DNA of 49,514 bases from Candidatus Zhuqueibacterota bacterium (GTDB lineage: Bacteria > Zhuqueibacterota > Zhuqueibacteria > Oceanimicrobiales > Oceanimicrobiaceae): the NCBI GenBank assembly GCA_029262055.1, contig JAJDAD010000058.1:1-49514 (forward strand). The letters are read 5' to 3'. The notes below the pieces were generated by a model, which worked only from the letters and a program-made list of their open reading frames with translations, ran no database searches and was not told the DNA's origin. Shown in pieces: positions 1 through 49,514 of the stretch; position 1 is the stretch's first letter; every line of letters begins with the position of its first letter. Made by a program: the position numbers and the translations under genes.

Positions 1-1007
1 GGTGATGCATGCACAAATCCTCGCGCCGTGCACCACCGCGCTCGCAATATCCTGTGTATTGGCCTGAGGTCCACACAGCCAATCGCAACAGGAAGTGCCC
101 CGGTCATCAGGCTTGTCTTCAACGGATTTTCGCCGCGCCCAAGGTCGATTCGTTTTGTCCCTGTCTTCGCTGCCGCTTTGATCAATTCGATGTGCAGGAT
201 CAAGCCCGGAGAGTATTTTTTATGTTTGGGATTGTATGTGGGTATCCAGGAGGCAAGAACGTTCTGACTGCGAATTCCCAGGTGAACGGCTACTGCCTCG
301 TTTCCTGCGTAAAGTGCCGACACGACGCCTGAGAACTTCGGAAACTCCGCACGCTTAACCAGGCTCAGGAGCTTCATGATTTGCGTGTTACGAAAGAAGT
401 TCAGGTAGCCCGCACGACTTAACTGGGCCTGCTTCCAGTTCACAAGTGCCCGCCAGATTTGCTCTTCGGAAGTGTGCAGCCGGAATCTGACCGGACCTAC
501 TTCCCGAGACAGCTTGCGTGCTTTGCGCATGGCCTGACGAATGGTCGACGAACCGGCCTCTCTTTTGTGTGTTTCGTAAGCCTCATAACCGGCGTCTAGT
601 TCTATGTATGGCGAGTCTTCGACGATAGAGTGATACGACTGAAATGACCGCTGCGTGGCTGGCAGATGATCAAAATGCCAGGCGGACAATTTCAGTTCTC
701 TCAAACATCGCTTCATATCCCAGACAACATCCTCATCAGCAACCATGCCGTGCAGGTCGGAAACCCTCCAACCCACGGGCCGGCCGACGTTGGTTCCAAT
801 GCGCTGGAACGGCAAGAGCCCTACAATTTCACGGTTGTTCTTAACAACGCCGATCTCGGTGTTATTGTGGACCTGATCCACTGCAAGCGTGAACTCCGGC
901 CGGAAGAATGGACTGTCGAGACCGGGATTGCGTTCCTGCAAAGCGGTCCATGCACCGATTTCGGTTCGTGTCAAGTCTGCTGCTCTGATTGCTTTGATGC
1001 TCTCCAT
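1..1007 (-). CDS. FemAB/GNAT-fold acyltransferase (CelD/BcsL type), 3' end cut off
   Basis: The frame is open from an ATG at 1007 to the window edge, giving at least 335 residues, so the C-terminus is missing. The protein resembles the CelD/BcsL-like GNAT family (Acetyltransf_6) common in polysaccharide clusters. Its C-terminal half has the family's typical core: a stretch reading YSPGLILHIELIKAA, then IDLGRGENPLKTSLMTG, the acyl-CoA fold segment where a 'D-x-G-x-G...K' pattern is expected. It is the last visible gene of the exopolysaccharide operon, 20 bases after the methyltransferase stop. It likely acylates a sugar or sugar nucleotide; substrate unknown. Family assignment is fairly firm, substrate is inference. 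Confidence 0.7.
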   Translation of the reverse strand, partial: MESIKAIRAADLTRTEIGAWTALQERNPGLDSPFFRPEFTLAVDQVHNNTEIGVVKNNREIVGLLPFQRIGTNVGRPVGWRVSDLHGMVADEDVVWDMKRCLRELKLSAWHFDHLPATQRSFQSYHSIVEDSPYIELDAGYEAYETHKREAGSSTIRQAMRKARKLSREVGPVRFRLHTSEEQIWRALVNWKQAQLSRAGYLNFFRNTQIMKLLSLVKRAEFPKFSGVVSALYAGNEAVAVHLGIRSQNVLASWIPTYNPKHKKYSPGLILHIELIKAAAKTGTKRIDLGRGENPLKTSLMTGALPVAIGCVDLRPIHRILRARWCTARGFVHAS

Positions 1008-1027
1008 TAGAACTACCTATTCTTCAG

Positions 1028-2314
1028 TCATGCCGATAAGAAGTTGCAGGAGATCCCAAGTGCGGAGACCTGCGCTTCTATTTCCCTTTGATATAAAGGG
1101 TTGGTGACGATGATGGTGTTCGGTTTGTAGTCGAGCAGGAACTCAGGCGCTACGATTTCTTGAGCAGTGCCTGGCAGGTATTTCCCCTGTCTTTCAGGGT
1201 TGATGTCCACGACATAGCGGACTGTGGATTCATTTTTGAGTTCGTTCAGGAACGTAATGCCCTTACCTCCGGAGCCCCAGGTGACGACGCGCTTTCCCCG
1301 GCTTTTGAAATCCGCAAACCTGCCGGTCCAGAATTGTAACTGCCTGCGATGATGTTCGCTGAAGTGCTCGATCACATCGGGTGAGGCGTTGCCGTTGCGC
1401 GCTGGCTGGGTTTTTGTGGCCGCTAAACCGGGTGCCGCCAGGGCCTCGACATACAGGTACTGGCCCTCTTCGTAGCATGTGCCGCCCGAGCGGATCTCGA
1501 AGCCGGCCTTTCGAAACAGATCCAGATAGCATTCCTTGTTGAAGTAGTTGCACTGCTCGTAGTGAATGCTCCAGGTTTGCTGGTGCTCAAATGCATGCCA
1601 GCCATTGTAGACTTCAAAATAGATGCCGGTCCGGCGGTTTCCGATCATGCGCCGCAGCTTCAGCAGAAAGTCCAGCGGTCTGGGAATGTCTTCAAACACA
1701 GAGAGACAGCAGATAAACTCGGGGGTGAGATAATCGTATTTTTCGGAGAAGTAGTCGCGGATGAATCTGACGGTTCCGCTGCCGACATTCTCACTGACTT
1801 CGGCTTTTACGGTGGGGTCGATGCCGGTGCCGTGATTGCCGCCCATTCGGCACAGCATGCGCAGGAAGTCGCCGGCGCCACAGCCTATTTCGAGAATCTG
1901 TTTATTGCGCAGCCCGAAGTTGTCGACCAGACGAGTCGCGACACCTTGCAGATAGGAACGGAAGACACCCGAGTGGAACAACGAAGCTTCGTAGCCGGGT
2001 TCGAACCTGACCCGGCCGGGTTCAAATAAGCGGTTATGCACAAAACCGCAACACCGGCAATACGTCAAACCAATGTCTCCTACCGGTGCATTGCGCGCCT
2101 TTTCCGGGCTATCGAACAGTACGCAGACATGAATTGGGATAGCCTGCAGTTCGAAGAAGTCGACCAGCCGATCAGAATAACAGGCGGGACAGGTAGATTG
2201 GTCCGCTCGCTGCGGTGTCTTCAGGTGTTCTCGTGTTGCGCGCAACGCGCTGTCGACTAGGGCTCCATTGCCGGCTGTCAAATGTTGTCTTTTTTCTGAT
2301 GCGAATTCTTTCAT
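1028..2314 (-). CDS. SAM-dependent sugar C-methyltransferase with zinc-binding N-domain
   Basis: This 428-residue protein shows the three-part layout of NovU/TylCIII-type deoxysugar C-methyltransferases. Cysteines at 42/45 (CPAC) and 86-89 (CRCCG) form the N-terminal zinc-binding domain (Methyltransf_13). A class I SAM-binding motif, ILEIGCGAGDF, lies at about 140-150. The C-terminal domain (Methyltransf_14) has the motif VVTWGSGGKGITFLN followed by a Rossmann-like VDINPERQGKYLPGT. It would add a methyl group to an NDP-keto-deoxysugar in the cytoplasm before glycosyl transfer. The first ~35 residues before the zinc domain are an extension. Start ATG at 2314, 14 bases after the glycosyltransferase stop. 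Exact sugar is not readable from sequence. Confidence 0.85.
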   Translation of the reverse strand: MKEFASEKRQHLTAGNGALVDSALRATREHLKTPQRADQSTCPACYSDRLVDFFELQAIPIHVCVLFDSPEKARNAPVGDIGLTYCRCCGFVHNRLFEPGRVRFEPGYEASLFHSGVFRSYLQGVATRLVDNFGLRNKQILEIGCGAGDFLRMLCRMGGNHGTGIDPTVKAEVSENVGSGTVRFIRDYFSEKYDYLTPEFICCLSVFEDIPRPLDFLLKLRRMIGNRRTGIYFEVYNGWHAFEHQQTWSIHYEQCNYFNKECYLDLFRKAGFEIRSGGTCYEEGQYLYVEALAAPGLAATKTQPARNGNASPDVIEHFSEHHRRQLQFWTGRFADFKSRGKRVVTWGSGGKGITFLNELKNESTVRYVVDINPERQGKYLPGTAQEIVAPEFLLDYKPNTIIVTNPLYQREIEAQVSALGISCNFLSA

Positions 2315-2328
2315 AATAAGCTCTGGAA

Positions 2329-3408
2329 TTATCTGATTTTGAGTTCGGTTTTCCAGGTGGTGCGACCCGGTGTACCCGGGCGCTGCTGTACGGCCCGCTT
2401 ACGGGGCCCCTGGCCACCAGCGTCCAGCATCTCCAGCAGGCGCAGGTTCTCACCGCCGGTTCCGGCGCCATGCAGGGACTTGGACAGAATTTTTCTCCAC
2501 TTTGTTATTTGCAGAAGATACTTCAAGATGACCCAAAAGCAGCGTGCCCGTTCGGCTGCGCTTAATTCAATATGCAATGCGGCCCCGATATGTCCCTGCA
2601 GCAATTTCAACCGTGTGAAAGTGAAGTTCCGGCCCGCGGCGCTGCTCATGTAAGAATGCTGCTGACTTGCTGAATTCAGGCTGCTTGCCGCATTCAGGTG
2701 GACGCGCTGAAAGAACAGAGTCTCAGGAACTTCAGCGTAAAGTCCCATCAGGCTCACCTCCCCAAGCAAGACTTTCTCTGCGCCGTAGTAAGGCTGGAAC
2801 ATGCGCGTTCGGTGCAGGACATCCGCGCGGAACAGGCCGTAGCTATCGACGCACCAATTCGTCCCGAGCAGGACTCCCTCGAAGCGCCTGCTGGGCCGGG
2901 ACGATTGGAAACAATTGCGGGGAAGCCCCTCACGTGTGCTATGAGTGGGGAGTGCTGGGTTGTTGCAAAGGACCGGATACGTCGATAGCAGGCGTCCATT
3001 TTCATCTGTTTTTGCGCTCTGAGTATGGCACCAGGTAATGCTCTTATCGTTATTCAGGACGTCGACGCAGCGTTCGAGAAATGTCGGACTGCAGATATCA
3101 TCTGAAGCAGCCCATTTGAAATATGTGCCGGTGGAAAGTTCAAACACGTGGTTGAAATTCCAAATGGCGCCTCGGTTTTCCTTATGGCGGTGATATCGAA
3201 TGCGCTTATCTTGCGCTGCATAGGCCCGGCAAATTACCTCAGTTTCATCTGTTGAGCAGTTGTCCGAAATCACCAGTTCGAAGTTTTCAAAGGTCTGTTC
3301 GAGCAATGAATCTAGCGCAGATCTGATAAATTTGGCGCCGTTGAATACCGGCAATCCGATGCTTACCAGGGGTTTGCCGTTTAATCTGCCGAGATAGCTT
3401 GAATCCAT
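2329..3408 (-). CDS. Family 2 glycosyltransferase
   Basis: A GT-A fold inverting glycosyltransferase that adds a sugar to the lipid-linked repeat unit at the inner membrane. Visible motifs are LVSIGLPVFNGAKFIRSALD (nucleotide-sugar binding start), ELVISDNCSTDET, and the metal-binding region FKWAASDDICSP (DXD equivalent SDD). The reading frame extends upstream to an ATG at 3453 that overlaps the preceding stop as ATGA, but an AGGAG sits 8 bases before the ATG at 3408 and the family fold begins right after that, so I prefer 3408 (359 aa). The C-terminal ~70 residues are basic and not recognised. Acceptor and donor unknown. Confidence 0.85.
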   Translation of the reverse strand: MDSSYLGRLNGKPLVSIGLPVFNGAKFIRSALDSLLEQTFENFELVISDNCSTDETEVICRAYAAQDKRIRYHRHKENRGAIWNFNHVFELSTGTYFKWAASDDICSPTFLERCVDVLNNDKSITWCHTQSAKTDENGRLLSTYPVLCNNPALPTHSTREGLPRNCFQSSRPSRRFEGVLLGTNWCVDSYGLFRADVLHRTRMFQPYYGAEKVLLGEVSLMGLYAEVPETLFFQRVHLNAASSLNSASQQHSYMSSAAGRNFTFTRLKLLQGHIGAALHIELSAAERARCFWVILKYLLQITKWRKILSKSLHGAGTGGENLRLLEMLDAGGQGPRKRAVQQRPGTPGRTTWKTELKIR

Positions 3409-3449
3409 TTCGTCTACTCCTAATCTGCCAGCAGGATGTGAGTGCGATA

Positions 3450-3731
3450 TCATGCCAGAACCCGTTTTGGCAATTCCCGACCAGGAACGTGTTCGTAGGC
3501 CTTCATTAGTATTTCATAGTTGATTTTGGCGGTGTAGGCTTCATGATTCCAAAATGTGCGTTTAGAGAGGTCCCAGCGGTTCATCTGATCTATGTCGTTA
3601 TTGTGCCGGGTGTAGCGCACCACCTCATGACCTCTGGATTCCAATAGCCAGGCCTCATCTGAGAAAGCCTGGTCCTCGCCACCCGGCTGCTGGTAGTAAT
3701 TATGGCAGAGCAAGATTTTCATTTTGGTCAT
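3450..3731 (-). CDS. Internally deleted GT4 glycosyltransferase remnant (93 aa)
   Basis: The first ~65 residues are a close copy of the N-terminus of the upstream GT4 (shared LLCHNYYQ.PGGEDQ, HEV.RYTRHN.DI, R.T.WNH). The text then jumps: AKINYEILMKAY matches AEPNYEKLMEIY near that protein's C-terminus. So about 300 central residues, including the whole donor-binding domain, are missing while the frame stays open. It cannot be an active GT-B transferase. It most likely arose by tandem duplication followed by in-frame deletion. It sits between the intact GT4 (25-base gap) and the GT2 in the same operon. Whether the short protein is made or functional is unknown; it may be a pseudogene that happens to be in frame. 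Confidence 0.75.
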   Translation of the reverse strand: MTKMKILLCHNYYQQPGGEDQAFSDEAWLLESRGHEVVRYTRHNNDIDQMNRWDLSKRTFWNHEAYTAKINYEILMKAYEHVPGRELPKRVLA

Positions 3732-3756
3732 TTACCCGACTTGCTGTGGATCAAAT

Positions 3757-4950
3757 TCAACTCGTTGCTTCCTTGTGCATATTCTTGTGTCGACGCAAAG
3801 CCCTGTGGTATATTTCCATCAATTTCTCATAATTCGGTTCGGCGGCGTAGCGCTGCTGAAACTTCCGATAAGCCGCTGTCCGCATTTTGCAGAGCTTTTC
3901 GGGGCTGGCGATGAGCCGTCTCGCCTTCTTGACCAGGTCATCCGCATTACCTGCTTTGAAGTGAAGTCCGGTTCTGCAATGGTCAACAACTTCGCGCATG
4001 GCTCCAATATTCGAGGCCAGCACCGGCGTTCCACGCGAGTAGGCCTCGACTACTGTTTTGGGCAGCCCTTCATACCAAAGTGACGGACAGACCAGGAAGG
4101 CGGCCTCCCCGATGACTTTTTGTACCTCACTGGCGGGGCAGAGTCCGAGCCACTCGATCCGTGGGTCGCTCCCGGCAAAAGCACGTATCTTCTCATCCAG
4201 TGGACCCTCTCCCAGGATTTTTAGTGGCAGCTCACCTTTTAATGTTTGCCAGGCAGCGACCAGGGTGTCGATCCCTTTTTCCGGAGAGAGGCGGCCAACA
4301 AAGACTGCATATTTGCCGCGGCCGGATCCGGGTTCGGGACTTGGATGGACAAAGTTCGGTTTGACGACGATTCTCTTTCGGCTAAATCCAGCCTGAACGA
4401 ATTTACGCCGTGCGAACTCGGTGGCAACAACATACAGGTCTACCACCTTGCTCCATGTTTTCAGCGCTCTGTGTAGAGTTAGCATGGTCGCCACTACGCT
4501 GCTCGCCGGGCGGCTGTCGCGGTAACAGCCATGTGCGACGGCAGGCCAGGGAACGGCTTTGCCAATGCAATCTTCACAGATCTGGCCGGCCCGGTGCAGA
4601 TAGCCACCGGCACACAGCAGCCGGTAATTCTGCAACGTTTGCACAATCACGACGCCTTCGGCGCGGGCAGCATAGTAAGCCGCCGGCGATATCAGCGGAA
4701 AGGTATTGGTACAATGCATGACAGCAGGCCGCCGGCGACGAATGAGCTCGCGCAGGTGCGTGTAGGTCTGGTGATTCCAGATGGTCCGTCGAGAAATATC
4801 CAGGCTGTCCATTTTGTGAATGTCGTCGTTGTGCCTGGTGTAGCGCATAACTTCGTGTCCATGCGATTGCAACAGCCAGCCCTCGTCCCGGAAAACCTGG
4901 TCTTCCCCACCTGGACGCTGGTAGTAGTTATGACAAAGCAAGATCCTCAG
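3757..4950 (-). CDS. Family 4 glycosyltransferase, probable CTG start
   Basis: A GT-B retaining glycosyltransferase. The N-terminal domain begins with ILLCHNYYQRPGGEDQ (acceptor side); the C-terminal donor domain shows FVGRLSPEKGIDTLVAAW, ILGEGPL and the E-x7-E loop YEGLPKTVVEAYSRGTPVLA. The first standard start codon is TTG at 4941, but that would remove part of the first beta strand and lies 15 bases from the only Shine-Dalgarno. A CTG at 4950 gives (M)RILLCHNYY, matching the MKILLCHNYY of the duplicated neighbour, and AAAGGAG lies 6 bases upstream of it, overlapping the polymerase stop. I therefore chose CTG. Acts in repeat-unit assembly on the cytoplasmic face of the membrane. Confidence 0.85.
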   Translation of the reverse strand: MRILLCHNYYQRPGGEDQVFRDEGWLLQSHGHEVMRYTRHNDDIHKMDSLDISRRTIWNHQTYTHLRELIRRRRPAVMHCTNTFPLISPAAYYAARAEGVVIVQTLQNYRLLCAGGYLHRAGQICEDCIGKAVPWPAVAHGCYRDSRPASSVVATMLTLHRALKTWSKVVDLYVVATEFARRKFVQAGFSRKRIVVKPNFVHPSPEPGSGRGKYAVFVGRLSPEKGIDTLVAAWQTLKGELPLKILGEGPLDEKIRAFAGSDPRIEWLGLCPASEVQKVIGEAAFLVCPSLWYEGLPKTVVEAYSRGTPVLASNIGAMREVVDHCRTGLHFKAGNADDLVKKARRLIASPEKLCKMRTAAYRKFQQRYAAEPNYEKLMEIYHRALRRHKNMHKEATS

Positions 4951-4961
4951 AGCAGTCTCCT

Positions 4962-6287
4962 TTAGGCGCTGCCTAGGCGGAGCGCCGGTTGCTGTTTTAC
5001 ACTGGCTTCAGCAGGTTGCATATCTTCCACGCTCGCGCCCATTTGGCGCCAAAACAGTGCGATTAACCAAATGATGGTGCTGCCCCTGGGCATCGGCCCG
5101 AACAGAATGGGTTCCATCAGGCCGCCGACGAGCACGGTGACCAGGGCCAGGTCCGGAAAGAGCGCTGGTTTCCGGACCAGCGCCCGCAGTTGCGCAAAAA
5201 GCATGAATGCCACTAACAGCCCACCGGCGACACCCGTACACAAAGTCACGTTGAGCAAAAGGTTGTGCGCATGGTCCAGATCATTCACACCGTATGAGCT
5301 ATGTTTGAATGCAGACAAAGCTTGGCGCGACGCACCGTGACCGTAGCCTAACCATGGTGCTTGCTGAATTTTTTCAAGCGCATAGGCCCAAATCGCCGGC
5401 CGGCCGGTGAAATCATAAACCTCCTGCGCCTGACCTGAGCGTGAAAATTTGCTGGCCATGGCATCCGGGTCAAGCTCCAGAGTACCGGTGGACAGCAGCA
5501 TCACGCCCAAAGCGGCCGTTATGATCACTGAAAATGTAACTGCGACAATGGTACGGATCCGGACTTTGCGCACGAAAAAGAGCGTCAGGACCGCCACAGC
5601 CGCCAGCAGAGGTGTCCGGCTTCCGGTTTGGTACAAGCTGACGGCCATCAGGACTGCCAGCAGGCTCAAAGTTCTACGCTCTAGCCGCTGGGCGGAACCC
5701 AGGACTAACAGCATGTTGGCCGCCCATATAATCTGAATTGCTAATTCGTTGGAGTTGGTTCCCAGACGATTTTGCTCGACATTGAATCTGCCCAGCTCTG
5801 GCCAGGCGAAGAAGTAAAACCAGCTTCCGAGGCAGTAGATGGTCAGTCCGATCAAGGTCCATACCGCAATACGCCGGCCGCCGAGCTGGCTGATGACAGC
5901 CGGAGAAAACAAGATCATGCACCAGAGGGCAAAACAAGCCGCTGCCGAGTAGGCCAAATTTTCCGCCAGCGGAATCGTGAATAAAGTCCAGAAACCGAAG
6001 AGCGTGGCAATCGCGCCGGGGAAACGGAACAGTTGCTGCATGTTGTACGGCAGAAACAGCAGGCCATACAGGCCGCAACCTGCGCAAAGGAGTAGTCTTA
6101 GGACGGTGGTGCCGTCTACTGAAAACGCTTCTCCCGGGCCATTGCTGCTCAAGTTAAACGTGAAGCTGTTTGCGAATACGGCCGCTGCCAACAGGAGCGC
6201 TCCCACCAAGAGTGTGCCTGTGACTGGTTGGATATTCCTATCCAGTCCGGACGTTATGACAGGAGAGAGTGATTGTTTGAGCAGCAA
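4962..6287 (-). CDS. O-antigen ligase/Wzy-type polysaccharide polymerase
   Basis: A 441-residue polytopic membrane protein with about ten or more hydrophobic segments. It carries the Wzy_C (O-antigen ligase) signature: a long periplasmic loop with PWLGYGHGASRQALSAF and the conserved DHAHNLLLNV histidine motif, followed by two further membrane segments. It would polymerise lipid-linked repeat units on the periplasmic face. No ATG occurs near the N-terminus. Candidates are TTG at 6287 or CTG at 6293; AGGA lies 6 bases from the CTG and 12 from the TTG, so a CTG start is quite possible. It follows the flippase by 30 bases. Polymerase rather than ligase is inferred from its place in a Wzx/Wzy/Wzz cluster. 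Confidence 0.8.
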   Translation of the reverse strand: MLLKQSLSPVITSGLDRNIQPVTGTLLVGALLLAAAVFANSFTFNLSSNGPGEAFSVDGTTVLRLLLCAGCGLYGLLFLPYNMQQLFRFPGAIATLFGFWTLFTIPLAENLAYSAAACFALWCMILFSPAVISQLGGRRIAVWTLIGLTIYCLGSWFYFFAWPELGRFNVEQNRLGTNSNELAIQIIWAANMLLVLGSAQRLERRTLSLLAVLMAVSLYQTGSRTPLLAAVAVLTLFFVRKVRIRTIVAVTFSVIITAALGVMLLSTGTLELDPDAMASKFSRSGQAQEVYDFTGRPAIWAYALEKIQQAPWLGYGHGASRQALSAFKHSSYGVNDLDHAHNLLLNVTLCTGVAGGLLVAFMLFAQLRALVRKPALFPDLALVTVLVGGLMEPILFGPMPRGSTIIWLIALFWRQMGASVEDMQPAEASVKQQPALRLGSA

Positions 6288-6317
6288 TTTCAGTTCTTAT
6301 CCTACTTAATCTTGAAC

Positions 6318-7664
6318 CTATGAGTCGTGAGTCACGACTGCAAATGGTGGCGATCCTCCGGTGGCGCGAGAAAATGCTATCCAGCGTGCTCCTAATGCCA
6401 AAGCTGTCCCGATGGCGTCCGCATAGGCCGCTCCCAGTATGCTCAATCCTGGCACTGCGAATGGAACAATCAGTAATGTGAGTAACAGCCCCAAGACGCT
6501 TGCCCGGAAATTGATATTTGGCATCTCGATCACTTTCAGGCCGTGGTCGATCGCAATGGACACAGCCCCGAGCAACATAGCGAAGCCCAGAATGATGACG
6601 GTGTGTTCATGGCCGGCGTACTGCTCACCATACAACAGAACAAGGGCCTTACCGCCAAAGGGGACGAGCAGTGCGCAGAACACGGTCATTGCCAGAAGAA
6701 GAAGGGTGGCGCTTTGAGTAACCACCCGGCGGACCTCTTGTTTTCCCCCATCAGAAAAAGCCCGGGCTGCCTGCGGTGACAATGCATTTCCAATCCCGAG
6801 TCGTAGCGGGTTGGCAACTAGCACGACTGTCCAGCAAGCAGCGTATGCGCCCGTAGCAGCGGTACCTTGAAACAATGCAACAAGCCAGTAGAGCACGTAC
6901 GCCTGACCGGTGCTGGTAATTTGGCTAGCAAAAATCCACTTTCCAAGCTCCCAGTTTTGACGCAGGTTGTTCATGAACTTATTGTGTTTTACCACGAAGA
7001 TGTGGCGGTGTGATATCAACCAGATCACGGATACAACCGAACAAGCTCCACCTAGTGACAGAAAAGCTGTTATCGCTGACAAATGGCCTTTCGCTGCCAG
7101 CCAACCTAAGCCGACCATTTGCAGCACTGCGACGGCGATGTCTATTCTTAGTGCGTTGGCCATGTTGAGGTGAGCAAATTCAAGCCGCCGCCCAAATTCA
7201 CGCAGGAGCATGAAAGGCAGTGCGCCGGCCAGTGCCAATGACATCGCAGAAAGCCGTGCCGTGCCAGCCCAATTCATCGTGGACAAGCTCGCCAAAACGA
7301 AAAACGTCATGGCAAGAGCAGATAGCAGGATATGGTACAGGAGGTTGCTTCCTGCGTATTCGCACCGCTCTTGTCTCTGCAGTCGATTGCCATAGATTGT
7401 GTAGGGTGTCGATATCAAAGATTCCTGCGCATTGGCGACAAAGAGTGCGATCGAAAAAGCCAGAGCGTAGTTGCCAAGCTCTTGTGGTCCGCAGGTTCTA
7501 CCAACAACCACGGTCGTCAGAAAACTCGTACCGCTCACAACTGCCTGGTCCAGCAGGGAAAGCACATTCTTCCCGTTGTCTGTTGCTGAGAAGGTACCGC
7601 GGCCGATCGGGCTTTTCTCAATTTGGCGGGCTGCATTGTCTTTTCGTTCGTCCTGATACATCAT
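6318..7664 (-). CDS. Wzx-type oligosaccharide flippase
   Basis: A 448-residue protein with about 12 hydrophobic helices, of the polysaccharide-transport branch of the MOP superfamily. The N-terminal part SLLDQAVVSGTSFLTTVVVG plus ELGNYALAFSI is typical, with a cytosolic ~35-residue polar tail before the first helix. It would flip undecaprenyl-linked repeat units across the inner membrane. The ATG at 7664 follows the TAA of the sugar transferase directly, with no spacing, so translational coupling is likely. The next genes are the polymerase and glycosyltransferases, as expected for a Wzx/Wzy pathway. Confidence 0.85.
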   Translation of the reverse strand: MMYQDERKDNAARQIEKSPIGRGTFSATDNGKNVLSLLDQAVVSGTSFLTTVVVGRTCGPQELGNYALAFSIALFVANAQESLISTPYTIYGNRLQRQERCEYAGSNLLYHILLSALAMTFFVLASLSTMNWAGTARLSAMSLALAGALPFMLLREFGRRLEFAHLNMANALRIDIAVAVLQMVGLGWLAAKGHLSAITAFLSLGGACSVVSVIWLISHRHIFVVKHNKFMNNLRQNWELGKWIFASQITSTGQAYVLYWLVALFQGTAATGAYAACWTVVLVANPLRLGIGNALSPQAARAFSDGGKQEVRRVVTQSATLLLLAMTVFCALLVPFGGKALVLLYGEQYAGHEHTVIILGFAMLLGAVSIAIDHGLKVIEMPNINFRASVLGLLLTLLIVPFAVPGLSILGAAYADAIGTALALGARWIAFSRATGGSPPFAVVTHDS

Positions 7665-8429
7665 TTAGAGGTTCTTTGAGCCGATGACGAACAGTACAGT
7701 TCTTATCAGGATGCTAACGTCCATCCAGAAGCTGCGTCTTGCAATGTATTCAAGGTCGTGTTCGAGGTTTTCGTGAATAAATTTCCTGCGCGATCCTTTA
7801 ATCTGCCAGAGGCCGGTGATGCCCGGCTTAACCAGCAGGCGTTGGGCCTCTCTCTCGGTGTACTTCTTAACAATGAATGGCATTTCGGGACGTGGGCCGA
7901 CCAGGCTCAAATCTCCCCGCAGGACATTGAATAGTTGCGGTAATTCGTCCAGGCAGAATCTCCTTAGAAGTCTGCCAACCGGGGTAAATCGTGCGTCATC
8001 AGGGTTGCTTGGAGAGACCCAGTAGGGGGCGGCGTCGCTGCGCATGGTGCGAAATTTGTAGATGTTGAACGGCTGCCCTCTGTAATCGCCATTGCGTCTG
8101 TCACCGGTATTCCCATTTGAGTTGTTCCGGTGCCGGCGGTTTTGTCCAATCCTCTTTTGCTCGAAAACCACGGAGCCCGGGGAGCTCAGCTTGATGGCAG
8201 CCGCGATCAGCAGCATCATCGGAGAAATGAATATTAATGTGACACCAGCGACGATAATGTCGAAGAGCCGTTTGCGGCGCTCATAGGACCGGGTGGCGTC
8301 ACTGCTGCCATCCGTGCCGCTATGCCCGTGCACGCTGGAACAGCTTTGCGCAGATTCGCTGGAGATAGAGTCGCAGTTCTGCTGAGATATCCTACGATTA
8401 TGAGTCATGGGCCGTCTCGAAGGTGGCAT
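7665..8429 (-). CDS. Initiating undecaprenyl-phosphate sugar phosphotransferase (WbaP/ExoY family)
   Basis: This 254-residue monotopic sugar transferase loads the first sugar-1-phosphate onto undecaprenyl phosphate. It shows the single membrane helix after RRKRLFDIIVAGVTLIFISP, then the catalytic FEQKRIG, IYKFRTMRSDA, CLDELPQLFNVLRGDLSLVG and VKPGITGLWQI. A glycine/asparagine/arginine-rich insertion (RRHRNNSNGNTGDRRNGDYR) lengthens the loop between QKRIG and FNIYKFRTM. An in-frame ATG at 8408 is an alternative start; the ~45 residues before the helix are polar and low in conservation. It has the short ExoY-like form without the long multi-helix N-terminal half of full-length WbaP. Sugar specificity is not readable. 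Confidence 0.9.
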   Translation of the reverse strand: MPPSRRPMTHNRRISQQNCDSISSESAQSCSSVHGHSGTDGSSDATRSYERRKRLFDIIVAGVTLIFISPMMLLIAAAIKLSSPGSVVFEQKRIGQNRRHRNNSNGNTGDRRNGDYRGQPFNIYKFRTMRSDAAPYWVSPSNPDDARFTPVGRLLRRFCLDELPQLFNVLRGDLSLVGPRPEMPFIVKKYTEREAQRLLVKPGITGLWQIKGSRRKFIHENLEHDLEYIARRSFWMDVSILIRTVLFVIGSKNL

Positions 8430-8489
8430 TGGTCGAAGTTGTCCCGATCAGCATACTCAACACGGGTTTTAGTTAAATCTGCCGGCTTT

Positions 8490-10205
8490 TTACGTCTTCA
8501 GGTAGAGCCGCTCAGGGATAGGGTAGGTCCGCCGGTTCAACACGCTACCCAGTAGGTTTACGTTGCACTCCCTGATGATTTGCACTGCGTGTGCGATTGT
8601 TTCCACTCTCGTATAGGCGGCACGGATAACCAAAATGATGCCCCCACATAATTTGCTCAGATTCTGCGCATGGACGCTGTCAAGGATAGGCGGCAAGTCC
8701 ACGAATACCTGGCCGTGCGTTTCCTGCAATCGTGCCAGCGTTTTCTTAACTGTATTCATGTCGTAAGCGGCAGTACGCGTATGGTCAACCGTTCCGGCGG
8801 TGACGACACTCAGACCAGTTGTTGCCGTGGCTCTCGTGACCGAATGCACGGGAAAAATCCCGCGCACTATGTCGCTTAGCCCGGGAGAAAGATCCGTCCC
8901 GAAGGCCTTGTGCACCGATGGAGCGTTTATATGGGCGTCCAGCAGAACGGCGCCTGACTTTCCCGCTTCACCGGGATGCGAACTATCGGAATCGCGCGCG
9001 GACGGCACATGTTCTCTTTGGGCAAAAATCTGCGCTATGGCCAATACCAGGGTTGACGCCCCTTCCTGCCCGCGCGCAGACGTAATGCCGATCACGCGGG
9101 GTAGCTCGTTACCATAACGCGCCAGCATATTGTCGAGAACCGTTTCTGCTTCGGCCATCAGGTCGTTGGGAAGGGCTAGAGAGACGGCGACTGCCGCCAC
9201 TGGCTGTTCCCTGACTGCCTCCGGCGCAGGTTCCGGATCGCGCGCCGGCGGTTCATTTTCCGGGAGTGGCTCTTCCGCCGCTGGTGACGTGGGCTCCGAT
9301 TGGTCCTCAGCATCCGGCGATGGTTGTGTTTTGGCGAAGCCGTTTTCGGTTGACGCCGCGGTACTAGTGCCGGGCAATAGGTCTTCCTCATCTACCTTTG
9401 CGTTTAGAAAATCCAGCCCGGCACATTCGACCAGTTGCAAGCTAAGTTCCGGTGAGCATTTGTTGAATCCCAGTTGCAAGGCCCGGTCGCAGACGCTGTT
9501 GATCCGGCGCGGTATTCCGCCTGAAAAACTGAAGATCCGATCCTTTACAGCGGATGAAAATGGATTTAGATCTTTGTCGTAGCTGGCCAGGCTGACTCTG
9601 TGATCGATGTAAGCATGGGTTTCTTCGAGCGTAAGAGGTTCCATTTCTAAGTGGAAAACGCGATTCTGGTTTTCGAATGCGCTTAGTTTCGATTTCAGCA
9701 ACCTGGTTTGTAATTGCGGCGGTCCCACGAGGATGACCATCAGCCTGCCACCGGTTTCCTCTTCGAAAGTGACCAGGGATGTAAGTCCGGCAAGGGCAGC
9801 GCGATTCAAATTCTGCGCTTCATCGAGGATCAGCATGGAATGCGCTCTATCTTGGTCGGCTTTTGACGCTATGGGCGTTATTTGCTCGATGAGCTCACCG
9901 GCTGTTGGGCCGGCCTTGTCTGATCGCAATTCCTGCCAGGAACGTGCGGCGCTGCCGACTTGGATGAGATGATAGTAGCAGCGATTAATCTGGTCGCTCT
10001 TCTGCAGATATGAGGCGACCTCTCGGGTGGTGGTGGTTTTACCCTGGCCTGAGAGGCCGGTCACGGTAACGACCCTGATGTTCATTTCGATGGCTGTTAC
10101 GAAACGCTCGATTGTCGTGCGGTAACAACTCGTCGGATAAAAGAACTTGGAATCCTGATTGGATGTGAAAACACCGTCCTGCAAGCCGAAATAGCCCGTG
10201 TGCAT
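8490..10205 (-). CDS. Fusion of ExeA-like AAA ATPase and degenerate CpsD-like tyrosine-kinase domain
   Basis: Residues 1-265 are an ExeA/GspA-type AAA ATPase: an N-terminal FGL, Walker A GLSGQGKTTT (50-59), Walker B MLILDEAQNL (124-133), and the C-terminal SGGIPRRIN (228-236). A proline/glutamate-rich linker spans about 275-340. Residues 345-571 match bacterial tyrosine kinases of the CpsD/Wzc C-terminal type, but the P-loop reads TSARGQEGAST (375-385) with alanine where the catalytic lysine should be. A degenerate Walker A' (VLLDAHINAPSVHKAF) and FVDLPPILDS follow. The tyrosine cluster normally at the C-terminus is reduced to two tyrosines. Sits directly after the Wzz gene, where a chain-length kinase is expected. 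Probably a structural or regulatory partner of Wzz with ATPase activity only in its first half. Confidence 0.8.
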   Translation of the reverse strand: MHTGYFGLQDGVFTSNQDSKFFYPTSCYRTTIERFVTAIEMNIRVVTVTGLSGQGKTTTTREVASYLQKSDQINRCYYHLIQVGSAARSWQELRSDKAGPTAGELIEQITPIASKADQDRAHSMLILDEAQNLNRAALAGLTSLVTFEEETGGRLMVILVGPPQLQTRLLKSKLSAFENQNRVFHLEMEPLTLEETHAYIDHRVSLASYDKDLNPFSSAVKDRIFSFSGGIPRRINSVCDRALQLGFNKCSPELSLQLVECAGLDFLNAKVDEEDLLPGTSTAASTENGFAKTQPSPDAEDQSEPTSPAAEEPLPENEPPARDPEPAPEAVREQPVAAVAVSLALPNDLMAEAETVLDNMLARYGNELPRVIGITSARGQEGASTLVLAIAQIFAQREHVPSARDSDSSHPGEAGKSGAVLLDAHINAPSVHKAFGTDLSPGLSDIVRGIFPVHSVTRATATTGLSVVTAGTVDHTRTAAYDMNTVKKTLARLQETHGQVFVDLPPILDSVHAQNLSKLCGGIILVIRAAYTRVETIAHAVQIIRECNVNLLGSVLNRRTYPIPERLYLKT

Positions 10206-10221
10206 ATTGCCCCTCTTTTTA

Positions 10222-11670
10222 CTACGCTTGCTTTAGATGCTGATGATCGGACACTGCGCCTAAAACTGGTAATCCCGTGGCCGCAGCAGCGTCCTGCACT
10301 GAATGAATGGAGTGGTCGAAATAGTCGCGTAACAGAGCCAGCGCGAGAGCCAGAAACAAACCCAGGACAAACGCGCTAAACAGAAACAGCCCCTTCTTCG
10401 GGAAAACTGCCTCGACCGGTGCGACCGCGGGATTGACCACCCGTATCTTTACCCCGCTTTGCAGTTTGGCCAAAGAGATCCGTGCTTCCTCACGTTGTTT
10501 CAGGAGCATCGAATATATCTGGCGGTTATCCGTGATTCCCCGGTTCAGTTGCTCAAAGTCATTCTCCTTTTCGGCAAAGCGGGTGATCTCCTCTTCGATA
10601 GACCGCATCGATCGCGTTAATGCCTTTTCCTGGGCCATGAGAGCCTGGATGGCCGTTTGTTCTTGCTCGAGAATTTGATTGATCTCGTTTCTTACTTTAT
10701 CCTTTAGCGTCTTGATTTCATTTTCCAGATTGACAACCTTGCGGTAGGTCGGGTCGAAGCGCTGTAGCATCGACTCTCTTGCGATCTCTTTTTCCAGCAA
10801 AGTGTCCTTAAGCTTGGCGATATGTTTTTCCCGGCTGGGGCCATCACTGACCTCGGTAGAGGGGATGTTGGTGGAGGAGCCGCCACTTACCTGAGTTGTA
10901 ATCACCTGCAAGCGCGCCTCTTTGGCAATCCTGCTCGTGTGGATATCGGTAAGCCGATTCTGGTATTCCGCGAGCTTGTTCAGGAGTAACTCACCTTGCC
11001 TGTCGGGTGAGATGATTTTTTCCTTTACCTTGTATCTTGTGAGGTTCTTTTCCAGTTCTTTCAGCTTCATGCTGCTCAAGTGCAACTGCTGTTCGAAGAA
11101 CTTGTAAGTCTGCGATTCCTTGTAGATTTCGGAGCGGTAGTCTGTGTAGCTTTGTACAACGCGATTGACGATCGCTGCGATCTCTTGCGGATCTTTGCCA
11201 CGGTAGCTCAGCCCGATAATATTGCTGTCATCGGGGTTGTTGACCCTCAGCTCTTTCTGGAATTTGTCTATTTTCTTGCGAAGAGATAAACCGGCGTCAC
11301 CTGGCAGTCCGGCCGCGGATTGTGTTCCCGATTCCTGCCAGCCAAATTCTTCGGCAATCCTGGCCGCCACTTTGAAGCTCTTGATGATTTCTATTTCCGA
11401 CTTAAGCCAGTCATAGTTGTCGTAGTGCTTCCAGAAGTTCAGGCCGAACAACATGGATTTTTCAGGCTCAACTTCCCTTTCCACTATGATGACCGAAGAT
11501 GCTTCAAATGTAGGCGGCACGACAAGACAGAAGATGACAGCAAGTATCAGGATGCTGGCAAAAACCGTAAGCATGAGCTTTTTGCGTCTGAACAAGATGC
11601 TCAAGAGGGTACGGAGTGAACCGTGCGCGCTTGGCACCTGTCTGGGGATAGTGTTCGGCTCAGTTGTCAT
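10222..11670 (-). CDS. Wzz/GumC-type polysaccharide co-polymerase
   Basis: A 482-residue inner-membrane chain-length regulator. An N-terminal helix follows RRKKLMLTVFASILILAVIF (about 28-50), then a beta segment PTFEASSVIIVE, a long periplasmic region rich in coiled coil (about 190-400) and a second helix near 430-450 (KKGLFLFSAFVLGLFLALALAL). The pre-helix motif VVNPAVAPVEAVFPKK is the usual proline-rich Wzz signature. The cytoplasmic tail after the second helix is short and has no kinase domain; the kinase-like domain is encoded by the next gene. The ATG at 11670 overlaps the end of the Wza gene by 11 bases, so the two are translationally coupled. Confidence 0.9.
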   Translation of the reverse strand: MTTEPNTIPRQVPSAHGSLRTLLSILFRRKKLMLTVFASILILAVIFCLVVPPTFEASSVIIVEREVEPEKSMLFGLNFWKHYDNYDWLKSEIEIIKSFKVAARIAEEFGWQESGTQSAAGLPGDAGLSLRKKIDKFQKELRVNNPDDSNIIGLSYRGKDPQEIAAIVNRVVQSYTDYRSEIYKESQTYKFFEQQLHLSSMKLKELEKNLTRYKVKEKIISPDRQGELLLNKLAEYQNRLTDIHTSRIAKEARLQVITTQVSGGSSTNIPSTEVSDGPSREKHIAKLKDTLLEKEIARESMLQRFDPTYRKVVNLENEIKTLKDKVRNEINQILEQEQTAIQALMAQEKALTRSMRSIEEEITRFAEKENDFEQLNRGITDNRQIYSMLLKQREEARISLAKLQSGVKIRVVNPAVAPVEAVFPKKGLFLFSAFVLGLFLALALALLRDYFDHSIHSVQDAAAATGLPVLGAVSDHQHLKQA

Positions 11671-12400
11671 AAAACAGCTTGGCTCTCAAGTAAAGATCCA
11701 CCGGAGGAAGGATGCCGTCATACACCTGCCGCATAAACGTCGCTACATTTGCAATGAGTGTTTTGGGGACATACACCACATCCTGCGGGCGCAAGTAAAG
11801 GTCGGCTTCTCTAATATCATCCACGCTCTTGGCTCTGATGGATTTTTTTAAATTGACTTTGATAGCTTTCACTTCTTCTCCGTACTCCCTGCGCAGAATC
11901 ATCACGTTGCCTAGTTTTGCCATATCAGTGGCTCCGCCCGCAGATGCCACGGCCTGCAGCAGCGTCATCTTCCTTTGAATTGGGTAGCCGCCGGGAGTCT
12001 CGACTTCGCCCAGGACATAAATCTGATTCCCGCTAAACTCGCGGACAATGATGGTGATTTCAGGCTCTTTGACAAATCTTGCGTAACGCTCTGTCACAAG
12101 GCTGTCCAGCCGTGACGGCGTCAGGCCGGCTGCCTGCACATCCCCTAGTCGCAGGAGACTAATTCGTCCATCCGGACGGACGGTCACCGTTTCATCGAAT
12201 TCGGAATTGATGAAGAACCGGAACTCGATGACGTCGCCCAGGCCAAGGCGGTATTCGGGCACCGGGGTCTGTCTGTGACCTGTGAACTCTGGTAAGCTCG
12301 CGGCCCGGGCGCGTGTGCTCACGCCGGATGAGACACAGCCGGCCATGGTTGCGATGGCTGCGAAAGCGGAGAGCAGGAGAAAAATTGGCGTTCTTTTCAT
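11660..12400 (-). CDS. Wza-family polysaccharide export lipoprotein (SLBB)
   Basis: A 246-residue outer-membrane export lipoprotein. The signal peptide ends in a lipobox MAGC with the lipidated cysteine at 22. A Poly_export domain follows (YRLGLGDVIEFRFFI, VRPDGRISLLRLGDV, VKEPEITIIVREF) and one SLBB domain (YVLGEVETPGGYPI, TLLQAVASAGGATD, DLYLRPQDVVYVPKT). It is shorter than E. coli Wza (~380 aa), with one clear SLBB repeat and a brief C-terminal helix region. It is the first gene of the operon, about 63 bases downstream of the predicted sigma54 start site. Confidence 0.92.
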   Translation of the reverse strand: MKRTPIFLLLSAFAAIATMAGCVSSGVSTRARAASLPEFTGHRQTPVPEYRLGLGDVIEFRFFINSEFDETVTVRPDGRISLLRLGDVQAAGLTPSRLDSLVTERYARFVKEPEITIIVREFSGNQIYVLGEVETPGGYPIQRKMTLLQAVASAGGATDMAKLGNVMILRREYGEEVKAIKVNLKKSIRAKSVDDIREADLYLRPQDVVYVPKTLIANVATFMRQVYDGILPPVDLYLRAKLFYDN

Positions 12401-12473
12401 GAGTAGCCTTAACCAGCTCGTGATATTCAGGACTCGTGAACTTGCCGACTTGGGGTCAAACTATGCCAGATTA

Positions 12474-12490
12474 GGCAAGCGCTGTACCAG
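12474..12490 (-). promoter_or_regulatory. Sigma54 (-24/-12) promoter of the exopolysaccharide operon
   Basis: Read on the minus strand the site is TGGTACAGCGCTTGCC, against the consensus TGGCACG-N4-TTGCW. The invariant GG (12488-12487) and GC (12476-12475) are exactly 10 bases apart. Transcription should begin near 12463, giving a 63-base leader before the wza ATG at 12400. An NtrC-family activator is encoded in the same window at 42344-43687. Confidence 0.8.
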
Positions 12491-12603
12491 GAAGGATGGG
12501 ATTTGGAGAATAGTTTGAAGTCTTATTTAAACAATTGGTTATGATAGCTTGTGCTGATTGCGGAATAGACGAAAAGTGGGCTGTTGCTGTTTACAGCGGA
12601 GAC

Positions 12604-12660
12604 CATGTTCGCAGGCCGAACAAGACATTGATGTCTAATCTAAGATGCCGGGAGAACATG
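12604..12660. promoter_or_regulatory. Nested inverted repeats, candidate enhancer sites for a sigma54 activator
   Basis: Three inverted repeats are packed here, about 140-195 bases upstream of the predicted start site, the usual distance for bacterial enhancer-binding proteins. They are GTTCG-N5-CGAAC (12607-12621), AGACAT-TG-ATGTCT (12623-12636), and an outer pair CATGTTC (12604-12610) with GAACATG (12654-12660). The binding protein is not identified; assignment rests on position and symmetry. Confidence 0.5.
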
Positions 12661-12712
12661 CTTTTTGATGGATTGCTGCGGCAGGCACGAGAGCCGGGGT
12701 GGCTTTGGTGGA

Positions 12713-13540
12713 TTATTCTTTTTGTCGAAGATAGTCTGCGACGATTACGATGCCCTGTAACGCCAGGAACGGTTCATGAACGGTGCGGTCGTCCATGTGC
12801 GGCACCAGAAGTCTGCCCGCGCCGCCGGTGACAACCACAAACGGATCATCCGGAAGCTGCTTCCGATAGAGTCTGACTATTTCCTGAACAGCGCCAAGCT
12901 GGCCCCAAAAGAGGCCACTGCGCAGGGCGTCACGCGTATTCCGCCCTAACGGTTCCGGTGTCTTTTGTGCCATTTCCGGGTTGCTGATTTTCGGCAGGAA
13001 TGCAGTGTACTGATGCAGTGCCTGTGCCCCCAATTGAAAACCCGGCAGGATTGCGCCCCCTTCAAAAGCGCCGTCTGCCGAAACCACATCAACGGTGGTG
13101 GCGGTTCCACTGTCGATGATGATCATGGATCTGTTGTTGGGTCGGATCACATTTCCGGCGATGGCGTTTAGAAGGCGGTCAACGCCGACAGTCCGCGGCG
13201 AGTCTACTCTTATCTCGATCGGGAGGGAGAAGGGACTTTCGACAATAAATGGCGCCGGCCAGCCGTTATTGGGCCAACCGTCCAGGAGCTGGTCGCGGCC
13301 GCGCGGGTTGACGCCCCCAATCGTAACATAATTGATGGTCATGCCGGACCCGTCGATCCAATGCGCCAGTTCATCCCAGGGCACTACCTCGTCCAGTTCA
13401 GTTGCCATCGACCTTAGACACATGGGCAAAGTCCTTTGCCCCCCATGTTGCTCTTCAATCTTGAAGAGACCGAACTTGATTCTGCTATTGCCAACATCAA
13501 TTGCCAGCAGGCTTTGATTTGCTCCGGAATCCTTGTGCAT
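12713..13540 (-). CDS. coaX: Type III pantothenate kinase
   Basis: CoaX phosphorylates pantothenate in the first step of coenzyme A synthesis. The 275-residue protein has the ASKHA-fold phosphate motifs: LLAIDVGNSRIKFGLF near residue 11, TVGVDRLLNAIAG in the middle, and MIIIDSGTATTVDVV followed by GGAILPGFQL. The length is typical of the family (~255-275). It has an ATG start at 13540 and lies alone between the pilus and exopolysaccharide operons on the same strand, separated by 182 bases upstream and 312 downstream. It appears to be a housekeeping gene unrelated to its neighbours. Confidence 0.95.
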   Translation of the reverse strand: MHKDSGANQSLLAIDVGNSRIKFGLFKIEEQHGGQRTLPMCLRSMATELDEVVPWDELAHWIDGSGMTINYVTIGGVNPRGRDQLLDGWPNNGWPAPFIVESPFSLPIEIRVDSPRTVGVDRLLNAIAGNVIRPNNRSMIIIDSGTATTVDVVSADGAFEGGAILPGFQLGAQALHQYTAFLPKISNPEMAQKTPEPLGRNTRDALRSGLFWGQLGAVQEIVRLYRKQLPDDPFVVVTGGAGRLLVPHMDDRTVHEPFLALQGIVIVADYLRQKE

Positions 13541-13722
13541 GAAGCCTCACCGCTGATATGATAGTAGTCGAGAAAGTTTGGGGAAAATGGACGAGACAAG
13601 GTCGGGAACCTCAACTAAAAATACAAGCAATAAGCTGGTAAGCGTGAATATGGGCTTGGAGTACGGCCAGTGATAAGATTCCAGCCCCGAACGTGATGGG
13701 CGGAGTGAGAACCGGGTGACGA

Positions 13723-14928
13723 TTACTTGCTGCGGGCAAACAGTTCCAGGCGGGAAGTCAAGCGCGGAAAGAACGGTGGGGTTTTGTCGATCAGCCGCGG
13801 GTCATGAATGTGACTAATGACATAACCCGTTGTGCCCGGCCCGGTACCGTACGGTTGAAAGTCGTTCTCCACCAACGAGCCGACGATTTGTAGCGTTCCC
13901 CAAGGTCCGCCGGTCGCGAAATTTGGAATGTTTATTTCATCATGATGGGCGATGATTGCTGCGTGAATTGTGACATCGGTGCTGTTGGGTACATTTTCCA
14001 CAATAGTTACTCGATGCCGGGCGACCAGGCCCAGGTAGTCGTTTGAAGCCGGATTGGCTATTGGATCACTTAGATAAACGATGTTGTCTTCAACTAAGAT
14101 GTCTCTGTCGCTCAATACCGTTATCCGACCGTTGAGCGTGCCCTCGACATGGATGTCTTTTGCAGTGCCCGGCTCCGTCAGAATGATCCCGTTGTAGGTG
14201 CCGATGGACTCGAACAAGGTTGTCACCCATGCGTCGGTCGAGTAGTCATAGGTTCCATCAGCCTTAAAACGCAACCAGAGCTCGTCGGTGAAACGATGGC
14301 CGCCGGCCATTCCTACGGCCGTCAGGGGCGCAAGGTCCGGCAATGGAATGGCTGGCGTGCCGAACTCAACCCCACCATAAAACCGCGGATCGTCGCCACC
14401 CAAAACGGCATGGAAATTGGCGTCCTGGGACGACAATTTTGAGAGGAACACGGGGTCACCCTTGATGCGAATGCGAGGGTTCGCATGGATCGGGCCGGTG
14501 AGCGTATCCCCCGTGTTATACGAGAGCGTATTAGGCCAAATGTTGTTCAGGAAAAAGGAATAGTAACTGTATGCAGGCTGGATGTAAGTTGTAACCGTCG
14601 TATCCGATACGTTGCCGAAATCGGTTATGACTTTCAGTTCTATTTTTCTAGCTTCGCTGCTGGAGTCGGCAGTGACATCGGTAACAACCACCGACCCATG
14701 CGCATCGGAGAAATCGATGCTGTTGATGCCCGCAACCCAGTTGATATCCTGATGGATTTTTGAAATTGCAACGTTGGTGATGCTCTCTGCTACATTGGTC
14801 CGAACCGTGTTCACATATTGCGCGATTATTTTTTCCCCCGAACCCAAAATGTGATCGGTTTGGTTCAGCATCATCGTCCCGAAGATCGATGCAAAACCGA
14901 CGACAATAATCAGCAAGCCTTTACCCAT
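13723..14928 (-). CDS. Large pilin-like envelope protein, paralogue A
   Basis: A 401-residue protein of unknown function. It begins MGKGLLIIVVGFASIFGTMML, a two-residue MG followed by one basic residue and a single hydrophobic helix, then a helix with NVAESITNVAISKI and a long beta-rich domain. It shares whole-length similarity with the protein at 15590-16777, for example YIQPAYS, GDTL...IH, KLSSQ/KISSK, FYGGVEFG/FYGSVEFG, DYLGL and PPFFPR. The middle resembles DUF4900/PilX-type pilus-associated proteins, which I recall only by general architecture. GGAG lies 5 bases before the ATG. Last gene of the pilus cluster. Likely a minor pilin or tip subunit; there is no canonical GFTLIE motif and no Glu5. 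Confidence 0.65.
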   Translation of the reverse strand: MGKGLLIIVVGFASIFGTMMLNQTDHILGSGEKIIAQYVNTVRTNVAESITNVAISKIHQDINWVAGINSIDFSDAHGSVVVTDVTADSSSEARKIELKVITDFGNVSDTTVTTYIQPAYSYYSFFLNNIWPNTLSYNTGDTLTGPIHANPRIRIKGDPVFLSKLSSQDANFHAVLGGDDPRFYGGVEFGTPAIPLPDLAPLTAVGMAGGHRFTDELWLRFKADGTYDYSTDAWVTTLFESIGTYNGIILTEPGTAKDIHVEGTLNGRITVLSDRDILVEDNIVYLSDPIANPASNDYLGLVARHRVTIVENVPNSTDVTIHAAIIAHHDEINIPNFATGGPWGTLQIVGSLVENDFQPYGTGPGTTGYVISHIHDPRLIDKTPPFFPRLTSRLELFARSK

Positions 14929-14942
14929 GTCTTCTCCGGTCC

Positions 14943-15515
14943 TTAGAAGTCGGTGAAAGTCTCACGATTGAGGTTCAGCGGAGTAATCAGTTTCTCCCAT
15001 ACCGCGACTGAGTACTCCTCGTCATAGGGTTCTTTGCTCTCCACCCTGAGGCTCACTTGCAGCATTCTTACATCCAGCAGGTCAGTAGTCACGACGCCCT
15101 GCTCATCGAGGATTTCAACCGTAAACTCTGCCACCCCGGCTTGCGATGCGATGGTGTTCACACTATTCACTTCGCGGTAGAGAATGACATCGTTTGGATT
15201 GGGGGTGGCCGAGGCAGCGCCGACCAGGCTGGTGTAATAGCGCACGGTGTCTGCGACGCCGTCTTCATTGACATCGCCAAGAAATGTAAGCTCGGTCGTA
15301 TCCAGAATCGCCTGCTGGCCTGGAGGCAGGGCTGTGCCGACCCGCCGCAGGTCATGGTCGATAATTTCCATAAACGAGGCAGCGGTTTCCTGCGTCAAAA
15401 GCTGAAACAGGTTTCGGTTGGAAAAGTCCACCACGCCGCCATGAAACCTTAAAATACCCAAAAGAAAAGTCCCGGCGATGACGATGCTGCCGATTAACTG
15501 AATGTGTGTGCTCAT
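14943..15515 (-). CDS. Small pilin-like protein (PilW-like) with calcium-loop motif
   Basis: A 190-residue protein with an N-terminal hydrophobic helix (IQLIGSIVIAGTFLLGILRF), a helical spine containing RNLFQLLTQETAASFMEIIDHDLRRVG, and a beta-rich C-terminus. That layout, and the phrase 'LRRVG' after the spine, resembles PilW-type minor pilins. The stretch DVNEDGVADTV has Asp/Asn at spacings 1, 3, 5 and 9, like a calcium-binding EF-hand or dockerin loop. It lacks a GFTLIE leader. It lies between the two large paralogues, 14 bases before the downstream one. Function as a minor pilin is inferred from fold pattern and context. Confidence 0.6.
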   Translation of the reverse strand: MSTHIQLIGSIVIAGTFLLGILRFHGGVVDFSNRNLFQLLTQETAASFMEIIDHDLRRVGTALPPGQQAILDTTELTFLGDVNEDGVADTVRYYTSLVGAASATPNPNDVILYREVNSVNTIASQAGVAEFTVEILDEQGVVTTDLLDVRMLQVSLRVESKEPYDEEYSVAVWEKLITPLNLNRETFTDF

Positions 15516-15522
15516 GATAGAT

Positions 15523-15534
15523 TAACCGCGGTTA
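15523..15534. repeat. 12-base perfect palindrome TAACCGCGGTTA
   Basis: This exact palindrome sits 8 bases upstream of the ATG of the small pilin-like gene, where a Shine-Dalgarno would be expected and none is seen. It could be an operator or could limit ribosome access. No known regulator is assigned. Confidence 0.4.
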
Positions 15535-15589
15535 CAACGTTGCATTCTTATGTATTTTTCCAGCCGTATAGTGCTCTGGGTGCGTAAAC

Positions 15590-16777
15590 CTAATCGCTGC
15601 GATAGATTTGCTCAATTCGACTCATTCTGGGAAACAGCGGCGGCGTCCGGTCGCACAGGCGTTCATCAAAGGTGCGGGTCGTTTCGTATCCCGAAATGAG
15701 GGTGCCCCCGCTGAACAAGCCGAATCTATCGGAGTCTTCCTGCACCACTGACCCGAAAAGGCCCAGTGTACCGCGCGGCACGCCATTGTTGTAGTTTTCT
15801 ACTTTCATCTTGTTACGGGCGATGATGGCTGCCTGGACCAGGACATCATTGGCGTTGGCAGCATTGTCAGCAATTATAACGTCATTAGGCGCGATCAGTC
15901 CGAGGTAGTCGGGTGAAGCCGGATTCACTTGTGGATCCGTGTTGTACAGGAGAGTGCCCTCGATAAAAATGTCGTTATCGCTGATGACGGTGACCTTTCC
16001 TGCAATGGTCCCTTTCACGTGGATGTCTGCGCCACTCGTCATGATAGTACCGTTGTAATCGGAGATCATGCTCGTCGTCAGGCTTGTACTGGTAGAACAT
16101 TGATAGGACCCGTCTACGTTAAATGTGAGCCAGAGCTCTTCGTTGTGAACGTCTCCGGCAACCGTGGCTGAATCCCGAAGTGCGGCCAGGTTGGGCTCAG
16201 GAATCCCCCCGTTACCAAACTCCACGCTACCATAAAACTTTGGCGCGGCGTTGCCAGCATCTGTATACGCATTTTTCTTAGAGCTTATCTTGTCGAGAAA
16301 CACCGGCGCCTCGGCGATTCTGATTTTTTGGTCGGAGTGGATTCTGTATGCCAATGTATCACCGGATTGATAGGTCATGTGTCCCGGCCACTTCCTTGAA
16401 TAGAAACCTAAGCTGGAATAGGCCGGTTGTATGTAGATCGCAACGGTGGTATCACTCTGGCCTGCATAGGTTGCGACCGCGGTTACTTGTACCTTTTTGG
16501 CCTCCACAGCTGAATCGGCTGTGATGGTCGTAATGCTCACGGAATAATTAGCTCCTGAAAACGACTGGTCTGTAAAGCCCGTGCCCCAGTTCAGGTTCTG
16601 GTAGACCTTTGAGACGGCCACGTTGGCCGCACTCTCCAGAACATTCCTCCGAATGATATCCTCGTAAACAAGGGCGATGCGGTTGGCGGACTCTTGAATC
16701 CTGCTGGATGTGGAAAACATAATTCCACTGAGCACCATTGAGAAGCCAACTACTACAATGAGTAGAGATTTTCCCAC
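15590..16777 (-). CDS. Large pilin-like envelope protein, paralogue B
   Basis: A 395-residue paralogue of the protein at 13723-14928, with the same layout: MGKSLLIVVVGFSMVLSGIMF, a helix NVLESAANVAVSKVYQ, a beta-rich domain with DTTVAIYIQPAYS, a central block KVTVISDNDIFIEG, and a C-terminal PPLFPR. The start is a GTG at 16777 with AGGA three bases upstream; the encoded MGK matches the ATG-initiated paralogue, which supports this start. Some 248 bases separate it from the preceding gene. Probably a minor or tip subunit of the pilus-like structure; no enzyme motif is visible. Confidence 0.65.
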   Translation of the reverse strand: MGKSLLIVVVGFSMVLSGIMFSTSSRIQESANRIALVYEDIIRRNVLESAANVAVSKVYQNLNWGTGFTDQSFSGANYSVSITTITADSAVEAKKVQVTAVATYAGQSDTTVAIYIQPAYSSLGFYSRKWPGHMTYQSGDTLAYRIHSDQKIRIAEAPVFLDKISSKKNAYTDAGNAAPKFYGSVEFGNGGIPEPNLAALRDSATVAGDVHNEELWLTFNVDGSYQCSTSTSLTTSMISDYNGTIMTSGADIHVKGTIAGKVTVISDNDIFIEGTLLYNTDPQVNPASPDYLGLIAPNDVIIADNAANANDVLVQAAIIARNKMKVENYNNGVPRGTLGLFGSVVQEDSDRFGLFSGGTLISGYETTRTFDERLCDRTPPLFPRMSRIEQIYRSD

Positions 16778-17025
16778 AGTTCCTCGTAGACGTTGTGTTC
16801 AAGAGCCGGTCAGCCAATATTCACTCCCTGATTATTGCTTGGTTGATTTCGCCGTCCTCTGCCAGGCCAAACCTGATAATGATAGCCGGCATGAAAAGCA
16901 ACGGACGACACCTTGAACCAGTTTGCAGTTTGCCCTCTTACAGCAGTCCACACGTTGTGGCTGCGGGGGGCAACTCTGCCTGACCCGGTTTCTTCCTTTG
17001 AAAAACTCCTAAAAGTTGAAAAGCC
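16778..17025. other. 248-base gap inside the pilus gene cluster
   Basis: No open frame with a plausible start is present on the minus strand. The sequence could carry a leader or internal promoter for the paralogue B gene. I do not see a clear promoter, terminator or recognised RNA element in it. Confidence 0.4.
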
Positions 17026-17520
17026 CTAGAAGTTTTTTTGATAAGCGAAAACATACTCGGATCTGACAGGAATCGCGAGTGCATCGCTGGTGACGGTAAC
17101 CGTCATTTTTTTATAGAACGTTTTCGTCGGGTTCACGACTGAGTCGAGGTTTGCTTCGCTGACGTAATTCACAGCAACATTAACTTGCATTTGACCAACC
17201 GGCGTGGCCTCGGTCAAAGTCAGACCATTGAAGTCATCAACATCGTCGAATGACGGGTAACTCTCGCTGACGCCATGTGTGAGCGGCGGCGTCCCAAAAG
17301 CGGCCGGCATACTGGCCGGCGTATTGGCAATCGTGGTTTCATCGAATGCTCTGGTTTTCCCTTCCTCGATGAACCGCTGGGCAAGATTGAGAGCGTACAA
17401 TTCGATCTGCTGGTTGATGGTTGCCTCGCTGTTGCCAAGAGTCAGGCGATTAATCGAGAGTGTCGTCAGGGAAAAGATGACGATGGCGCCAATTGTGAGA
17501 ATGAGTTCTCTGCTGCCCAA
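17026..17520 (-). CDS. Small pilin-like protein (PilV-like)
   Basis: A 164-residue protein starting MGSRELILTIGAIVIFSLTTLS, a hydrophobic helix that continues into an amphipathic spine (INQQIELYALNLAQRFIEEGK), then a beta-rich domain including MTVTVTSDALAIPVRSEYVF. This is the general design of PilV/minor pilins. The start codon is TTG at 17520, supported by AGAGGT 7 bases upstream and by the shared MG N-terminus of its relatives. It starts 5 bases after the secretin stop, so it is co-transcribed. A glutamate occurs at residue 5 of the precursor, which would be position 3 if the MG were removed. Confidence 0.6.
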   Translation of the reverse strand: MGSRELILTIGAIVIFSLTTLSINRLTLGNSEATINQQIELYALNLAQRFIEEGKTRAFDETTIANTPASMPAAFGTPPLTHGVSESYPSFDDVDDFNGLTLTEATPVGQMQVNVAVNYVSEANLDSVVNPTKTFYKKMTVTVTSDALAIPVRSEYVFAYQKNF

Positions 17521-17525
17521 TTGAT

Positions 17526-18737
17526 CTACCTCTTGCCCTGCAAACTGCCCGACCGCGGTCTACGCCTGGGTTTTGTGCTGAGTTGCTGGACTTTGCTTTT
17601 GAATTCGCGCCTTCTCTTCTCGATCAGGTTGACCGGACCGGTGCGCATGGTGAGTCTTTCGGCGATGGTCGGGATTATTGTCGCCTGCAGAATAATAACC
17701 AGCTCTTTTTTCGTCACAGAGGTCGAATTGTATCCAAAAAGATAGCGTAGACCAAAGAACCAGGGCGGAAGATCTTTGAGTAGCGGGATACCTCTGCGAC
17801 TGTGTGTTTTTTGATTTGAGAACAGCCCGGCTATGACGGTTTCTTCGCCGTTAACCAGGAGCACCTGCGTGAAGCTCTCTGTGATATTCTTGGTCACAGC
17901 CACCGGATCGGGTGTGACTGAGCTGCGTTCTGCCCGGATGTCCAGGTGGATAAACATGGAATCTGCCGGCCCCACTACCCGGGGCACAACAGTCAGGATA
18001 ATGCCGGATTCGTACTCAGTAAAGCGAGTGTTGCCGGCAAAATCCCGCGTGGTCAGGAAGAAGTTGGTCCCTACTTTTATTTTGCCCTGTTCCTGGTCCA
18101 TCACCTTGATAGACGGACTGGCCAGCAGCTCGCCCTTGTCAAGCGACTCAAATGTGCGTAGCAACGCAAAAATATCCCACGAGCGCGCTTTCTCCTTGAC
18201 GCTGATATTGAACAGGTCCCGGGTGACCTGGGATGCGAATTGGCCGTTGACGGTAACCCGGCCGTTGCGCACCAGCGACCAGTCGACACCGGCCTCTGCC
18301 AGGGTGGAGTAGTCGGCTTCAAAGAAGACGGCATTGATTTCTATTTCTCTGGTGTGGGTTGTGATAAGACCGGAGTCGCCACTGTTGCCCTGTTCGACCA
18401 GAGGAACGACTTCGTAGAAGCGCTCGCGCTCTTCGTATTTCAATAAATTGGAGCGCAACATGTACTCAAGCGCGTTTTTCCAGTACATGTTGTTGATCAT
18501 GACGTCGATCGGCGCGGCGAGATCTTCGGCGCCAATAATGATCTTGCCCTCATGCCGCAGGCTGAACTGGCTCAGTATTTCAATTGCAGTGTTGAGCGGG
18601 AGGCTCCTGTCAAGTGTCACCAGCTCATCCGGCCGGATGGAACGGGGTCTGGTTTCTTGAGCTGGCAAGAGTGCACCCTGCGACAGAACAATGCAGACTG
18701 CTATCAGGTATCTCCAGCCCCTGGCTTGGATTTTCAT
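17526..18737 (-). CDS. pilQ: Short PilQ/GspD-type secretin
   Basis: An outer-membrane secretin pore for the pilus-like fibre. From the ATG at 18737 the protein is 403 residues with a signal peptide ending near GALLPAQ. An STN-like N-domain follows (LPLNTAIEILSQFSL, NALEYMLRSN), then the secretin beta-barrel with ASPSIKVMDQEQGKI, LTVVPRVVG, GEETVIAGLFSNQ and the signature RRGIPLLKDLPPWFFG. The frame could begin 22 codons earlier (18803), but those residues precede an otherwise normal signal peptide. Typical PilQ proteins are 600-700 aa; AMIN and multiple N1 domains are absent here. The C-terminal tail is basic. Confidence 0.85.
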   Translation of the reverse strand: MKIQARGWRYLIAVCIVLSQGALLPAQETRPRSIRPDELVTLDRSLPLNTAIEILSQFSLRHEGKIIIGAEDLAAPIDVMINNMYWKNALEYMLRSNLLKYEERERFYEVVPLVEQGNSGDSGLITTHTREIEINAVFFEADYSTLAEAGVDWSLVRNGRVTVNGQFASQVTRDLFNISVKEKARSWDIFALLRTFESLDKGELLASPSIKVMDQEQGKIKVGTNFFLTTRDFAGNTRFTEYESGIILTVVPRVVGPADSMFIHLDIRAERSSVTPDPVAVTKNITESFTQVLLVNGEETVIAGLFSNQKTHSRRGIPLLKDLPPWFFGLRYLFGYNSTSVTKKELVIILQATIIPTIAERLTMRTGPVNLIEKRRREFKSKVQQLSTKPRRRPRSGSLQGKR

Positions 18738-18877
18738 ACGTATCTGATTCCTAATCATAATGACTGCAAGCATCAAACGGCGGAGGCGGCCGCCGGGCTG
18801 CAAAAAACTTCAATGTCGTCGAAAGAAAAAATCCTGATAAATACTGTCCGTAGTTTTACAGGGCCCCTTCGGTTGGT

Positions 18878-19771
18878 TCAATTTCGTCCGTCGATGGTTA
18901 GAATAACGCGTTCGGCACGTCCGCGTTTAGATATCATGAATTCTGCCTGATTTTTCTGTTGATTGATCGCCACCAGATTACCCAGGTAGACCCGGTCACC
19001 GACTCTAACTTGTTTCAACGGGCCGCCGGCTTCGGAGATGAAGACCGCATTGGGTGTAACTGCTTTGAGGGACGCCTTTGAGATGTCTATCTCGCCCGGC
19101 TTCTTCTTGGGCAGCGCATTGACCTCGCGTGTTTTGGATCGAGCGACTCTCTTGCCGGCGATCGCCCTGAAGATATCGCCCTGCCTCTTGTAGCCCAGGG
19201 CGACGCCGCCGGCGGATTCACTGAAATTTTCATCAACCGATGCCTGCCCTTTGACGCTGTAGCCTTCTAGCGTCATGGTAAAGCGGCGAAAGCCTTCCTC
19301 AGCGCCAACCCGCAAATTGAGCGACTGGATTTGATACAGGATGGGCTCGTACGTCAGATGCCAGATCAGGCGATTGATGTCGTCGTAACTGCCTTCTCCG
19401 GTAAGCGTGTAGGTAAACTTTATCACATTCTGCGACTCATTCTTTGAGTTCAGCACAAAGTCGTAGTAGATGTTCAATTTGTTAGCGGTCAGGATCCAGT
19501 TCAGATAAGCCAGAGTAAAGGAGGGCTCATCCGCCGAAATGATTCGTTTTGGGGCCTTTTGCCATTGTGAGTTCAAGGTGTCATGGGCAGTTTCGACCAC
19601 TGTCAGTCGCCCGATTTCCGTCCTGGACCTCTTGAGGGTTTCGCGTGTTTCGGCCTGTTCGCTCAGGGCGCCAAGCAGCCTATTGGCGTCTCTGAAGTAC
19701 CAAAATGAGCCTACCGAAAGGAAGATGATCCAGACGACGGCAAGGGTCAGGCTATTTCTGCGAGCAAACAC
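18878..19771 (-). CDS. PilO-PilP fusion, pilus inner-membrane alignment protein
   Basis: A 297-residue protein. One membrane helix (8-25) is followed by a short coiled coil and a ferredoxin-like PilO domain (about 85-173, with YLNWILTANKLNIYYDFV and FRRFTMTLEGYSV). Then come RQGDIFRAIAGKR (197-209), the place where PilP has its RDPF-type motif, and a beta domain (SKASLKAVTPNAVFISEAGG, VRVGDRVYLGNLVAIN) like the PilP C-terminus. PilO aligns the inner-membrane platform; PilP is a lipoprotein linking it to PilQ. Fusion removes the PilP lipid anchor. The start is GTG at 19771 with AAGGA 7 bases upstream. Order PilMN-PilOP-PilQ matches the canonical pilMNOPQ operon. Confidence 0.75.
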   Translation of the reverse strand: MFARRNSLTLAVVWIIFLSVGSFWYFRDANRLLGALSEQAETRETLKRSRTEIGRLTVVETAHDTLNSQWQKAPKRIISADEPSFTLAYLNWILTANKLNIYYDFVLNSKNESQNVIKFTYTLTGEGSYDDINRLIWHLTYEPILYQIQSLNLRVGAEEGFRRFTMTLEGYSVKGQASVDENFSESAGGVALGYKRQGDIFRAIAGKRVARSKTREVNALPKKKPGEIDISKASLKAVTPNAVFISEAGGPLKQVRVGDRVYLGNLVAINQQKNQAEFMISKRGRAERVILTIDGRN

Positions 19772-19796
19772 TGTATTGTCCTTTCATCAGCATTGG

Positions 19797-21422
19797 TTAT
19801 TCTTCGTCGGGCCTTGCTTTTCCGTTTAGAGAATCGATGGTGGAGAGCATGCCGGTGCCGTTGGTTTCCGTTCCATGGACTAACTCTTTTTCCATATGAA
19901 AGGTAAACGTACGGGTTCCCTGGAACTGGGATCTGGTCACTTTTTTCAGATTGGCGCTCCCTAACGCCGTTGCCAAAACCGGAATCCTCTCGCGCTTGCT
20001 TGCTGCACCTCTTATACTCACTTTTGTACCTGACTTGAGCAGTTCAGTTATCCAAATGTCGCCGGCGGCATTGATCTCTTTGTTTAGTTTTAAGAGAAAA
20101 AGTATGGTTTCATCATAGGAGCTGCTGAAGCTGTCAACTAACGCGACCTTGGTTTCGAGCTCAAAAATACGATCATCAAAGGAGCGCACCTGGGTGGTCA
20201 ATGCCTTGTTGTTGTCGAGCTGCTGTTTCATATTGGTCAAGTTGGCATTGACTTTCTTTATTTCCAGGTTCTTGGCGACCAGGGCCCAGGTAAAGGTAAA
20301 TGCCGTAAGGGCCACCAGCAGCAGCAGCGCATAACCATGACCGGCAAGTTTGGGCAGGGTCTGCTTGTCAAGGATGTACTCGGGTAGAAGGTTGTCCTTG
20401 GACTGATACGCAGGTTTCAGCAGTGCTTTCCAGGCCAGGGCTATGGGTACCGCATATCTCGAAAAAAGCAGCCCGCGGTCTTTGAAGCGCAAATCCGATT
20501 GAATCTTCTTGGAGTTCAGGTAGCCGGTGAGCGCTGAGGGGAATTTCTGCCGAAAGTAGTGCTTTGCTTTCAAGCGTGATGAGTGACCGGCGACCAGGAT
20601 CTTGTGTATTTCCGGGATATAGAAATGATCCTGAGCAAATATCATGCGGCTATAGATAACCTCGAGGACGTCATCAGACATGCTGCCTTTGTGCACGATG
20701 GGTGAGATGTGGTAGATCTCCGGGCCCTTCAAGAAGATAACGCGCGAGAAGTCCTGCTCAATATGGACAATGGCCGTAATCTCGTCCTTGTTGAATTTGT
20801 AGATTTCTTTCACCAAATCTATCAAGGCCAACTCGTTGGTGTCCATCAGAACCAGGTTGAGGTTGCTGGAGCGGAATTGGTTGACCTCCTCGATTAAATC
20901 GAGGATAGGAGGGTGGTATTCATAGTCGATCTTCAAGGTCTTCTTATCATGGATAGTGATAAGCCTTGTTTGACGCAGGTTCCCATCCTCGTCGCTACCC
21001 CACAAATCGAGACGATCCTTCAGACGCTTCTTGTTTTTCCGGTCCGCAGCGGTCTGATCTGCGTCCAGGTAATCATACTTCACGGTCAGGTGCGGAGAGT
21101 TGACGGCGACATTCGCTTTCGTCACCTGAAATTTGTCGATAATTGCGTAGAGCTTACTGACGTTGTTGCTTTGCGTTACGCTTCCCGAAAGGTCGTCCTG
21201 GGTCTCTTCTTTTAAGTCCGGTTCTTGAATATCAAAGGCATTCTCCAGATCATTTAGCGAAGCCGGAAGGGCCTTCTCCTCGACCTGGGTTCGCTCCAGT
21301 GGCTCATCCAAAGTAGCTGACTCCAACGCCTTGATATGTGCCTTGCCCCGAACCAGGCTGAGAAATGCAGCCCTGACTTCGTTGCCGTTGATCGTTATTC
21401 CTATCGCGTACTTTATTGCCAT
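19797..21422 (-). CDS. PilM-PilN fusion, pilus platform protein
   Basis: A 541-residue protein. Residues 1-340 have an actin-like PilM/FtsA design: YAIGITINGNEVRAAFL at the start, IVHIEQDFSRVIFLKG as second phosphate region, and ILVAGHSSRL as adenosine motif. At 344-351 comes NLLPEYIL, the hallmark start of PilN (INLLP), then a membrane helix (363-384), a coiled coil, and a ferredoxin-like domain ending with a polar tail. In canonical systems the cytoplasmic PilM binds the short N-terminal INLLP peptide of PilN; here the two are joined just before that peptide. About 45 acidic residues (40-85) interrupt the PilM domain near its start. Starts 2 bases after the pilT stop. Confidence 0.8.
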   Translation of the reverse strand: MAIKYAIGITINGNEVRAAFLSLVRGKAHIKALESATLDEPLERTQVEEKALPASLNDLENAFDIQEPDLKEETQDDLSGSVTQSNNVSKLYAIIDKFQVTKANVAVNSPHLTVKYDYLDADQTAADRKNKKRLKDRLDLWGSDEDGNLRQTRLITIHDKKTLKIDYEYHPPILDLIEEVNQFRSSNLNLVLMDTNELALIDLVKEIYKFNKDEITAIVHIEQDFSRVIFLKGPEIYHISPIVHKGSMSDDVLEVIYSRMIFAQDHFYIPEIHKILVAGHSSRLKAKHYFRQKFPSALTGYLNSKKIQSDLRFKDRGLLFSRYAVPIALAWKALLKPAYQSKDNLLPEYILDKQTLPKLAGHGYALLLLVALTAFTFTWALVAKNLEIKKVNANLTNMKQQLDNNKALTTQVRSFDDRIFELETKVALVDSFSSSYDETILFLLKLNKEINAAGDIWITELLKSGTKVSIRGAASKRERIPVLATALGSANLKKVTRSQFQGTRTFTFHMEKELVHGTETNGTGMLSTIDSLNGKARPDEE

Positions 21423-21424
21423 CG

Positions 21425-22720
21425 TTAGTAGTCGTGTTTAACCAATTCTTCGAATCGTCTCTTGTTGTTGGCGTTGATGTAGGCCTCGAAATAGCTGATC
21501 TTGTTATCTGAATACAGCCTAGCAAGATCCTGCTCGAGCGTGATCATGCCTTTGTCACTCGATTGATGCACTATCTGGTAGATTTCTCCCAAATTGTTGT
21601 TTCTGATGGCCGCCTGGATGGCCGGAGTGGTGACCATCACTTCTTTTGCCAAGATGCGTTGACCATTCTCACTGGGAACGAGTTTTTGTGAGATTACACA
21701 ACTCAAAACGTCGGCAAGCCTGGTGCGGACGCGGTCTTGCTCATCAGCCGGCACCTCTCCGAGGATCCGATCGATACTCTCAATTGCGGAAGAAGTATGC
21801 AAAGTAGAAAAAACCTTGTGGCCGCTGTCGACAACTTCCAGCACGGTCAGCATGGTTTCCGCGTTCCTCATTTCACCAATCATGATGATATCCGGATCCT
21901 GGCGCAAGGCCTGAATGGTACCCTCTTTAAATGAAGCTACGTCCCGGCCGATTTCCCGGTGCTTGACGATTGACTTGATAGGCTTGTGCACGTATTCGAT
22001 GGGGTCGGCGATGATTACGATATGCGCCTCCATCGTGCGATTGTTTGCATCGATGATCGAGTCGAGTGTGGTGCTCTTGCCCGAGCCCGTGATTCCGGTC
22101 ACCAGGATGAGCCCTGATTTTTGATATTTCAAACTCAGTGTTTTCGCAACCTCCTTATGCAGGCCAAGCTTGGAAAAACTGATGACACGGTCATTTACCC
22201 TGCGCATATTCAGTGCCAGGTGATTGAGGTCGAAATAGACTGTTGCCCTGAAGCGAGTCCAGATTTCGCCTTGTTCGTCGTAAACCCGGTAAGAAAAATC
22301 GACATACTTGTGCTTGAGCAAATGCTGTCTGTCAGACACGGTCAGCAAATTGAAAATCAGCAAGTCGGTTTTGTCTACGCTGTAATTTCCCAAATCCCTA
22401 TCCTGCTGCTTGACCCCATGAGTCCTGAACCAGATGCGCTCCTGACACCCGGGGCCACCGAGGTCCAGGTCAGAGGCCTGGAGTTGTTTCATTCTGAGTA
22501 GCAGCGTGTCGAACGACTTCTTGAGCGCGATCTGGACCTCTTCCCCGTTGTCTTCCAGGATATCAGCCACAACTTCCCACCTGTCAGGGACGCTGGAATG
22601 TTGCTGCAACTGCTCCGCCATTCTCTGCAATGGGCTGTTAGCTCCCAATAGGGCAGCGCTATCTGCCCGACTGCGGTCCGCTCTTTGCGGTGTGATGTTG
22701 TTTTGTTGGGACTCGATCAT
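21425..22720 (-). CDS. pilT: PilT/PilU-family retraction ATPase
   Basis: A hexameric motor that depolymerises pilin. Motifs: Walker A GITGSGKSTT, Asp box IIADPIEYVH, Walker B IIMIGEMRNAET, His box VFSTLHTSSA, and the PilT-type C-terminus AIQAAIRNNNLGEIYQIV and GMITLEQDLARLY. The usual Asp-box glutamate (IEDPIEFVH) is alanine here. An unusual ~100-residue N-terminal region rich in Gln precedes the ATPase. The ATG at 22720, 7 bases after the PilB stop, is preferred to an in-frame TTG at 22738. Retraction implies twitching-like motility or DNA uptake, by family knowledge. Confidence 0.88.
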   Translation of the reverse strand: MIESQQNNITPQRADRSRADSAALLGANSPLQRMAEQLQQHSSVPDRWEVVADILEDNGEEVQIALKKSFDTLLLRMKQLQASDLDLGGPGCQERIWFRTHGVKQQDRDLGNYSVDKTDLLIFNLLTVSDRQHLLKHKYVDFSYRVYDEQGEIWTRFRATVYFDLNHLALNMRRVNDRVISFSKLGLHKEVAKTLSLKYQKSGLILVTGITGSGKSTTLDSIIDANNRTMEAHIVIIADPIEYVHKPIKSIVKHREIGRDVASFKEGTIQALRQDPDIIMIGEMRNAETMLTVLEVVDSGHKVFSTLHTSSAIESIDRILGEVPADEQDRVRTRLADVLSCVISQKLVPSENGQRILAKEVMVTTPAIQAAIRNNNLGEIYQIVHQSSDKGMITLEQDLARLYSDNKISYFEAYINANNKRRFEELVKHDY

Positions 22721-22727
22721 TTGCTCA

Positions 22728-24560
22728 CTAAGTATCAACAGTCACACTGATGATTTCACTGATCGTGGTCAGGCCTTGCTTGATTCGCTCTATACCTGAC
22801 TGTCGCAGGGAAAGCATTTTATTCTCAATTGCCAGGTCGCGAAGGGCCTCCTCATTGACTTCTTCGCGCGATTTCAGGATTTCATTTCTGATCTCGCGGT
22901 TGAATAAAAGGGCTTCGGTAATGGCAATCCGGCCCCGATAGCCATCAAAACAATCGTCACAGCCAACGGGTTTATAAAAGGTAGTATTGGCGATTTCGTC
23001 CCGGCCAAAGTCCAGGCGCAGGAGATGGTTAGGATCCGGTTCGGTGTTGGGGATCTTGCACTTTTCACAGAGTTTGCGCACCAGCCGCTGCGCCATCACC
23101 AGGTTGATTGCATTTGCGATTAGGAATGGCTCTACACCCAGCATATAGAGCCGGGCCACGGCACTGACCGCATCGTTGGTGTGGAGTGTCGAGAATGTCA
23201 GGTGCCCGGTATTCGACAAAGAGATTGCGATTTCGGCCGACTTAAGGTCACGGATTTCGCCGACCATCACAATGTCCGGATCGTGTCGCAGGATCGAGCG
23301 CAGGGCGCCGTCGAAGTTAAGCTTCGGGTTTAACTTGACCTGGCGCGCTCCCGAAATCAAGTACTCGACCGGCTCTTCCACTGTCAGGACATTCTTGCTG
23401 GGATCCATCACGTGGCTCAGGGCAGCTACCAGAGTCGTGCTTTTGCCGCTGCCCGTTGGTCCGGTCAAAATGACCATACCCTGCGGTTGCTCGATTGCCC
23501 TGGTGAAGTCAGCCAGAGCCTGGTCCTGCAATCCGATCTTGTTCAAGTCCGTTATGACCTTGCGATCATCTAAAATACGAATAACCACGCTTTCAAAACG
23601 ACGGTCGAATTCGACGCCGACGATCGGGATGACGGAGACCCTGAAACGAATGTAGCAGTTGTCCACTTTCCTTTGAATGTAACCGTCCTGCGCCATGGCC
23701 CGATCAAATCGGTCGATGTTGACAGAGCGGTCCTTTACAACCGCGATGAGGGCTTCGGGTTTGATTTCAGATTGTGTATACCAATGGATCAGCTTGCCGT
23801 CGATCCGAAAGAAGATCTCTGTAGCATTTCCGTCCTTGGGGATGAGGTGGATGTCACTGGCTTCCCGTCGCACCGCTTCAACCAGCATACCTTCAATCAG
23901 GTTGACCAGTCGGCTCTTGTTAATCTCGGCATCGAGAGCATCCTCGTCGACATTTCGGCTATCATCCTCGAAAACTTCGATCTCATCGGCTTCATCGAAT
24001 ATCTTTTGCAGAAATTCGTTGTTTGAATAGAAGGTTTCATGGATCAGTTTTTCGATTTCTTCCAGCGGTGCGTAAGCGAGGTCAATATCGGCAACGTCCA
24101 GTCTGCCGGCGGCAGCGTGCAGGTGCTCATTGGTGGGATCGCTTGTTATCAAGACGAGGACATTGCGTTTGTAGTCATGCCATTTGAAGGGGACTACCTT
24201 ATTCGCAAGCAGGGCGTTTGAGATATCCTCGGGCATGCCGTAAACCAGTTCTTTGATAAACTCGATACGTTCCCTGCTGATGCTGGTCGGAGACAAATCG
24301 ACAGTCGGGAACCCGTACAGTTTGGACATTTCAACGAAAATGTCATGGCGCTCCACACCGAGGTCGTCGATCAGAATGTCTATGAGTTTGCGCTTGGACT
24401 TGCGCGGCTCCCGGCTTTGAATGTCGGAAGCGCGCTGGAGTGTCTCCTCAGTGACGATGCCGGTACTGACAAGTCTCTGCGAGAGGCGGCCCAGTCCGCT
24501 GGCCAGCGGCGTCAGGGTAATCTCGGATGTGATCGTTGGGTTATCTTTTTCTGTGGCCAT
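22728..24560 (-). CDS. pilB: PilB/GspE-family assembly ATPase
   Basis: A 610-residue extension motor. An MshEN-like N-domain (about 25-180) is followed by the ATPase with Walker A GPTGSGKSTT (367-376), Asp box VEEPVEY (394-400; usually VEDPVEY), Walker B DIVMVGEIRD (429-438) and His box FSTLHTNDA. The zinc-binding tetracysteine is complete: CEKC (498-501) and CDDC (534-537). ATG at 24560; the preceding PilC stop is 3 bases away, so coupling is likely. Length is typical for PilB. Confidence 0.92.
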   Translation of the reverse strand: MATEKDNPTITSEITLTPLASGLGRLSQRLVSTGIVTEETLQRASDIQSREPRKSKRKLIDILIDDLGVERHDIFVEMSKLYGFPTVDLSPTSISRERIEFIKELVYGMPEDISNALLANKVVPFKWHDYKRNVLVLITSDPTNEHLHAAAGRLDVADIDLAYAPLEEIEKLIHETFYSNNEFLQKIFDEADEIEVFEDDSRNVDEDALDAEINKSRLVNLIEGMLVEAVRREASDIHLIPKDGNATEIFFRIDGKLIHWYTQSEIKPEALIAVVKDRSVNIDRFDRAMAQDGYIQRKVDNCYIRFRVSVIPIVGVEFDRRFESVVIRILDDRKVITDLNKIGLQDQALADFTRAIEQPQGMVILTGPTGSGKSTTLVAALSHVMDPSKNVLTVEEPVEYLISGARQVKLNPKLNFDGALRSILRHDPDIVMVGEIRDLKSAEIAISLSNTGHLTFSTLHTNDAVSAVARLYMLGVEPFLIANAINLVMAQRLVRKLCEKCKIPNTEPDPNHLLRLDFGRDEIANTTFYKPVGCDDCFDGYRGRIAITEALLFNREIRNEILKSREEVNEEALRDLAIENKMLSLRQSGIERIKQGLTTISEIISVTVDT

Positions 24561-24563
24561 AGG

Positions 24564-25907
24564 TTACTTCGAGAGGGGTGATGGTGGTGAAACGAATCCC
24601 AGTTCCGAGGAAATTAAGGTCAACCCAACAATCATCAGAGTAGCAACAATTGAGATAGTCAGGTTGATTATATCTACTAGTCTGCTCATTTTATGCTTGT
24701 TTTCTTTCTCATAGTAGTTTGCCAACTGCAGGGCTGTCTCACGCAGAGTGCCGGACTCTTCGCCGGCTTTCAATCGTCGCACTGCAGTCAGAGTGAAGCA
24801 GTTGGCACGGCTCAGGCATTCTACGAAACTCTTGCCCTCCCGCAGCATTGCCGGAACGACCATGCTGGTGACCTGCTTTTCGATGTACGCGTTTCTGCAT
24901 GACTCCGCGGCAATCCGGATCGCGGTAATATTTTCCCCCGAGGAGCTGTAGAGTCCATTAAAAACTCTGGCAAAAATCTCTATGCTGGTCTTATGCAGGA
25001 CCGGGCCCAGCACCGGCAGTCGCAACAGATTCCTGTCGATGATGTAGCGACCTCTCTCGGTTTTGCTCCACTGCCAGAAAGCCACAACAGGAATCGTGAA
25101 AGCAAGCGAAAGAACGAGCCAGTTGGAAGCCAGGAAGTCGCTAAGGTTCAAGGTCGCCTGAGTCATTGGCGGAATTTCAATGTTGTGTTTGGCGAGCATG
25201 GTGGTCATCTTTGGAAAGATGTACATGATGTAGAATCCCACGGCTGAAAATAGTGCAAAAAAAACAACCATTGGCATCAGCAGTACGGACCGCAGATTGT
25301 TTTTGAATTCCTCTTCACGCTCAAGGAACTTGGCAGTGCTATCATAGATTGCCGCCATGTTGCCGCTGGTCGATGCAACAGACAGCATGTGGGCTGTAAA
25401 TCTTCCAAATACGTCTTCATGCTTGGCGTAAACCGTTTTTCCTTCGCTGCCTGATTTTAAGTCCTTTTGGATGTCTGAAATTGTCTCGCGCAGGCGCCGG
25501 TTTTCCGTGTCGCTGCGCACCAGCGTCAAAATTTCGTCGTAGGAGAATTTTTCTTTTAGCAAGTCCGCGCAGATGCGCACAAACAGAACCAGGTCTTTGA
25601 CCGGTACTTTAAACTTAATATCGATAAGCTTCCTGCGCACATAGTAGACTTTGTACCCCATCTTGATGAGGGCTTTACGCAGCTCCTCCTGCGAGAAAGC
25701 CCGTTGTTCACCCTGGATCGGCGCCTCGGAAGACTTAGACACTTTGTAGAGGAATACCTGCTTTTTCTCGATCGTGTCAATCCGGACCCCTTTCGTCTTG
25801 ACGACCTGTTGCAGTTTGCTCTTTACAGCCTTGTTGTCCAGACTATAGATGACTCCCTGGATGGGTTTCCCGGTGATGTTGACTCCGGTGTAGCGGTATT
25901 CTGGCAC
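24564..25907 (-). CDS. pilC: PilC/GspF-family platform protein
   Basis: An inner-membrane platform on which PilB and PilT act. The 447-residue protein has two T2SSF domains with helices at VVFFALFSAVGFYIMYIF, WLVLSLAFTIPVVAFW and TISIVATLMIVGLTLI. Diagnostic phrases include VRICADLLKEKFSYDEIL, FGRFTAHMLSVASTSGNM and LKAGEESGTLRETALQLANYYE. The N-terminal ~110 residues (two-part, VPEYRYTGVNITGKPIQG) are longer than usual. Start is a GTG at 25907 with CGGA 7 bases upstream. It follows the pilin candidate across a large stem-loop. Confidence 0.92.
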   Translation of the reverse strand: MPEYRYTGVNITGKPIQGVIYSLDNKAVKSKLQQVVKTKGVRIDTIEKKQVFLYKVSKSSEAPIQGEQRAFSQEELRKALIKMGYKVYYVRRKLIDIKFKVPVKDLVLFVRICADLLKEKFSYDEILTLVRSDTENRRLRETISDIQKDLKSGSEGKTVYAKHEDVFGRFTAHMLSVASTSGNMAAIYDSTAKFLEREEEFKNNLRSVLLMPMVVFFALFSAVGFYIMYIFPKMTTMLAKHNIEIPPMTQATLNLSDFLASNWLVLSLAFTIPVVAFWQWSKTERGRYIIDRNLLRLPVLGPVLHKTSIEIFARVFNGLYSSSGENITAIRIAAESCRNAYIEKQVTSMVVPAMLREGKSFVECLSRANCFTLTAVRRLKAGEESGTLRETALQLANYYEKENKHKMSRLVDIINLTISIVATLMIVGLTLISSELGFVSPPSPLSK

Positions 25908-25934
25908 AGGTTATTCCGGTTTTCTTATAAGTAC

Positions 25935-25998
25935 AGAGGCCGTTCCAGAAGCTCGCCATTACAAACCAGACGAGAAACAGGCTTCCGAAACGGCCTCT
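25935..25998 (-). promoter_or_regulatory. 18-bp stem-loop between pilin and pilC
   Basis: The arms 25935-25952 and 25981-25998 pair over 18 positions (16 Watson-Crick and 2 G-U in the minus-strand RNA) around a 28-base loop. The outer 10 bp (AGAGGCCGTT / AACGGCCTCT) are perfect. It starts about 20 bases after the pilin stop. No U-tract follows, so it looks like a 3'-end stabiliser or processing site that lets pilin mRNA accumulate above the machinery mRNA, not a standard intrinsic terminator. Confidence 0.7.
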
Positions 25999-26018
25999 AA
26001 TGTGCACTATGGATAGAA

Positions 26019-26405
26019 CTAGTTACTTATAGCCAAGGCGTTTACGGAACTGTCTGTAATCGAAGCGGTGACTACAGCACCTTCAACTCCAGTACCTGTA
26101 ATGGTAAAGTTCCCGGCAGCTGGTGCAGACACGGCATATGTACCGTTCTCGTTTGTAGCCGGAAAGTTCAGGAAAGTTTCAAGGTTTGCACTCGTCATTG
26201 TGGCGAAGGTGCGTCCTCCACCACCCATGACTGCTGGCTTTCGATACCATTCCTGGGCACGCGAGCCTATCGTCATCACGTCCTGGACGACCGCATCCTG
26301 GTTTGCTGTTTGCGCCCCTTGCCCAAACATATTGATCCCAACCACAATCGACACGCCAACAATGATGGTGCTCAGTACGATGAGTAAAAGTTGTTGTTGA
26401 CCCAT
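26019..26405 (-). CDS. Candidate major pilin, non-canonical leader
   Basis: A 128-residue protein starting MGQQQLLLIVLSTIIVGVSI, a hydrophobic helix continuing into GINMFGQGAQTANQDAVVQDVMTIGSRAQEWY, the amphipathic spine expected of a type IV pilin, and then a small Gly/Thr/Ser-rich beta domain. It is the first gene of the pilus operon and small enough to be the major subunit. It lacks the lysine-rich leader and GFTLIE motif. If cleavage occurs after Gly2 the mature protein begins QQQLL, with leucine instead of the conserved Glu5. The ribosome site AGGAGTGA lies 6 bases before the ATG and is the strongest in the cluster, fitting high expression. A stable stem-loop follows the gene. Confidence 0.75.
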   Translation of the reverse strand: MGQQQLLLIVLSTIIVGVSIVVGINMFGQGAQTANQDAVVQDVMTIGSRAQEWYRKPAVMGGGGRTFATMTSANLETFLNFPATNENGTYAVSAPAAGNFTITGTGVEGAVVTASITDSSVNALAISN

Positions 26406-26814
26406 GAGATGTCACTCCTAGTTTAGCGGTTCAGAATTACAAATAAGTTGTCTACGTCATGTAGACCTTTCCTCACTGAGTGGTCTAATCACCTCCTCTT
26501 TCTGGCTCAGTGCGGCCAGTTCCATTGCTGACATGTGGCAAAATAAGTTAACTATTCTCTTTTCCGTCCGTGAAATGTCCCATTTTGCCCACTGCCCAGC
26601 TTCTTGAAGCTACAGCCAATACCGTCAACCTCCCTCCGAGGTGCGGGGTCATTTATATAATGAGATACAAATCCTCCCTGGTGCGGAGCGCAAAGTCGGG
26701 TTCAGCGACCCGGCACAGAGTGGGTTGCCCAGGACTGGCGCGTGCATAGTGGCTGTCCCCGATCCCACTTGTTTGAATTCGAAGGCGTTGCAATAACCGT
26801 TCTCCCCAATGGTA
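26406..26814. other. 409-base intergenic region upstream of the pilin gene
   Basis: No gene is supported here. For the minus strand it must hold the pilin promoter, but I could not find a convincing -35/-10 pair or a sigma54 site with correct spacing; TGGCC..GAGCC near 26505-26520 has the GG and GC one base too close. It contains two overlapping hairpins and a perfect Shine-Dalgarno-like block (listed separately), an inverted repeat AGCTTC-TT-GAAGCT at 26598-26611, and two copies of AACTTATTT. Confidence 0.6.
26450..26497 (-). promoter_or_regulatory. Pilin leader with two mutually exclusive hairpins and an orphan Shine-Dalgarno block
   Basis: GTAGAC at 26461-26466 pairs with GTCTAC at 26450-26455 (5-base loop). 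Almost the same bases, TAGACC at 26462-26467, can instead pair with GGTCTA at 26482-26487 (14-base loop). The two structures cannot form together. Just upstream in the transcript, AGGAGGTGA (26497-26489) is a perfect match to the 16S rRNA tail but has no start codon at a usable distance. Reads as a possible attenuator-like leader. Confidence 0.45.
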
Positions 26815-29289
26815 TCACGCCGAATCTCGCGATTGTGCGATCTGGTAATTGAAGTTCGAGAATAATGTACGTTCAAAGTTCTTCTTTAGCAGAGTAACTA
26901 TATGCTCAGAAGTCTGAAATCTTTGCTCCGGCTCCTTTTCAAGGCATTTTAGAATCAAGGCGTTGAAAAAACTAGGCACCTCGCTGCTAATACTTGACGG
27001 GGGTTCCGGCTTCTTTTTCAGGATTGTATCTGCCACGCTGCCATAATCACGGTCGACAAATGGATGTGCTTGGGTGACAGCCTCGTACATGATCAAACCC
27101 ATGGCAAAAATGTCACTTCTGGCGTCACCCGGGTGACCGTGAATCTGTTCGGGAGCAGCATAGAAAAAATCCTGGTCCAGTCGCGGGGCGTGGCTGCCAA
27201 AAATCAAAGAGGCCGGGATCTGGAAATCCATGATTCTGGTCTCATCTTTTTCTCCTACCAGAATATTGCTGGGTTTCAGGTTGTGGTGGCAGATGCCAAC
27301 GCGATGAATGTAATGCAGTCCTTTGAAGATACGATAGATGATTTTTACAAAGCGCTCCAGACTGAAGTTGTTGCGGAAAACGTCTGTGAGACTTGTGCCT
27401 TCGATAAACTCTCGTGCGATAAACGTGAGACCATGGTCTTCATCGACATCATATATTTTTGCAATATTCGGATGGCTGAATTGACTGGGCGTTCTGGCGA
27501 TGCGGTAAAACTCTGTTTTCTGCGGACTCGAAGCCGGTAGCGAATTGAAGACTTCGGACTGAACGATTTTCAGGATAACAAACCGTTGCAGGTCGGCATC
27601 TTTAGCTTTGTAGACTTTGATGGCCGCATTGCCGCCTATTTCTGTCAACAGCTCAAACCGTCCCAATTGCGTCACATAACCGAACCGCAGCTCGTTGACC
27701 GGATTGCGCCAGGATACTTCGTGGAGACTCTGCGGCTCGCTTAGGTACTTCAGCCTGAATTTACCGAGAGAATGCACTTTGAAGCGATTCGCACTTTTGA
27801 CTTCGCGATAGGCGCGTGGACTGAGGAATATCCGGTCAGCCTTACGCAGAACTTTGCCGTACATGGCGTGATCTTCTTTGCTCAAATCGCTTTCGCCAAC
27901 CGTAGCCAGTTTAGTAGCCGTCAAAAAGTCGTTCAACGTTTGCGTTGAATGCAGATTTTCCAGATTGTTGCTATGGTGGACTCCCATTGCCAGGTGAATC
28001 TTCTCGGTATTGTCGTTGAGGGCGTTGTAGTAATTGACCTTGTTAAGGACGTCCGTACAAAACGACACTGCCTTAACGATGTCGGCACACAGTACGATAA
28101 GTCCGTTGGAAAGAGTCCAGATATCGCGATATTCGTATTGTTCGAGAAAGTCTTTGAGGATTAGCCAAAACTTGTGCCGGGCGTCGGTCTCCGGGCGTGG
28201 CTCAGTGGCTTCTTGCGGCCCGTTGGCATCGCACAGTTCGATAGTAATAATTATTTCGGACCCTTGCGGAACCTGCCTCTGCTCGCGTTCGCCGGCGGAG
28301 GCGAACAGGGCGGAGCCCTCCTTTTTGAAGTCGTCGAACGTGATAGACGAGCGCGGGGATTCGGGTCCCGCCATGAAGTCTGTCTTAGGCGACATTCTGG
28401 TCAGGATCTCCCGGCTCAAATCAAAGCCGGAAAGAGCAGGCCTCCGACCCAGTCGTTGCGCTTCGGTTTCGACAGCGGCTGGCTGGTACGCATGGACCTG
28501 TTGCTGCTCTGCCTCAATCTGCTCTGCCGGGCCCCACAGGGCCGGGTCCAGCACGAAGCTTTTGAGCTCAAGATAGAATCCCAGATCGCGCAGTTTTTCG
28601 AAATGAGTTATCCTCTGCAGATACTCAATCGCCATCTGCTTGTCGATATAGCTAAACCGGATCGGCTCCTTGCTACCCGCACTCCGGAATCGTTTCTCCA
28701 GGTAGGTGGCACAGAGTTTTTCCAAAAGTAACGTGTCGTTTTCGGTGGTATCGATTAGGCGCTTCAAAAGGTTGATCGCTGCCTGAAACTCACCAAGCTG
28801 CCAACAGGCGCTGAGAAAATGATTGAGCGCCTTGAGTTGGAAACCGTTTTTCGTCAGTAGAGCTTCACAAATACTCTTGCACTTCTGATGCTCACCCTTG
28901 GCGTCGTAGTGCTCCATCAGGAAGCTGGTGATTTTTTCATAAAACGGGACGTCGAAATTCAAGGTGGCTTCGTAGATTTGAATTGCTTCCCGATCTTCCC
29001 GTTTTTCTGCCAGAAAGGCGCCGGCCAGAATGCCGCATAGATTCTCGTCGTTTGGATCAAGCTCGACCGCCTTTTGGTACACTGCCAGCGCCTCGGGACC
29101 GAAGTTCTTCAGGCCGATGAGCGCCTTACTCAATTTTAGGTAGACTTGTTTACCCGCCGCATTGAATTCGAGCAGCTGGTTGAACCTCTTTGCAGCTTCC
29201 GCGTACAGGCCCTTTTCCAGATAGGCATCGCCCAGCGCCATGATCATGACCAGCAGATCACGGTTTTGGCGGGGATCGATGTTTGTCAT
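26815..29289 (-). CDS. TPR / degenerate nucleotide-cyclase domain / Ser-Thr pseudokinase protein
   Basis: An 824-residue soluble protein from the ATG at 29289 (GGGGG 4 bases upstream; an in-frame TTG at 29307 is less likely). Residues ~1-250 are TPR repeats (ALGDAYLEKGLYAEAAKRF, AVYQKAVELDPNDENL). A region at ~340-525 resembles a class III cyclase fold (IIITIELCDANG; NGLIVLCADIVKAVSFC; LHLAMGV-type beta strand) but the second metal-binding aspartate site is Asn. The C-terminal kinase fold keeps ILK lysine and APEQ, but its catalytic loop reads HHNLKPSN instead of HRDLKPSN and DFG is DFQ, and the glycine loop is irregular. So phosphotransfer is unlikely; it probably works as a scaffold or regulated switch. 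Last gene of the signalling group. Confidence 0.8.
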   Translation of the reverse strand: MTNIDPRQNRDLLVMIMALGDAYLEKGLYAEAAKRFNQLLEFNAAGKQVYLKLSKALIGLKNFGPEALAVYQKAVELDPNDENLCGILAGAFLAEKREDREAIQIYEATLNFDVPFYEKITSFLMEHYDAKGEHQKCKSICEALLTKNGFQLKALNHFLSACWQLGEFQAAINLLKRLIDTTENDTLLLEKLCATYLEKRFRSAGSKEPIRFSYIDKQMAIEYLQRITHFEKLRDLGFYLELKSFVLDPALWGPAEQIEAEQQQVHAYQPAAVETEAQRLGRRPALSGFDLSREILTRMSPKTDFMAGPESPRSSITFDDFKKEGSALFASAGEREQRQVPQGSEIIITIELCDANGPQEATEPRPETDARHKFWLILKDFLEQYEYRDIWTLSNGLIVLCADIVKAVSFCTDVLNKVNYYNALNDNTEKIHLAMGVHHSNNLENLHSTQTLNDFLTATKLATVGESDLSKEDHAMYGKVLRKADRIFLSPRAYREVKSANRFKVHSLGKFRLKYLSEPQSLHEVSWRNPVNELRFGYVTQLGRFELLTEIGGNAAIKVYKAKDADLQRFVILKIVQSEVFNSLPASSPQKTEFYRIARTPSQFSHPNIAKIYDVDEDHGLTFIAREFIEGTSLTDVFRNNFSLERFVKIIYRIFKGLHYIHRVGICHHNLKPSNILVGEKDETRIMDFQIPASLIFGSHAPRLDQDFFYAAPEQIHGHPGDARSDIFAMGLIMYEAVTQAHPFVDRDYGSVADTILKKKPEPPSSISSEVPSFFNALILKCLEKEPEQRFQTSEHIVTLLKKNFERTLFSNFNYQIAQSRDSA

Positions 29290-29299
29290 ATAACCCCCA

Positions 29300-29701
29300 T
29301 CATGCAAAACTCGCGAGTCTTTTTAGTTCTTTGTCCACTGCTTTTTCGATGATCCTAATCGCCTCGGAATCCTTTCTGCCTTCAATTATGTAGTGCTTTG
29401 CGATGATCTTGTACAATTCGTCACGCCACTCGAAAGGGATCCTTAGTCTCAAGATCAATTCGAAAGCCTTGATAGCCTTTTTATCGCGCCTGTTCTCGAG
29501 GTAGTATATTCTTGCCAGTTTCACGTACAGGCCAAGCTTTTCCGGGTTCTGCTCCAGGAGTGTCTCCAGCAAATATCTGGCCTTGCGCTCATGACCGCGC
29601 CAAATCAGGAGGTTTGCTCTAACCTCAGGTGTGAACAGGATGAGGCCTGCCGCCAGACAAATCAGGATCGCCAGAATGGGGAGCGCTATGGCCAGGCTCA
29701 T
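29300..29701 (-). CDS. Membrane-anchored TPR protein
   Basis: A 133-residue protein with one N-terminal membrane helix (LAIALPILAILICLAAGLILF) followed by two to three TPR-like helix pairs (ARYLLETLLEQNPEKLGLYV, ARIYYLENRRDKKAIKAFEL). Its ATG overlaps the phosphatase stop as ATGA. The next gene in the operon also starts with TPR repeats, so this may be a membrane docking partner for it. No catalytic motif. Function is inferred only from the repeats and context. Confidence 0.75.
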   Translation of the reverse strand: MSLAIALPILAILICLAAGLILFTPEVRANLLIWRGHERKARYLLETLLEQNPEKLGLYVKLARIYYLENRRDKKAIKAFELILRLRIPFEWRDELYKIIAKHYIIEGRKDSEAIRIIEKAVDKELKRLASFA

Positions 29702-31071
29702 CGGCTCTTACCTTTCACAGCTGGTAGTTTAATCATGCCCGAGTTGTCTATAACATTGTTGTCCCCATCTATGAGAAAGATCGAAAACGGACGTTCGAAA
29801 TTGAAGCTGTTTACATCGGAGTAAGGGTCCAACTGGTGTAGGACAGCTGCACGCTTTGGCAAAGCAGCCTTTTCAAAATCATCGCGGCTGTTAAAGAGCA
29901 GTACTGCCAGGACAGCGTCGCTGGCTACAGTAGGACTGCCCTGGGCCAGCGCACGGCCCGCAGGTACGGCATCGCTTGCCGGAGAAAATTCGGGTATTTG
30001 TTCCGTGTTGAGCGGAAGAGTTGCAGCTGGTTGACGACCGGCGTTGCCGGACTTGGATCTGGCTGTCTGGAGCATTACTCCAAGGATAAAGCACAATAAT
30101 CCGGTCAGGAGGACAACTCCCGGCACTAGGAGTCTTCTTTGATTCATTCTTTTCCCGGTTGATTGTTTGATAACATGTTGGTGAGGGTCAGTGTACTTTT
30201 CTCGAATTACAGAGTCGGCATTGGAAAGGATCGTTCTGCTTTCCTCCGCGGTCGTGACGGCAAAACCGTGATTCTCGGTCTCCGCACAAGTTTGATCAAC
30301 CCGAATTGCCGCAACCGTCAGGTTGTCGGAACCGTCAATTCGTAAAGCCTTTTCCAGAAGGTACTTTGCCCTTTTTTCAAGTGGCATATTGCGCTGGAAG
30401 ATTGCATTGATTGCGGCAGGGGAAAGACAGCCGTGTACGCCATCGGTGCAGAGCACGTAAGTGTCGCCGCGCAGGTATTTTTCACAGTGGCAATCGACCT
30501 TTATGTTGGGGCCGGTGCCGAGAGCGCGGGTGATGACATTGTGTTCGGCAAACGTTTCGATTTGCTCTTCGTTGATTTCGCGGTCTTCGATGAGTTCATT
30601 CAGCCAGGAATGGTCGTGCGTTAGTTGCAGGATTTCACCGTTGCTGATACGAAAAATCCGGCTGTCACCGACATGGACTACGGTTGCAAATGAGCTGTCC
30701 AGGCAGAGCGCTACCACGGTCGTCCCCATGCCGCGCAGATGCGGATACTTGACTGCTATTTTATATAGCCTGCGATTCGCAACCCGGATGCCGGCAATGA
30801 GCCGCTGCGAAAGCTGCGGGAGGGGGTGCTCGGCTTCATGCAAAAGTCGCTTGATGAGGTCGTCGTCGGCATTTTCAAATATGTCTTTTATCGTCTGGAC
30901 TGCTAATTTGCTGGCGAGTCCGCCCGCAACCTGACCGCCCATGCCATCACAAACGATAAACAAGTTAGCCAGCGGCGAGACATAATGGCAGTCCTCGTTG
31001 GCTTTGCGTGCTTTGCCGATATCAGTGAAAGCAGCAAAAGTTGCTTGAATTATTTGACCGTTCTGATTCAC
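29698..31071 (-). CDS. PP2C-family Ser/Thr phosphatase with membrane anchor
   Basis: A 457-residue protein. Residues ~1-265 are a complete PP2C domain: KANEDCHY, VCDGMGGQVAGG, GMGTTVVALCL, VVHVGDSRIFRI, VLCTDGVHG and GSDNLTVAAI, so all metal-binding aspartates are present. A linker leads to a membrane helix (LLVPGVVLLTGLLCFILGVML, about 315-335) and a ~120-residue extracytoplasmic tail. The start is GTG at 31071. It would dephosphorylate targets of the kinase at 33947-36511. Coupled by a 4-base overlap to the TPR gene. Confidence 0.9.
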   Translation of the reverse strand: MNQNGQIIQATFAAFTDIGKARKANEDCHYVSPLANLFIVCDGMGGQVAGGLASKLAVQTIKDIFENADDDLIKRLLHEAEHPLPQLSQRLIAGIRVANRRLYKIAVKYPHLRGMGTTVVALCLDSSFATVVHVGDSRIFRISNGEILQLTHDHSWLNELIEDREINEEQIETFAEHNVITRALGTGPNIKVDCHCEKYLRGDTYVLCTDGVHGCLSPAAINAIFQRNMPLEKRAKYLLEKALRIDGSDNLTVAAIRVDQTCAETENHGFAVTTAEESRTILSNADSVIREKYTDPHQHVIKQSTGKRMNQRRLLVPGVVLLTGLLCFILGVMLQTARSKSGNAGRQPAATLPLNTEQIPEFSPASDAVPAGRALAQGSPTVASDAVLAVLLFNSRDDFEKAALPKRAAVLHQLDPYSDVNSFNFERPFSIFLIDGDNNVIDNSGMIKLPAVKGKSR

Positions 31072-31204
31072 AGGATTGTTTTAACCGTGACCAAGCGAGA
31101 TCTCCCCAAGATGAATACCGAATCACGAGAATTTGGATAGTCGTCTTGCGGACCGGCAAACCGGGGACGTCCTCTGTCTTCGTCCCGGTAAAGTCCGCCT
31201 TAGG

Positions 31205-33928
31205 CTAGTAGTAACCGAGTTTGGCTCTACTCTTACGTGCCAACAAGTTTAGTCCGACAATCACCAGGATCAGTAGAATCGTAATTGTACTGATCACATT
31301 GTATTTCAAGACACCCATTCCTGCTGGCTGCGAAGCGTTGGTGTGTCTGCTATCACCAAAAGCCTGACCCCAGGCAATGATGCCGGCGGTAGTCAGCGTG
31401 CTGGTGCGGAGCTTATAAAAATAACCGTCGGACCTTGCGGTAATGATGTCGAGATAGTTGTCATTATCGAGGTCTGCGATCATCGGCTGACTCTGGATCC
31501 TGGAACGATTTGGACGATGATGCAATAACCGCTCACCCGTTGCCCCTTCGAAGACATATATGGCGCCTTTGCTTGTCGCAGTCACAACATCCGTTGTTCC
31601 GTTCTTGTTGAAATCGGCAAAAACCGGATATCCGACTAAGGGGTCATTCGGTTGGGCAACATACTCCCAAATCAACATTTTTCGATCCCTGCCCTGTCCC
31701 AGGCCCTTCAATGCCGCGATACGCTTATTGCCGGTTTGGCTGACAACATCGAGTAATCCGTCGCCGTCGAGATCTCCCAGGGAGAGATAGTGGTCAGCCA
31801 CAGCTTTGCCGCCATTCTCAGCCATGTGGTACCAGAGTCTGCGTTGATTGCTCCCGCTGACTGACAAAATGCTGCCGGTAGATGTAGAGACAATCAGATC
31901 GTCGGTCTTGTCCCCGTTAAGGTCACCGAGCGCCACCGGAAATCGCACTTTGTGGATACCGGTCTGTAACCCGGTTGCCTTGTTGAATTCCTCATTGACG
32001 TCAATCTTGTCGACTATGCGCCGGTTGACCGCATCGAGGATCATGACATGTCCATCTTCCGTGCCGATGAGAATGTTGGCAAACCCATCATTGGTGACAT
32101 CTGCGGCGCTAACCACCGACCTGACGGCCGTCTTCAGCGCCAGGGTCTTCCAGAAAACATCTTTGAGTGCGGCATACCCGACATGTACCTGGTTCCCAAG
32201 TGAGGCAATGGCGAGGTCCTTCAGGCCGTCACCGTTGAAATCTGCAATGACGGGAGGCCCGGTGAACGGTCCTTCGAGAATTGGGCTTTTCCAAATCTCG
32301 ATTCCCCATGCTCCGTCAATTGCCCGGACCGTATTGTCTTCAGCTACCACAATTACGTCGGGCCTGCCATTGCCGTGCAGGTCATCCAATGTTATGGGGA
32401 AACCCGGCACTGCCTTGAAGTCGGAATTAATCCACATGGTTTTCTTGCTTCTTCCGTCAACGCAGTTGAGGTAGCCATAGCTGTTGATATAGACAACGTC
32501 CAGAAATTCATCGGTATTGAAATCTGAAATCGCCGGTTGCAGCCAGCCATTGGGCAAGTTGGGTTGCGCCGAAATCTTGGCCGCGCTCCATGCCGTTTCA
32601 TCGACGATGAGCGGGTTAGGCTGACTTAGGACATAATGCCGGCTTTTTACCGCATTCAAGAATACCATCCCTGCGACCAGGATGGCCAGCCCTGAAAACA
32701 CATGCATGAGTTGCGTACGCTTACGCACATGCAATTTGCCTGCTTTCCTCGGGAATGAGAAATCCCAATCACCTTCACGGACCAGACGGAAAATGTGATT
32801 CCTCTGGTCGCTGGCGATTTCGATTTCGTCACCTTCGACCAGGGGCAGCTCATCGTGTTCCTGCAAAGTTCTTTGATTTAGCCGTGTCCTGCTCTGGGAG
32901 CGTTTGTCTGAGAGCAGCCAGGTTGATTCGCTCTTCCTTATCGTGGCATGTCTGCGTGAAACACTGTGGTCAGAGTCTCCCCGGGCATTCGTGTCGATGA
33001 CGATATCGTTGAGTTTGACGTCACGGCCGATACGCGTTTCGGGGGGCTTTACCTTGAATCGTTGCCCGAGGTAGTAACCGTAAATCCCCAGCAAATAGAA
33101 TTGCGGTTCATCCTGGACAGGGGTTTCCGTGGTTGGCTCGGAATAACCTTGCTGAAAATCTGTCTGCGGTTCCGAATCCTCTCCAAGGAACTCGCTGGTG
33201 TCGCCGACAAAAAAGTCGGATGCGGCTTCATGGCCTTCGTCCTCGCTGATAATGAAATCAGGGTGGCTGTGCGTTTCGATAGGAGTGGCGGCATCGTTGA
33301 TGATTGGGTCCGGCTCTGCAACCTCGTCGACAAGTATCTCGGATACACCATCGGCCTGGGTGGACTCGGTGGGGATGTCCAGGGTGATATCATTGACGTA
33401 GTCGTCCGCGACGGCGGGATTATCCGGCTCTGCGGGTTGCGTCCTGTTGTCTGCCGGAGGCTCTTGCCATAAGAGATCGTGCTCATCCGCGCTATCATGG
33501 ACCTCGGACTTGGAATCAGCCGCACTGGAGTTGCCGACCAGCCATGAGTTTAACCGGCTGAATCTTGGCACGCCCCTGGTTTTTTCCTCGAGAGAGATCT
33601 CGGGAGTTTTCTCCTCCCGGCTGGTCGTCTCTTCGGGGTGCAGGTAGACTATGCTGTGCTCGCCGAGGCGGATTTCATCCTGATGCTCAATGCTTGTTCT
33701 GGTCGAAATCTTGAACCCATTGACGTAGGTACCCCACTGGCTCTGCAAATCACGGACATAATATTGGCCGTTCTGTTTTTCGAATTGCATGTGAAAAAAA
33801 GAAATCGCCTCGTCCTTGATGATGATATCATTGCCTCGTTCATACCCCACTGTGAAGGCGAGCATGTCGGCAGGAACGGCCAGTTTCTTTATAACGGTGC
33901 CGTCTCTTTTTATAATCAGCTTAGGCAT
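31205..33928 (-). CDS. Tandem FHA - transmembrane - FG-GAP/VCBS beta-propeller protein
   Basis: A 907-residue protein. FHA1 lies at about 25-95 (SFFHMQFEK, WGTYVNG); an acidic linker (about 100-270) rich in Asp/Glu, Ser and Thr follows, then FHA2 at about 295-380 with canonical RIGRD, SVSRRHATI and RLNQR. A membrane helix at 408-425 leads to a seven-bladed type propeller with FG-GAP calcium loops DFNGDGLKD, DLNGDKTDD, DLDGDGLLD, DFNKNGTTD and DLDNDNYLD, then a second helix near the C-terminus. FHA domains bind phosphothreonine, so the cytoplasmic half should read kinase output while the periplasmic propeller binds a ligand or partner. Follows the kinase by 18 bases. Confidence 0.88.
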   Translation of the reverse strand: MPKLIIKRDGTVIKKLAVPADMLAFTVGYERGNDIIIKDEAISFFHMQFEKQNGQYYVRDLQSQWGTYVNGFKISTRTSIEHQDEIRLGEHSIVYLHPEETTSREEKTPEISLEEKTRGVPRFSRLNSWLVGNSSAADSKSEVHDSADEHDLLWQEPPADNRTQPAEPDNPAVADDYVNDITLDIPTESTQADGVSEILVDEVAEPDPIINDAATPIETHSHPDFIISEDEGHEAASDFFVGDTSEFLGEDSEPQTDFQQGYSEPTTETPVQDEPQFYLLGIYGYYLGQRFKVKPPETRIGRDVKLNDIVIDTNARGDSDHSVSRRHATIRKSESTWLLSDKRSQSRTRLNQRTLQEHDELPLVEGDEIEIASDQRNHIFRLVREGDWDFSFPRKAGKLHVRKRTQLMHVFSGLAILVAGMVFLNAVKSRHYVLSQPNPLIVDETAWSAAKISAQPNLPNGWLQPAISDFNTDEFLDVVYINSYGYLNCVDGRSKKTMWINSDFKAVPGFPITLDDLHGNGRPDVIVVAEDNTVRAIDGAWGIEIWKSPILEGPFTGPPVIADFNGDGLKDLAIASLGNQVHVGYAALKDVFWKTLALKTAVRSVVSAADVTNDGFANILIGTEDGHVMILDAVNRRIVDKIDVNEEFNKATGLQTGIHKVRFPVALGDLNGDKTDDLIVSTSTGSILSVSGSNQRRLWYHMAENGGKAVADHYLSLGDLDGDGLLDVVSQTGNKRIAALKGLGQGRDRKMLIWEYVAQPNDPLVGYPVFADFNKNGTTDVVTATSKGAIYVFEGATGERLLHHRPNRSRIQSQPMIADLDNDNYLDIITARSDGYFYKLRTSTLTTAGIIAWGQAFGDSRHTNASQPAGMGVLKYNVISTITILLILVIVGLNLLARKSRAKLGYY

Positions 33929-33946
33929 TTGAGTTTACTTCTGTTC

Positions 33947-36511
33947 TCAATTCGATGGTGACAATCTAAACGTCAACTGGGTTTGCGCCGGGTCGGCTGT
34001 AACTGTCTGGCTAAGCTCCGCGTAACCGGCGCAACGTACTTTGAAGGAGTAGCTTCCTGTCTGGAATTCACCTATTGCTTTACCGCGCGAATCCGTTTGC
34101 ATCAGGAATGAATCTATTGCCCGTGGATTGATAGTGTCATTGTAATAGATTTGCGCACCCGGCACCGCGACGCCGGTCACCGCATCGACGGTCGCGAACG
34201 AGAGAATCAGGTCTCTGGAAGTCATGCGCGCTTCAACGCTCGTTGCTAAAGGTTCGACTGGAACCTGTTCTTGTCCAAATCCGGGTTTCTCGAAGAGCGC
34301 CAGATAGTCGTATGCCGGCAGATTTAACTTGAACGGTGTTTGCCGGGGGGTCGGCAAGTACTCTCTGCCGTTGCGTTTAATGCTAGTCACTTGTGCACCT
34401 ATGTCCTGGCCATTGCTATTCACGCTCGCTGAAAACTGTACAGTTCTGCTGAGGACGACCTGGAGCGGCTTGCTGATAGTGTCGTCCACGCTGAGGTCGA
34501 GTGTTTGCGAGAGAAGACCGCTTTTCCGAAATGCGAGTTTGTGAGTTCCTGCCGTCAGGAACAGTTGATGATTCGTGTCTGTAACCCCTAGTGCCTGCCC
34601 GGTCCCCCTGTCCAGGACCGTTACACCCGACGGCACTGTCTTAAGGGCGATCCGCTTGCGGAAAACTGCCGTTATGCTGTACTTTTTCGGCGTATCATTA
34701 TGTACCTTCAGCGACCATAATCTGCGGTCATCCACCTCGTCAGTTTCTGCGATTGTATCCAGGGAATATCCGCCCAATTGCTCAAAGCCCGGTTTCTCCA
34801 GCTCAATGGCGAGAGGTAAGCCGACCTCCCAAACGATCTGGGCGGGTGTGAGCTGCTTAAGTTTGGTTCCGTTTACCCGTACCGTAGCTCCTTCAGGTTG
34901 TGAGTTTATGCGGATATCCGAGGTGAATCGAAAAATGTATTTGTTCTTCTTCTCTGATGACCGATCACCCTGAATCCGAATGTCACCATCTCTCGGCAAG
35001 AATACTGATTTGACCACCGGCTTATAGCCTTGCAGTGAAAGTTCCATTTTATGGATGCCCGGGCTAATCTCATCGATCGCCATTGGCGTCCGCCCGGAAA
35101 TAGGTTGGCCATCCATCAAGACTTGCGCATTGGGTGGGACTGTGAAGATTTCGATCGCCGGCGGCAAAAAGTAGTCGTACAGCCAAATCCCTGCCTTGGT
35201 CCAGTGGTTAAAGAAGTCAGCGACAAGGAAAACCGAAACTGTAAGCATCAGACCAATGGCTGTCAACCGGATACGTTTTCGGTTGTTGTTGGCGGAGATC
35301 CGAATTACATCGATTACAGTCCTGAGGTCTTCGTCGGCCTCGACTTCCTCTTCCCGGAGAACATCCTCAGTTGGTGGCAGTTCAGGCAAATATTCTCTGG
35401 CCGCATCGTTTCCGGTGAGTACCGGCCCTAATGCCGGTGACAGGCCACCATTCAACGGTTGTTCTCCTTCAACCTGCCATGCAGATGAGGTCGGGAAAAA
35501 GTGGCTTGCCGTGGAGGGGGTGTAGGTTTTGGAGAGCGGTGCGGACTGTGTTCCCGTTATGCTGTCCGGGGTGGTCACCGAACGTTGTTCATCGACCTGG
35601 GAAACGTACAGCGATAGTTCATCCATCAACTCCCCGGCCTCATTGCTCGATATCAAGTATTGCAGCAAATCGATGTACATGTAGTTGGCACTCTGGTAAC
35701 GCTTGTCCAGATCTGGATTTAGCGCCCTCAGCAGGACCTTCACCAAAGGTGTTGTCAGGTGCTTCCCTTTCAGGGCTTTTCGGAACCACTTTGGATTTCG
35801 TCCCGCCGCGATGATCTCTTCCTGTGAATTGAAAAGCCTCATGCCCGTCAGAGACTCGAGCATCACTAATCCGAGCGAAAACAGGTCGGACCTGTGGTCC
35901 GGCTTACCGCGAACCTTGAGCTGCTCAGGCGCCATATAAGGAATTTTGCCCCTGAGTTTGTTGTCCTTTTTGTCCTTGTGGTGGCGTTTGACTGAAGCAA
36001 TGCCAAAGTCGATCAGCTTGACCCCGCCAAAATGCGAAACCATGATGTTGGAGGGTGAGATATCCTGGTGGACGAGATTAAGAGGCTTGTTCGTGAATGA
36101 GTCCCGGCGCTGGTGGGCGTAGTCGAGAGCCTGGCATACCTCTGCCATGACATGGACTGCCAGGTGTGGTGGCATCCGGCGCTGCATGCGCTTGTTGTAA
36201 CGGATAATCTTCTCCAGGTCGATGCCATCAATGTATTCCATTATGATGTACAAATGACCGTCAGCTGTCTTTTTCAGCTCATAGATATGAACGATATTGT
36301 TGTGATTGAGTTTGGCTATGTTCAGGGCTTCATCCTGAAACATGTCAAGATACTTTGGATCGTCAAGAAGGTTGGGGGCAATTTCCTTGATGGCGACGGG
36401 TTTGTTGAGCTTGGTGTCAATGCCGGAGTAGACGATTCCAAAACCGCCTTTTTTGATCTCCCGCACTATCTTGTATTTGTCGTCGAGTGCTCTTGCCAGC
36501 CCTAAAGTCAT
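33947..36511 (-). CDS. Transmembrane Ser/Thr protein kinase with PEGA domains
   Basis: An 854-residue kinase that looks catalytically complete: glycine loop IKKGGFGIVYSG (19-30), VAIK lysine 42, catalytic loop LVHQDISPSNIM with Asp150, DFG at 168-170, and YMAPEQL (192-198). A linker (about 300-410) ends in a membrane helix (417-433). Outside are at least two PEGA domains (PPAIEIFTVPPNAQVLMDG and INSQPEGATVRVNGT) and further beta-rich repeats to the end. PEGA domains often sit in extracytoplasmic sensor or surface-layer proteins. First gene of the signalling island with a plausible promoter at 36621-36650. No dedicated ligand is evident. Confidence 0.9.
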   Translation of the reverse strand: MTLGLARALDDKYKIVREIKKGGFGIVYSGIDTKLNKPVAIKEIAPNLLDDPKYLDMFQDEALNIAKLNHNNIVHIYELKKTADGHLYIIMEYIDGIDLEKIIRYNKRMQRRMPPHLAVHVMAEVCQALDYAHQRRDSFTNKPLNLVHQDISPSNIMVSHFGGVKLIDFGIASVKRHHKDKKDNKLRGKIPYMAPEQLKVRGKPDHRSDLFSLGLVMLESLTGMRLFNSQEEIIAAGRNPKWFRKALKGKHLTTPLVKVLLRALNPDLDKRYQSANYMYIDLLQYLISSNEAGELMDELSLYVSQVDEQRSVTTPDSITGTQSAPLSKTYTPSTASHFFPTSSAWQVEGEQPLNGGLSPALGPVLTGNDAAREYLPELPPTEDVLREEEVEADEDLRTVIDVIRISANNNRKRIRLTAIGLMLTVSVFLVADFFNHWTKAGIWLYDYFLPPAIEIFTVPPNAQVLMDGQPISGRTPMAIDEISPGIHKMELSLQGYKPVVKSVFLPRDGDIRIQGDRSSEKKNKYIFRFTSDIRINSQPEGATVRVNGTKLKQLTPAQIVWEVGLPLAIELEKPGFEQLGGYSLDTIAETDEVDDRRLWSLKVHNDTPKKYSITAVFRKRIALKTVPSGVTVLDRGTGQALGVTDTNHQLFLTAGTHKLAFRKSGLLSQTLDLSVDDTISKPLQVVLSRTVQFSASVNSNGQDIGAQVTSIKRNGREYLPTPRQTPFKLNLPAYDYLALFEKPGFGQEQVPVEPLATSVEARMTSRDLILSFATVDAVTGVAVPGAQIYYNDTINPRAIDSFLMQTDSRGKAIGEFQTGSYSFKVRCAGYAELSQTVTADPAQTQLTFRLSPSN

Positions 36512-36880
36512 CTCAAAAATTCCGCGAAAAGTGGATAAGAACAGTTCGCCCTGCCGGACAGATTTAGCTTTGTCAGAAAAGCAATTAACATGCCATCTGG
36601 CAATCCTGTAAAAAATGGCGATTATGTTGTTCTTTTACAGTGATTTGCAACGTGATTTCATCACACCTTAGCCCCATTTGATGGGACTGGGTTGTTTCTT
36701 TTTGATTCAGGTGTTCGTTACGCGTACAAGCAAGACTTCAAATCGAGGGAAAAACTACTTAACTTGAAGATTTGTTGGAAATTGGAAATGTTTTTGCCTC
36801 TCTTTTTTTCTTGCATGTTTTGGGCACGTATGATATCTTGAATAAATAAATTAGCGCTACAATTTGTTTTTCATGGTTTT
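36512..36880. other. Divergent intergenic region between the kinase and RsbU-type genes
   Basis: These 369 bases serve both strands. For the minus strand there is a plausible sigma70 promoter (listed). For the plus strand, TATGAT at 36829-36834 could be a -10, without a convincing -35. CCCAT-TTG-ATGGG (36673-36685) is a small hairpin followed by T-rich sequence. No gene is supported. Confidence 0.5.
36621..36650 (-). promoter_or_regulatory. Putative sigma70-type promoter for the kinase operon
   Basis: On the minus strand, TTGCAA (36650-36645) and CATAAT (36626-36621) are 18 bases apart. The -10 matches five of six and the -35 four of six consensus bases. Start would be near 36614, leaving a ~103-base leader. 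Confidence 0.4.
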
Positions 36881-38215
36881 ATGCCAGGAAATATTCTAGA
36901 GACAGCCTTGAGTTCTGACCTGTCGGCTTCAAGCAACCGCGATGAAATCGCATCGCTTCGCTCCAAGGTTTCCGATTTGTCCAGCCTGATAGAGGTCAGC
37001 ATCATCATAAACTCAGCGTTCGACCTCAATGAACTGGTCCGCCTCGTCATTGAAAAGGCGCAAAGTGTCATGAAGGCTGAAGCCAGTTCGGTTCTCCTCA
37101 TAAACGAGGAAACCAATATGCTCGAATGCGAAGTGGCTCTCGGCGAAGTCGGGGACAAGGTCAAGAAGATCCAGCTCAAAATAGGCGAAGGGATCGCGGG
37201 CTGGGTCGCGCAGCACGGACAGCCTGAAATTATCCCGGATGTTGCCAGAGATAAGCGGTTCGCTGCCAAGATAGATGACACCACCGGGTTTCAGACCCGC
37301 TCGATTCTGGCTGCCCCGCTCAAGGTGAAGGACAAGGTCATCGGCGTGGCGGAAGTCATAAACCGCGTAGATGGCAAAGCGTTCGACAGGGGAGACCTGG
37401 AGCTCTTTTCAACCTTTTGTCGCCAGGTGGCAATGGCAATTGACAATGCCCGCATGTACAAGGACAGGCTGGAAAAGCAACGTATGCAGCAAGAGCTGGA
37501 GTCGGCCAAGATTATCCAGCAGAGCTTCATGCCCGAGGTCTTTCCCGCCTCCTCAGAGCGCAACTATGACATATCCGCCCGCAGTGTGGCTGCCACATCG
37601 GTTGGTGGCGATTTCTTTGATTTCATAGAGTTTGATGCTCAGTCGCTCGGTATTGCTGTGGGCGACGTAACGGGGAAGGGCGTGCCTGCAGCGCTTTATA
37701 TGGCGCGCGTGATCAGTGATTTTCGCCTGCACGCTCATTCGACACAAGATCCGTCCGAACTAGTTGCTGTTCTTAACGACATTTTGGTCGACCGCAGTCG
37801 GAGGGGAATGTTTGTAACTTTCCAATATGGCATCCTGAATGCGGCCACCGGCGACTTTACCTACGCGAATGCCGGTCACATACCATTTATCCGCATCAAC
37901 GCCTCTGCGGGTACTGTCGACCTGCTCGAAGGGGGTAAGACGATTCCTTTGGGAATTGCTCCTGACGTGGCCGTCGAGTCAGACTCGGTCAAGCTGCATA
38001 GCGGGGATTGCGTCGTATCTGTCACGGATGGAATTATTGAAGCCAAAGCAAAAGACGGTGCTTTGTACTCGCTTGAGCGCGCAATGAACGTACTTGCCAG
38101 GCCATCTGATTCAGCTGAACAAAAAGTCGAAGTTTTGCTTCAGGATGTCCAGGAATTCTCAAAAGACACGCAACAGCACGACGATTTGACCATTCTCGTA
38201 CTTCGACAAAACTAA
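36881..38215 (+). CDS. GAF-domain PP2C phosphatase (RsbU/SpoIIE type)
   Basis: A 444-residue soluble protein. A GAF domain (about 35-180, with SSVLLINEETNMLECEV and IGEGIAGWVAQHGQPEIIPD) is followed by a coiled coil (KQRMQQELESAKIIQQSFMP) and a complete SpoIIE-type phosphatase: GGDFFDF, AVGDVTGKGVPAALYMA, ANAGHIPFI, VSVTDGIIEA and DDLTILVLR. Family members dephosphorylate STAS anti-anti-sigma proteins, and the next two genes are an RsbW-type kinase and a STAS protein, so these are the probable partner and target. The GAF ligand is unknown. First gene of a long plus-strand operon. Confidence 0.9.
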   Translation: MPGNILETALSSDLSASSNRDEIASLRSKVSDLSSLIEVSIIINSAFDLNELVRLVIEKAQSVMKAEASSVLLINEETNMLECEVALGEVGDKVKKIQLKIGEGIAGWVAQHGQPEIIPDVARDKRFAAKIDDTTGFQTRSILAAPLKVKDKVIGVAEVINRVDGKAFDRGDLELFSTFCRQVAMAIDNARMYKDRLEKQRMQQELESAKIIQQSFMPEVFPASSERNYDISARSVAATSVGGDFFDFIEFDAQSLGIAVGDVTGKGVPAALYMARVISDFRLHAHSTQDPSELVAVLNDILVDRSRRGMFVTFQYGILNAATGDFTYANAGHIPFIRINASAGTVDLLEGGKTIPLGIAPDVAVESDSVKLHSGDCVVSVTDGIIEAKAKDGALYSLERAMNVLARPSDSAEQKVEVLLQDVQEFSKDTQQHDDLTILVLRQN

Positions 38216-38280
38216 GCTGTTTCCCGTCTGCCAGGGCGCATCCGGGTCAAAGCTTACTTGGGTCGCCAAGGAGCGCATCG

Positions 38281-38700
38281 GTGAATGAGATTGAAATAAG
38301 GTTGCCGAGTGATCCACAATTCTTAAAGATTGTGCGGAGTGGTATGGCTCATCTCAGCAAGCTTTGTGACTTTTCCGAGGAAGAGTGTAATGCGCTGACG
38401 ATTGCGGTCGATGAGGCCACCTCCAATATAATCCGGCATACTTACAAGGGTCGGACGGATCAGCTTATTATCGTGAATTTCAAAATATTTGATGACCGGC
38501 TGGAGATCTGTCTAAGAGATTTTGGCGACAAAGTTGATCCTGAGAAGATAAAGCCGAGAGAGCTTGACGATATTCGTCCCGGTGGCCTGGGTGTGCATTT
38601 GATCAAATCCACCATGGACTCGGTCGTCTACGATAATACGCCGGAGGTCGGTAATCAACTAACCATGATAAAGTACATTCCCGGAGGAGAGAAAGCCTGA
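38281..38700 (+). CDS. rsbW: RsbW-type anti-sigma/STAS kinase
   Basis: A 139-residue GHKL kinase with the standard boxes: VDEATSNIIRH (N-box), LRDFGDKVDP (G1) and GGLGVHLIKSTMD (G2). It would phosphorylate the STAS protein encoded next, or bind a sigma factor. The GTG start is supported by AAGGAG 7 bases upstream. The stop overlaps the STAS ATG by one base (TGATG), so the pair are translationally coupled. No sigma factor gene is present nearby, so its second partner is unknown. Confidence 0.9.
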   Translation: MNEIEIRLPSDPQFLKIVRSGMAHLSKLCDFSEEECNALTIAVDEATSNIIRHTYKGRTDQLIIVNFKIFDDRLEICLRDFGDKVDPEKIKPRELDDIRPGGLGVHLIKSTMDSVVYDNTPEVGNQLTMIKYIPGGEKA

Positions 38701-39035
38701 TGTTAGATGTCAAAACAATACCGGAAGATACATTTACCGTAGTGGAGATTAGGGGTGAGGTAGATCTCTACTCGTCTCCGGACCTCCGCAAGGTATTACT
38801 ACAGTTGACCAGCGCCAGCACTCCGGTACTGATTATCGATCTTGGCAACGTGAAATATATGGACAGTTCCGGCGTCGCGACTCTGGTAGAGGCGCTGCAA
38901 CAGGTCGGAAAGTATGATGGTAAGCTCAAGCTCGCACAGTTGCGCGATGCGGTAAAGGACGTATTTGAACTTAGCCGGTTAGACAAGGTGTTTGATATTT
39001 ACAGCAGCCTCGAATCGGCCAGAGAGAGCGTTTAA
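38700..39035 (+). CDS. STAS-domain anti-anti-sigma / MlaB-like protein
   Basis: A 111-residue STAS protein with the phosphorylatable serine motif YMDSSGVATLVEAL and the usual IDLGNVK strand before it. It fits RsbV/SpoIIAA, the substrate of the two preceding genes. It is also followed after 6 bases by mlaE; in E. coli Mla, MlaB is a STAS protein that binds MlaF. It could serve as RsbV, as MlaB, or as both. Sequence alone does not decide. Confidence 0.88.
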   Translation: MLDVKTIPEDTFTVVEIRGEVDLYSSPDLRKVLLQLTSASTPVLIIDLGNVKYMDSSGVATLVEALQQVGKYDGKLKLAQLRDAVKDVFELSRLDKVFDIYSSLESARESV

Positions 39036-39041
39036 GAGATA

Positions 39042-39845
39042 ATGGAAGTCGTAACCAGATTTTTTGGCGGTTTCGGACGGCACGTCCTGACTTCACTGGA
39101 CCAACTGGGCCGGGTGACAAATCTGGCGCGCGAGAGCTTTTACTGGATCCTGGTCGCACCCTGGAAGGGCAGGAGGATTCGCTGGCGTAGTACGATTGAG
39201 CAAATGGTCGTCATCGGCTACAACTCCATTCCTATCGTTACCACAATCGCGTTCTTCGTCGGATTGATAATTGCTATGCAATCCGCCTACCAACTACAGC
39301 AGTTTGGCGCAACAATCTTTGTGGCAAACCTGGTCGCTGTCTCGGTTTTGCGCGAGCTTTCCCCGCTGCTGACCGCCATTGTGGTGACAGGCAGGAGCGG
39401 TTCGGCAATCGCAGCTGAGATTGGCACCATGAAAGTCTCGGAAGAAATCGACGCCCTGAAGACCATGGGATTCAATCCCGTCCAGTTTCTGGTGGTGCCG
39501 AAGACATTGGCGTTGCTGGTCATGTTGCCTGCCCTAACCATAATAGCCGACTTTGTCGGAGTTCTCGGCGGGTATGTTATTTCGATGGCAACATTAAATG
39601 TTACAAGCGCACGCTACATCAACCAAACGATGGATGCCCTGGTTTTTAAGGATCTTTTTAGTGGCCTGGTGAAGAGTTTTTTCTTTGCTCTCATCATTGC
39701 AAAAATTGGTTCCTACGAAGGCTTCAATGTGGAAGGCGGCGCCGAGGGTGTCGGCAAGTCCACAACCAGGGCAGTAGTGGCTTCGATCTTTCTGATAATT
39801 GCTGCTGACGTTTTCTTTACGGCTCTATTCTTTTCATCACTCTGA
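39042..39845 (+). CDS. mlaE: MlaE-family lipid ABC transporter permease
   Basis: A 267-residue inner-membrane permease of the phospholipid trafficking system. An N-terminal amphipathic region is followed by about five helices. Family phrases visible are NSIPIVTTIAFFVGLIIAMQ, VLRELSPLLTAIVVTGRSGSA, EIGTMKVSEEIDALKTMG and GFNVEGGAEGVGKSTTRAVV. Normal length. The stop is one base before the MlaF ATG. It transfers lipid to or from the MlaD ring; direction is debated for this family. Confidence 0.93.
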   Translation: MEVVTRFFGGFGRHVLTSLDQLGRVTNLARESFYWILVAPWKGRRIRWRSTIEQMVVIGYNSIPIVTTIAFFVGLIIAMQSAYQLQQFGATIFVANLVAVSVLRELSPLLTAIVVTGRSGSAIAAEIGTMKVSEEIDALKTMGFNPVQFLVVPKTLALLVMLPALTIIADFVGVLGGYVISMATLNVTSARYINQTMDALVFKDLFSGLVKSFFFALIIAKIGSYEGFNVEGGAEGVGKSTTRAVVASIFLIIAADVFFTALFFSSL

Positions 39846-39846
39846 A

Positions 39847-40638
39847 ATGACCGAACCGATTATCCAAATACGCGATCTCGTCGTACGCTACGGCAACCGA
39901 ACCGTGCTCAACGGTGTCGACCTTGACATATATAAGGGTGAAGCACTGGCTATTTTGGGCAAATCCGGCTGTGGTAAGAGCACATTGATGCGGCATGTTA
40001 TCGGTTTGACCCGGCCCACTGCTGGCGACATTCACATCAAGGGAGTGAATATTGCTTCGGTGAGTGAGAGTGAAAAGGCGGAAGTACTAAAAAAAATCGG
40101 GATGTTGTTTCAGTCCTCAGCTTTGTTCAACTCGATGACCGTTGGGGACAATGTTGCGCTTCCCCTGCGGGAGCATACCGAGTTGGAGGAGAGCACAATC
40201 CGGATTATGACCAACATAAAGTTGGAAATGGTTGGCCTTTCCGGCTTTGATGGATTTAAGCCGGCCCAACTATCCGGGGGCATGAAGAAACGTGCCGGCC
40301 TGGCACGTGCCCTGGCCATGGATCCGGAAATCCTGTTTTGTGATGAGCCCTCAGCTGGCCTCGATCCGGTTGTTGCAGCCGGACTCGATAACCTGGTGCT
40401 GAGTCTGAAAAAAGCATACAAAATGACAATCGTCATTGTTACACACGAGATGGCTTCGGTCGGTATTATCGCCGACCGCATCGCCATGATGCACGATGGC
40501 AAGCTGCTGGCGGTGGGCACAATGCAGGAATTGCGGGCTCTGGGTCATCCGGTCATCGAGCAGTTCTTTAATCGTGAACCGGATGCGGAGGAAGTCGATC
40601 GCGAGCGCTATTTGAGTTCTCTAACCGGTGTTGCTTAG
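39847..40638 (+). CDS. mlaF: MlaF-family lipid ABC transporter ATPase
   Basis: A 263-residue ATPase from the ATG at 39847 (the frame extends upstream into mlaE and that part is not real). It has Walker A GKSGCGKSTLM, Q-loop LFQSSALFNSMTVGDNVALP, signature LSGGMKKRAGLARALA and Walker B EILFCDEPSAGLDP. The sequence LSGGM-KK-R is typical of the MlaF/Ttg2A branch. Powers the MlaE permease; the region near its C-terminus may contact the STAS subunit. Confidence 0.94.
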   Translation: MTEPIIQIRDLVVRYGNRTVLNGVDLDIYKGEALAILGKSGCGKSTLMRHVIGLTRPTAGDIHIKGVNIASVSESEKAEVLKKIGMLFQSSALFNSMTVGDNVALPLREHTELEESTIRIMTNIKLEMVGLSGFDGFKPAQLSGGMKKRAGLARALAMDPEILFCDEPSAGLDPVVAAGLDNLVLSLKKAYKMTIVIVTHEMASVGIIADRIAMMHDGKLLAVGTMQELRALGHPVIEQFFNREPDAEEVDRERYLSSLTGVA

Positions 40639-40653
40639 TACGAGGAGACATTG

Positions 40654-41556
40654 ATGGATTACAGTTCGAGCGAGGTCAAAGTAGGAGTCGTAGTTACGGT
40701 TGCCTTTGGCTTGCTGGTGGCGTTTCTCGTGGCCATATTTGGTGTTGAATGGAAAGAGGATACAAAAATATACTATACGCACCTTAACAACATCCCGGGC
40801 ATCGTCACCGGCTCGCTTGTCAAGTATGGCGGCATGGACGTGGGCCAGGTTACCGAGGTGCAACTCGCCGGCCCCAACTCACGAAACGCGCTCATCGGGT
40901 TGAAGCTTGAGGTTGCGCAGGATACACCGGTCAGGACCACCTCTGAGGCTTTTGTCACCTCCGTGGGCGTTATGGCCGACCAGCATATTGAGATTTCTTC
41001 CGGCACACCAGACTCCGAAGTTTTGCAGGGGGGCAGCGTACTGGTGGGTAGGGATGTTCTGAGTTTTATGCAAATGGCCGAACCCATGGGCGAAGTGAGT
41101 GACCAAATGCAGGAATTGTTGGTCCGCGTCGGGGATTTGTTTAATGACGAAAACCGGGCAGAGTTGTCGGCCCTGATCAGAAATTTCAACAAAATCGCCG
41201 CAGAGGGTGGGGAACAGTTCATCAACTTGACGCACAACCTGGATGAACTGACCAAAAACATGGCTTCGATCAGCGAGGGACTGGACGAGTTGATGACCGA
41301 GAACAGGGGAAACCTTGATAGTACGCTTACCAACATTGCGGTCACAACGCGAAAGACCAGTGAACTCATCGGGAATCTGCAACAGACCCTTGGACAGTTT
41401 GAAGTCATGATGTCGGCTAATGGCGCCAGCATTGTTGAAATCATGGAGAACTTCCAATTCGCTTCCCAGAACCTGGAGGAGTTTTCGCGGATCGTCAAAG
41501 AAAGGCCGTGGCTGCTCGTAAGAAAGTCGGCCCCGCCGAAACGCAAGCTTCCCTAA
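40654..41556 (+). CDS. mlaD: MlaD-family MCE lipid-binding protein
   Basis: A 300-residue inner-membrane-anchored periplasmic MCE protein. The start is ATG 40654 with GAGGAG 6 bases upstream. A helix (about 8-30, VGVVVTVAFGLLVAFLVAIF) precedes one MCE domain (NIPGIVTGSLVKYGGMDVGQVTEVQL; VMADQHIEISSG). A ~140-residue helical tail follows, probably coiled coil, longer than the E. coli MlaD tail. MCE rings shuttle phospholipid across the periplasm with MlaFE. Confidence 0.9.
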   Translation: MDYSSSEVKVGVVVTVAFGLLVAFLVAIFGVEWKEDTKIYYTHLNNIPGIVTGSLVKYGGMDVGQVTEVQLAGPNSRNALIGLKLEVAQDTPVRTTSEAFVTSVGVMADQHIEISSGTPDSEVLQGGSVLVGRDVLSFMQMAEPMGEVSDQMQELLVRVGDLFNDENRAELSALIRNFNKIAAEGGEQFINLTHNLDELTKNMASISEGLDELMTENRGNLDSTLTNIAVTTRKTSELIGNLQQTLGQFEVMMSANGASIVEIMENFQFASQNLEEFSRIVKERPWLLVRKSAPPKRKLP

Positions 41557-41644
41557 TCTGAGGAAGGAGCCAGCGGAGCAGGCGGCATGCTCGGGCGCAA
41601 GTGTGACAGATTTTGGAGCTGGAACTAATTAACCAGGGCAAACA

Positions 41645-42250
41645 ATGAACAAATCAATCTTCTTTTCGATTCTCCTGATTATGGTGGTCATTACCGGTTG
41701 TGGAGGCATACCTCAAACACACTACTATCGGATAGATTATACTCCCGCAAGTGCCACGAGCAACAATGCTGGCGTCCCGGTCACGCTTGGTGTATCCCAG
41801 TTTACTGCTGATGTCCTTTATGAAAGCGACAAAATTGTCTACCGAAATTCTCCGTACGAAGTCCAATTCTACCACTATCGCCGCTGGGTCGCTCCTCCGA
41901 GAAAGATCGTAACCGAAAGAATCCTCAGACAATACCAGACATCGGGCGCATTTGGGAAAGTCGTGCGCCTACCCACAAAACAAACAGTAGATTACGTCTT
42001 GAAGGGTAACATTCGAGCTTTTGAAGAATGGGATGAAAACAATGCCTGGGCCGGGTTGGTTACGCTGGAGTTCTCCCTGCAAGACATTGAGAGCAACGAA
42101 ACCATCTGGCAGAAGACTCTGTCGCAACGGACCGCTGCGGTCAAGCGGGAGCCTGTGGAAGTGGTGAAGGCGATAAGCCAGAGCTTAAACCAGGTGATTC
42201 AAAATTCCATAGAAGATATCGAAAAACATCTTGTCAATCGCACCAACTAA
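41645..42250 (+). CDS. ABC-transport auxiliary lipoprotein (PqiC/LptE-like outer-membrane component)
   Basis: A 201-residue lipoprotein with signal peptide ending VVITGC (lipobox, Cys near residue 19), then HYYRIDYTPA, the classic start of the ABC_trans_aux family (PF03886), and the family-typical VTLGVSQFTADVLYESDKIVYR and ERILRQYQTSGAFGKVV. Homologues such as PqiC and YmbA sit on the outer membrane and pair with MCE systems. Here it would be the partner of MlaD. It is 88 bases after mlaD in the same direction. Confidence 0.87.
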   Translation: MNKSIFFSILLIMVVITGCGGIPQTHYYRIDYTPASATSNNAGVPVTLGVSQFTADVLYESDKIVYRNSPYEVQFYHYRRWVAPPRKIVTERILRQYQTSGAFGKVVRLPTKQTVDYVLKGNIRAFEEWDENNAWAGLVTLEFSLQDIESNETIWQKTLSQRTAAVKREPVEVVKAISQSLNQVIQNSIEDIEKHLVNRTN

Positions 42251-42279
42251 CCTAGGTTAGATCTTAGTTTTGAACTTGG

Positions 42280-42297
42280 CGGGTGCGTCTCTACCCG
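42280..42297 (+). other. Small stem-loop before the response regulator gene
   Basis: CGGGT (42280-42284) and ACCCG (42293-42297) pair around an 8-base loop in the gap between the ABC auxiliary lipoprotein and the response regulator. No T-run follows. It may be a weak attenuator or incidental. Confidence 0.3.
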
Positions 42298-42343
42298 TCA
42301 TCTGTGGCTCAAACTCCAACAATCACACGGGAAACTTCAGCTG

Positions 42344-43687
42344 ATGGGGAACTTGGCTTCACTAGAAGTTCTTGTCGTCGAAGATAATGCAGGCGTTCGC
42401 AAAGCGATTACATCTCTCCTGAAAAAATTCAGATACTCAGTGGAGGCTGTTAGTGATGGTGAAGCCGCGTTGGCGAAACTGGAAGAAAAGTACTACGATC
42501 TTGTGCTTTCAGATTATCGGATGGGCGATATTGACGGCATTCAGTTGCTGAGCAAAATAAAAACGCAGTGGCCGGCGACCGAAGTTATCATCATCACCGC
42601 ATTCGGTACAATATCCAAAGGTGTGAAGGCAATAAAACTCGGCGCCTTTGATTACATCACCAAGCCTTTTGAACCGGAAGAACTGATCCGTATCGTCGCC
42701 CGCTTTGTCGAGGCGAGGAAGACCGGCCATAGACTCAAGAATCTGTCTCAGGAGATCAGGCGGCAATCAGAATTCGATACGATTATCGGAAAGTCCGACA
42801 AGATTATCGGACTCATGGACCTGATAGCACGTATTGCTTCCAAAGAAAGTACGATTCTGGTTTACGGGGAGAGCGGTACCGGCAAGGAACTGGTGGCGAA
42901 GTCAATCCATGCGCTGAGCGCGAGAAAGGACAAACCCTTTATTGCCATCAACTGCGGAGCAATACCGGAAAGTCTGCAGGAAAGCGAGCTGTTTGGTCAC
43001 ACCAAAGGGTCGTTTACCAGCGCGAGTTACGACAAAAAAGGTCTGCTTGAGGTAGCCGATGGTGGGACAGTTTTTCTGGACGAAATAGCAGAGATGTCTC
43101 TATCGACCCAGGTTTCGCTGTTGCGATTTTTGCAGGAGCAGGAGGTCCGGCGGATCGGAGACAGTTTTACCCGCGTAGTCGACGTGCGTCTCATCGCAGC
43201 CACCAACAAAAGCCTCAAAAGAGAAATCGAAAACAAACGCTTTCGCGAGGATTTGTATTACAGAATCAATGTAATCCCGCTGCATGTTCCGGCGTTACGT
43301 GAGCGCAAAGAGGACATTCCGCTACTGGTCGCTCACTTCATTCAAAAATACAGAGAAAAAGACAGGAGCCCCATACACCGCATCTCAAAAAGAGCCCTGG
43401 CTATTTTGATGAATCATGATTGGCCCGGCAATGTCAGAGAGCTCGAAAATGTCATTCACAGATGTGTTGCGCTTGGATTGGGAGACGATATTGTCCCCGA
43501 TCTGTTGCCACCGGAACTGCGGGAGCGCAATGACAATATAGAGGTGACGAGCAAGGGCGGCAATCTTGCCGACATGGAGAAGGTGATCATCCTGGAAACT
43601 CTGCAAAAACATGACGGCAACAAGAAAAAGACCGCAGAGGCATTGGGGATTTCAAAGACAACTTTGTGGCGGAAATTGAAGGACTAA
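42344..43687 (+). CDS. NtrC-family sigma54-dependent response regulator
   Basis: A 447-residue regulator. The receiver domain has VVEDNAG and phosphoacceptor Asp57 in LVLSDYRMGDIDG, and ends with KPFEPEELI. The AAA+ domain has Walker A YGESGTGKELVAKS (174-187), Walker B GTVFLDEIAEM and the sigma54-contact loop GSFTSA (222-227; usually GAFTGA). A Fis-type helix-turn-helix (KKTAEALGISKTTLWRKLKD) ends the protein. It would activate sigma54 promoters such as that of the polysaccharide operon. No sensor kinase is adjacent, though a kinase pair lies 1 kb downstream. Confidence 0.92.
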   Translation: MGNLASLEVLVVEDNAGVRKAITSLLKKFRYSVEAVSDGEAALAKLEEKYYDLVLSDYRMGDIDGIQLLSKIKTQWPATEVIIITAFGTISKGVKAIKLGAFDYITKPFEPEELIRIVARFVEARKTGHRLKNLSQEIRRQSEFDTIIGKSDKIIGLMDLIARIASKESTILVYGESGTGKELVAKSIHALSARKDKPFIAINCGAIPESLQESELFGHTKGSFTSASYDKKGLLEVADGGTVFLDEIAEMSLSTQVSLLRFLQEQEVRRIGDSFTRVVDVRLIAATNKSLKREIENKRFREDLYYRINVIPLHVPALRERKEDIPLLVAHFIQKYREKDRSPIHRISKRALAILMNHDWPGNVRELENVIHRCVALGLGDDIVPDLLPPELRERNDNIEVTSKGGNLADMEKVIILETLQKHDGNKKKTAEALGISKTTLWRKLKD

Positions 43688-43691
43688 TTTG

Positions 43692-43712
43692 CCTGCAGGC
43701 GCTTCTTGCAGG
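43692..43712 (+). terminator. Possible terminator hairpin after the response regulator
   Basis: CCTGCA (43692-43697) and TGCAGG (43707-43712) form a 6-bp stem with a 9-base loop; GCCTGCAGGC (43691-43700) is itself a palindrome. A T-rich stretch (ATCTTTTG) comes 8 bases later. Weak, but it marks the boundary to the lytic transglycosylase gene. CGCTAAA/TTTAGCG (43750-43776) is a second hairpin just before that gene. Confidence 0.35.
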
Positions 43713-43792
43713 GGTGCTAATCTTTTGCAAGAGTTGACAGGGACGCGTTCGCTAAAACATCCTCCTTCATTTAGCGCATGAGGAAATTACAG

Positions 43793-44494
43793 ATGATATC
43801 AAAGAAGAAGAATCCTGTACTGTTTCCATTGTTAGCCATCCTGGGGTTGTCCCTCCTTGTTCTGACTATCACGATGAGTTATAAATACTGGACTTCGAGT
43901 GGTCGCTCCGGCAACCCCAAACTCGCTCAGCTTGAGGAATCTCTGCAGGATATCCGGGCCGCGATGAATGTAGACAGTGTCCGGCAATACCATATTCAAA
44001 AGATCATGACGATCATCAACCGCTACAACAGCAAGCTGCCGTCGGGCAAGAAGTACGAAATCGCCGAAGAGATTTTTAACATGAGCGTGAAGTACACTAA
44101 TATTGATGTCGACCTGATCTGTGCCGCTATCACGCATGAAAGCGGTGGTACCTGGGAGCCGGAAATTATTTCGAGCGCGGGCGCATTGGGGTTGATGCAG
44201 ATCATGCCGGCGAGCAGTATTTGGATTGCGCATTACGAGGGTATCACCTGGACCTCACCAGAGGAAGTGCTTTTTAATCCGATTTATAACATCAGAATTG
44301 GCTGCCGGCAATTGTCGACTTTCATTGGACTTTACGACCTGGAAGGCGGCCTTGCAGCATACAATGGAGGCGAGAAGCGCGCGGCCATTTGGTTGGCGAA
44401 TGATAAGGCAGAGGGCATCCTTTGGACCGAGACCTCTAACTATATCCCACATATTATGCTTCTTTATAATGAGTACAAGACGTTGAATTTGTAA
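43793..44494 (+). CDS. Membrane-anchored lytic transglycosylase (SLT domain)
   Basis: A 233-residue envelope enzyme from ATG 43793 (GAGGA 8 bases upstream; an ATG 5 codons earlier is less well placed). One membrane helix (PVLFPLLAILGLSLLVLTIT) anchors it. The SLT fold has the catalytic glutamate in AAITHESGGTWEPE, then the family phrases SSAGALGLMQIMPASS, NPIYNIRIGCRQL and GLAAYNGGEKRAAIW. It cleaves the glycan strands of peptidoglycan. Often needed to pass pili or secretion machines through the wall, but here that link is only position. Confidence 0.88.
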   Translation: MISKKKNPVLFPLLAILGLSLLVLTITMSYKYWTSSGRSGNPKLAQLEESLQDIRAAMNVDSVRQYHIQKIMTIINRYNSKLPSGKKYEIAEEIFNMSVKYTNIDVDLICAAITHESGGTWEPEIISSAGALGLMQIMPASSIWIAHYEGITWTSPEEVLFNPIYNIRIGCRQLSTFIGLYDLEGGLAAYNGGEKRAAIWLANDKAEGILWTETSNYIPHIMLLYNEYKTLNL

Positions 44495-44756
44495 CAAAAC
44501 GTAAGATTCTGCTGAAATTCAAAAAAAACTTGACTTTCTCTTATTTCTATTTAACTTAAGTCTTACTCTCTTTGACATTGTTTGCTCTGCTTGGCAGGAT
44601 GCGAATGACCAAATCCGGATCAAGCACTTCGGTTTTGGCAAAGCAACAGGTTTGAAGACGTGGGGATGGCCGGTATAGACGGTGTAAATGCTCTAAGATG
44701 GCTCGACTTTAGTAGGTTAAACCCAATACGGACCTGTTTTTCCATCAAGGACTTAG
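44495..44756. other. 262-base gap upstream of the GAF-DHp gene
   Basis: No gene is supported. A perfect -35 TTGACA occurs at 44573-44578, but the -10 at a 17-base distance (CAGGAT) is poor, so a promoter here is only a possibility. Confidence 0.35.
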
Positions 44757-45503
44757 ATGGTGAACAACAAAGCTCTCCCTCGTCCCAATCCTCTCTGCTC
44801 ATTAGGGAAAATTGGGCAATTCCTAAACTCTGCTCCACAAGCACCACAAGTGATACAAGATATCCGCGATGAACTCCGTGCTGTTCTCCCTGTAGCTTCC
44901 ATCAGTATCGCAAAATATGAGGCAACCACCGGCGGGTTTGACTGGCTTCTGCGGGGCAATCTGGATAGCGATGAACTGACTGCCATAGAGAAGAGAATGC
45001 TCCTGCGGAAACAGATAGAGCACTCGCCCGAGTCAAGCAGTAGACCGCGCAAGCTGCAGGTGCTTGCAATTCCTATGGTGTTCGAAAATGAAGTTGTCGG
45101 GCTAATGCACGCGAAAAGTCCCCGGGGAGTAGCCTTTTCTGAAACTGATGAGGCGTTTCTGGTGGCCGTGGCCGCGCACCTCACCACAGCTTTCCGTGAT
45201 ACTGCGCCGGTGGCTAGTGAACACGATGTGCTTAAAGAGAAACTGGAAGAGGCCGAAAATAAAAACAGGAAACTCCTGTCAATTATTGAGATCGCTCGTT
45301 CAATTGCACACGAGTTTAATCAGCCATTGACCGGAATATCCGGTTATTGCACATTGATTTTGGAAGAGTTAGAGTCGGAAACCAATGTCCTCGACGATGT
45401 CGCAGAAATCAAGAAACAGGCCAAGCGGCTTGAGAACCTGGTACACAAATTTCAAAATATCGCCCACGTGGAGTATCTGGAAGATATCCGGCTTCATTAT
45501 TAA
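44757..45503 (+). CDS. GAF + DHp protein without an ATPase domain
   Basis: A 248-residue protein. A GAF-like domain (about 20-155, with LQVLAIPMVFENEVVGLMHA and FSETDEAFLVAVAAHL) leads through a coiled coil to the first half of a histidine kinase: SIAHEFNQPLTGISGYCTLI, with the phosphoacceptor His185. The protein stops after the second DHp helix; no N, G1 or G2 boxes follow. So it cannot phosphorylate itself. The next gene, 21 bases away, encodes a receiver and a full DHp-ATPase kinase. Likely a sensor that is phosphorylated or regulated by that partner. AAGGA is 5 bases before the ATG. Confidence 0.8.
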   Translation: MVNNKALPRPNPLCSLGKIGQFLNSAPQAPQVIQDIRDELRAVLPVASISIAKYEATTGGFDWLLRGNLDSDELTAIEKRMLLRKQIEHSPESSSRPRKLQVLAIPMVFENEVVGLMHAKSPRGVAFSETDEAFLVAVAAHLTTAFRDTAPVASEHDVLKEKLEEAENKNRKLLSIIEIARSIAHEFNQPLTGISGYCTLILEELESETNVLDDVAEIKKQAKRLENLVHKFQNIAHVEYLEDIRLHY

Positions 45504-45524
45504 CCGCCAAAAGTTCGGTCCATC

Positions 45525-46709
45525 ATGAGTAGCTCTATTTCGACAGATTCTTCCCCCGAAAAAAGAGTCCTGATAGTCGATGACGAAGCCGTGATCAGGG
45601 ATGTTTCGAAACGCAGCCTTGAGTCAAAGGGTTTTAGAGTGACTTTGGCGGACAACGGCGTGCAGGCGCTTGAACGGTTGAGAAAGGAAGATTTCGACAT
45701 TGTTTTTAGCGACTACAAAATGCCGATTATGGATGGTATTGAATTGCTGGAGGTTGTCAAGCGTGACTACCCGCATGTGGAAGTCATAATAATGACAGCC
45801 TTTGCCACCATCGAAAGAGCAATTCATGCCTTGCGCAATGGCGCCTACGATTTTATTCTGAAACCGGTCAAGCCGGATCAGATTCGGTTCGTCGCCGACA
45901 AGTGTTACGAAAAAATCCAGTTGAGCGAAGAGAACCGGGCTTTGAAAAGAGCCAATGAGAAGCTGACCGATGTGCAGGATATGAAGAACAAGTTCATCGC
46001 CATTACAAGTCATGAACTACGAACTCCGGTCAGCCACTTGAAGGGTTACTTAGGGATCCTGAACGACGACTATTACGACCAGCTTTCTGAAGACGAAAAG
46101 AAACAATGCATGCGGGTGATTCTCGAGGCCATCACCGATCTCGAGGAAATTGTCACCAATATGCACAAGCTCACCGATCTGGAGGGCGGGCAGCCACGTT
46201 TGAAAGCAGAACCGCTCGATCTTAAGGACTTAGTCGACCAGAGTGTAGAATCGTATGACCTGATTGCAAAGCGGAGAAACCAGGAAATCGAGGTTGTGAA
46301 AGTGGTCGACGAGCTACCTGTTGTGGTGGATCCTTCACAGATTCGTGGGATTGTGAACGAATTCCTGCAAAATGCCATAAAGTTCACTCCTGATGGGGGC
46401 AAGGTTTGTGTGCAGAGTTCGGTCGAGGAAGGCTACTGCGTCGTTTGTGTGCGCGATACCGGGATCGGCATTGATGATGCGGAGCAGGGAATGATCTTCG
46501 AGAAATTCTACGAAGTGCAAAACAGCAACTATCACAGCTCAAGCAAAGAAGCTTTCCTTGGCGGCGGGCTCGGTCTGGGCTTGCCTTCTGCCCGGGCGAT
46601 TGCAGAAGCACACGGTGGGGCTATCAAAGTAAGAAGCAAGAAAGATGTGGGAAGTGAGTTCCTGCTTTATCTTCCCAGGCAAGACCTCTCCGATTCGTCC
46701 TCGGTTTAG
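45525..46709 (+). CDS. Receiver - histidine kinase hybrid
   Basis: A 394-residue protein with a receiver domain first (RVLIVDDEAVIRD, phosphoacceptor Asp63 in VFSDYKMPIMDG, KPVKPDQI), a coiled coil, and then a full kinase: DHp with His163 in IAITSHELRTPVSHLKGY, N-box NEFLQNAIKFTPDGG, G1 VRDTGIGIDDA and G2 GGGLGLGLPSA. There is no sensory domain or DNA-binding output. It probably takes input from the preceding GAF-DHp protein and may pass phosphate to the NtrC-family regulator, both by inference. Confidence 0.88.
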   Translation: MSSSISTDSSPEKRVLIVDDEAVIRDVSKRSLESKGFRVTLADNGVQALERLRKEDFDIVFSDYKMPIMDGIELLEVVKRDYPHVEVIIMTAFATIERAIHALRNGAYDFILKPVKPDQIRFVADKCYEKIQLSEENRALKRANEKLTDVQDMKNKFIAITSHELRTPVSHLKGYLGILNDDYYDQLSEDEKKQCMRVILEAITDLEEIVTNMHKLTDLEGGQPRLKAEPLDLKDLVDQSVESYDLIAKRRNQEIEVVKVVDELPVVVDPSQIRGIVNEFLQNAIKFTPDGGKVCVQSSVEEGYCVVCVRDTGIGIDDAEQGMIFEKFYEVQNSNYHSSSKEAFLGGGLGLGLPSARAIAEAHGGAIKVRSKKDVGSEFLLYLPRQDLSDSSSV

Positions 46710-46745
46710 CCAAACCACTCCAACGCTTCAGGACTTATTCCCTTA

Positions 46746-46768
46746 CTCCTGCCAGATGCAGACAGGAG
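46746..46768. terminator. Hairpin between convergent genes
   Basis: CTCCTG (46746-46751) pairs with CAGGAG (46763-46768) around an 11-base loop, between the convergent kinase and chaperone genes. It could act in both directions, but neither side has a T-run, so terminator function is uncertain. Confidence 0.3.
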
Positions 46769-46813
46769 CGTGCGCTATTCTCATCCCGGCAGACGAACCG
46801 TGAATGCATGAGT

Positions 46814-48631
46814 CTAATAGTAAAACTTGTCGCGGTAGTCCTTGATGTCTGCTTTCGCTTTCAAACCAGCATACCAGTTGGCAAAGGCCAGACTTTTTTT
46901 CCTTTGCTGTAATTGCGCAGCAATGCTCTGGCGCTGGGCTACGTATGCCGTGGAGTCGAATGGGCTTTTCTCAGTCAACTGCAGGAGGTAGTATCCGCGT
47001 GTCCCTGCGACGGGTGCCGATACATCGTTTGCGTTGGCCAATCCGAAGGCCGCACCGATGAACTTGGTATCGCGACCGACCCCTGCCACTGAACCGTCAC
47101 GGGTGAATTGAGCAGTTTCTTTCGCCTCCAGGCTGTCACCCTGTGCGGCAGCTTCAAATGAGCTGCCGTTGCTGACCTTATCGTGAATCTGCTTTGCCAG
47201 ATCACCTGCTTTCTTCATGCGTTCCTGCGCGACCAGCTTAGTGCGGATTACGGCCTTGACTTCTTCCAGAGGCTTGGTGTGCTCATCTTCAATGCTCGAG
47301 ATTCTATAGGCCAGAAAGCCGCGTGGCGTTTGGTCTACCGGTCCATATTCGTCGACATTGCGTGAGAAAATAAAATTGCTTGCCCTCTGATTGAGACCGA
47401 TTCCGGGGATAAACCCTGAACCCTTCACAAACAGGCCGGTCACATTGACGGAATCGCCGAGTTCGGCCACAACTTCAACCATGGGCCGGTTGCGGCCTTC
47501 TTCCACAACGTAATCAGCATTGTCACGGGCGGTGTCTTCTGTTTTGCGCGACGGGCCAAACTTGAACAAGATGTGACTGGCCTGGATTTCCTTCTTGCCT
47601 TTCTCTTTGCGAGTATCGGTGACCTTCAGGAGGTGCAAGCCCAGTTCTGATTGAACAGGTCCGACAATCTCGCCAACATTGGCCTGGAACAGTTCCTTCT
47701 CAAATTCCTTAAAACGGAACATATCGCCTTCGGCGAAGTAACCGACATCGCCACCCTTGTCTTTGGTGGCGTCATCCTCGGAGTAGACTTGTGCCAGCTC
47801 ATTGAAGTCTTCACCGTCTTGTGCCCGACCCAGGATTCTTTGCGCCAGTTTGCGTTGCTCGGCAGAGTCCTCGGCGGTTGCCACGGCCGGGAACATGACA
47901 TATTCTATAGCCCGTTCTTCTTCCTGCTTGAACTCGTCCTTATGTTGCCCATAATAGGAAGAAACCATGGCATCGCTGATGTCAAAGGAGTCGTCCGCAT
48001 AACGACGGGGGTCTACGAAAATGTATTTGACTTTCGTGTTTTGGTTTGTTTTCAGAAATTCTCGTTTGATTTCGTCTTCGGTCGTTCGCACGCTGGCTTC
48101 AAGGTTTTGCTGAAGTTTTTCGTAAGGCAGTGTCTGTCGCAGATACTCCTCGACCGGCTGCCACTGCGAACCTGCGTTCGGGTCGTTCAGCGCCGTCTGG
48201 TACTTTGCCATGTCGAATTGCTTGTTTTCGTCTTGAAAACTGGGATTGCTCTTTAGTATTTCCGGAGGGGCATTGTAGAGACGATAAATGATCTCCTGGT
48301 CCGCAGCGCTGATACTCTTTTCCTCTATGGTCTTCTGTAGAAGAACGTCGCGCACGACAGACTCCCACACCTGATTTCTCACGAAGGTTTTTTGGCTTTC
48401 CGGGATTTCGCCTCCGGCGCGTTGACGGTATTGATCCATCTGTGCTGCATAAGCGCGGTCAAAGTCCCGGACAGATATTTCAACGCCCTCGACTTCTCCC
48501 ACTGCGTTTGGCGCAGCCTGTTGCCCGGAATAATTCATCCCCCAGTTGAATATGATCGTACCCACAAATGCGACCACCAGGATATAAAGGATAACCTTGG
48601 TCAAATCGCGCATTTTGCTCATTATTGCCAT
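46814..48631 (-). CDS. PpiD/SurA-type membrane-anchored peptidyl-prolyl isomerase
   Basis: A 605-residue periplasmic chaperone with one N-terminal helix (VILYILVVAFVGTIIFNWGM), a SurA-like N-domain (EVEGVEISVRDFDRAYAAQM; QVWESVVRDVLLQKTIEEK), parvulin rotamase regions (EDFNELAQVYSEDD, GGDVGYFAEGDMF and IQASHILFKFG) and a C-terminal helical domain. PpiD-like proteins are anchored near the Sec exit and help fold outer-membrane proteins, which fits an organism with secretins and Wza. AGGAG is 9 bases upstream of the ATG. Convergent with the kinase gene. Confidence 0.88.
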   Translation of the reverse strand: MAIMSKMRDLTKVILYILVVAFVGTIIFNWGMNYSGQQAAPNAVGEVEGVEISVRDFDRAYAAQMDQYRQRAGGEIPESQKTFVRNQVWESVVRDVLLQKTIEEKSISAADQEIIYRLYNAPPEILKSNPSFQDENKQFDMAKYQTALNDPNAGSQWQPVEEYLRQTLPYEKLQQNLEASVRTTEDEIKREFLKTNQNTKVKYIFVDPRRYADDSFDISDAMVSSYYGQHKDEFKQEEERAIEYVMFPAVATAEDSAEQRKLAQRILGRAQDGEDFNELAQVYSEDDATKDKGGDVGYFAEGDMFRFKEFEKELFQANVGEIVGPVQSELGLHLLKVTDTRKEKGKKEIQASHILFKFGPSRKTEDTARDNADYVVEEGRNRPMVEVVAELGDSVNVTGLFVKGSGFIPGIGLNQRASNFIFSRNVDEYGPVDQTPRGFLAYRISSIEDEHTKPLEEVKAVIRTKLVAQERMKKAGDLAKQIHDKVSNGSSFEAAAQGDSLEAKETAQFTRDGSVAGVGRDTKFIGAAFGLANANDVSAPVAGTRGYYLLQLTEKSPFDSTAYVAQRQSIAAQLQQRKKSLAFANWYAGLKAKADIKDYRDKFYY

Positions 48632-48689
48632 TTCCGGAGACTCCTAAGTGTGTCGTTTGCTGGGCTTGTTTCAAGTTACAAGAACTACA

Positions 48690-48718
48690 AATATAGTTTC
48701 AAATTGCTAAAGATGCAA
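48690..48718 (-). promoter_or_regulatory. Probable promoter of the PpiD-like gene
   Basis: On the minus strand TTGCAT (48718-48713) and TATATT (48695-48690) are 17 bases apart; the -10 matches five of six consensus bases, the -35 only three. Start would be near 48683, leaving ~52 bases of leader. Confidence 0.45.
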
Positions 48719-48738
48719 GGCATTTGTTAGAATTGCGC

Positions 48739-48767
48739 TTGACATTATGGCACATCGTCCGTATATT
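48739..48767 (+). promoter_or_regulatory. Sigma70-type promoter of uvrB
   Basis: TTGACA (48739-48744) and TATATT (48762-48767) are separated by exactly 17 bases, a near-consensus promoter. The start would be near 48774, about 52 bases before the ATG. I see no recognisable LexA box. Confidence 0.8.
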
Positions 48768-48825
48768 TTTTGTCTGGATTCGGGTGCGAAAATAGTGATG
48801 CATGATTTAATTTTATTAATGGTTT

Positions 48826-49514
48826 ATGGCCAAATTTCAACTTGTCGCGGACTATAACCCCACAGGGGATCAACCTCAGGCAATTGCAGATTTGTCGCAC
48901 GGCCTGGAGCGCGGCGATCCGGACCAGGTTCTTCTCGGCGTCACCGGCAGCGGGAAGACTTTCACAATCGCTAATGTCATCGCGAATGTCGGGAAACCGA
49001 CCCTCATTATTTCGCATAACAAAACGCTTGCGGCGCAGCTTTACGGTGAGTTCAAGAGCTTTTTCCCGAAGAACGCCGTTGAGTATTTCATTAGTTACTA
49101 CGATTACTACCAACCAGAGGCCTATGTCGCAACCACGGACACTTACATAGAAAAAGACACGTCCATCAATGATGAAATTGACCGGCTCCGACTCAAGGCG
49201 ACCAGCTCATTGTTGTCCCGGGATGACGTTATCGTGGTGGCCTCGGTTTCGTGCATCTATGGATTGGGTAACCCGGAGGACTACAAACAGGAGTTGATGA
49301 TCCTCGAACGCGGCCAGGTCATTGAGCGCAATGCCATCCTGGCCCGTCTGGTCGACAGTCACTACACCCGCAACGATTTTGAGTTTATTCGCGGCACATT
49401 CAGAGTTCGCGGCGATGTCATCGAGATTTTTCCTGCCTACGAACAGGAGGCTGTGCGCGTCGAAATGTTCGGTGATGAGATAGAACAGATCGCCATCGTT
49501 AACACGATTACCGG
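48826..49514 (+). CDS. uvrB: Excinuclease ABC subunit B, 5' part
   Basis: The first 229 residues of UvrB; the gene runs out of the window. The start [20 protein letters not shown] is the family's own N-terminus. Walker [34 protein letters not shown], the hairpin motif [12 protein letters not shown] and [11 protein letters not shown] are all present. UvrB carries the damage-verification helicase of nucleotide excision repair. No Shine-Dalgarno is visible before the ATG; the start is set by homology. Confidence 0.97.

Follow-up and report, generated by a model that had tools for sequence, protein, structure and literature searches.

The pilus gene cluster described here is best explained as encoding a retractable type IV pilus of leaderless pilins that would be made at mature length and assembled without the prepilin peptidase PilD, a reading that we consider likely. 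The cleavage of prepilins by an A24 aspartic peptidase is held to define type IV filaments and to be universal among them, and the detection of pilins in genomes relies on the leader motif. Since the pilins of the present cluster begin at or near the trimmed position and several of its carriers have no detectable peptidase, this processing step appears to have been dispensed with. In the textbook route, a basic leader sets the topology of the prepilin, after which PilD cuts behind the glycine at position −1, often adding a methyl group to the N-terminus so exposed. The glutamate at position 5 (Glu5) pairs with the neighboring subunit's N-terminus (PMC10191384, PMC4471445). The role of the N-methylation has been called a mystery (PMC10191384).

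The window (the whole stretch of 49,514 nucleotides that was analyzed) belongs to a genome of 5.7 Mb that is 97% complete and consists of 114 contigs. From position 26405 down to 13723, its minus strand carries an unbroken pilus cluster in the order pilA-C-B-T-MN-O-Q-V-X-W-X (Table 1). The five pilin-like reading frames, which had been picked out in the first-pass annotation by N-termini starting with MG and a hydrophobic stretch or with MSTHIQL, are indeed present there, as is the complete pilus machine in which they were said to lie, i.e., the secretin and the PilO-like, PilM/N-like, PilT, PilB, and PilC proteins; the proposal that the five proteins are the substrates of this machine is supported. 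The cluster combines the PilB-type ATPase and PilC/GspF platform of type IV filaments with two features of the type IVa pilus, namely a PilT-type retraction ATPase (recognized by a pilT_fam match slightly below the bit cut-off) and a secretin for passage through the outer membrane. The PilT-like ATPase suggests that the fiber would be retracted.

Table 1. Genes of the pilus cluster in the window
Feature	Position	Strand	Start codon and evidence
PilA-like major pilin candidate, MGQQQLLLIVLSTIIVG..., 128 aa, leaderless	26019..26405	-	ATG, 2 open codons upstream; pilin fold predicted
PilC/GspF-like platform protein	24564..25907	-	T2SSF 3e-29; tree
PilB assembly ATPase	22728..24560	-	type_IV_pilB 430 bits and GspE 403 bits, both below cut-off; tree
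PilT-like retraction ATPase	21425..22738	-	pilT_fam 314.7 bits (cut-off 319.1), E 7.5e-94
PilM-PilN-like/GspL-like protein, 541 aa	19797..21422	-	PilN part weak (E 0.011, below cut-off); position conserved
PilO-like inner-membrane protein	18878..19771	-	assigned from position and conservation; no Pfam family above cut-off
Secretin, short, PilQ/GspD-like	17526..18803	-	Secretin 93.5 bits, E 1.4e-26, above cut-off
PilV-like minor pilin, MGSRELILTIGAI..., leaderless	17026..17520	-	TTG
PilX-like minor pilin 2, MGKSLLIVVVGF..., leaderless	15590..16777	-	GTG
PilW/GspJ-like minor pilin, MSTHIQLIGSIVI..., leaderless, without Gly2	14943..15515	-	ATG; structure matches
PilX-like minor pilin 1, MGKGLLIIVVGF..., leaderless	13723..14928	-	ATG; 45% identity to 15590

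Directly upstream of pilA, genes for a TPR and Ser/Thr kinase protein, a TPR protein, and a PP2C phosphatase are located on the minus strand (26815-31071). Because these genes adjoin pilA here and kinase-TPR genes also adjoin the pilus cluster in the loci L053-L055, the pilus may be under phospho-signalling control. Another group of minus-strand genes (8490-12400) resembles the XrtA/PEP-CTERM set of exopolysaccharide export and chain-length genes and includes an ExeA-like ATPase fused to a tyrosine-kinase-like domain.

None of the five pilins carries a class III signal peptide, defined as a hydrophilic leader, about 6-26 residues long, whose last residue is glycine or alanine (PMC4471445, PMC10191384), and none of them matches the N_methyl family (PF07963). 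Their N-termini read MGQQQLLLIV (26019), MGSRELILTI (17026), MGKSLLIVVV (15590), MSTHIQLIGS (14943), and MGKGLLIIVV (13723). Upstream of the start codons, the frames stay open for 11 (13723), 2 (14943), 7 (15590), 13 (17026), and 2 codons (26019) before a stop is reached, and no ATG, GTG, or TTG occurs in them. As the upstream frames are short and free of start codons, a leader is not recoverable for any of the five genes, and a leader hidden behind another start codon or frame was ruled out, which bears out the earlier statement that both a basic leader and a GFTLIE site are missing. An in-frame upstream start is likewise lacking in most relatives (115/122 PilA, 48/51 PilV, 40/48 PilW, and 41/49 PilX). 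What is common to all four pilin families is the short N-terminus and not a glycine at position 2 (Gly2).

Predicted folds and profile searches identify the five leaderless proteins as true type IV pilins. The PilA-like protein was modeled with 20 sequences (pLDDT 83) as one helix spanning residues 2-55, after which come a short helix and four strands, and structure comparison matched this model to N. meningitidis PilV (Z 10.1), T. thermophilus PilA4 (Z 10.0), P. aeruginosa PilE (Z 9.4), and the PAK pilin (Z 8.4), the best non-pilin rows reaching Z values of about 4.5. A PDB sequence search with the PilA profile gave weak matches, pilins among them. The PilW-like model (pLDDT 86), compared by VIA-align, matched TTHA1219 (Z 11.3), XcpW (Z 10.4), and EpsJ (Z 10.1), with GspJ also found in the range of Z 8-11 and the next unrelated row at Z 5.0; a Foldseek search with the same model returned no useful match. 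Both models show the long N-terminal helix and antiparallel sheet of the type IV pilin fold, and their matches to solved pilins and pseudopilins, at Z 8-11, stand well clear of the unrelated rows. The PilX-like pair (13723 and 15590) aligns over the full length with leader-bearing pilins of separate canonical clusters (hhalign E 7.9e-75). In these paralogues the leader ends in ...QRG↓LSL, and the one on contig C30 of the window's genome reads MGNLLDNQRG↓LSLVMAV. The first-pass annotation had named homologues with standard leaders, or an upstream start restoring one, as findings that would speak against its claim; such homologues do exist, but they are paralogues that belong to distinct, canonical clusters, and none of the genes has an upstream start that would give back a leader. 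The first residues of the leaderless models lie within about 1-3 positions of mature residue 1 in solved pilins, and residue 2 of the PilA-like model superposes on mature residue 1 of T. thermophilus PilA4. As the match of the helices shows, the leaderless proteins start at the mature start or at most about three residues from it.

Two further observations concern relatives of these proteins. Longer proteins with a TonB-like N-terminus (a membrane helix and a proline-rich part) and a PilX-like C-terminal domain were found in L028, L029, L030, L031, and the window's genome (G000:C2:84757-85725); this family is encoded away from the pilus cluster. Moreover, the window's genome contains a second PilA-like copy at a contig end (G000:C34:130-477), which is interrupted by one internal TAG and one TAA and is possibly a pseudogene.

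Of 270 distinct pilin-like relatives, 193 have Gly2, as compared with 2 of 255 machine proteins of the same loci, an enrichment beyond chance, the PilA part of this count being biased because one scan looked for GQQQLLL. It is conserved in the PilA-like (115/122) and PilX-like (39/49) families but not in the PilV-like (26/51) and PilW-like (13/48) families. These numbers bear on the explanation that the proteins are prepilins whose leader consists of two residues (Met-Gly) and is cut off after Gly2 by a host or divergent prepilin peptidase. The conservation of Gly2 in the PilA-like and PilX-like families, the canonical requirement for a glycine at position −1 (PMC4471445), and the two peptidases encoded by the window's genome are in line with such cleavage, but Gly2 is missing in 25 PilV-like and 35 PilW-like relatives, which excludes it as a general, conserved cleavage site. 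Furthermore, known leaders comprise 6-26 residues and are required for efficient processing (PMC4471445), the two peptidases of the window's genome adjoin canonical pilins, and an A24 peptidase is absent from ten near-complete genomes and one chromosome-level record discussed below. Cleavage after Gly2 is therefore unlikely, with room for it in the PilA-like and PilX-like families only, where Gly2 is strongly conserved. Of the two alternatives that had been put forward, a cut after Gly2 by an altered PilD is disfavored because most PilW-like and half of the PilV-like proteins lack Gly2 and because of these peptidase-free genomes, and insertion of unprocessed pilins is favored.

The region around Glu5 differs between the families as well. 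In nearly all PilA-like relatives, residues 3-5 are QQQ; Gln occupies position 5 in 120/122 and is followed by hydrophobic residues at positions 6-7, so that Glu5 is absent from the major pilin irrespective of whether counting begins at Met1, residue 2, or residue 3. The lack of Glu5 that had been noted is not uniform, however, as residue 5 of the PilV-like proteins (counted from Met) is Glu in 26/51 and Gln in 13/51, together 39/51. Asp is found at residue 6 of 20/48 PilW-like proteins. The absence of Glu5 from the PilX-like pair is unremarkable because it is missing from ordinary tip pilins as well, and also from the homologues of this pair that do bear a leader, and the notion that its loss is odd in all five pilins was dropped for these two proteins.

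No prepilin peptidase gene is present within the window, as had been noted, and the genome-wide search for pilD that had been recommended found two A24 peptidases elsewhere, on contigs C45 and C30, each beside canonical GFTLIE-type pilins with their own PilB and PilC. Altogether, canonical pilins are encoded on four other contigs of this genome, of which three also encode a PilB and a PilC and two a peptidase of their own. One may hence consider that the leaderless proteins are membrane-anchored accessory proteins and that the fiber is formed by the canonical pilins of other loci. This is very improbable given that most of these contigs are equipped as just described, that the leaderless system is kept in genomes without any canonical pilin, and that the PilA-like protein is predicted to fold as a pilin and stands first in the operon, where up to three copies are found.

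Many carriers of the leaderless system do have a peptidase, as the window's genome does. Leaderless PilA was detected in 26 class genomes that are at least 90% complete, and 10 of these 26 (G018, G022, G027, G028, G039, G044, G055, G056, G057, and G062) gave no A24 match. These ten genomes also contain no N_methyl pilins and no match above the cut-off to the second peptidase domain (PF06750), which was readily found in the positive controls G000 (1e-32) and G007 (1e-35). A chromosome record of Balneolaceae ih13 (CP051242.1, 3.75 Mb) has the leaderless system and yielded no match to PF01478 at E 0.1, none to PF06750 at E 1, and none to N_methyl. With the ten genomes being 90-100% complete, the additional record at chromosome level, and the positive controls for PF06750, it was ruled out that their peptidase was missed through poor sampling. 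Neither an above-cut-off peptidase nor canonical pilins were found in 24 of 50 genomes reached via named loci (completeness not given), a few of which also belong to the class set. Among class genomes at least 90% complete, all 16 with N_methyl pilins have a peptidase (Fisher p 0.0006), and no association exists between leaderless PilA and peptidase (Fisher p 0.19). The N-termini of PilA are alike in genomes with and without peptidase.

Processing by an unrelated, novel peptidase encoded elsewhere in the genome would be compatible with these family searches, which cover known families. It is, however, a quite improbable solution, slightly more so than a cut after Gly2: all genes of the cluster are known pilus parts and no extra conserved membrane enzyme is among them, the four pilin families share no cleavage motif, and hardly anything is left to be removed.

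The same leaderless pilins, accompanied by the same machine genes, were found again in KSB1, Marinimicrobia, Ignavibacteria, Kryptonia, Calditrichota, and Balneolaceae, in the order pilA-C-B-V-W-X-T-MN-O-Q or close variants; the genomes are mostly metagenome assemblies, mostly of uncultured bacteria. The PilA profile matches 33 of 82 genomes of the phylum and none outside the class, and the PilX-like query matches 39 of 63 class genomes, leader-bearing paralogues included. A scan of named genomes, which searched for GQQQLLL and hence favors that PilA motif, returned 317 places, 80 of which were retained, in KSB1, Neomarinimicrobiota, Kryptonia, Ignavibacteria, Calditrichota, Balneolaceae, and others. 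In the trees of PilB and PilC, the leaderless clusters form one group apart from the canonical rows (support 100/100 each), which shows their separateness and not their exact origin because the canonical rows are few (five, three from the window's genome and two from E. coli) and the branches long. The conserved set across phyla and the separate PilB/PilC group agree with the initial suggestion of a distinct class.

Some loci of the scan deserve separate mention. On the Balneolaceae chromosome (L111), no minor pilin was recognized in the stretch between pilB and pilT, the place of minor pilins elsewhere, which encodes a protein of 171 aa (L111:14092-14607). In a Kryptonia strain, PilB is split into two adjacent open reading frames (L130:11887-13674) by a frameshift or sequencing error. 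As PilC is almost identical in L141 and L144, the one locus labeled Deltaproteobacteria and the one labeled Bacteroidetes, some outlying taxa are probably binning errors.

Among known systems, the type IVa pilus (PilA, PilB, PilC, PilT, PilMNO, PilQ) shares with the cluster the machine set with PilT-like ATPase and secretin, the pilin fold of the major subunit, and the PilV/W/X-type minor pilins, whereas here no pilin has a class III leader, the major pilin lacks Glu5, a dedicated prepilin peptidase is missing, and the ATPases score below the type IVa cut-offs. The type II secretion pseudopilus (GspGHIJK) is similar in that the PilW-like model resembles GspJ (XcpW, EpsJ), the PilX-like proteins occupy the GspK/PilX place, and the fused PilMN-type protein is GspL-like; the cluster differs from it in its PilT-like ATPase and in the absence of leaders and of a GspO peptidase. 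The canonical clusters of the window's genome (C30, C45, and C74) have homologous PilB and PilC proteins, and C30 also the PilX-like homologue, but their pilins have basic leaders and G↓(F/L)TL(I/V)E sites, and C30 and C45 have their own peptidase. MSHA pilus loci likewise contain no prepilin peptidase gene (PMC6668835); in contrast to the present case, where the cluster occurs in genomes without a detectable peptidase, MSHA pilins are prepilins that are thought to borrow the peptidase of another system.

The start codon of the leaderless pilins coincides with the position at which a processed ordinary pilin begins, or lies no more than about three residues away from it. The Sec/SRP route would place the protein in the membrane as an N-in/C-out signal anchor with almost no cytoplasmic part, a condition to which ordinary prepilins are brought only by the cut of PilD. 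Because it would already be inserted in this post-cleavage state, it could enter the PilB/PilC-driven fiber without prepilin peptidase or N-methylation. In proteins with Gly, Ala, or Ser at position 2, methionine aminopeptidase would probably take off the initial Met. Possible docking substitutes for Glu5 are the polar QQQ in the major pilin, Glu or Gln at residue 5 in the PilV-like proteins, and Asp at residue 6 in many PilW-like proteins.

A survey from 2014 listed a single phylum, Nanoarchaeota, in which pilins occur although no prepilin peptidase could be detected (PMC4471445), and leaderless pilins may have escaped a survey from 2019 because it searched with major-pilin profiles (PMC6668835). 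In the open-licence literature, no report of leaderless pilins or of a peptidase-less pilus system was found. We regard it as likely that a widespread branch of type IV pili gave up prepilin processing and makes all of its pilins at mature length, that whole organisms assemble type IV pili with neither the peptidase nor N-methylation, and that a Gln-rich N-terminus has taken the place of the Glu5 salt bridge. If true, the leader and its peptidase would be dispensable, the branch would offer a natural experiment on the roles of leader, N-methylation, and Glu5, and leader-based tools would miss pili in many members of the Fibrobacterota-Chlorobi-Bacteroidota group.
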